NCBI GenBank assembly: GCA_012797695.1
Contig: JAAZOQ010000081.1
Location: 1-35,455 of the forward strand
Length of the DNA: 35,455 nucleotides
Source of the DNA: Anaerolineaceae bacterium
GTDB lineage: Bacteria > Chloroflexota > Anaerolineae > Anaerolineales > Anaerolineaceae
Direction of reading: 5' to 3'
The notes under the pieces were generated by a model. The model was not told where the DNA came from. It saw nothing but the letters and a program-made list of their open reading frames with translations, and searched no databases. Both the position numbers and the translations under genes were made by a program. Of the stretch, positions 1 to 35,455 are shown in pieces (the first letter of the stretch is position 1; each line of letters starts with the position of its first letter).

Positions 1-126
1 GAAATGGTGGAACTGCACGGTGGGCAGATCTGGGTGGAAAGCCTCGAAGGCGGGGGCAGCCGCTTCAGTTTCTTACTGCCGCTCAACCCGGCGCAGGTCA
101 ATGCGGCCCACAGTGTTTTTCGGTAA
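1..126 (+). CDS. C-terminal fragment of sensor histidine kinase (HATPase_c end), host flank
   Basis: Frame 1 reads EMVELHGGQIWVESLEGGGSRFSFLLPLNPAQVNAAHSVFR*, typical of the G2 box and end of a HATPase_c domain; truncated at window start. Confidence 0.85.
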   Translation, partial: EMVELHGGQIWVESLEGGGSRFSFLLPLNPAQVNAAHSVFR

Positions 127-173
127 CAGTCTTGTCAAAACAGGGCAGTGTGGTATATAATCACTGCGTCCAA

Positions 174-247
174 CGGGGCGTGGCTCAGCCCGGTAGAGCG
201 CACGGTTCGGGTCCGTGAGGTCGGCGGTTCGAATCCGCCCGCCCCGA
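174..247 (+). tRNA. tRNA-Pro (anticodon CGG)
   Basis: Cloverleaf by eye: acceptor CGGGGCG/CGCCCCG, anticodon stem CACGG/CCGTG with loop TTCGGGT, T arm GGCGG-TTCGAAT-CCGCC. Confidence 0.93.
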
Positions 248-255
248 CTAATGGC

Positions 256-306
256 AACCGGAAACCTCATAGTTCGGTAAATTGTGTACCCGTGAGGTTT
301 CCGGTT
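256..306. repeat. 14-bp perfect inverted repeat (AACCGGAAACCTCA ... TGAGGTTTCCGGTT), 23-nt spacer
   Basis: Arms at 256-269 and 293-306, between the tRNA 3' end and the integrase. Confidence 0.9.
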
Positions 307-464
307 CAAAAAAGGCCAAAATCTGCTCAACCGTAAACCGCACGGCTAGAAACCTCCAGTCTTTAAGAAAACCCAAGATTTCATCCCAAAAAAACACTCC
401 ATATCTTTATCGGACGGCTACCGATTTTATCGGTTGTCGTCGCTACATACCGGAGGTTGCACGG

Positions 465-1400
465 ATGAAAAAACTTAAGTTTTCACAGGCTATCGAGGGA
501 TTTGATCTGGCTTGTCGGTCGCGTCATCTCAGCTTGCATACTTTGGCAGACTACCAAAATACGTACCGGAAATTGCAGGCCTTTCTTGACAAAGATCCTC
601 CGTTCGAAAAAATCGACAAAGACATATTGGAAAAATTCCTAGCTGCCCAGACGCACGTTTCTAACAAGACAGTTTCGAACTACCACATTGGCTTGTCAGC
701 TCTGTGGACCTGGGCTGTCACACAGAATATAGTTTCGGGAAATCCGCTGCATTCTATCGAGCGCCCAAAAGCCGGTAAGCCAGATATTATCCCTTTTACA
801 GAAGCCGACGTTCGTGCAATCCTTGCAGCGATAAAACAATCCAAAGTATATGTACGTCCCGGGAAGAGAGCGGGCGCCCATACATTACCACAAGCTGATC
901 GAAACAGGGCGATTGTCTTGACGCTCCTAGATACTGGGATGCGGGCTTCAGAACTCTGTGAGCGCTTCATCAAAGACGTCGATCTGCGTAACCAGGACAA
1001 GACGATCACCATCATTGGCGGGAAGGGTGACAAAGACCGCCACGTGCCGATCTCAGCTCGAACGGCCCAGTCGATATGGAAGTATCTGGCTACCCGCCCT
1101 GGTTCACGTTTGAGCGAGCCATTATTTGCAACAGATAGTGGTCGACACATCGAACGGAATAACCTGGGCAATATGCTCTCAGCGGCTGGTGAGCGTGCTG
1201 GCGTTCCAGACGTGCATCCGCATCGGTTTCGTCATACATTTGCGATCAATTTCCTGAGAAACGGTGGGAATATTTACGCACTTCAGGCTATCCTTGGTCA
1301 TGAAACTCTGGAGATGTGCTTACGTTACCTGAAGATTGCCCAGGTAGATCTAGACGATGCCCATCGCAGGGCCAGCCCTGTCGATAATTGGCAATTGTAA
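465..1400 (+). CDS. int: Tyrosine recombinase / phage integrase
   Basis: SD GGAGG at 452-456 before ATG 465; SAM-like N-terminus; catalytic pattern TGMRASEL, GGKGDKDR, HRFRHT, LGHE, RYL. Confidence 0.93.
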   Translation: MKKLKFSQAIEGFDLACRSRHLSLHTLADYQNTYRKLQAFLDKDPPFEKIDKDILEKFLAAQTHVSNKTVSNYHIGLSALWTWAVTQNIVSGNPLHSIERPKAGKPDIIPFTEADVRAILAAIKQSKVYVRPGKRAGAHTLPQADRNRAIVLTLLDTGMRASELCERFIKDVDLRNQDKTITIIGGKGDKDRHVPISARTAQSIWKYLATRPGSRLSEPLFATDSGRHIERNNLGNMLSAAGERAGVPDVHPHRFRHTFAINFLRNGGNIYALQAILGHETLEMCLRYLKIAQVDLDDAHRRASPVDNWQL

Positions 1401-1437
1401 AATAAAATAGCCCGGGTAAGAACCGGGCTATTTTATT
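1401..1437. terminator. Bidirectional intrinsic terminator between convergent integrase and tail genes
   Basis: AATAAAATAGCCCGG-GTAAGAA-CCGGGCTATTTTATT: 15-bp perfect stem with A/T tails, immediately after the integrase stop. Confidence 0.9.
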
Positions 1438-1470
1438 CCTGTTCAGATTTTCTTATACACAAGCAGTGTT

Positions 1471-2349
1471 TCATCCTGAATAGGGGTACCGAATGACCAC
1501 GATACCAGAACCACCGTTCCCGCCGGGTGCGGCGAATTGAGCAGCACCCCCACCGCCACCTCCGGTATTTGCGGCGCCAGCCGTGGGACCATATGAATAC
1601 CCGATGCCACCGTTACCACCTCCACCCTGGCCGCCAGTTCCACCTGGCACCCCAGTGTCACATCCACCACCGCCGCCACCTCCGTAGAATTTCTGCGTAC
1701 CACTAATCGATGAACCTATGCCTATTCCGCCATTCCCGGATACTATTCCAGAAGTACCAGCTCCTGCAGCTCCACCTCCTCCGCCACCACGTGCTGTTCC
1801 CGAAGTTGTGCCGGAACCACCAGCATTACCTTGTTCTGAAGTGCCTGCCCCGCCGGATCCGTAATGCCCCCCTCCACCACCCGATCCTCCACTAAGGCCA
1901 TTTGCCATCCCTCCCGTGCCACCAAAGGCGCCGCCCCCACCACCCCCGACGGCGATGAGCGTTCCGAAAACAGAGTTGCCTCCATTGTCACCTTTATCAG
2001 GCGGGTCGACAGATACAGAACCTCCTGCACCTCCTGCCCCGATAGTTACTGGCATCGCTCCAGGCGCCACAGCGTAGGCGGCCCCGTGTATCACCCCGCC
2101 TCCACCTCCGCCGCCACCAGAATACTGGCCACCACCACCCCCGCCACCGCCAACGACCAGCACCTCAACGAAACCGCCGGTAATAATCGTAAACGTGCCG
2201 TTTGCGGTAAACGTATGGATCCTCCAATTGTCAACGACAGATACAGAACCTCCTGTGGCAAGAACCGGCACGATCCCAGCTTCGATTGTGCTACTGAAGT
2301 CGGTGAGTTGGCTGTTTTTCGATCTTACCCCGGACCTCTTGATGCCCAT
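1471..2349 (-). CDS. Glycine-rich phage tail/fibre protein
   Basis: 292 aa ORF; Gly-rich repeats (VVGGGGGGGGQYSGGGGGG...) in tail-module position. Confidence 0.75.
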   Translation of the reverse strand: MGIKRSGVRSKNSQLTDFSSTIEAGIVPVLATGGSVSVVDNWRIHTFTANGTFTIITGGFVEVLVVGGGGGGGGQYSGGGGGGGGVIHGAAYAVAPGAMPVTIGAGGAGGSVSVDPPDKGDNGGNSVFGTLIAVGGGGGGAFGGTGGMANGLSGGSGGGGGHYGSGGAGTSEQGNAGGSGTTSGTARGGGGGGAAGAGTSGIVSGNGGIGIGSSISGTQKFYGGGGGGGCDTGVPGGTGGQGGGGNGGIGYSYGPTAGAANTGGGGGGAAQFAAPGGNGGSGIVVIRYPYSG

Positions 2350-2350
2350 T

Positions 2351-2680
2351 TTAATCTGCCTCTTCCGATCCCATTATCAAACAAGTGACTTTGTCCGCAG
2401 TCGTAGACAATCCGGTTAGCTTTGAAGCGGCATCAACGAGCAGGCCTTCATTCCCAAAGGTGAGTTGAACCGTTTCGTTTGCGCCCAATGAGATTTTATA
2501 GATTGGATATTCATCGGTGCCATCATGATAATTGAGTGTGGCAACTTCGGTGGTGGTATTCCCGTTGTGGAGCAGAATGTTGTGGACCAACGCTTTCGTA
2601 GCCGGGAGCGGATCGTAGAGGTCACCCTTTGCATCGGCCAGGCGTGAAAATGCCAGTTTTTTGGTCACAAATGTTGTCAT
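2351..2680 (-). CDS. Hypothetical phage tail-associated protein
   Basis: 109 aa ORF in the tail operon, abutting neighbours. Confidence 0.7.
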   Translation of the reverse strand: MTTFVTKKLAFSRLADAKGDLYDPLPATKALVHNILLHNGNTTTEVATLNYHDGTDEYPIYKISLGANETVQLTFGNEGLLVDAASKLTGLSTTADKVTCLIMGSEEAD

Positions 2681-2689
2681 CGCAAACTC

Positions 2690-3481
2690 CTAAATCAATG
2701 CATAGATTTGGTTGAGATCTGCTGCTGGGCTACCAGATCCACCACCTTGTAGAGCAAGCCAGGCTTCAAGCGTAGCGTCGTAGATCAGAATGCAGAATTC
2801 CAGGGGAATGTCTACGTTTCCTACGCAGCGGATATTACCCGCGCCATTTCTGAGAATGACTGATCGGCCGTCGTTTGCCGGCCGTATAACCAGTAGTTGT
2901 CCATCCAACCCGGCGTCGATTGTGGTCAGATCGTCGATTGCGTCATCTGACTGCGTGTCGACAGTGTGATAGGTCTGGGATGGTGTGATCGATCCGCTGG
3001 AGATCGTTAACTCGACTGTCGATCCGAAAACCAGAGTTTTCATGGCTTCCTGGATCATTCCTTCCAAATCGATATCGACGTCGGTCGAGTCATTTTCTGA
3101 ATTATCGATAGCCAATAGGCCATTGGTTGTCAGGAAGTTGATCCTGGAGCGGACTGCAGCATCTACACCATCAATTTGTATGACGTGCCCTCCATCCCCA
3201 CCACCTCCGCCGCCTGTAAATGTAAGGGTCAAGGTTTTGGCGGCAGCATTGTAAGAGCCCGAGACTCCGGCACCGGTGAAATTGAGTTTTGTTGTGCCCG
3301 CCTGGACCGTGCCAGACAATTGAACTTGCTGGATAGTCACGTTCAGGATGTCAGCCAGTTCTTCGTCCTTCTCAGTTTTTAGATTGCTTATTGCTTCATC
3401 CAGCTGTGACAATGGCGTGTTAAATGTATTGTCATCAGCGGGCGATCCATACTCGATGGGATCGTGATAATTTGTGCTCAT
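2690..3481 (-). CDS. Hypothetical tail/baseplate-associated protein
   Basis: 263 aa ORF in the tail operon. Confidence 0.75.
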   Translation of the reverse strand: MSTNYHDPIEYGSPADDNTFNTPLSQLDEAISNLKTEKDEELADILNVTIQQVQLSGTVQAGTTKLNFTGAGVSGSYNAAAKTLTLTFTGGGGGGDGGHVIQIDGVDAAVRSRINFLTTNGLLAIDNSENDSTDVDIDLEGMIQEAMKTLVFGSTVELTISSGSITPSQTYHTVDTQSDDAIDDLTTIDAGLDGQLLVIRPANDGRSVILRNGAGNIRCVGNVDIPLEFCILIYDATLEAWLALQGGGSGSPAADLNQIYALI

Positions 3482-3490
3482 CTCAACTCC

Positions 3491-5446
3491 TTATAGATAT
3501 GCCACTGCCTGGACCACACCGCGTAAAGTTAGCTGCGCCTCGATCCTGGCAGATTTTTCGATAGAGGTTGAAATAGTTACCTGATTGCTTTCCTGCTTTG
3601 GACGGAAGATCTCGTTGATCACTTCATTGGTAAGGTCAATTGCATACCACCCACTGCCGAGTTCGATTGCGTTGAAGCGAACATCCGCACCCCCATTTAT
3701 TTTGATGACCAGGTCTTCCAACGATAGAGTATTCGCCGCGCTTTCTTCGAAGATCCCGTACTCCATATGAATGTTAGGGGTCAATGTGTGCGTATGGTTG
3801 GGAGTGGAGTGTGTGTGGCTGGGAATATCGACTGTGTGGGTATGGTTAGGGATGTAGACTGGATGGCTATGCATCGTCGATCCAATGCCGTGGTAATGAT
3901 GAGTGCTATCGACATAGATGTTAAGTGTGGTATTGGCGTTGCCCCAGGAAATCGCATCGGTGGCTGTTGCCACAGTTGAACCACCCGAGCTACTGGTCTG
4001 ACTGCTGCCACCGCCGTTACCACTCGTACTTCCACCGCCTGAAGCCGTGGTCGTGGATTGCCCGGCCACCGATTTGACCGTTGAGCGTAATGGTTGAATT
4101 CTGAAGCGGAGAAGCGCCTGTTGGATGGTGGTATATTCCAATCCCAACCAGAAACGGAAAACACAAGGGTGGCTGTCGTCCATTTCATCACGATAACTGA
4201 GATTATCGACGCTGGCGCTGAGTTGAGGGTGGGCAGTAAACACTTTAGCACTTTGTGCCTGGCTTACCAGGAAATCTACGTCGCTTACCGGCTGCCGGTC
4301 GATAGTCGATACTTCTACACCGGAGGTGTGCAGGCCGTTGGCGTCGATTACCTGATCCACTCGAATGATGTTGAGTACCTGGTCTATGTCCTGAATGACG
4401 TTGCCATCGGTGATCTTCCGATAGACGACTCGCATGGTGGATCCGGGTTCGAGTAAGCGGTTAGCCCCGGCTAGCTGGATTTTGTACGCTTTTAACGGCT
4501 GTTTGTACCTCTCCAGGTAAGCGAACGAGGCTTGCAATAGCATGTTCGATGCACTTTGTACATCTACGTCTGTGTTGCTTACGGGGCCCAAGTCCTTGAA
4601 ATCGATCACCCTTTCGATGCGACCATATAATGATTCTGCGGCGTCGTTGCGTAGATAATTTTCAGCCTTGTTCAACGTGTAACCAGTTAACGCGGCGTTA
4701 GTCGCTGCAGCCAGGGTCGCCACCACATTACCGTTACCAGAGCCCCGTGGTATCAAACGTGTGATAACATCGGCTGCGTCGCGAATCTCTTCCAGTTTGG
4801 TGATGATTACTACCTCTGTCGATCCTTCAAAAGCTACCGTGTCGTTGACGTGTTGTATTGCCCGGACACCACAAGAATCGAAATCGGATGCGGGGCCTAA
4901 CCAGATGATTTGCCGGCCGGCCCCAAGCCGCCATTGTTCGCCGATCCGGTCGCAGATTGCCGTCAGGGCATTCAATACGTTTTCACCTTCGAACTGGTTG
5001 TAGACCAATTCTTGAGTAACCCCATTGATGATTGCCCAACCTGTGGGTGCCAGAGCCATGACCCGGCTGGGGCCATCCAGTACACCGGTGCTTGCCTCTG
5101 CAAGTTGTAATGCCCCAACACTGCGGTAGGTTAACTCGCGGCACAAGTCATTGCCCGAAACCGTATAAACCAGGCTACCATCTATACTCTGGGCCGAGAC
5201 TTGGTCGATGATTCCTCCACCAAGGGCGCGGATAGTTCCGTCGTCATCGATGTAGCGACAAATGGCTGTCCTTTTTTCTCGTAGCAAAGCGATATTCGGA
5301 TCCAGGCCACTAACTTCGAATTCGAATTCCCCTGACCCGGAGAGGAGTTTGCTGATTCGGAATGTGCTTGGCCGCAGAGGACCTGCTCCAAATCGGACGC
5401 CATTGTTGTTTTCTATGTCTATCCAATAATTTTTCATCAGTACCAA
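3491..5446 (-). CDS. Siphovirus tail protein (Gp37-like/tail-associated), with His-rich C-terminal region
   Basis: 651 aa; N-terminus resembles Gp37-like tail proteins (WIDIENNNGVRFG...); MKNYW start at 5437 is an alternative. HxH repeats near the C-terminus. Confidence 0.75.
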   Translation of the reverse strand: MVLMKNYWIDIENNNGVRFGAGPLRPSTFRISKLLSGSGEFEFEVSGLDPNIALLREKRTAICRYIDDDGTIRALGGGIIDQVSAQSIDGSLVYTVSGNDLCRELTYRSVGALQLAEASTGVLDGPSRVMALAPTGWAIINGVTQELVYNQFEGENVLNALTAICDRIGEQWRLGAGRQIIWLGPASDFDSCGVRAIQHVNDTVAFEGSTEVVIITKLEEIRDAADVITRLIPRGSGNGNVVATLAAATNAALTGYTLNKAENYLRNDAAESLYGRIERVIDFKDLGPVSNTDVDVQSASNMLLQASFAYLERYKQPLKAYKIQLAGANRLLEPGSTMRVVYRKITDGNVIQDIDQVLNIIRVDQVIDANGLHTSGVEVSTIDRQPVSDVDFLVSQAQSAKVFTAHPQLSASVDNLSYRDEMDDSHPCVFRFWLGLEYTTIQQALLRFRIQPLRSTVKSVAGQSTTTASGGGSTSGNGGGSSQTSSSGGSTVATATDAISWGNANTTLNIYVDSTHHYHGIGSTMHSHPVYIPNHTHTVDIPSHTHSTPNHTHTLTPNIHMEYGIFEESAANTLSLEDLVIKINGGADVRFNAIELGSGWYAIDLTNEVINEIFRPKQESNQVTISTSIEKSARIEAQLTLRGVVQAVAYL

Positions 5447-6300
5447 ACCTCGTAGTAGACCGCATCTGCGCTAGCGCCATTGCCGCAGCCGTTGTAGCGA
5501 ATCGTCACCCGGTTGTCGCCAGGCAGTAATGTAAACCAGGCACCCAGGTCGGCTGACGGTCCTAGCTCCAGATTGTTATATGCGTCTGCCACATCGGTAC
5601 AGGTCACCTGCATTACTGCACAATCGACTTGCAATTTCCCTCCAGCGGGGATCGTGCCGGCATAGCTTAAAGTTTCCCCTCCATCACGTTCGATGATCAC
5701 GTTGCTTATGTCAGCGCCTCCGGCTTGGATTGTGATTACCAGAGCCCGGATCGGTGCCCGGCCAGGATCATCGGCCTCTCCTACTTTCCATATTGCCAGG
5801 GTTGGGCTGCCAATCAGCTTGACCTGGTTTGGGCTTCCGATGATATACCCCGTATTGAGCCGGATTCCTGAATTGAGCAGCCAGGCTCCTTTATAAATAC
5901 CGCGCCAGGCGCCATCCTGACAGACGAAACGCAGTTCCACGTCCTGGATGAAGCGAAACTTCGAAAGTTCATATGAACGAGTGGCGGCAATCTCGACCAA
6001 CCTGGCATAGACCCAATGTTCCTCGCCATTGTACAGACGCCTGTACAATCTATCTCGCTTCCCTCGCAATGCCATTAGTCGGAAAAAGAGGTGGCTTAAT
6101 TCCTGCTCACTGTCCGCGACCAGTCGTAGAGACTTTGTACGTTCCACTACACCTGGGAAACGCTGTTGAGCTCCGAAACCGTCCAGGGCGCCGCCTTCGG
6201 GTAGGTTGAAGTATCCGGTGTTGATTACACCTGATCCGATCAGGTCTATCTGGTTGGCGTAACTTAAGTCGAATGAACCGAAACGAATCAAACGATACAT
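5437..6300 (-). CDS. Distal tail (Dit-like) protein
   Basis: 287 aa; position directly after the tape measure; MYRLIRFGSFDLSYANQ... style of siphovirus tail components. Confidence 0.65.
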   Translation of the reverse strand: MYRLIRFGSFDLSYANQIDLIGSGVINTGYFNLPEGGALDGFGAQQRFPGVVERTKSLRLVADSEQELSHLFFRLMALRGKRDRLYRRLYNGEEHWVYARLVEIAATRSYELSKFRFIQDVELRFVCQDGAWRGIYKGAWLLNSGIRLNTGYIIGSPNQVKLIGSPTLAIWKVGEADDPGRAPIRALVITIQAGGADISNVIIERDGGETLSYAGTIPAGGKLQVDCAVMQVTCTDVADAYNNLELGPSADLGAWFTLLPGDNRVTIRYNGCGNGASADAVYYEVWY

Positions 6301-8555
6301 TATGCTGCTCCAATCGACCGGGCACCGCGAATGACCCCCAATTGGACACCTCTGGCCACTGTTTCCCGGTCGGCGTTTCCGTGGATGACGATATTGATCC
6401 CGCCCAGGTTGAACTGAGAGGATTGTCTTGCAGGCCCGGCTAGGCTGCCAAAGCTCAGACCGGTGTCTACTGCCATAGAAGATATCGCACCGGAAATCTT
6501 TCTTTCTATGTCGCGGAATTGGGCAGCGAAACCTTCACCAAGGCCGGCTGCCATGTTTTCACCGATCCAGGCAAATACCGTAGATGGTGAATGGATCCCC
6601 AGGGCATTCTTGGCTGTACCAACGATATCTTCGAAAAAGTTGTTGACTTGATCTCGGAACCATGCCGCATTTTCTTGAATACCCATCCACAGACCAACCA
6701 CAATGTTCTTTCCGGTTTCGATGAGTGCACCGCTCAGGTCTGCCAGGCCACGTATCAGAACGTCAACGATTTCGATCGCGACAGCGCCCAGAGTCGGAAG
6801 AGATCCTACTATGCCTTTTAATAGCGCCATCACGATTTCTACCGCGGCTGTGGCCAGTAGAGGAAGGGCTTGTACCAAAGCCTTAACGATTTCCTCGATG
6901 ATCTGTGGGACGTACTCGATCAAAATGGGTAACGCGACGCTCAACCCTTCAATGATGGCTAAAACGATCTGGATGGCGGCCTCGATCAATTGAGGTAAGA
7001 CGTCGATCAGTGCAACTACCATTTCTGGGATGATCTCAGCGACCAACGCCATCAGCTCCGGTAGAGCCTCCGATATCCCATCGGCCAGTGCCAGTAAAAG
7101 ATCAATTCCAGCCCGCAGCATTAAAGGCAAGTTTCGGATAATGAATTCGACCAAGCTAGTCACCATGGCCACCACGGCCGGGATCAACGCTGGCAGGCTA
7201 TCCACGATTGCTTGCACGATACCTTGAACTACAGCCAGCCCCGCCTGAAGCATTTCCGGAGCGCTTTGAGCCAGATCTGTGGCAATCTTCCCCACCAAGC
7301 CACCAACGCCTTTGGCCATCTGGCCCAGGTCACCGTTTGCGCTGCTCACAACGTTGGCCAGCTCTTTCATGTAGCCTTGTACCTGGCTGGCTAACCCTGA
7401 AAAACCCGGTAAAAATGCCCCGGCCAGTTCGCCGAGCGTCCCTTTCAAGCCGGCCTTGATGCTCGATAGCTGGTCATCGAAGGCTTCCATGGCGGCCACA
7501 GTCTCTTCGGACATGACTGCGCCGACAGCATGTGCTTCCTCTGACAGGCGCTCGATTTCGTCCGATCCGGCTTTGATTAATGGATTGAGCTCCATGGCAG
7601 ACCGGCCGAAGATTTCTAAAGCTAACCGGTCACGTTCGGTCTCATTGGAAATGTCGCCTAAAGCGTTGACGATATCGTAAAAGACTTCTTCGGAATCGCG
7701 TAATTTGCCGTTTGCATCGGTCGCAGAGAGTCCTAAATCTTTGAATGCAGCTGCAGCAGGCCCCAGTTCTATGTCTGTGCCTGTTTCGCCTGCTTTGGCC
7801 AATGACTCGTTGTAATCGTTCGTCTGTTCTTGTGCATCTCCCATCGAACGAATCAACCTGGCCAGCGAGCTGGTCATCGTGTCGGAACTGGTACCAACCT
7901 GATCGCCTACGTACGATAATTCTTGTAATCGTTCGGTGCTGATACCTGTTTTCGCCGACAGATCGACCAGTTCAGCTGATGCAGAAGCTGTATCGAAAAC
8001 CAGCTTCCCGATTGCAGCGCCCACGCCTGCTACAACTGTTGCCAGCCCGGCGATAGCTGTTATCCCGACTTTCATAGTGGTGCCCAGGCCGCTAATGCCT
8101 TCCCCGAGATTTTTCGAAGCCTCGGCTGTTTCCTCTTCTTGTTTGCCAAGTTCGTCGACTTTTTCACCCGCTTCCTGGGAAGATTGGGTCATTTCTTGTA
8201 AAGAGGTCTCGGTTTTTCCCAGTTCTCCCATCATTTTGTTGAGGGATTCCGTCTCCCGGTTGATGCGAATTTCTAATTCCTGGGCAGCCTTACTGTTTTC
8301 ACCTTTTTCTTCGGCAATGCGTTGGTATTCATTGTGTAGAGCCTGTACCTTTTGTTCTTGGAGCCCAATAGTTTCATTCAATGCTTTGATACGCATTTCC
8401 AAGCCATTGGCGTCGTTGGCCCAATCACCTAGCCCTGCTGCAGCAGCGCGAAAGCCAGACTCCACCAGCCGGATCTCGCGGTTGAGCTGGTTTACTGCTG
8501 TCTTAAAATCGGTAGTATCCAGAGATACTTTTCCACTCAGTGGGTTATCACTCAC
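6300..8555 (-). CDS. Tail tape measure protein
   Basis: 751 aa; coiled-coil N-terminus, hydrophobic repeats, C-terminal GIHSPSTVFAWIGENMAAGLGEGF typical of tape measure proteins. Confidence 0.92.
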   Translation of the reverse strand: MSDNPLSGKVSLDTTDFKTAVNQLNREIRLVESGFRAAAAGLGDWANDANGLEMRIKALNETIGLQEQKVQALHNEYQRIAEEKGENSKAAQELEIRINRETESLNKMMGELGKTETSLQEMTQSSQEAGEKVDELGKQEEETAEASKNLGEGISGLGTTMKVGITAIAGLATVVAGVGAAIGKLVFDTASASAELVDLSAKTGISTERLQELSYVGDQVGTSSDTMTSSLARLIRSMGDAQEQTNDYNESLAKAGETGTDIELGPAAAAFKDLGLSATDANGKLRDSEEVFYDIVNALGDISNETERDRLALEIFGRSAMELNPLIKAGSDEIERLSEEAHAVGAVMSEETVAAMEAFDDQLSSIKAGLKGTLGELAGAFLPGFSGLASQVQGYMKELANVVSSANGDLGQMAKGVGGLVGKIATDLAQSAPEMLQAGLAVVQGIVQAIVDSLPALIPAVVAMVTSLVEFIIRNLPLMLRAGIDLLLALADGISEALPELMALVAEIIPEMVVALIDVLPQLIEAAIQIVLAIIEGLSVALPILIEYVPQIIEEIVKALVQALPLLATAAVEIVMALLKGIVGSLPTLGAVAIEIVDVLIRGLADLSGALIETGKNIVVGLWMGIQENAAWFRDQVNNFFEDIVGTAKNALGIHSPSTVFAWIGENMAAGLGEGFAAQFRDIERKISGAISSMAVDTGLSFGSLAGPARQSSQFNLGGINIVIHGNADRETVARGVQLGVIRGARSIGAA

Positions 8556-8574
8556 GGCACCTCTTGGGTTGAGA

Positions 8575-9098
8575 TCATAGCCAGGTAGCCTGGTCGCAAT
8601 AAATCCGTTTGACCGGCTGGGTTTCCAAGTTCCCTTTTTCTCGGATCCGCTGGACGAACATCAAAAGCGATTCGATATCGGTCTCGTCGATGTCGGCCAG
8701 GCTCCAGCCGTATATTCTGGCCAGTGAAATTTCAAGGTCGATTAAACCATCGATGCTACTTTCGTCTACCGCCGGCCCGCTTATCGAGCCGGCGGTAGAG
8801 GGTTTCCCATCGCACCGTGCGCTTTCGCCACGACTGTTCGCAGCACAGTTGCCATTTCGCTGATGTCGACGTAATCGTTCAGCTGGTCGACGGTGATCTG
8901 GCCGCCGAAGACTTCCGATACGAACGCAGCCAGTTCATCGACAGCTTCCTCGGTCAGGTTGTCTAAATCGGTCGTCTTCATCAAACGGATAGCAACCTTG
9001 AGCATTCTCCAAGGTACGAATAACCGGGTGTATTCGGCAACGACTTCGTTGTCGTCGTTGTAAAGCGTAATTTTGAGCGGTGTGGGATTGGCCGCCAT
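8575..9098 (-). CDS. Tail assembly chaperone GT-type fusion by programmed -1 frameshift
   Basis: Frame 0 (8781-9098) carries GGGAAAC (complement of 8802-8808); the -1 frame is open to the TGA at 8575-8577 and reads ...DGKPSTAGSISGPAVDESSIDGLIDLEISLARIYGWSLADIDETDIESLLMFVQ... Confidence 0.85.
8768..8808 (-). promoter_or_regulatory. -1 ribosomal frameshift signal: slippery GGGAAAC, 5-nt spacer, 9-bp stem-loop
   Basis: Slippery site at 8802-8808, stem arms 8788-8796/8768-8776 (ACCGCCGGC/GCCGGCGGT); the 0-frame stop lies in the loop. Confidence 0.85.
8781..9098 (-). CDS. Tail assembly chaperone (G-type, unshifted product)
   Basis: 105 aa ORF between major tail protein and tape measure. Confidence 0.85.
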   Translation of the reverse strand: MAANPTPLKITLYNDDNEVVAEYTRLFVPWRMLKVAIRLMKTTDLDNLTEEAVDELAAFVSEVFGGQITVDQLNDYVDISEMATVLRTVVAKAHGAMGNPLPPAR

Positions 9099-9105
9099 GG
9101 TTCAC

Positions 9106-10035
9106 CTACTCGGTTATCGTGCTGAAGGAAAGAATGGTGGTCAACATTTGCCCAAACACATCGGCCACACCAGAAATTACCACGGTATAGATTTCTCCAC
9201 TCTCCAGGCTGGTGACAGGATCAAGGGTCAGGACCTTTTTGGAAGTGTTCAGTGCTCTGGCGCACTCGATAGCCGTTCCGTTACCGTCCATCAAGGTGAC
9301 GTTGTTGACGGCCGAATCAGAAAGGGCATTATTGAAGGTAAGTAGCACATTGGCAGCAAGGGCGACATCGACCGCATCGTCGGCGGGTGTGGCAGAGCTG
9401 AGTGCCAGGGCTGGGGGTACGGATACACTCGGGACCTGTACCTGGCCGAACCAACCGGAAGCGACGAAGCCGGTCGCATCCTCATCACCAACTACACGTT
9501 TCAAGCTATCGCTCTTGCTGTCTCCTAGATCGAAACGGTGGATTGTTTTGACGGCCGTATAGGTTAACTGGGTGGTCTTGGGATTGGGGGAATTGGTTTT
9601 CGTTGCCAGCGTCTCGGAGGGCGGGGCAAAGGTCCCTTTTAGAAACCAGAAAAAACGTTTGGCACCGTTGGCTTTTTCGGATTCGAATCCCAGTGCACAG
9701 TCAGGCGGTACGCCCCCGTTGTCGTACATCCGGCCGGTGGCGACGTCGTATTCTTTGCCCAGGATTTTGGCCTGCACAGCCAGGGGAAGGCCAGAGATGG
9801 TTAGTTTGATCGGTGTAGCGCCTTCGACGGTGATCGTATTCATGGGCTGGTCGTCGAAGTACTGAGTTGTGCTATTGCTTTCCGGCTCCATGGTTGCCTC
9901 CGCCGCCGGTGCAAAATATTCGGGCGTTTCCGTGGCGTATCCAGACGAATCATCCTTGGTGACTAGGGCTATGTAGATATTCTTTAGCCCTACGTAACTG
10001 CGATATTCTCCTGCATTGGCGTTGATCGGGGTCAT
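9106..10035 (-). CDS. Major tail protein with C-terminal Ig-like (Big_5-type) domain
   Basis: 309 aa; N-terminal phi13-type major tail features; C-terminal SSATPADDAVDVALAANVLLTFNNAL... Ig-like. Confidence 0.8.
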   Translation of the reverse strand: MTPINANAGEYRSYVGLKNIYIALVTKDDSSGYATETPEYFAPAAEATMEPESNSTTQYFDDQPMNTITVEGATPIKLTISGLPLAVQAKILGKEYDVATGRMYDNGGVPPDCALGFESEKANGAKRFFWFLKGTFAPPSETLATKTNSPNPKTTQLTYTAVKTIHRFDLGDSKSDSLKRVVGDEDATGFVASGWFGQVQVPSVSVPPALALSSATPADDAVDVALAANVLLTFNNALSDSAVNNVTLMDGNGTAIECARALNTSKKVLTLDPVTSLESGEIYTVVISGVADVFGQMLTTILSFSTITE

Positions 10036-10382
10036 AATTCATTCTCCTTACCAAGCAAAATAGTGTACTCCAGCGCCAGGCCGTAGTGACCTGTCTCTGG
10101 ATTGAAAGGTAGTTGGATTGGTGTTCCCACCATGAATCCGGCTGCTTTCATTGCGCCGGTTATATTAGGGAGGTGAGCCAGACCAGCGCGACTGTAGACA
10201 CTCACCTGGATCTGGTAGTTGCGCAGGGCGACGTCGTCATCCATGTGGAGCACGGGTGGGGCAGTGACGAGAAAATACGAGAGAAAGAGATCGGGCAGGT
10301 CCTCTCCATCCGGAATGAAGTGACCGGCAGAAAAAGGCACACTCAGTGTGGAAAGTGCAGCCTCGACACGTTCCCAAATCAC
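10032..10382 (-). CDS. Tail terminator / head-tail completion protein
   Basis: 116 aa, position and overlapping start/stop in the connector block. Confidence 0.6.
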   Translation of the reverse strand: MIWERVEAALSTLSVPFSAGHFIPDGEDLPDLFLSYFLVTAPPVLHMDDDVALRNYQIQVSVYSRAGLAHLPNITGAMKAAGFMVGTPIQLPFNPETGHYGLALEYTILLGKENEL

Positions 10383-10792
10383 AGTATGCCGTCCTGTTCC
10401 AGTGATTCCTTCATAGCCTGCCTGGCCTTCCCCTTATCTTCTGCCAGGGTTGGCCGGATGTAAGGCTGGGCGTCTTTCCCTTTTTTACTTGCGGAACCAT
10501 ATTCGATGACATTCCCGTAACGTGCCGTTTCTGCGTCTGTAAATGCTTTGTCGTGAATGACACCCACTTCTATGAAAATGAAGTTTCCCTCTTGTTCGGG
10601 CCCTTTGATCTTGATGTGGTTGCGTAAGTTCCCGATGTCGACCGGCACGCGCTTTTCCATACCTTCTTCCAGAACTTCGGCGCCTGCCAGCAAGGCTCTG
10701 GCAGCAGCTTCATCCACATCTCGGCCGGCCTGGGCGATCTCTTCCAAATATTCTTCCAATCCATTGAGGGTTAGTTTTCCGTGTGTGGTCAT
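10379..10792 (-). CDS. HK97 gp10-like protein
   Basis: 137 aa; GLEEYLEEIAQAGRDVDEAAARALLAGAEVLEEGMEKRVPVDIGNLRNHI typical of gp10-like proteins. Confidence 0.8.
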   Translation of the reverse strand: MTTHGKLTLNGLEEYLEEIAQAGRDVDEAAARALLAGAEVLEEGMEKRVPVDIGNLRNHIKIKGPEQEGNFIFIEVGVIHDKAFTDAETARYGNVIEYGSASKKGKDAQPYIRPTLAEDKGKARQAMKESLEQDGIL

Positions 10793-11136
10793 CCATTCCT
10801 CATTAATCTGACTTTGAATTGCATGTATTCGTGGCGGTTTTCGATGTCGTCTACGGATCCAATTACTTCGAAGCGTTTCTCGTCTTTAGTGACCGCGCAG
10901 GTGGAATCGAATCCGGCTTGATAACGCATGGTCACGGTTGCTGGCTGCTGTGCCTGGACTGCGTCGGCCGCCCACACCTCTGAGCCGTGCGCATTTATCC
11001 ATTTTGCTCGCACACAGACTATGGGTGTCCATGTAGGGCTCTTGAAACCACCCGTTTCTGTGGAAACGCTACGATTTTCCAGGGTGATAGTTGTTCGCAT
11101 TTCGCCGGGATTGAAAACACGACCATTCAAGATCAT
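10789..11136 (-). CDS. Head-tail adaptor (SPP1 gp16-like / head closure)
   Basis: Start at MILNGRVFNPGEMRTTITLENR... (ATG complement 11134-11136), 4-bp overlap with upstream gene. Confidence 0.75.
   Translation of the reverse strand: MILNGRVFNPGEMRTTITLENRSVSTETGGFKSPTWTPIVCVRAKWINAHGSEVWAADAVQAQQPATVTMRYQAGFDSTCAVTKDEKRFEVIGSVDDIENRHEYMQFKVRLMRNG
11051..11070. promoter_or_regulatory. parS-like palindrome GTTTC-TGTG-GAAAC
   Basis: CCCGTTTCTGTGGAAACGCT inside the head-tail adaptor gene. Confidence 0.5.
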
Positions 11137-11438
11137 ACGGACTCCTCTTCGGCTAACTCTAAGGCCAAGACTTTCAGCTGAACCAGGGCAGCGTTCAACC
11201 CAAAACCCAGACTGACACCGGCTGCCATACCTCCGGGGTCTTCGTACCAACGAACCAACAACATCCGGGCAGCAGATTTCGCCGCTGCCTGGATCGGTTC
11301 GTCCGCAGCCCAGTCTCGCCCGGTTGCATTTTCGATATAAGCGTCGACCTGTGGCAGAAGATCCAGCATGACGGGATCATCCTCGCCAGTCCGCAGCACT
11401 TTTGCCGCTTCTGATTCAGTGAGAATGTTTTCTGCCAC
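11133..11438 (-). CDS. Head-tail connector (gp6-like)
   Basis: 101 aa; ESEAAKVLRTGEDDPVMLDLLPQVDAYIENATGRDW typical of gp6-like connectors. Confidence 0.8.
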   Translation of the reverse strand: MAENILTESEAAKVLRTGEDDPVMLDLLPQVDAYIENATGRDWAADEPIQAAAKSAARMLLVRWYEDPGGMAAGVSLGFGLNAALVQLKVLALELAEEESV

Positions 11439-11455
11439 AGGCCATTCTCCTTTCT

Positions 11456-11899
11456 CTATTCGATGACTTCGACCACCGTTGCAACGTGGTCTGTAGGCTG
11501 GTAGCGTCCGTTCAGGCCTAGGATGACTGCCGAAATGAGTGATGCCTGAACACCGACGGTGATCGAAAGTTGAACATGGGTAAAACCGCCGTTCACGTCT
11601 AGTTCGTCACTCCGGCAGTTGATCATCACTTGAGCGTTGTCATTGTCCGCTTTGACGAGCTGTGTAATGGCCTTGCCGGAGATGTCTTTGGCGCTTGCCC
11701 CGGCTGCAGAAGTGGCCTGCCTCAATTTGGCGTCGATGGTGGCGCCGGTACCCAAAACCCCTGTCTGTAAGATGGCCAGGATGGAATCACATTTGCTGAG
11801 CGATACCCAGCCGGAGGTGACGGTCGCTGCAGCCTGACTGATCGGATTCATTAAGGCCAGGAGCGCAACCTGATCGGATGGTTTGAGATTGGGATTCAC
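11456..11899 (-). CDS. Hypothetical structural protein downstream of capsid
   Basis: 147 aa ORF in head module. Confidence 0.6.
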   Translation of the reverse strand: MNPNLKPSDQVALLALMNPISQAAATVTSGWVSLSKCDSILAILQTGVLGTGATIDAKLRQATSAAGASAKDISGKAITQLVKADNDNAQVMINCRSDELDVNGGFTHVQLSITVGVQASLISAVILGLNGRYQPTDHVATVVEVIE

Positions 11900-11953
11900 G
11901 AGATCTTCCTTTCTTGTGATTCAAAAAATCGTTGCCTTTTGAAGTGCTGGCGG

Positions 11954-13231
11954 TTACGCTCGCACGTCCAGCACCACAAAATGGCTGCGAGTAGAAGTGC
12001 CTTTAGCAGGCGTAATTGGTTTGGATAAGAACGGCTGTCCGTTCATGCGGAAGGTCCAACGAAAAGCTTGCAGACCATAGTCGAAATACAGGTGCATGCT
12101 GGAAGCGAACTGGATGCCGCCTTGGTTGGTGATAGAGTAATAGCCGGCACGCAGGTTGACCAATTGAATGTCTCCTTGGCTGCCCACCGTTTCACAGTGT
12201 TCCGAGAAACGCACTGGCCGGCCCAACAGGATTCCACCCGGGGCATTTGCAAACCCACTGGAAGGAGGTGTCCATATGGGTTGGTTACCCAAGGTCATCA
12301 GCATAAGCTGGGGCAGCACGTCTTGATTGATGTGCCATATCGCCCCAGAAGCCCCTAAGATGCGGGAGTACATCTTTGCAATGTTGTTTGCATTAACCGT
12401 GTTTGCAGTCTGGCCAGACTCTTTGGCTACACTTACCAAGCAGCCTGCTTTCATATAACCCAAGGGTTGGCCGGTACCGGTGCCACCAACGATTGCTGAA
12501 TTTGCCTTATAGCGAATGGCCTGCCCTGCTTTGCGGGTCAGGCGGGTTGCCAGCCGGGGCGCATCGGACATGATCTGGTCGGTGGCTGTGACGAATGCAT
12601 ACAGATCGTGTAGGCGCATCTGTTCACCTTCGGTGACCAGTTTGCTCGGGCTCATTTGAGAGGCTTCAGAGCGCCAGCGGGCCTGAACACCGGTTGCGCC
12701 CCAAGGGGTGGTCTCGTCTTTGAGAAATTCTACCGAATTGGAACTGGTCGGTTCGTTGTCTGTTTCTGGCAAGAGCGCATCTTCTTCCAGCGACACTTCC
12801 CAGATCTCCTGGCGGAAAGCCGGCGGAACCATGCTCCCTTCGGACGCCCCGCTTTCCTGGTGAAAATCTGTTGGCGCAGCACCCATGACCAGGCGTTCAT
12901 CTCGCAGACCGCCCGGCGTATAGAGGCTTTTCACGGCCAGTGCAAAATCGGCGACGTCGGCAAAACCGCGTTTGGGATCGTCTTCGATGCGCTCGTGGAT
13001 CTCGATGCGCTGCAGTGCCTGAGCAGTGCGTTCACGTTCCCGGCGCGCTTCGTGGCGCTGGATGTCGGCGTTGAGTACTTCCAACCGGACATTGATCTCG
13101 TCGTCGCGAGATTTTTCATCGGTAGACAAATCTCGATTCTCTTTTTCAGCACGTTCGAAGATTTGTTTCCCCTCGGCGATGAGATCGATGCGCTCCTGGA
13201 GCAGCGCTTTGTACAGTTTGTTTTCGTTCAC
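11954..13231 (-). CDS. HK97-family major capsid protein with N-terminal scaffold (delta) region
   Basis: 425 aa; coiled-coil N-terminus then HK97-fold signatures (VPPAFRQEIWE..., SAIVGGTGTGQPLG...). Confidence 0.92.
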   Translation of the reverse strand: MNENKLYKALLQERIDLIAEGKQIFERAEKENRDLSTDEKSRDDEINVRLEVLNADIQRHEARRERERTAQALQRIEIHERIEDDPKRGFADVADFALAVKSLYTPGGLRDERLVMGAAPTDFHQESGASEGSMVPPAFRQEIWEVSLEEDALLPETDNEPTSSNSVEFLKDETTPWGATGVQARWRSEASQMSPSKLVTEGEQMRLHDLYAFVTATDQIMSDAPRLATRLTRKAGQAIRYKANSAIVGGTGTGQPLGYMKAGCLVSVAKESGQTANTVNANNIAKMYSRILGASGAIWHINQDVLPQLMLMTLGNQPIWTPPSSGFANAPGGILLGRPVRFSEHCETVGSQGDIQLVNLRAGYYSITNQGGIQFASSMHLYFDYGLQAFRWTFRMNGQPFLSKPITPAKGTSTRSHFVVLDVRA

Positions 13232-13271
13232 ATTTCACCTCTTGGTTGTAATTGGAATAGCTCTTTCTGCT

Positions 13272-14204
13272 CTACGGAGCGCAGTTTCCGGTCTCGAAGG
13301 AGCCGGAATTTTCGGTTAAACGCATCCTGCGCTTACGAAAATCGGTATCAGCGTTAGCGCTACGGCGTACTGTGCCTCGCTGTAAACGGGATACGGTCTC
13401 TTCAAGAGTGGCGATCCGGTCGGCCATGCCTAGGCTTACTGCCTGGCGTGCGCCGACCAATCTTCCTTCGCCAAATCCTTCCCGAACCTCGACCTGTTTT
13501 ACACCACGGTTACGGGCGATGGTTTTGACGAAACTGTCGTAATACTCTGCCACCCGGCTTTGCATGGCCGCTAGATTTTCTTCCGACAGGGGTTGGTAAG
13601 GATTTCCCTCGGTCTTATATTTCCCTTCGCTGATCAATGAGATTTTGATTCCCTGTTGGGTTAGCGATTCGCTTAAGTCTTCATGGATAGTAAACACACC
13701 AATCGAACCGACTTCTGCAGATGGCGTCACTATCAGTTCGTCTGCGGCCGTGCCGATCCAGTACGCAGCACTGGCCATCATGTGGTTGGCGATTGCCACG
13801 ATTGGCTTGGTTCCTCGGGCGTCGAAGATCTTCGTGCTTAACTCATCCACCCCTGGGACCTGCCCGCCTGGGCTGTCTACGTCTAACACGATTGCGCTTA
13901 CGTCCGGGTTTTTGACCAGGTCGCTGAACACGGCACCAAAACGTTCGGAGCTGGTAGCTCCACATACCTCTGTCATCAAATTAGCGCGTGGAAAGATGGT
14001 CCCGAACAAGGGAAGAATCGCTACGTTTCCGAAGGTGCGTTCTGCTGGCCGTTTGGCGCCGTGAATGCGATTTTGCACTTCTTCTGCATCTAGCTTTTCG
14101 CCAGCGAAATGCCGGGTTACGACCTCAACGATAACGGCGAAATTCGCCGGTAAGATTGCCCAGGGTGTTTCCATTGCTGCCCGCGTGAGGGTTACAGTCT
14201 TCAT
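13272..14204 (-). CDS. S49/SppA-family head maturation protease
   Basis: MKTVTL start at 14204 (ATGA overlap with portal); VLDVDSPGGQVPGVDELS, ASAAYWIGTAADELIVTPSAEVGSIGV. Confidence 0.92.
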   Translation of the reverse strand: MKTVTLTRAAMETPWAILPANFAVIVEVVTRHFAGEKLDAEEVQNRIHGAKRPAERTFGNVAILPLFGTIFPRANLMTEVCGATSSERFGAVFSDLVKNPDVSAIVLDVDSPGGQVPGVDELSTKIFDARGTKPIVAIANHMMASAAYWIGTAADELIVTPSAEVGSIGVFTIHEDLSESLTQQGIKISLISEGKYKTEGNPYQPLSEENLAAMQSRVAEYYDSFVKTIARNRGVKQVEVREGFGEGRLVGARQAVSLGMADRIATLEETVSRLQRGTVRRSANADTDFRKRRMRLTENSGSFETGNCAP

Positions 14205-15718
14205 TTCGACTCCTTTGTCAAATTGACCAACGTCCTGGTCCTGTGGGATTCCCATTGCTCTAGTACACCGGGGCCAAAAGCGATTAGGTCATTCCTGCCC
14301 TGACGTACGTATTCCGCGGCTGTCTCTTCCGAAATGCACATGGTTTGCGAGACAAAATCTGTATGTGCCGAGAAAAACTCTTCGACCGCAGTCGACCACC
14401 CACTGCTGTCACGCTTGTTTGCTCGCATCATTGCTGCAGACTCTTTGCGGGCCACGCGGGCAGCTGACTCATAGAGTAATTTCTCGTAATGGGCATTGCT
14501 ATCTTGAGCAGGAGTGGCTTCGGAAGCTGGGTTTACGTTGTTCACCCGCATGTTTAGCGGCGTCAGGTAGTCGTCATCGCCCCCGTCAACGGGGTTTAAA
14601 TTTTCGAACTTGCGAATTTCGTTAGTGGCCAACCATCCACCCTGCCGCCCAACCGAATAGGCGCCATAGCGTTTCATCAGGTCTCCGCGTAAGAGCGCAT
14701 CGGTCAGAAACTCGACGAAATACGTTTCTGAAGCGAGAATCAGGTCCTTGTCGATCAGCTGTTGCCAGCGTACCAACCAGGGTAACAAGACGAACGTCAC
14801 GAAACCTCGGGAAAGTTCTTCGATCCCTGTTCCCCAGCTGGTTGCTTTGCTGGTCAATCCCACCATGTGAGGCGGAACACGGAACCATCGGCATACATCT
14901 TCGGCTTGAAATTCTCTGGTTTGGAGCATTTGCGAGTCTTCTGGAGAGAGGCTGACTGCCTGCCACTCCATACCTTCTTCCAAGACGCCTAAACGGTGTA
15001 GATTTTCGCCACCTGTCATGCTTTCTACCTGTTTGACCAGGCGTTTTTGGGCTTCTTCCGACAAATTGCCGGGGTGTTTCAGAAACCCACCTGGGCGGGA
15101 ATAATTTGCAAACAGTAATGCTCCAAATCGCTCCGCCGCTAACGTCAACCCGAACGATTCCCGTGCATACGTGATCACCGAAACACCCTCGATTCCATCC
15201 AGGGATAGACCGCGCAGATGGAAGATTTCGTCGTTGAGGTAGATCTTTGTTGATCCATCCCTTTCGGTGACCCGGTAACGTAGCGTATCCTCGTCGATTT
15301 CTTCGACCAGGACCCGGCTTGGATGAATGGGTATGAGACGGTCTACCGGACCGCGAGGGCCGGGCTTGATCTTCGCATACCCGTTGCCGCGAAAGAGAGC
15401 GTGCATTTGCAGCATGTCCATGAACTCGAACGATGTCTGTCGCCGGTTGGGTTGGCCATGAAGAATGTCATACAAAGGATGGCCGGTGGCACGTTCTTTG
15501 GCGTCTTCGTCGAGTCGCCGGTATATGATCAGCGGAAGCATCGCCACGGTTTCGGCAATCAACCTGCCACAAGCCCAGGCTGTGGATATCTTCAGCGCGC
15601 TATCGGCGTTGATGTGTGTGCCTGATGTCGTGATCGATCCGCCAGAATTAGTCCAGTAACGTTCTTCATCTTCGGACAGCGAACTTGACTGGCCGAGTAG
15701 TTGCTGTAAGAACGTCAT
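14201..15718 (-). CDS. HK97-family portal protein
   Basis: 505 aa; ISTAWACGRLIAETVAMLPLIIYRR..., VCRWFRVPPHMVGL. Confidence 0.93.
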   Translation of the reverse strand: MTFLQQLLGQSSSLSEDEERYWTNSGGSITTSGTHINADSALKISTAWACGRLIAETVAMLPLIIYRRLDEDAKERATGHPLYDILHGQPNRRQTSFEFMDMLQMHALFRGNGYAKIKPGPRGPVDRLIPIHPSRVLVEEIDEDTLRYRVTERDGSTKIYLNDEIFHLRGLSLDGIEGVSVITYARESFGLTLAAERFGALLFANYSRPGGFLKHPGNLSEEAQKRLVKQVESMTGGENLHRLGVLEEGMEWQAVSLSPEDSQMLQTREFQAEDVCRWFRVPPHMVGLTSKATSWGTGIEELSRGFVTFVLLPWLVRWQQLIDKDLILASETYFVEFLTDALLRGDLMKRYGAYSVGRQGGWLATNEIRKFENLNPVDGGDDDYLTPLNMRVNNVNPASEATPAQDSNAHYEKLLYESAARVARKESAAMMRANKRDSSGWSTAVEEFFSAHTDFVSQTMCISEETAAEYVRQGRNDLIAFGPGVLEQWESHRTRTLVNLTKESK

Positions 15719-15867
15719 TGCTTCTGATCCCCGAAGAGTGAAATGGACATCAAGACCATGCCTGGGCCGATCCAGGCAGCTGGCGGATAGATTTGATACA
15801 ACCCGACCGCGAACGAAAACAGCCCAAGGATGAATACAGCCAGATTCAGGTCGACTTTACGTTTCAT
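15715..15867 (-). CDS. Small membrane protein (50 aa)
   Basis: MKRKVDLNLAVFILGLFSFAVGLYQIYPPAAWIGPGMVLMSISLFGDQKQ*; ATGA overlaps with both terminase and portal genes. Below the ORF track length cutoff. Confidence 0.7.
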   Translation of the reverse strand: MKRKVDLNLAVFILGLFSFAVGLYQIYPPAAWIGPGMVLMSISLFGDQKQ

Positions 15868-17483
15868 ACGACAAGCATGCCCCGTTTCTCATAGATACTC
15901 TTGTTGTCAATTGGTACCCCGGCGGCGAGTGCGTCACAGCGGGCCTGCCAGGATAAGATACCGGCCATTGCTGCATCGATCTTGAACGGTGAGTCCGGGC
16001 GCTCTTTGTAGATCACCCACAGAGCCTCTCCGTTTTCGTCCACCAGATTCAGTTTCTTGCGCACAGCATTTCCGATGTGACGGGAATAATCCTTGTTACC
16101 GTTGTGATGGATCTCCTGGGCTTTGATGGAATTGACAAAAGATTTGATCGCGTAGGCCATTGGTTTCAAACGGTTGGTCCACCAGGCGATGACGCGTTTT
16201 TCACCATACCGTCCGGCCCAGGTTGCGACTTGGGTTTCCCAATAGGGCGGGTCACAGTACATCCGCCAGACGTTGAATCGAGCGAACACCTCGGCCACGA
16301 CCGAGTCGATCTCTCCGTCCGGTGCTTCCCACTCATCGATGTTTTCCGGCTTTTCCCACAAACCAAGCAGCCATTGAAACCCAGTCTGGAGATGCGTTCC
16401 CACGAGCGCCACCGAATCCCGCCAACGGGCACCATCGAAGCCCAGGGTGATTGTGTCGCCTGGATGGACAGTGAATTCTTCGAGTGCCAGACTTTTCCAT
16501 ATTTCGAAGTCGAAGGCTTTCTCGCTGGCGCGTACCATGCGGTTCAACCACACTCGCTCTAGATAAGCTTTATCTGCTGTTGGGTCGCGCCATTGTTCGC
16601 AGATTCCATCGATGTCACTCCATTCGGCAACTGGACCGCTGGCTTCGATGACGGCGGCCCGAATGCCTTCAGGGGTGTTCAGGTCGTGCCTGTCCGAGGC
16701 CTGACGGTGGAAGAAAAAAAGCCGACTGTCCTGCAGGTCTCCTTCTGCCACACGGCGGGCGTAATCCATGGTGTCTTCTGCCACCGAGCCTTCGCCAGGG
16801 GAGGGTGCCGTAGTTACCTCTAGGCTCCAGGCATCGGATAAATAGCGTTTGGGGATGTTCGCCAGCATGGTTCGATGGGCTGATTTGAGCCTTGGGGTGT
16901 TCCAACGGTGTGTCTCGTCGCAAACTTGAAATGTGGTCCGGGCTCCATCTCGAGCATCGGGGGAGGATGCCAGGCTAACGGCCTTCCCATCGCCGTTGAT
17001 CCTCATGATTCGCTGGATCCCGACGTCGAAGTCGTCTACTACCCGACTGTACGTGACGATGATGCGCAAAGCGCCATAGGCCAGCTCGTCGGATTGTTCT
17101 TCGGTATAGGCGACGAGCGGAATATAGGGATCCGTTACACCAAAGCCCACCGGTACACCACGTGCGTCAAAGCCATCGCTACGGACAGGGGCATCGGGAT
17201 GGAGTTCGGCGGCAGCAATCAAAGCTGCAAACTCCGTTTTGGCAGATCCTTTCCGCATGCTGAGCGCACAGCGCTTGAAGCGCCTACGACCTGCCTGGGG
17301 ATGGCCCTTGGGATAAACCTCATACATGCGATAGATCAAGGCGCGTTTTTCCTGGTCCAGCCGCACTGGTTGGCCGCGTAGGTCGCCAGGGCCGTGTACA
17401 AGGTTCTCCTCGATCCATATACAGACCTGACTGCCCAGGCTGGGGTATACGATCTTGTCTTTGGGTACCATCAAAACGCTCAT
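15864..17483 (-). CDS. terL: Terminase large subunit
   Basis: 539 aa; RKGSAKTEFAALIAAAELHPDAPVR, FDGARWRDSVALVG, portal-adjacent. Confidence 0.92.
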   Translation of the reverse strand: MSVLMVPKDKIVYPSLGSQVCIWIEENLVHGPGDLRGQPVRLDQEKRALIYRMYEVYPKGHPQAGRRRFKRCALSMRKGSAKTEFAALIAAAELHPDAPVRSDGFDARGVPVGFGVTDPYIPLVAYTEEQSDELAYGALRIIVTYSRVVDDFDVGIQRIMRINGDGKAVSLASSPDARDGARTTFQVCDETHRWNTPRLKSAHRTMLANIPKRYLSDAWSLEVTTAPSPGEGSVAEDTMDYARRVAEGDLQDSRLFFFHRQASDRHDLNTPEGIRAAVIEASGPVAEWSDIDGICEQWRDPTADKAYLERVWLNRMVRASEKAFDFEIWKSLALEEFTVHPGDTITLGFDGARWRDSVALVGTHLQTGFQWLLGLWEKPENIDEWEAPDGEIDSVVAEVFARFNVWRMYCDPPYWETQVATWAGRYGEKRVIAWWTNRLKPMAYAIKSFVNSIKAQEIHHNGNKDYSRHIGNAVRKKLNLVDENGEALWVIYKERPDSPFKIDAAMAGILSWQARCDALAAGVPIDNKSIYEKRGMLVV

Positions 17484-17496
17484 ACGATTCCTTCAC

Positions 17497-17943
17497 TTAC
17501 TTATCAAGCACGTCTCGTGGATCGCTATCGATGATGACGATTCGTTTCACTCGCTTCTGCTCGCGCTGATCTTTCGCTTCTTCCGTTTGTGTTACAGTCC
17601 ATTCCAATCGACGTCGGCTAAGGGGCGTCAACCCAAATTCTCTCTCCAAAGCACGAATTTCTTTTGCAATGTCCAGGTCCGGTGTTTTCCAAAACATATC
17701 TACCAGGTAAACCAGCCGGAAAAGCGCCGGTTCGTCTGCGCGGAGATACTCGCTTCGCATGGGCGAAGACCAAACGTCTTTCCAAAACGCTCGTGCCATT
17801 GGATGCCATGGTTTTCCATCCTCACGTTTCGGCAGTTGTGGTGCCCGAATCCGGGGCAACGATTCTGCGGGCAGCAGCGCTTTCGAAGCTGATTTGTTCC
17901 GCCGCTGCCGGATCGCAGGGTCTTTTGGAAGCGGACCGGGCAT
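17497..17943 (-). CDS. terS: Terminase small subunit
   Basis: Start MPGPLPKDPAIRQRRNK; adjacent to TerL. Confidence 0.75.
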   Translation of the reverse strand: MPGPLPKDPAIRQRRNKSASKALLPAESLPRIRAPQLPKREDGKPWHPMARAFWKDVWSSPMRSEYLRADEPALFRLVYLVDMFWKTPDLDIAKEIRALEREFGLTPLSRRRLEWTVTQTEEAKDQREQKRVKRIVIIDSDPRDVLDK

Positions 17944-18017
17944 GTCGTTTCGCCTCTTTTCTCGATTTGTCAAACCCGTACATAAAAAAATCTACTTACC
18001 CCTACGCTCCGTTTCCC

Positions 18018-18386
18018 CTACTCTGTAGACTTTTCATCCCCCCTCCCGTGTACTTCGCCGGCAGTCTTGCGGCTGTGGCAGGCGTGACATAGCGATTGAA
18101 AAGGGCCGTGAAAGAACTTGCCTGGATCGCCGTTGTGGGGTTCTATGTGATCCACATCGGTGGCGGGTTCCCAAATGGGCGGGTTAGCTTGTAGGCATTC
18201 CTGGCACCAGGGTTCTTTTGCCAATTGGATACGCCTGATTCGTTGCCATCGGGCTGTCTTGTATAACCTTTGGCTCTCTGGGTCGTGGTAATCGACCATT
18301 GAAGGGCGATGGCGGCCGCATTGCCCAGAACGAACCAGTTCTGGGCAGCCAGGGTATGAGCAGGTCTTCAGCGCAGGGCGGGGCAT
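18018..18386 (-). CDS. HNH endonuclease
   Basis: 122 aa; CQECLQ...ATDVDHIEPHNGDPGKFFHGPFQSLCHACHSRKT. Confidence 0.92.
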   Translation of the reverse strand: MPRPALKTCSYPGCPELVRSGQCGRHRPSMVDYHDPESQRLYKTARWQRIRRIQLAKEPWCQECLQANPPIWEPATDVDHIEPHNGDPGKFFHGPFQSLCHACHSRKTAGEVHGRGDEKSTE

Positions 18387-18416
18387 CGCGTTGCCATTAT
18401 TCGAATATCCAACCGG

Positions 18417-19160
18417 TCAACACCACTTCAGGTACTGGATTCCACTCACGCAGAACGCACACCACAAGCGTTCGCCGGCGTCCAGGCAGGCCCACACGTC
18501 ACTGCCGATCTTACGGGTCTTGATTACTTGAAGTACGAGTAGTTCGGGCAAGTGGCCAACCACCGTTTCCACGGAAACGGTCGAGGGTTCCGTTCTAGCG
18601 TTGACGTATTCGGTGATCACCATGGCCTGTCGTCCGGCCGGTTCGTCTTCCGCCGGCAAGGCTGCCGGCTGCGCAGCCGTGAGGGCCTGCGCAGCGGCAG
18701 AATTACCGATAAGCTGGAGGTAAGGAAGGGGGTCCACGGCGCCAGACTTGAAGCCTGGTGCACCAGTACCAGGTATACGAATTTCGAAATGAAGGTGGGT
18801 AGCAGCCGGTGTGCGCTGGCCGTTGGCGTCTCGGACGTTGCCCGTCCAACCCATCGATCCGACTCGCTGGCCGGGTGAGATTGCTTGTCCAGTGCTGACA
18901 TCGATCCTGGATAAGTGGGCATAATAACTGTACCAACCACCGTGATCGAGTTTGACCAGGTTCCCGTATCCGGTTTGGTCCATACTGGCGATTACCACTG
19001 TGCCGGGCGCGGCAGCCAGGATGTCATCCATGGGGGAGATTACGTCCAGCCCATTGTGTCCCGGGTAACCATAAACCAGATACTCTTGCGGGTTTTCTCC
19101 GAAGAGCTGAGTGATGGTGAAGGGTTGGTATACTGGCCAGTTCTGTAGTTGCACATTCAT
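18417..19160 (-). CDS. M23 (LytM) peptidase endolysin with SH3-like C-terminus
   Basis: 247 aa; GHNGLDVISPMDD, YYAHLS, THLHFEIR; C-terminal YVNARTEPSTVSVETVVG. Confidence 0.9.
   Translation of the reverse strand: MNVQLQNWPVYQPFTITQLFGENPQEYLVYGYPGHNGLDVISPMDDILAAAPGTVVIASMDQTGYGNLVKLDHGGWYSYYAHLSRIDVSTGQAISPGQRVGSMGWTGNVRDANGQRTPAATHLHFEIRIPGTGAPGFKSGAVDPLPYLQLIGNSAAAQALTAAQPAALPAEDEPAGRQAMVITEYVNARTEPSTVSVETVVGHLPELLVLQVIKTRKIGSDVWACLDAGERLWCAFCVSGIQYLKWC
18561..18584. promoter_or_regulatory. parS-like palindrome GTTTC-CACG-GAAAC
   Basis: CACCGTTTCCACGGAAACGGTCGA in the M23 gene; 24 nt identical to the copy in parB. Confidence 0.65.
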
Positions 19161-19163
19161 GGG

Positions 19164-19391
19164 TTACTCCACTCGTTTCGTTGATCGCTTGGCGCCAGTT
19201 TGGACAGCGCGGATGCGTTCATCGACGCGCTGGTCGTGTGTTTCGATCCGTTCGCTGATCTTGTCCAGCGCTTCCAGGTAACGTTCGTCGCGTTTGTCCA
19301 TCGACTCCTGGTAGCGTTTCTGTAATTCCAACGTAAACCAGATGAAAGCGCCGAGCGCAGGGATCTGCGTGATCAGGCTGCTCCAATCCAT
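19164..19391 (-). CDS. Small membrane-anchored coiled-coil lysis-module protein
   Basis: 75 aa; N-terminal hydrophobic segment then charged helix. Confidence 0.6.
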   Translation of the reverse strand: MDWSSLITQIPALGAFIWFTLELQKRYQESMDKRDERYLEALDKISERIETHDQRVDERIRAVQTGAKRSTKRVE

Positions 19392-19396
19392 TGGAA

Positions 19397-19951
19397 TTAC
19401 TCAGGCAGTTCAGGGTCGGGCAAGGGGACGGGTTTTTTGTCCAGCCCAATGGCCGCAATTGTCCCGCCGATCAGCACGGCAAAGCTGATCACAGACTCAG
19501 AGGTAATACCGTCTGGCAGGCTCAGGCCAAAGGCGTCCAGGATGGTAATCAAGACGCCCACGACAGCCACGTAAAACTTGCGAGAGACCAACAGCCCACG
19601 CCAACCGTTGCCCGGGTCATAGGATAGGGCCACGACGTAGGCTACGATCACTACCACGAAGCCGGAAAGACTGGCAACGTTCAAGGGGTTGGGTAAGACG
19701 TGGAATGCGTCCAGTAGAAGGATGACAAAGCCCAGGGCTGAGGCCCAGAACTTGCGTGAAGTAAGCATGCCTGCCAGGGTGTTCCCGCTGGGATTGATGG
19801 CGAAGGCCACCACGTAACCGGCCGCGATGACACTCAACCCGGCAGCATGCTCCACATCGAGGTCGAAGCCGGGAATGAACGAACTGGTCACGACGACCAA
19901 CAGCGTCAGCAGTGCAACCCAAAAAATACGGTTTTGAAACATGGATTTCAT
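19397..19951 (-). CDS. Holin-like membrane protein with internally repeated TM units
   Basis: Start MKSMFQNRIFWVALL at 19951 with SD AGGAGGT; repeats SRKFWASALGFVILLLDAF / SRKFYVAVVGVLITILDAF. Confidence 0.7.
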   Translation of the reverse strand: MKSMFQNRIFWVALLTLLVVVTSSFIPGFDLDVEHAAGLSVIAAGYVVAFAINPSGNTLAGMLTSRKFWASALGFVILLLDAFHVLPNPLNVASLSGFVVVIVAYVVALSYDPGNGWRGLLVSRKFYVAVVGVLITILDAFGLSLPDGITSESVISFAVLIGGTIAAIGLDKKPVPLPDPELPE

Positions 19952-19978
19952 AGACACCTCCTGGGGGTTAAAAACGAA

Positions 19979-20007
19979 GCGCCCGACACCAAAATGGTGC
20001 CGGGCGC
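19979..20007 (-). terminator. Terminator-like hairpin in the leader of the late operon
   Basis: Minus strand GCGCCCGGCACCA-TTT-TGGTGTCGGGCGC (12 of 13 paired) followed by TTCGTTTTTAA, just before the SD of the holin gene. Confidence 0.7.
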
Positions 20008-20066
20008 TCATCTCCGACGGTAGCCCGAACAATGATCGGGCTTGCAACTTTAATTCTATCTTAGTA

Positions 20067-20095
20067 ATGGTACGGCTAAATATTTATTATGTCAA
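20067..20095 (-). promoter_or_regulatory. Candidate late promoter (TTGACA-17-TACCAT)
   Basis: Minus strand -35 TTGACA at 20090-20095 and -10 TACCAT at 20067-20072, in an AT-rich intergenic region. Confidence 0.5.
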
Positions 20096-20133
20096 TTAGA
20101 TTTACTGTAAATAGCCTGGAGTATGCGTTCACT

Positions 20134-20349
20134 TCATGGAAACCACTTTCTCTTTTCTCCACATAACGAACAAGAAACGTCGGTTACATAGCCTTCTATG
20201 ACAGCGATGACTTCCGTTTCTGTTTTTCCAAACAGTTCTTCTTCTAAGGCTTTGCGGTAGAGGAACAACCTTTGGATTCCACTGCTATTTCTACATACGT
20301 GTCCTAAAACATGGTTATTCTTACACCGCCAGGGTTTATTCCCGTTCAT
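20134..20349 (-). CDS. Zinc-ribbon-like small phage protein
   Basis: MNGNKPWRCKNNHVLGHVCRN...VTDVSCSLCGEKRKWFP; 14-bp overlap with the methyltransferase gene. Confidence 0.65.
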   Translation of the reverse strand: MNGNKPWRCKNNHVLGHVCRNSSGIQRLFLYRKALEEELFGKTETEVIAVIEGYVTDVSCSLCGEKRKWFP

Positions 20350-21130
20350 TTTCGAGTCCAATGGTAGAGTTATTCTCATAATCCGGCAATGCTTGTAATC
20401 GCTGCCGGATCACGTCTACATATTCCGCGGCGCGCTCGAAGCCGAGGGCGTTGCGGCCGGTTTCCTGGCAGGCAACCAGTGTCGTGCCGGAGCCCGCGAA
20501 TGGATCCAGTACCAATTCACCGGGGTTGGTGTAGGTCAAGACCAGCCAACGAAGCAGCTCGAGCGGTTTCTGGGTAGGGTGTAGAGATTTTCCATTGCGG
20601 TTGGAGAATTCGATCACATCGATGGGGTAGCGCCGGCCATCATTGATTACTTCCCGACTTTTACCGGCCCAGCCGTAATGGCTCGACCTCGAAGAAGATC
20701 GATCTCGCTTTACATATGGTTTTCCGGGTGTGAACTGAGGGTTATAGGTAGAAGCGGCACGTTTCCCGTCGTTGGAACGCCTGAAGTACCGGGAGAAAAT
20801 CAACACGTTCTCGTGGGCGCGCAACGGCCGTTCTCTGGCCGATAGGAACCCCATGGCGCAGGTCTTCTTCCAGATCAACTCGTAACGAAACCATTTGCGA
20901 TTGGATACGATCAGGTCTGTGGTGAACGGTTGTTGCGAGAACACGGCCACCACACCGTTGGGCTTGATCACCCGCCTAATCTCTTGCCACCAGGTTGCCA
21001 GATCGATCTTGTCGTCCCACGACAGATCGGTGGTTCCGTAGGGCGGATCGGTGACGACGGCATCTACCGAATTAGACTCTAATAACGGGAGGAACTGAAA
21101 ACAATCGCCGTGCCGGACTTCGATGCTCAT
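20336..21130 (-). CDS. DNA methyltransferase (DPPY-type, beta-like order)
   Basis: VVTDPPYGTTDLSWDD ... HPTQKPLELLRWLV ... LDPFAGSGTTLVAC; start MSIEVRHGD at 21130. Confidence 0.92.
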   Translation of the reverse strand: MSIEVRHGDCFQFLPLLESNSVDAVVTDPPYGTTDLSWDDKIDLATWWQEIRRVIKPNGVVAVFSQQPFTTDLIVSNRKWFRYELIWKKTCAMGFLSARERPLRAHENVLIFSRYFRRSNDGKRAASTYNPQFTPGKPYVKRDRSSSRSSHYGWAGKSREVINDGRRYPIDVIEFSNRNGKSLHPTQKPLELLRWLVLTYTNPGELVLDPFAGSGTTLVACQETGRNALGFERAAEYVDVIRQRLQALPDYENNSTIGLENERE

Positions 21131-21151
21131 AAAGGTCTCCGTTAAAGAAAA

Positions 21152-21179
21152 GGGCAGACAAAATGCATTTTGTCTGCCC
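21152..21179. repeat. 28-bp perfect palindrome upstream of methyltransferase gene
   Basis: GGGCAGACAAAATGCATTTTGTCTGCCC; followed on the minus strand by TTTTCTTT. Confidence 0.95.
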
Positions 21180-21225
21180 GGGATCTGTGCCTCGTTGCAA
21201 GCGATTCTATTATAGTACATGTATT

Positions 21226-21447
21226 CTATATTTCGCCAACAGTTCTGTCCCTTACCAGAATACTGGCGTGTACGTCAATGATGTCGATACGGCCATTCTT
21301 GAACAGGATGCCCATCTGACCCCAACCACCCTGATCGCGAATCAAAATCATAGCCTGGACCAACTTATCGACTTCGGTCTGGGACAGGAAGTCGCTGATC
21401 GAAGGGGGGTGATCACAGGAGACTTTATTCGTAGGCGGCCCGTTCAT
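21226..21447 (-). CDS. Hypothetical small protein
   Basis: MNGPPTNKVSCDHPPSISDFLSQTEVDKLVQAM...; ATGA overlap with the next upstream gene. Confidence 0.6.
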   Translation of the reverse strand: MNGPPTNKVSCDHPPSISDFLSQTEVDKLVQAMILIRDQGGWGQMGILFKNGRIDIIDVHASILVRDRTVGEI

Positions 21448-21680
21448 CCTTCGTCGACCTCGACGTATTCCATCCGGCAGTTCTCGCACCGGCAACGGTG
21501 AGCCCAATATTCGTGAGCAGCTTCGGCCACGCGGTTCTGCATCACATCCATAGCGCTTTTCGACGTATGTGCCTGCCGGCAGGCCAGCGTCCAAGCCTGA
21601 TTTAATTGCAGCCCCGTCGTACATAACACCAAGTGCAAATGCATGCGGCCGACATGTTGGTTGAGCTTATGCGTACTCAT
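21444..21680 (-). CDS. Hypothetical small Cys-containing protein
   Basis: 78 aa; overlapping start/stop with neighbours; CRCENCRMEYVEV. Confidence 0.6.
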   Translation of the reverse strand: MSTHKLNQHVGRMHLHLVLCTTGLQLNQAWTLACRQAHTSKSAMDVMQNRVAEAAHEYWAHRCRCENCRMEYVEVDEG

Positions 21681-22495
21681 GAATCTACCGTTTCCGTAGA
21701 AACGCTTGCCGGAGTAATGTACCTGGAGCGCGCTGCCCCGGAAACGAGGTCGACGTACGTGGCGAATTTGTGCAAATCGCGTGTCAGTAACATACGCACC
21801 AGATAATCGGTCGCTTCGGCAGCGATACGCTGGTTGATTGCCAGCCCCTGGCTGTCGAGCATGGCTAGGTCAGCGCAAGATAAGCCCTCCTCACTGGTCT
21901 GCGTCTCTGGCTGCAAGGTGAGCAGCTCGGGATGTTGCTGGGAAGGCAATGGCAGCCAGGAGCAAAACCCGGTCAATTCGAACGGCCTGGCCGGCCGGTT
22001 GTGTCCGCAGCCCAGCAATACTTGCCCGGCAGCTTTGTGGTTTCCACAGTCCAGCCACCAATCGAGCACGCTGCTGGAATAATGACCAGCCACTGCTTTA
22101 CAGATGGCTTTACGGGCCTCGGCGTTATCGACGCAGCCGATATATAGCTTCAACTCGTTCTGATGATTCTGAGTCGAACGAAAAGGCTGAGGAAACCAGG
22201 TCACCGGTACTCCCCAGGCCAGGCCGTAACGGGTAGCCAGGGCTTCAGCTTTATTGTGTCCCACTTCGGCAAGGCAAAAATTCTGGCGGTAACAATTCTT
22301 CTGCTCGACCTGGTCTGGGTCCACGAACGTCACGCGGATACATTTTTGAAACTTTTCTTGCAGCAGGCGCGCCACGCGTACTATGGATGGCGCCAGCCAG
22401 GATCCGGTGCCTCCACAGCCGATCAGGGTAATATCGACTTCATTGGTGGAAGGCAACAACAGCCGGCAGGCCTGCAAGTAATCCAGATCAATCAT
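21677..22495 (-). CDS. PRTRC system ThiF-family (E1-like) protein
   Basis: ITLIGCGGTGSWLAPSIVRVA (Rossmann), VTFVDPDQVEQKNCYRQNF, conserved SCADLAMLDSQGLAINQRIA. Alternative start at 22504. Confidence 0.88.
   Translation of the reverse strand: MIDLDYLQACRLLLPSTNEVDITLIGCGGTGSWLAPSIVRVARLLQEKFQKCIRVTFVDPDQVEQKNCYRQNFCLAEVGHNKAEALATRYGLAWGVPVTWFPQPFRSTQNHQNELKLYIGCVDNAEARKAICKAVAGHYSSSVLDWWLDCGNHKAAGQVLLGCGHNRPARPFELTGFCSWLPLPSQQHPELLTLQPETQTSEEGLSCADLAMLDSQGLAINQRIAAEATDYLVRMLLTRDLHKFATYVDLVSGAARSRYITPASVSTETVDS
21686..21706. promoter_or_regulatory. parS-like palindrome GTTTC-CGTA-GAAAC
   Basis: TACCGTTTCCGTAGAAACGCT at the 3' end of the ThiF gene. Confidence 0.6.
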
Positions 22496-23144
22496 CGAAG
22501 ACATCCAACACCTCCGGTTCTTCGATTTCGACGTTGTTCGAGTCCATGGCCCGGGCTGCACTATTCACGTCGTGAACACCGGCAGGCAGGTCGAAGATCC
22601 AGCGCGCCGGGATCCCCCAGAAGTGGCCATAGACGCCGGCGCGTACTGCGATGGACGGGTTGTGCCCCAGGTTGCCCAGCACAGCGAAGATGCGGAATCC
22701 GGCCTGTTCGTCGTGATCGTCGGTCTTGGAAAAATACGGCTGCATATTGTGATGGCTATGGATCTCGATCATCGTGTCACTGCCACTGGCGTACGGATCG
22801 ACCGGGAATACGCTACCTTTGCTCTGCACCTGCTCGGGCAGTGCCAACCGCCATGGGTTAGGTGAAAGGTAGAAAAGAATCTCCTTGTCACCGGCCCGGA
22901 AAGCCATCTCGAACATGCGTCCAACCAGCCAGGCCGGGACAGGTTTGTATACCCGAACAAAAGGTTGCACCTGTGCCAAACCGCGAATCTCGTTGTTAGT
23001 AGCCGCCACCCAGATCAGCGCTTCCAGGCCTGGGCGGCTGGCGCGCACGAAAATACCGTTGCTGCCGATGACGTACTCATACAGGCCAGCTGGCGCCGGC
23101 GGCAACGTTTCTTGGCGTGCAAAGATATGGTTTACGAACATCAA
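22488..23144 (-). CDS. PRTRC system protein A (JAB/JAMM peptidase-like)
   Basis: JAMM-like MIEIHSHHNMQPYFSKTDDHDEQ in a 218 aa protein, next to ThiF and the E2-like gene. Confidence 0.85.
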   Translation of the reverse strand: MMFVNHIFARQETLPPAPAGLYEYVIGSNGIFVRASRPGLEALIWVAATNNEIRGLAQVQPFVRVYKPVPAWLVGRMFEMAFRAGDKEILFYLSPNPWRLALPEQVQSKGSVFPVDPYASGSDTMIEIHSHHNMQPYFSKTDDHDEQAGFRIFAVLGNLGHNPSIAVRAGVYGHFWGIPARWIFDLPAGVHDVNSAARAMDSNNVEIEEPEVLDVFDD

Positions 23145-23833
23145 CGCACCTCCAATAAAGAATCGATGACCCGGCCGATGGTAAAACCATTGGCAAGGGG
23201 AACCAGGTCATTTGCCGGATAGGTATGCGTTCCGGCTAGACTGCGCAGTTGGGAGCGTATGTCCTTCTCGCATTTTTTCGATTTTCCATTCACCAGATGG
23301 TCGTTGAATGGAGAGGCGAAGAATAATTCCCAGACCTGCCGGGCTTTGCCGGGACTAGCTTCTCCGGGGGTATTACTACCCCAGCATACCGAGCCATTGT
23401 CGTTGACGTTGGGAAATGGGGCCTTATAAGCGCGCTCGCCCGGGTCGAAGTGTTTGCTGTGTAATGCCCAAACGTAATAGTTGAGACCTGTTCCCAGTAA
23501 GACGGTGCGTGGCAGGGGAACGAGCAGGCTTTCGCCATCGATGATGATCGTCGCATTCTGTGCCGGTGGACTATAGACGTACCACAGACCATTGGCATTT
23601 CGGCCGGTGCGTACCGTACCGGCGGCAAACCACCCGGAGTCGATCTCGACGTGGTGAATGGCAGCCATTACGTCGGCTACGGTGACGAACTTGCTGGACA
23701 TACCATCTCCGTCTGGATAGCGGAACAGGAAATGCCCCTCCAAAAAATAGAGGATACCGTTCACTTTGAATTCCGGCGGGCGGATCGATGCAGGATCGAT
23801 TACCATGATTGGATCACAAGTGGTTTGTAACAT
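23141..23833 (-). CDS. PRTRC system protein B (E2-like)
   Basis: YKAPFPNVNDNGSVCWGSNTP (E2-like active-site region with Cys) plus position beside A. Confidence 0.82.
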   Translation of the reverse strand: MLQTTCDPIMVIDPASIRPPEFKVNGILYFLEGHFLFRYPDGDGMSSKFVTVADVMAAIHHVEIDSGWFAAGTVRTGRNANGLWYVYSPPAQNATIIIDGESLLVPLPRTVLLGTGLNYYVWALHSKHFDPGERAYKAPFPNVNDNGSVCWGSNTPGEASPGKARQVWELFFASPFNDHLVNGKSKKCEKDIRSQLRSLAGTHTYPANDLVPLANGFTIGRVIDSLLEVR

Positions 23834-24725
23834 TGCCTTCCTCCTTTGCCGTTGTCTCGCCGGCCCAGATATCCATCAGGGTTCGGGCGGAGGACGTTAC
23901 CTTGACACGGGCTTTTTTGATCAGGCATTGCAGATAGACTTCGAAGATTTGGCCGGCGAGACCAGGCTCTTGCAAGAAGCGCCGGTCGGCTTCTCTGAGG
24001 GCAGACTGGATCTCAATGGCTTGTTGGTACTCTTTGGCCAGAGCACGGATGCCGTCCACGTTGAACGGCGGCAGGCCCCAATCGCCTGCGTTTTCGTCGT
24101 ACAGGTTGAAATCGAAGTAAAGATTCCCGGATTGATAACAGCACACGTCACAGGCCAGGCTAAAACACCCCAACCCGCGCATCTGTAAGGTGCGGTCGAA
24201 GCGTTCCCAATCGAAGCCCTCTGAGTCACCGATGATAGGAACGGTGAAGTTCCATCCCCATCGTTCAATAGCCTGCTCCAGGCGTTCGAACTCTCCGAAT
24301 CGGAGCAAGGTGAAGAACACGTACATAGCTAATCCGTCCGATGTGTCCTGGAGGTCCTCGACGAGTTCTTCCCATTCATCCCAACCCATTGGATATCCGA
24401 GTGGTTCGGGGATCAGGTAGTAGACGTCGTTATCCAGGGCCAACGATTCCATGTAATCTATGTCGATGGGCGCGATTTCATAGATCGATTCCAACAACGC
24501 GCCCCGAATCAGATCGGTGTCGTTTCTGTCCAATAACCGACCAAAGTTGGCGGCCGCTTTCGAAAAGGCGGCCTGGTCCATCTCGGCCAGTATCCGGCCA
24601 CAGGTGATCACGAAATGCATGTCAGATAGCAGGTTGGTTGCTGTCAGCAGGCTGGGCTGTTTCCGCTCACGAAGGCGGGTACGAACGTCGGCCAGGCTCG
24701 GGCCAGTGACGATGGCCGTTTCCAT
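23814..24725 (-). CDS. Candidate PRTRC system protein F (by position)
   Basis: 303 aa ORF between C-like and B-like genes; family assignment mainly from gene order. Confidence 0.5.
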   Translation of the reverse strand: METAIVTGPSLADVRTRLRERKQPSLLTATNLLSDMHFVITCGRILAEMDQAAFSKAAANFGRLLDRNDTDLIRGALLESIYEIAPIDIDYMESLALDNDVYYLIPEPLGYPMGWDEWEELVEDLQDTSDGLAMYVFFTLLRFGEFERLEQAIERWGWNFTVPIIGDSEGFDWERFDRTLQMRGLGCFSLACDVCCYQSGNLYFDFNLYDENAGDWGLPPFNVDGIRALAKEYQQAIEIQSALREADRRFLQEPGLAGQIFEVYLQCLIKKARVKVTSSARTLMDIWAGETTAKEEGNVTNHL

Positions 24726-25153
24726 CAGAACCCCAGAATAACTGCCGGCGCCGGCTGGGCAGCTGAGCGGGCCAGACGCCTGGACATAGATTCAATGGCT
24801 TCGGCCTGCTCTTCCCCCTCAGCCAACGCCCGGTCGATACGTTCGTCCATTTCCAGGACCTGGACCAGATCTACCTGGTCTCTTTCGTCCATGGCTTGCA
24901 ACTCTTCGTAAAGCTGGATGATCGGATTCTTCCTGCCTTGGCAGCGGATCAACTCTGTCAGGGCGATGCCCTTCGTGCCAGCGCGTTTTACGATGGTGAT
25001 GGTCGTCACTCCATCCTTTTCTACCCGGGTAAGCATGGCGTTGCTCACCTGGGGGAAGAATGGAGTCATGGCACGCTTGACGGTTTCGTCGTTGGCGCCG
25101 ATCTCTTCAGGAACGGGGATCGTTTGTCCCTCGATTACTACGTTGTAAGTCAT
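24725..25153 (-). CDS. PRTRC system protein C-like ubiquitin-like protein with C-terminal extension
   Basis: MTYNVVIEGQTIPVPEEIGANDETVKRAMTPFFPQVSNAMLTRVEKDGVTTITIVKRAGTKG then about 80 further residues. Confidence 0.7.
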   Translation of the reverse strand: MTYNVVIEGQTIPVPEEIGANDETVKRAMTPFFPQVSNAMLTRVEKDGVTTITIVKRAGTKGIALTELIRCQGRKNPIIQLYEELQAMDERDQVDLVQVLEMDERIDRALAEGEEQAEAIESMSRRLARSAAQPAPAVILGF

Positions 25154-26478
25154 TGTTGGTCTCCATTCGCAAATTGGCTGCGCAGCTCTCGAACCAGGCT
25201 GAGAAGCTGCTCGGGGAATGTGATTTGTGCCTGGCGTGCCATAGCCACACGTGGTAGATCCTGATTGACACGCGCTCCAATCATTACAGCTCTTCCTTGT
25301 GGGTGCCCATCGTCTGGCCAGCAGGTTAGGGTCATCGTAATGGTGGAGGCTGCCCAGGTGGGCGTCTTTTCAGTCGGTTTCTCACCGGTGACCTGGTCGG
25401 CTTCTGGCCGGGTTGGTTGTGGAGGCTGTACGGATTGGGGCGCCAGTGATTGGCTGTGGCTTTCCTCAAGGGAAATTTTCTGGATCGTCTCTGCCACCGG
25501 CTGGGTCTCGGGTTCTGGTCGGGGCAGGGGCATGGAAGCCGGCTGGGTAGGGGTATATTCGACCTCCGGGGCACAGTTCTCATCATCTGCAGTCTGCGAT
25601 TCTCCCTGGAGTATTGTTTCCCCGGAAGCGCTCGGTGCAGGAAGCTCCCCAGTGCCATGGCTTTCCTGGAACACCGTTTCCACGGAAACGGTCGAAGGTG
25701 CCCAGGATTCTGGTGTAACCTCTGTTTGGCGGGGTGGTGCTGCCGGCATGGGTTGCGGCCGATTGACGGTGTAGCTCATCTGGCGAATACGCTCTAGAAG
25801 CAGTTCCGGAGCCTCGCCGGCGCATGCTGCAGCGACAATCGAGGAGGGCCTCAGGCGTTCGTCTTGCAACGTCTCTCCTGCTTCCAACTGCCAGGTGGAA
25901 ATATCGTACAGGACCAGCAGTGACCTGGCTGCGCCCTCGGTAATCTGCCCGCCGGCCAGGTGGTCTTGGATCTGTCCTGGTAACTTCAGCAGGCGCAGTT
26001 TATTGCGTACGGCCGAGCCCCCCAGGCCGAATAGAGCGCCGATCTCGCTGCTCGTCTTGCCGAACTCATCCCGGTAGACCTGCATGGCTCGGGCTTGCTC
26101 GATCACATTTAGGTCTTTCCGGTCACTATTCTCTCTCACTGCCAGTTCGAACATGGTGAGATCATCCAGTTCCCGGACGATCACCGGCATGACCGCAAAG
26201 CGGGTCATGGCTACGATGTCATCGACTGGCAGATCGCCGCGTTGAATTTGCCGGTTAAGCAGTTTGAAGGCAGCCAGACGAGTGTGCCCGAAGGCCAGTT
26301 GTATCCCGCCGGTGCTGCGCCGGCCAATGGGAATTTGTATCAGGTCGCGCACGAAGATCGATCTGGCAATCCGTTCCACGTGTTCGGGGTCCTCGGCCAA
26401 CCGGGTTTGGTATGGGTTGGGTGCGATCCATTCCAACTCGATCAGCTCTGGGGTGTATTCGATGGCTTTCCCGCTCAT
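25150..26478 (-). CDS. parB: PRTRC system ParB-family protein
   Basis: Start MSGKAIEYTPELIELEWIAPNPYQTR; ParB/Srx box-like GIQLAFGHTRLAAFKLL, HTH GKTSSEIGALFGLGGSAVRNKLRLLKLP. Confidence 0.88.
   Translation of the reverse strand: MSGKAIEYTPELIELEWIAPNPYQTRLAEDPEHVERIARSIFVRDLIQIPIGRRSTGGIQLAFGHTRLAAFKLLNRQIQRGDLPVDDIVAMTRFAVMPVIVRELDDLTMFELAVRENSDRKDLNVIEQARAMQVYRDEFGKTSSEIGALFGLGGSAVRNKLRLLKLPGQIQDHLAGGQITEGAARSLLVLYDISTWQLEAGETLQDERLRPSSIVAAACAGEAPELLLERIRQMSYTVNRPQPMPAAPPRQTEVTPESWAPSTVSVETVFQESHGTGELPAPSASGETILQGESQTADDENCAPEVEYTPTQPASMPLPRPEPETQPVAETIQKISLEESHSQSLAPQSVQPPQPTRPEADQVTGEKPTEKTPTWAASTITMTLTCWPDDGHPQGRAVMIGARVNQDLPRVAMARQAQITFPEQLLSLVRELRSQFANGDQQ
25672..25695. promoter_or_regulatory. 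parS-like palindrome GTTTC-CACG-GAAAC
   Basis: CACCGTTTCCACGGAAACGGTCGA inside parB; a degenerate copy GTTTC-CCCG-GAAGC sits about 60 bp away (25616-25629). Confidence 0.65.
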
Positions 26479-26744
26479 GCTTTTCCTCCAGGCCCGGCCT
26501 GTACCGCCGGGTCGTCTAACTTGTTGGCCGCCGGTGTTTGTACCAGGTCGGGCTCGATGATAGATACTCCCCCCATGGCGTCGATAATACGTTCGATACA
26601 CTTGGCCAATTCCTGATCGTCGATTTGCATCACGACGCCTCGCTGTGCGCGCACAGTCGGGAGCAGGCTTACCAGGCCGTCGATAAGGTCGTCGAACCGG
26701 GCCTGGTGGTAATAATTCTGGAATACAACGAACATCGTTTTCAT
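26475..26744 (-). CDS. Hypothetical protein of the parB operon
   Basis: 89 aa, 4-bp overlaps with both neighbours. Confidence 0.6.
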   Translation of the reverse strand: MKTMFVVFQNYYHQARFDDLIDGLVSLLPTVRAQRGVVMQIDDQELAKCIERIIDAMGGVSIIEPDLVQTPAANKLDDPAVQAGPGGKA

Positions 26745-27463
26745 GGGTCATCCATGTAGTATTTCGAGAATGTATCGTTCAGATACTTGTTTTCACGCTC
26801 TTCGATCCGAACCGGCCAGTTGTGTTCGATGCGGTAGATTGCCTGGCCAGGCGACTCGGAGTGTGTGCAGTGATATTCGACCAGCGCGGGGGTGACGTGA
26901 GCCATGCCTGCCAGGCGTAAGCGGGCTGGATCGCGGATGTGATACCGGTTGAGTGCTGCCAGGTTTTCAGAGGTCTGATCCTGAAAATCAGCTCCGGAAA
27001 AATCGGAGCTGATTCTTCCGCTAGCTAGTAGTAGATTTTCTGTATTGTGATTAATATTTAAATCTCTACTACTAGCTAGAGAGCCAGCTCCGATTTTCGG
27101 AGCTACACTGGTATACAAAGTATCCGGGACGTCCGGTGACGTATCCTCGTCGATGTCGATCACTGCCTGCTCATCATCCACCTGGGCGTGAGCAGGCTCG
27201 GGAGCATCGAGGCCGTCTGCATAGAGAGGTAGCTGCTGATAGGTGCCGTCATCCAACGCCCAGGTATATCGACCGGTCTGGATGAGCATACCGGCATCTG
27301 CCAGGAGCATCACGCCATCATGGATGTTCTCGGCGCTGTAGCCCGTGAAGCGCCGCATATACTCCTGATTTAATGGCCGGCGCTCGGCCAGGAAAAGCAG
27401 CACGATACTGGCAGCGGCACCCTTCAAGGCACGTACCTGTAACGAGGTCAGGTTAAATTCCAT
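26741..27463 (-). CDS. Winged-helix replication-initiation/replisome-organizer-like protein
   Basis: 240 aa; wHTH-like YMRRFTGYSAENIHDGVMLLADAGMLIQTGRYTWALDD; central low-complexity region contains a large palindrome. Confidence 0.5.
   Translation of the reverse strand: MEFNLTSLQVRALKGAAASIVLLFLAERRPLNQEYMRRFTGYSAENIHDGVMLLADAGMLIQTGRYTWALDDGTYQQLPLYADGLDAPEPAHAQVDDEQAVIDIDEDTSPDVPDTLYTSVAPKIGAGSLASSRDLNINHNTENLLLASGRISSDFSGADFQDQTSENLAALNRYHIRDPARLRLAGMAHVTPALVEYHCTHSESPGQAIYRIEHNWPVRIEERENKYLNDTFSKYYMDDP
26986..27104. repeat. Nested inverted repeats inside the replication-like gene (candidate origin)
   Basis: IR1 26986-26996/27004-27014 (11 bp), IR2 27021-27038/27060-27079 (18 bp with 2-nt bulge), IR3 27086-27093/27097-27104 (8 bp); IR1 and IR3 share AGCTCCG arms, AT-rich centre. 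Confidence 0.9.
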
Positions 27464-27479
27464 AACGTTGTGTCGCCTC

Positions 27480-27671
27480 TCATGAGACGTGGGCCAGCTG
27501 ATCGACCGGTAAGGAATACACCACCCAGATCCACCCTTCTGGCAGTTTATGCCTTTCCCGGCCGACCGGCTGGCTTTCTATCAACATGGTTTGCACGCCG
27601 TGCAGGTTCGCGCGTCCGACGACCAACCCGGGCCCAATAGGGGTCATTACTAAATCACCGATCATAATCAT
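27480..27671 (-). CDS. Hypothetical small protein
   Basis: Start MIMIGDLVMTPIGPGLVVGRANLHG with SD GGGAGA; ORF extends to 27725 with an alternative start. Confidence 0.6.
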   Translation of the reverse strand: MIMIGDLVMTPIGPGLVVGRANLHGVQTMLIESQPVGRERHKLPEGWIWVVYSLPVDQLAHVS

Positions 27672-27740
27672 GCGATCATTCTCCCTGTCTCTATTCAGGT
27701 AACATGCGTCTTCGGCATAGCGCATTTTTTCAGCTTGTTT

Positions 27741-27768
27741 ACGACCGATAACTGCTGTTATCGGTCGT
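27741..27768. repeat. 12-bp perfect inverted repeat ACGACCGATAAC-TGCT-GTTATCGGTCGT
   Basis: Arms 27741-27752 and 27757-27768, just downstream of the second recombinase stop. Confidence 0.9.
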
Positions 27769-27786
27769 AAGACTTCTATTCGACTT

Positions 27787-28785
27787 TCAACTCAGCTCCA
27801 GTCCCAGTAGTTCTGAAACTGTCATCCAGTGTTCATCCCGCCTGCCGTCCAGCATGTGTAAATAGACCTGGGTTATGGCCAGGTTAGAGTGGCCAAGAAA
27901 CTCCATGATCTCTTGATCGCTGGCACCGGCGGCTTTGCGCAGCATGGCGCCCGTATGCCGCAGACTATGTGGTTTGATGTGGGTGGCGTCCAGACCGGCC
28001 TGGCGGAGGTATCTCTTCAACAAACGGCCGACTTCGTGGGCAGAAAGCGCCTGTTCTCCCACGGTGCCGCCATTGGGCATTACCTGGCCCTGGCGACTGA
28101 GCGGGGTAAAGATGTAATCTTCGGCTTTCAGTTTGCCCAGCCGGCCGGCGGCCCGCAGGTATTCGCACAACGCGTTCCACAGCGGCAGGGGTACTTCCAG
28201 GCGCTGGTCGCTCTTGCCCTTGCCAGACCAGCGGAAGAAGACTAGATCGCCGTGCCGGTCGAAGTTGCCCCATCTGGCCAGGCGCCATTCGGTGTTGCGC
28301 CTGGCCAGTAAGACGTAGCCGAGAAACAGGGCAAAATCGCGTCGCCCCTGCAGTGTGCCGCGGTAGATGGCGCGTAGTAGACTACGCGCCTCGTCCGGGG
28401 ACAGCCAGGCAGCCTTCCCATAAAGCTCTACGTTTGGCCGCAGGGCTTTGCCTGCGGCCGGGTTGACGTTGTGTAGTGGGGTTTGGCTACCTGGCAGGTA
28501 GTAATCTTCGATGGTGAACTGGTAGAAGCTGCTGATGGCCGCCAGGCGCTGGGCGACGGTGGCCGGTGCATTGCCGCGGGTTTCCATTTCGTTCACCCAG
28601 CGATGGACGTCGGTCCTGGTCACTTCCCAGGGTAAACGGTTAGTGCTGGTGAGCAGGTCCTCGAGCGCCTTGGCGTATGCCCGGCGGGTGGCGTCGCTGC
28701 GCCGTGATTGCAGCCACAGAGTGATAGCGTCTCCCCAGGCGGTATTGTCGACGTGGATCTTCAGGGAAGTGACCGGGGTGTCCAT
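27787..28785 (-). CDS. Second tyrosine recombinase (XerC/D-like)
   Basis: 332 aa; GKGKSDQRLEVPL, HSLRHTGAMLRKAAGASDQEIMEFLGHSNLAITQVYLHM. Confidence 0.9.
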   Translation of the reverse strand: MDTPVTSLKIHVDNTAWGDAITLWLQSRRSDATRRAYAKALEDLLTSTNRLPWEVTRTDVHRWVNEMETRGNAPATVAQRLAAISSFYQFTIEDYYLPGSQTPLHNVNPAAGKALRPNVELYGKAAWLSPDEARSLLRAIYRGTLQGRRDFALFLGYVLLARRNTEWRLARWGNFDRHGDLVFFRWSGKGKSDQRLEVPLPLWNALCEYLRAAGRLGKLKAEDYIFTPLSRQGQVMPNGGTVGEQALSAHEVGRLLKRYLRQAGLDATHIKPHSLRHTGAMLRKAAGASDQEIMEFLGHSNLAITQVYLHMLDGRRDEHWMTVSELLGLELS

Positions 28786-28788
28786 GGG

Positions 28789-29157
28789 TCAGTCCGAAAG
28801 CCGGGGTTTGGATAAGGCCTGTTGGAAACGGAAGATCGTTTCTTTCATATCTTTGTTCTCTTGCTGCAAACGGGTCAGCTCGCCCAGCTCGGGGACATAT
28901 ACACTGACCGGGTTCTCCGAGATGGCCTCGGCCGTGTATTGGACCGCTTCTTGACTTACGTAACTGACGCTATAGATTGCAGATGGGTTGTAGTGGCGGG
29001 TGAACGCCGGGTAGGCTCTGGTTTCGGGCACGTCCAGGCGGATCAATGGGGCACCGAGGCTCTCGTCTGTGCTCATGTAGCCGGCAATTACTTTGTGGCC
29101 GAATAGTTCCAGGATGACCCACCGGCCCTTTTCGATTTCTTGCGTAACTTCACTCAT
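28789..29157 (-). CDS. Hypothetical conserved phage/plasmid-type protein
   Basis: 122 aa; VILELFGHKVIAGYMSTDESLGAPLIRLDVPET; coiled-coil C-terminus. Confidence 0.65.
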   Translation of the reverse strand: MSEVTQEIEKGRWVILELFGHKVIAGYMSTDESLGAPLIRLDVPETRAYPAFTRHYNPSAIYSVSYVSQEAVQYTAEAISENPVSVYVPELGELTRLQQENKDMKETIFRFQQALSKPRLSD

Positions 29158-29571
29158 GGGTATCTCCGTTCGTAGATGCCCCCGCTCCGTCCGGGGGGCT
29201 TGCTGGTGGCTGATTCCGGGGTGCCAGGCTGGCTGGGCCGCCGCTGTTTGGGCCGAACCACTAAAACGACCGTTAAGAAGGAGGAGAGAAGAGGGAGGTG
29301 ATCACTGCACGTGGAGCGCAGCCGAGTGAGAAATCCGGGGGACGATCCCGGCAGGCTGAGGGGGGCAGCCTGGCTCCTGCATTTCTCGGTAGATCATGAA
29401 GTTTGTTACTGTTCGTTGACTCGGGTTGGCGCCCCCACGCTTTCCAGCGCTCGCGCAATCCGCTGCAGACTATTGAGCGCTACGGCTTCTCTGCGCAGCC
29501 GTTCGCTTTCGGTCATCACCCGTTCGCCGGTGACCACTGGTTCCAGAGCGAGGATACCGTTCACCGCTGCT

Positions 29572-29967
29572 TCAGCGGCCAGGTCCCGGGCTGAGCGGGC
29601 TACGTTCGGCCATTCCCGCGGCTTGTCGCTCACTACGCTGTTCCTCCTCGCGGCGTTTGACATATCTCCAGATCGACCCGGCCACCATGGGGCCACCGCT
29701 GGCGGCGAAACATAGCAAGCCCAGGACGGCTGCCGGCCAGGAAAGGGCAGAAAGGCCGGCCAGAGTTGCGAGTACGCCTACCACGACGAACAGGCTGGTA
29801 AAGCCTTCGTCGTAATGTTTGCGTTCTGCTAGGCCCATCAGGGCGTCGTAGAGCGTACCGAACAAGACCAGGGAGATCAGGACGGCTAAAACCCGGCTAT
29901 TTTCAAGCTGAATTTCATTTGTAGAACGCTGCGTGATATCGTAGAGAAAACTTTGGAGTGTGGTCAT
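29572..29967 (-). CDS. Small membrane protein
   Basis: 131 aa with several hydrophobic segments. Confidence 0.6.
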   Translation of the reverse strand: MTTLQSFLYDITQRSTNEIQLENSRVLAVLISLVLFGTLYDALMGLAERKHYDEGFTSLFVVVGVLATLAGLSALSWPAAVLGLLCFAASGGPMVAGSIWRYVKRREEEQRSERQAAGMAERSPLSPGPGR

Positions 29968-29968
29968 G

Positions 29969-30244
29969 TCAAATCCCTTTCGTGTTCCTGGCAGGAACCT
30001 GGCCGGTCGTGATTACGCCCAACCGTTCCAACACGATCAGTGCGTCCCTCTCCTCGTTGATCCAATTGGCGACTCGAGTGACCAGCCAGGTCTCCAGCCA
30101 GCCGCCGGGCAAGGGCAGGCTGCGATACACTTCATCCAGAAGCTGGCGCATGCGGGGAAAATCTGCGAAGTCGAAACGGGAACGATTGTGGCGCTGCAGC
30201 AGCCAGATCAAGAGAACAACCCACAAAGGAAGTTTGCCGATCAT
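29969..30244 (-). CDS. Hypothetical protein with N-terminal TM segment
   Basis: 91 aa; MIGKLPLWVVLLIWLLQRHN. Confidence 0.55.
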   Translation of the reverse strand: MIGKLPLWVVLLIWLLQRHNRSRFDFADFPRMRQLLDEVYRSLPLPGGWLETWLVTRVANWINEERDALIVLERLGVITTGQVPARNTKGI

Positions 30245-30723
30245 TGTTGTACCTCGTTGGTATGGAAAGAAGGGGTCATCACGACGACGGGGACCATGAC
30301 GACGTTGGGCATGGCCACCACACCGGCTATGACGGCCTCGACGCTGTATGCCGAGAGAGTGGTCACCACTGCCGGGGGTAATTGGGCTGGGGAGATCAAG
30401 CGCCAGCCAGCCACCTGCAAGCGCTGGACCATGGATGCAAAATCCAATGTGTTGGTACGCAGGGCGTTCAGGTCGGCGGCGATGGTAGACCCGCCAGATG
30501 AGAGCAGCGTAAAAGCGTATTGCTGGCCCCTGGGCCAGGCGAGCAGGAAAGTGTCGCCATTTTGCAAGACGAAGGTACCCGGGGCACCCTGGGCCACCGA
30601 TTGCATGCCGCGCACGGTTTCGGCGGCCCCCATGGGGCCGGCCAGAGAAGCGCCAATGGAAAAAGCGCCCACGCAGGCGCTGGCGATGAGGATGAGCAAG
30701 ACGATCAGGGATCTGGCTTTCAT
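30241..30723 (-). CDS. Secreted/membrane-anchored hypothetical protein
   Basis: 160 aa; signal peptide MKARSLIVLLILIASACVGAFSIGASLAG. Confidence 0.6.
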   Translation of the reverse strand: MKARSLIVLLILIASACVGAFSIGASLAGPMGAAETVRGMQSVAQGAPGTFVLQNGDTFLLAWPRGQQYAFTLLSSGGSTIAADLNALRTNTLDFASMVQRLQVAGWRLISPAQLPPAVVTTLSAYSVEAVIAGVVAMPNVVMVPVVVMTPSFHTNEVQQ

Positions 30724-30783
30724 GCTGGAGTCTCCTATATTGGAATCTGGTATACTGGGAACGGCGACTGGAGTCGCCTATCG

Positions 30784-30813
30784 CCTACACCCGCCATGCA
30801 GGGCGGGTGTAGG
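30784..30813. repeat. 12-bp perfect inverted repeat CCTACACCCGCC-ATGCAG-GGCGGGTGTAGG
   Basis: Intergenic hairpin between the ribbon-helix-helix-like gene and the secreted protein gene. Confidence 0.9.
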
Positions 30814-30817
30814 TCGT

Positions 30818-31006
30818 TTAAATTTGCTCGATAATTGGTTCATGTTTTACGAGCACTGCCTCAGGATGCCTTTGGATGTATTCTCGGCGGATCAACCATG
30901 ATGTGAAATTCCCCATGCTACGCAGGTCGCTCCGAGCCATTTCACGCAGCATTTCTAATGCTTCTGGATCACTAATTCGCACATGTGTGACGTTAGTTTT
31001 CTCCAT
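30818..31006 (-). CDS. Ribbon-helix-helix (Arc-like) small regulator
   Basis: SD AAGGAG then MEKTNVTHVRISDPEALEMLREMARSDLRSMGNFTSWLIRREYIQRHPEA. Confidence 0.6.
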   Translation of the reverse strand: MEKTNVTHVRISDPEALEMLREMARSDLRSMGNFTSWLIRREYIQRHPEAVLVKHEPIIEQI

Positions 31007-31030
31007 GAATGCATCTCCTTGGTAATAATA

Positions 31031-31074
31031 TATCGCTATAGCGATAAGTATACACACAAGAGATGATTTGTCAA
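31031..31074 (-). promoter_or_regulatory. Consensus-like promoter (TTGACA-16-TATACT) abutting a 16-bp palindromic operator
   Basis: -35 31069-31074, -10 31047-31052; perfect palindrome TATCGCTATAGCGATA at 31031-31046. Confidence 0.75.
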
Positions 31075-31108
31075 TAGAGTGTTTACATTTCGTTATAATA
31101 AAAATGTC

Positions 31109-31558
31109 ATGATAAAAGATTGGATTACCCAAAAATATATAGCTTACCGGGGAGATGCCATTGGCAATGAGAAGTCTATAAGCGATTTTGCACGCTACCT
31201 TGAAGTTAGTCAGTCATTGTTGTCAGAATGGATGGCTGGCAAAAAAAAACCAGGTATAAAGTCGATTGACAAAATCGCTAAGAAATATCCTGAAATCTAT
31301 GATGTGATGGGATTACATCAACCATCTCAAGATGAACTATTAGGTCTACCAAAATCATTACGTACGAGGTTACGAGCTGCTCTTGCTGAAATGCATGCAG
31401 AATATAATGCAAGGAGCTTATTGTTAGATGATCCAGAGGCTGAAAAAATCGCAATAGAAATTCTGGAAAAACACGGATTCAAATACACCCGGACATCGAA
31501 CTCTGGAGAGTCATTTGTCATAGGATCTGGAATAATTGTTGATTCTAAGCAGTCGTGA
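31109..31558 (+). CDS. CI-like/XRE-type HTH transcriptional regulator
   Basis: MIKDWITQKYIAYRGDAIGNEKSISDFARYLEVSQSLLSEWMAGKKKPGIKSIDKIAKKYPEIYDVMG; TATAAT at 31094-31099 suggests a near-leaderless message. Confidence 0.8.
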   Translation: MIKDWITQKYIAYRGDAIGNEKSISDFARYLEVSQSLLSEWMAGKKKPGIKSIDKIAKKYPEIYDVMGLHQPSQDELLGLPKSLRTRLRAALAEMHAEYNARSLLLDDPEAEKIAIEILEKHGFKYTRTSNSGESFVIGSGIIVDSKQS

Positions 31559-31693
31559 AAGTGTAATGTTTTCATGAGTTGTTTATAGAACACACGTTCC
31601 CATTAATTCAATCCCATTTCAGGGGGATAAAAGGGTGAAAAAAAAGGGGATTCCATAGATATTGAATATCTCATTTCATTATGGAGAACATCG

Positions 31694-32968
31694 ATGGCTA
31701 GCAAACCCCCCCAGATCGTTCGATTTCAGTCGTTAAAGCCTCCGTATCCACAGGAAGTGGCAGGTGAGTCATATCATAAAGAGGCTATCAAAAAAATATG
31801 TGGGCCTTATGACGAAGAAGGATACGATTCTGAAGATCATGTTGCGTACCTAATTTTGGATGACGACAATCTAAATGACAATAATGCGGTTCGTGTCGAA
31901 ATCGATCATAAGCTGGTTGGTTACTTGCCCAGGCCTGCGGCGAAGCTTTACCGAGAAAAGCTCGACGAGCTGGGTCTCTCGGATGTAATTGGAAGCTGTC
32001 TTGCCAGCATACGGGGCGGCTTTATCTCCAAAGGTGGTGCCGAAGCAGATTTCGGAATTCGGCTTGGGGTAAATCTGCAAGAGTTGAGCTTGGATACGAC
32101 AAGGATCAAGCTTAGATCGTCATATCGGGAACCATATCCTCTTCAGATTCATGGTGAGGAATTGCTTCGTGAGAATATAGAGGATGTATGTGGTTATTAT
32201 GATGAAGAAACAGGCTACAAAGCGGATGATCACCTTGCAGAATTGCTTTTAGAGAGAGAAGGGGCTGTCCGGGTAGAGATTGACCATAAGCCGGTCGGGT
32301 ATTTGTCGTCCACCACTGCAAAAAAATACCGCCGGAGATTGGTAGACCTGGGTATTCCCGATGCGGTTGGAGTCTGTTATGCAAGCATTAGTGGGGGGCG
32401 CCAGACAAGCTCAGGGATAGTTACTGATTTTAATGTCCGACTTGATATTGAAATCGACGATCTTGAAATTCTTGAACAAAAGAAAGCCTCTGTTGATAAA
32501 GACCAAACAGAAATTTTCGAAACAATGGAACCATCTTTACCAGAGGATAAACTGGTTGTAATTGATGATTCTGAATTGAAGAACCAAAAAACAACAAGCA
32601 TCGATCCTTCGAAAGAAAAAGCCTTTAATCCACAAAAGATATCTCCTGAAACACCCCCAGAGAATGTCAAACCTTTTCTAAAGCCATCTCTTATCCAGGA
32701 AAGCTCCAAGACAGCCCAGGCTTCCAGACCGGTGGAAAAGCCGAAGGCTGGGCGATCCGATAAAAATTGGATAATCGCTTTGCTACTGTGCATTTTCTTG
32801 GGTATGTTTGGCGCCCACCAGTTCTATGCTGGGCGTAAGGGATTAGGTTTCGTTTATCTATTCACCGTTGGTTTGCTCATGCTTGGTTGGATTGTGGATT
32901 TTGTTTTGATCGTTTCGGGTAATTTCAAAGACAAGAATGGTCGATTGATTTCGCCACCGTGGAAATGA
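31694..32968 (+). CDS. Duplicated HIRAN-like domains fused to C-terminal TM2 domain
   Basis: Two related blocks (AVRVEIDHKLVGYLPRPAAKLYREKL / AVRVEIDHKPVGYLSSTTAKKYRRRL) then NWIIALLLCIFLGMFGAHQFYAGRKGLGFVYLFTVGLLMLGWIVDFVLI. Confidence 0.8.
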   Translation: MASKPPQIVRFQSLKPPYPQEVAGESYHKEAIKKICGPYDEEGYDSEDHVAYLILDDDNLNDNNAVRVEIDHKLVGYLPRPAAKLYREKLDELGLSDVIGSCLASIRGGFISKGGAEADFGIRLGVNLQELSLDTTRIKLRSSYREPYPLQIHGEELLRENIEDVCGYYDEETGYKADDHLAELLLEREGAVRVEIDHKPVGYLSSTTAKKYRRRLVDLGIPDAVGVCYASISGGRQTSSGIVTDFNVRLDIEIDDLEILEQKKASVDKDQTEIFETMEPSLPEDKLVVIDDSELKNQKTTSIDPSKEKAFNPQKISPETPPENVKPFLKPSLIQESSKTAQASRPVEKPKAGRSDKNWIIALLLCIFLGMFGAHQFYAGRKGLGFVYLFTVGLLMLGWIVDFVLIVSGNFKDKNGRLISPPWK

Positions 32969-33070
32969 TGAATTGGCTGCTGTATAAGTTATCAGAACCC
33001 CTAGAGAGTTCGAGCTCTTTTTCTGTTTTAAAGATTGATTGCCTTAAAGTAATGGCCACAGGGAGGGTAT

Positions 33071-33322
33071 ATGAAATTTGGCATTCGCAAACCATCTTTG
33101 AAAAAACGAATTGCTGCAAGAACGTCAGTTAAACGGGTAATTCGCCATAACTTGGGCCTCAAAGCGCCCCGCGGATTGGGAGTGATAACAAGTCCCAAGA
33201 AAGCGCTCTATAACCGGGCTTATCATCGGTCTACCAAAAGTTGCCTGGGTATCGTGATGATTGTGATAGCCAGCAGTACAGTGATTGGATGGGGCAACAA
33301 ATTGTTAATGCGCATTTTATAG
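33071..33322 (+). CDS. Small basic phage-associated protein with C-terminal TM segment
   Basis: MKFGIRKPSLKKRIAARTSVKRVIRHNLGLKAPRGLGVITSPKKALYNRAYHRSTKSCLGIVMIVIASSTVIG; SD GGGAGG. Confidence 0.65.
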   Translation: MKFGIRKPSLKKRIAARTSVKRVIRHNLGLKAPRGLGVITSPKKALYNRAYHRSTKSCLGIVMIVIASSTVIGWGNKLLMRIL

Positions 33323-33368
33323 ATGCGATGGTAACCAGGCCCACCCAATGGAAAGAGGTCTCCCATCC

Positions 33369-35455
33369 ATGCTGAAATCTATCCGGTCTCACCCACTACG
33401 GGTTCTCAGTATTGTATTGGTCGTCGTGGCGCTGACTAGCTGGTTTCTCTTCCCGGATTGGCAGAAGCGACCGAACGGATGGCTTGAGCTTATTGGGGCC
33501 ATGCTTTCCGGGATCATTCCTGCTGTGGCCGACTTCTTTTCCCTTTGGGATAGAAAAGAGAAGCCCGCATCGTCGGTACAGATCACGCAAACTGGTAATG
33601 GTGGGAACCTAATGGCTGGGTTTGTTGGCGATCCGCAGTTGGGTGGGACGCGGACGATGATCGGCCATGCTGAGAACGTACGCATTGAAACCCTTAAAGC
33701 ACAAGAGACTCAGTTGCAAGAGCTACCCCAACTGCCGGCCAGGGATGTGCTACCGGTTCCCGGGCAACCCCCTGCAGGTTCGCGAATAATCTACTCGCGT
33801 AACCAAGCATTTGTGGGCCGCGAGGAGGATTTGAATTGGTTGGCAGAACGGTTACTTTATGCCCAGGAATCTCAAAGCGTAGGCATTTCACCGGCGGTAG
33901 CTGCCACGGGCCTGGGCGGGATTGGGAAAACACAGCTGGCAGTAGAATTCTGTTACCGTTACGGCAGGTACTTTGAAGGAGTGCATTGGGTCTCGGGGAT
34001 CGGTGGTGACCTGATTGTAGAAATCGTCGAATGTGGCCGTACGATGGGTTTACTGCCCTGGCCGGAGAAGATCGAAGACCAATTGGCCCGAACTTTGTTC
34101 GAGTGGTCCCATAGCCAGCGCCGGTTGGTGGTGCTGGACAACCTGGAAGACCCGGCCATGCTACGCCAATGGTTGGCAAAGTTGACTGCCTGTCGGGTGT
34201 TAGTCACTTCCCGGCGCCCGGCTTGGCCGGCGGACCTTGGATTGCAGGAATGCAAGCTGGGGCTGCTATCGCCAGTGGAATGCCTTGCCCTGTTGAGAGA
34301 TCTGGCGCCCAGGCTGGATGCAGTTAGTGAGGATCGTTTAACGCCGGTTGCCGAACGCTTGGGTGGCCTGGCGCTGGCAGTCGACCTGGCTGGGCGATAC
34401 TTGAACGACCGGGAGAATTTGACCTCTGAGGAATATCTGGGTGAGCTGAATGAGGCGGAGAATTTGCTGGTGCATACCTCGCTGTTGGATTGGGTTACAA
34501 ACGACAATCCTACTCGACACGAAACCAGCCTGGCAGCAACTTTCAGTTTGAGCTGGAAGCAGTTGGAGGGAGGAGAGGCCGACAAGATTGCTGCTCGTAA
34601 GATCTTCGAACTGGCTGGGTGGTGTGCGCCTAATACAGTGATCCCTGGGGAATTGCTGTCTGGTGCGGCCGGGGTGGCGGAGATCGACTTTGACCGGGGA
34701 ATGAAGTGGCTCTACGAGCTGGGGTTATTGGAGCGGACGAAGGAAGGGCCAGTGATCCACCCACTCCTGGCGGAGTTCTCTAGGAGTATGTCACCAGTTG
34801 GTGAGAAAAGGAACTCTGTGCTGGGAGTTCTAGCTGATACGCTTTCTAAACAAGTGAATGAGACACATGATTCTGGTTTTACGAAAGCATTCCGAACGCT
34901 TATTTCCCATCTGGAACAGATATGTCCGGTAGTGGATGATATCGGATTGGCAATTGCTGGTTCACTTTGGAACTCATTAGGATTATCCTTATCTGGAATA
35001 GTTCGATTCGAAGCTGCAAAAACATGCTTTGAACGGGCATTGGCAATTGATGAGGCGGCATACGGCCCGAATCATTCTGTGGTTGCCAGGGATGTCAACG
35101 ACCTGGGGAGAGTGCTGCGAGAACTGGGAGATCTAGCGGGAGCGAAGCAGTGCTTTAAACGGGCATTGGCCATCGCAATGGAAGCGTATGGGACGGATCA
35201 TCCTAATGTTGCCTGGATTGTCTACAACCTAGCGGAGGTGCTGCGGGAACAGGGAGATCTGGCTGGAGCGAAGCAATGCTTTAAACGGGCATTGGCCATC
35301 GCAATGGAAGCGTATGGGACGGGGCAGCCTGATATTGCCTGGATTGTCAACAACCTGGCGGAGCTGCTGCGGGAACAGGGAGATCTGACTGGAGCGAAGG
35401 AGTGCTATGAGCAGGCGTTGGCCATCATAAAAGGAGTGTATGGGCAGGATCATCC
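33369..35455 (+). CDS. TM-STAND (NB-ARC-like) NTPase with C-terminal TPR repeats, truncated at window end
   Basis: Open frame from ATG 33369 to the window end: hydrophobic N-terminus, VGREEDLNWLAERL, VAATGLGGIGKTQLAVEF (P-loop), RRLVVLDNLED (Walker B), then 42-aa TPR units. Confidence 0.85.
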   Translation, partial: MLKSIRSHPLRVLSIVLVVVALTSWFLFPDWQKRPNGWLELIGAMLSGIIPAVADFFSLWDRKEKPASSVQITQTGNGGNLMAGFVGDPQLGGTRTMIGHAENVRIETLKAQETQLQELPQLPARDVLPVPGQPPAGSRIIYSRNQAFVGREEDLNWLAERLLYAQESQSVGISPAVAATGLGGIGKTQLAVEFCYRYGRYFEGVHWVSGIGGDLIVEIVECGRTMGLLPWPEKIEDQLARTLFEWSHSQRRLVVLDNLEDPAMLRQWLAKLTACRVLVTSRRPAWPADLGLQECKLGLLSPVECLALLRDLAPRLDAVSEDRLTPVAERLGGLALAVDLAGRYLNDRENLTSEEYLGELNEAENLLVHTSLLDWVTNDNPTRHETSLAATFSLSWKQLEGGEADKIAARKIFELAGWCAPNTVIPGELLSGAAGVAEIDFDRGMKWLYELGLLERTKEGPVIHPLLAEFSRSMSPVGEKRNSVLGVLADTLSKQVNETHDSGFTKAFRTLISHLEQICPVVDDIGLAIAGSLWNSLGLSLSGIVRFEAAKTCFERALAIDEAAYGPNHSVVARDVNDLGRVLRELGDLAGAKQCFKRALAIAMEAYGTDHPNVAWIVYNLAEVLREQGDLAGAKQCFKRALAIAMEAYGTGQPDIAWIVNNLAELLREQGDLTGAKECYEQALAIIKGVYGQDH
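35141..35392 (+). repeat. 126-bp period tandem repeat encoding TPR units
   Basis: AGCGAAGCA(G/A)TGCTTTAAACGGGCATTGGCCATCGCAATGGAAGCGTATGGGACG recurs at 35141 and 35267. Confidence 0.85.

Follow-up and report, generated by a model that had tools for sequence, protein, structure and literature searches.

A PRTRC-type ubiquitin-like cassette with parS-like palindromes in a temperate tailed-phage prophage of Anaerolineaceae

The closest described relatives of the locus reported here are the PRTRC systems of plasmids, whose genes stand on one strand in the conserved order ParB-(E)-C-F-B-A-ThiF, as in the beta-proteobacterial plasmid cassette of Cupriavidus oxalaticus (NZ_CP032520). In the part of Iyer et al. 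(2006; PMC1779556) considered here, operon type 6d comprises a ubiquitin-like protein (Ubl) with a C-terminal Gly, a helical protein, a Cys-bearing E2, a JAB protein with an N-terminal domain and an E1. The same part treats rows 6a-6e for bacteria and conjugative elements, assigns tail-cluster JAB/Ubl genes to phages, and suggests that such operons serve either in addiction or to protect against invasive replicons. Among papers retrieved with the term PRTRC, none concerned PRTRC function, as judged by titles and abstract openings. PRTRC also occurs in phages outside the lineage described below: the complete cassette is present in Burkholderia phage BgVeeders33 (OK665841), and diverged E1/JAMM/E2 sets are found in several large phages (Vibrio D69, Salmonella Arash and Bacillus KLEB27-3). 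In BgVeeders33, E-like, C, F, B, A and ThiF genes follow the order seen in our locus; unlike our phage, it is a Mu-like contractile phage with canonical PRTRC sequences, and ParB was not among the annotated neighbours seen. E1/JAB/E2/C operons of cyanobacteria (Nostoc and others) encode E2 proteins 33-38% identical to ours and C proteins with the same type of extension, ending P-x-GF, but there our ParB tail has its homologue in a stand-alone protein encoded upstream of C; the matches include plasmids, and our phage head-tail genes matched nothing near them. Bil, which tags phage tail proteins, and type II CBASS (Cap2/Cap3) follow the same E1, E2, JAB logic, although their E2 families and gene sets differ from those found here, and no CD-NTase was seen.

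The window, by which we mean the whole stretch of DNA analysed, is an entire contig of 35,455 bp. Positions 21677-26478 of its minus strand hold a cassette of less than 5 kb that encodes ParB (25150..26478), a C-type pro-Ubl (24725..25153), an all-helical protein in the position of F (23814..24725), an E2 (PRTRC B, 23141..23833), a JAMM/JAB protease with a TTG start (PRTRC A, 22488..23144) and an E1 (PRTRC ThiF, 21677..22495). The resulting order, ParB-C-helical-B-A-ThiF, is the plasmid order ParB-E-C-F-B-A-ThiF minus E, for which no gene was found between ParB and C, and the one-strand arrangement that marks a PRTRC system is retained. Gene order, strand, the E1, JAMM, E2, Ubl and ParB components and the ..KG end of the Ubl core are all common to the C. 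oxalaticus cassette and the window. In contrast to the plasmid cassette, that of the window has no E, an unrecognisable F, A and B proteins below their family cut-offs, a C with an 80-residue extension ending in GF, and a ParB from another family with an added domain; it also resides on a temperate tailed phage, whose parS-like sites are class-specific. Every component of operon type 6d is likewise present in the window, together with a phage location and linked, parS-like sites, both of which are absent from the account of 6d in the part of PMC1779556 considered.

An earlier note on this DNA had proposed a PRTRC-type Ubl/E1/E2/JAMM/ParB operon inside a tailed-phage prophage, and the family matches and phage genes on the same contig agree with it: the locus is almost certainly a phage-borne Ubl cassette of the PRTRC type. 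Its genes are consecutive and on one strand as described, with overlaps of 1-20 bp where 4-20 bp had been given. The layout is not a product of chance, because it recurs in four other prophages. The helical protein, put forward as a candidate F, resembles PRTRC_F (TIGR03742) in position and helicity, with no detectable homology; TIGR03742 matches 0/19 of its homologues and hhalign gives 0.4%, and that identity is rejected. The profile comparison proposed in the note was borne out for ThiF, which scores 151.5 bits against TIGR03736 (cut-off 144.75). Proteins B and A fall below their PRTRC cut-offs (B, 52 bits versus 131.45 for TIGR03737, E=4e-14; A, 55 bits versus 101.8 for TIGR03735, E=6e-15), each family being the best and sole NCBIfam match of its protein, whereas F and a PRTRC-type ParB failed. 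Against the broader families, A scores 27.1 with Prok-JAB (PF14464) and B 84.1 bits with Prok-E2_D (PF14460), both above a threshold of 25.

The E1 carries a GxGGxG nucleotide motif, D59/D61, R70, Q71 and K82 in invariant columns and a conserved Cys207, and its profile search matches UBA6/UBA5. Cys150, the candidate active site of the E2, is invariant in 14 sequences, and the JAMM motif H129-S-H131 ... S139-x2-D142 is kept in every complete alignment row. In INPHARED, diverged relatives of the window's ThiF were present, and no relative of its E2 was found. Together with the Gly of the Ubl, the E1 nucleotide motif and Cys, the E2 Cys and the JAMM motif make up the sequence hallmarks of Ubl conjugation, and we consider the cassette probably active in conjugation.

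Residues 1-62 of protein C form a beta-grasp-like domain ending ..KRAGTKG, followed by the helical extension ending ..GF. A single-sequence search gave no direct family match; profile-profile alignment of the Ubl core with canonical PRTRC C and Prok_Ub gave an hhalign value of 98.2% (E=4e-14). An AF2 model (pLDDT 82) has beta-grasp-type strands and helices, and its fold search returned no significant PDB match, with small beta-grasp domains among the top matches. K61-G62 and F142 are invariant. The precursor has two candidate conjugation Gly residues, an internal one (KG62) and a penultimate one (G141) in the conserved GF end of the extension. Short canonical PRTRC C proteins terminate ..GTKG, ..YKG or ..AKGAHA, with Lys-Gly at or close to the C-terminus. 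In one Chloroflexota C gene the stop codon directly follows ..VGTKG, and the small ORF after it finishes in ..LPDGW. Vibrio phage D69 has tandem Ubls in which ..GTKG recurs, and in those of L182 the repeated end is ..GEKG. Protein C might instead be a ThiS/MoaD-like thiocarboxylate carrier engaged in sulfur chemistry with no protein conjugation, as E1-like ThiF enzymes and JAB proteases also accompany sulfur carriers in the part of PMC1779556 considered. However, an E2 with its invariant Cys is always present, C groups with Prok_Ub, and no sulfur-metabolism genes were seen nearby, making this reading very improbable.

The window covers the greater part of a temperate tailed-phage prophage from Anaerolineaceae. 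At its left end, the end of a host-type kinase gene and a tRNA-Pro (CGG; 174..248, plus strand), the presumed attachment site, adjoin a tyrosine integrase (282..1400, plus; phrog_1 E=7e-47, PF00589). The minus strand encodes a tape-measure protein (6300..8555; phrog_1272 E=2e-53), major capsid protein (11954..13231; phrog_10 E=1e-41), head maturation protease (13272..14255; phrog_53 E=1e-87), portal (14201..15718; phrog_12 E=4e-111), terminase large subunit (15864..17483; phrog_9 E=6e-68) and phage DNA methyltransferase (20336..21220; phrog_67), and a minor tail gene shares this strand with the head-tail genes and the cassette. Beyond parB lie an 89-aa protein without family match that is translationally coupled to ParB (26475..26744, minus), a 240-aa protein without family match (26741..27463, minus) and a Xer-like tyrosine recombinase (27787..28785, minus) 58% identical to its counterpart in the Leptolinea sp. 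HRD-7 prophage. Homologues of the 240-aa protein occur in the PRTRC prophages or fragments G312, G313, G352, G366 and G303 and in the PRTRC-less prophage G357. A phage-repressor-like regulator (31079..31558; phrog_8 E=3e-6), with a homologue in the sister prophages, is encoded on the plus strand, opposite to the cassette. Terminase, portal, protease, major capsid, tape measure, integrase and repressor thus complete the set of a temperate tailed phage with an HK97-type head. The right boundary was not located: no second copy of the tRNA-Pro end (attR) turned up within the window, and a search for host genes at that side found no relative. The linkage of the cassette to a complete head-tail module, as first claimed, holds from terminase through tape measure on the same contig and strand. 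The accompanying statement that the Ubl system is expressed with phage replication genes is without basis, since no replication genes were identified in the window, and the label 'siphovirus-type' is a provisional one that draws only on the tape-measure and tail genes.

The cassette has the same location in four other Anaerolineaceae prophages, one of them in a complete genome (AP024710, Leptolinea sp. HRD-7). terL is downstream of the cassette in the window and in G366:C71, G313:C7, G312:C13 and G352:C1, while terL, portal and capsid vary among the phages. Across these five prophages, catalytic residues and position are kept at 31-56% protein identity and head modules have been exchanged.

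The window's ParB (TIGR00180 80.3 bits; HTH_ParB 62.2 bits, threshold 22.6) consists of ParB_N and an HTH with a class I recognition region, a linker and a C-terminal domain at approximately residues 355-438. It scores just 20.9 bits against the PRTRC-type ParB family TIGR03734 (cut-off 278.6), although its gene is coupled to that of C. In PRTRC operons of cyanobacteria and acidobacteria, homologues of the C-terminal domain have a gene of their own ahead of C (hhalign of the tail with the stand-alone proteins 96.3%, E=1.6e-9), and ParB is fused to this PRTRC-associated domain in the window, G366 and G352. Judged by these profiles, the window's ParB is a phage ParB half joined to a PRTRC-associated domain, not a typical PRTRC ParB. 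The tail sits where E would be; its identity with PRTRC_E is rejected (hhalign <1%). No Walker-motif or ParA match was found across the five prophage regions.

Each of the five prophages has a dispersed palindrome that fits its ParB class, GTTTCYRYRGAAAC for class I or TGTTTGCGCGCAAACA for class II. In the window's own genome (G000), all copies of GTTTCYRYRGAAAC (4/4) fall within the window, and the copies inside the class I ParB prophages of other genomes are 6/6 in G366, 2/2 in G357 and 2/2 in G315; in G312, 4/4 are on the prophage contig. For TGTTTGCGCGCAAACA, the copies inside class II prophages are 7/7 in G352, 5/5 in G313 and 5/5 in G312. The ParB of Leptolinea sp. HRD-7 belongs to class II. 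The class I motif led us to the G312:C12 prophage, where a class I ParB was then located 45 bp from a motif site. Synonymous codon shuffling of the window's genes gave an expectation of 0.09 sites. Within parB lie one parS-like site, GTTTCCACGGAAAC (25676..25689), and a near match, GTTTCCCCGGAAGC (25616..25629). Further sites are at the 3' end of the ThiF gene (21690..21703), a position shared with prophage G366:C71, in an M23 peptidase gene (18565..18578), and in a 153-aa head-tail gene (11054..11067), the same gene as in G366:C71. ParB is predicted from this class matching to bind the palindromes. That cassette and phage module might belong to separate elements, a way in which the earlier note could have failed, is contradicted by the constant cassette site in the four further prophages and by parS-like sites in both the cassette and the structural genes.

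Class I ParB also occurs in the related phages G357 and G315, which have no PRTRC, so ParB/parS can do without the cassette. This would suit a plasmid cassette captured by phages and kept through modular exchange with no role in the phage cycle, ParB acting alone, as would the ThiF tree, in which plasmid- or ICE-like Chloroflexota elements are interspersed among phage cassettes that form no separate clade. The retention of catalytic residues and position in five diverged prophages despite head-module exchange, and the fusion of ParB to the PRTRC-associated domain, count against such a passenger, which we regard as improbable.

We tentatively prefer to read the locus as a functional Ubl-conjugation cassette that is linked to a ParB/parS complex formed on phage DNA without ParA. 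The JAMM protease would trim pro-C after the invariant Lys61-Gly62, and the E1 would adenylate Gly62 and transfer the Ubl to E2 Cys150. Conjugation of the Ubl to a target would follow, and the JAMM protease could also take it off again. ParB would load at parS-like sites across the cassette and structural genes and coat the phage DNA. Because its C-terminal domain would recruit the conjugation machinery to the ParB-DNA complex, the Ubl would mainly be attached to ParB or to phage-DNA-bound proteins, and we infer that a target on this complex is possible, if not quite probable. The outcome may be to govern which state the phage genome is in, by maintaining the lysogen, by silencing or releasing late genes, or in packaging. 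A more specific form, in which ParB clamps at parS-like sites mark phage DNA and the tail recruits E1, E2 and Ubl for local tagging, a DNA-addressed protein modification replacing ParA-driven partition, seems unlikely.

A prophage-encoded defence, with ParB a mere neighbour, would have the cassette tag components of competing phages or exclude superinfecting phages and plasmids. Other bacterial E1/E2/JAB/Ubl systems, such as Bil and type II CBASS, are antiphage, and exclusion genes are frequent in prophages. The addiction-or-protection proposal in the part of PMC1779556 considered points the same way. However, PADLOC made no defence-system call, with just generic E1-E2 models on ThiF and a type III-C accessory model on C; the cassette sits between ParB and terminase in all five prophages, a constancy not expected of a typical variable cargo gene, and ParB itself bears a PRTRC-associated domain. 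Defence thus seems a somewhat unlikely role. Alternatively, the Ubl could be put on host proteins at induction or infection, blocking immunity or redirecting the cell. The diverged sets in the three large phages named above are consistent with such counter-defence, and in Arash gp246 (E1), gp247 (JAMM) and gp248 (E2-like position) are among 116 particle proteins, which is compatible with delivery. Yet 116 proteins in a single particle preparation suggest carry-over, and the ParB/parS coupling would be left unexplained, so we hold host take-over to be distinctly unlikely.

The PRTRC E1/E2/Ubl/JAMM cassette has been known from plasmids for almost two decades. The phage lineage described here offers a compact unit, a complete genome, a predicted DNA address and a predicted processing site, and its two palindrome/ParB classes serve as mutual controls. 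The role of PRTRC is thereby made testable as a single question: does a bacterial Ubl system act on the ParB-DNA complex of a mobile element?

The operon is encoded on the minus strand, which holds nearly all genes of the window between about 30 kb and 1.5 kb. It begins with parB (26478-25150), followed by genes for the ubiquitin-like (Ubl) protein C (25153-24725), a helical protein (24725-23814), an E2 (23833-23141), a JAMM protein (23144-22488) and an E1 (22495-21677), with adjacent genes overlapping by 1-20 bp. Further small coupled genes flank it on both sides, and genes for a DNA methyltransferase, an M23 peptidase, terminase, portal, protease, capsid and tail lie downstream on the same strand; a repressor-like gene (31079-31558) is on the opposite strand. 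At the left end of the window, the end of a host-type kinase gene and a tRNA-Pro precede an integrase, and the kinase-tRNA junction is also present in other genomes of the genus. The right prophage boundary was sought and not found. The contig breaks within a tandem repeat: three 126-bp units at 35082-35455, read as TPR-like, probably broke the assembly. Near this end, a GC-poor stretch encodes a 424-aa protein (31694-32968) that has a TM2 domain at its C-terminus and matches HIRAN weakly. The window has two tyrosine recombinases, of which the Xer-like one (27787-28785) is common to other PRTRC prophages (58% in Leptolinea HRD-7); no counterpart of the integrase adjoining tRNA-Pro (282-1400) was found in them.

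The window corresponds to one complete contig (35,455 bp) of a MAG that totals 3.2 Mb in 440 contigs, with 5.6% contamination. Given this contamination and a second junction of kinase end and tRNA-Pro in the same genome (G000:C191:5850-6115, 69% identical to window positions 1-251), the contig could come from a related contaminating organism. The cassette-phage linkage is unaffected, because a single contig carries both and the pairing is repeated elsewhere, a complete genome included.

The earlier note had proposed that these genes form a PRTRC operon with a candidate F. In family searches this held for ThiF, which scores above the NCBIfam PRTRC_ThiF cut-off, and for C by profile; for the JAMM and E2 proteins, NCBIfam gave only PRTRC A and PRTRC B, respectively, both below cut-off, and the helical protein matched PRTRC_F in neither family nor profile tests. 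The JAMM and E2 proteins do pass the Pfam cut-offs for Prok-JAB and Prok-E2_D, respectively. In the E1, a nucleotide-binding motif is accompanied by conserved acidic and basic residues and by Cys207, also conserved; profile comparison matches the protein to UBA6 and UBA5. Cys150 of the E2 is invariant in 14 sequences, diverged phage ones among them, and the JAMM residues are conserved in an alignment of homologues. The AlphaFold model of the helical protein is almost wholly helical (pLDDT 82), and fold comparison found no PDB counterpart.

The window's C has no direct family match. Its family alignment nevertheless matches canonical PRTRC C (98.2%, E=4e-14), and syntenic Chloroflexota C proteins pass the Prok_Ub cut-off. 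The predicted structure (pLDDT 82) comprises two strands, a helix, two strands and then a helical extension; a PDB fold search gave nothing significant (best E=0.046), and its weak matches include small beta-grasp domains, for example protein L and the Dsk2 UBL. K61-G62 is invariant in 22 homologues, as is the final residue, F142. KG is the terminus, or nearly so, in four of five canonical plasmid C proteins inspected. In G102 (L035 17327-17900), the C gene stops right after VGTKG, splitting the Ubl from a separate small tail ORF that has a similar ending, LPDGW. A C-type protein of L182 (6842-7696) has two tandem Ubl domains with GEKG, and in Vibrio phage D69 GTKG is present in each of three Ubl repeats. 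The simplest reading of these sequences is that C is a pro-Ubl cut after KG; we infer that the JAMM protein is the enzyme that cuts it, and the conserved GF end may have a role of its own. A PADLOC search also paired C (24725-25153) with model PDLC01077, 'C3a152, Type III-C specific' (E=5e-18); PRTRC C-like Ubl proteins thus seem to be included in this CRISPR accessory model.

Searching relatives for the portal identified sister prophages in two genomes of the window's genus: G313:C7 and G312:C13 (portal 67%, terL 75%, capsid 72%), with ParB-C-E2-JAMM-E1 placed between repressor and terminase. In G366:C71 and G352:C1 (Leptolinea sp. HRD-7, AP024710), which have several head-tail genes in common with the window, the cassette is upstream of terminases unlike the window's; thus the cassette persists through changes of the head module. 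In a search of genome contigs, the phage-located relatives of the cassette were labelled Anaerolineaceae or Chloroflexi. Among 350 relatives, 17 had Prok-E2_D above cut-off, as did 24 of 301 genomes sampled across the phylum. In the ThiF tree, five phage sequences fall with others in one supported set of 14 rows (support 100/97), including G575, G546 and G337, which lack an HK97-type portal. Because this set mixes phages and portal-less elements, the cassette was likely exchanged between them. The closest relative of the window's ThiF (57%) is at L138 (QZIR01000065.1), in a MAG whose label, Desulforudis SURF_60, assigns it to another phylum; the search for an HK97-type portal in that genome gave a hit solely on a contig other than ThiF's.

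The operon type corresponds to row 6d in Iyer et al. 2006 (PMC1779556), where a passage proposes that targets are modified and de-modified, with addiction or protection as possible roles. Papers using the term PRTRC (some in an unrelated sense) included none on cassette function by title or abstract opening, and none tying PRTRC to phage biology was found in searches covering open-access journal papers. Phage BgVeeders33 is similar in carrying C, F, B, A and ThiF, above cut-off or clearly matched, and public records hold diverged sets in large phages. The triple Ubl protein of Vibrio phage D69 (L065 388-1179, OZ195729) adjoins E2-, JAMM- and E1-like genes. In Salmonella phage Arash (L064 1519-4539), gp246-gp248, which correspond to E1, JAMM and a protein in the E2 position, are listed among 116 particle proteins by mass spectrometry.

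The sequence GTTTCNNNNGAAAC occurs exactly four times in the window. As the refined class I motif, GTTTCYRYRGAAAC, was derived partly from the sequences counted, the following counts are not fully independent: all four genomic copies are inside the window (in parB, the 3' end of the ThiF gene, the M23 gene and a head-tail gene), where synonymous shuffling predicts 0.09 sites by chance; all six in G366 are in the prophage, three of them within genes that also contain a site in the window (parB, ThiF end and the 153-aa gene); and both copies in each of G357 and G315, related PRTRC-less phages with a ParB about 50% identical to the window's, are in prophages. Independent of this refinement are the ParB of G312:C12 and the class II result. 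That ParB was sought because the contig holds 4/4 of the genome's class I copies, and it proved to lie 45 bp from one of them. The ParB proteins of G313, G312:C13 and G352 differ from the window's in the recognition region, and a motif-free palindrome scan recovered ATGTTTGCGCGCAAACAT from each of these prophages and from neither the window nor G366. Exact copies in these class II prophages account for 7/7, 5/5 and 5/5 of the whole-genome counts, and one of two genomic copies in G303 is in its PRTRC fragment. No ParA was found in the prophage regions.

In cyanobacterial and acidobacterial operons, a protein encoded on its own upstream of C matches the tail of the window's ParB (hhalign 96.3%, E=1.6e-9), whereas related PRTRC-less phages have ParB tails of other kinds. 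We read the window's protein as a phage ParB joined to a PRTRC-associated domain. The sequences show which genes and catalytic residues are present, that the arrangement recurs and that the sites match the ParB class. From there we infer catalysis, binding, target and outcome: processed C would be conjugated to ParB, or to other proteins, on ParB-bound phage DNA. Rival readings are that the cassette serves defence or host take-over, that it is a passenger, or that it performs sulfur transfer. G312 offers a natural test of ParB specificity: its two prophages (C12 and C13) differ in ParB class, and their sets of parS-like palindromes do not overlap.
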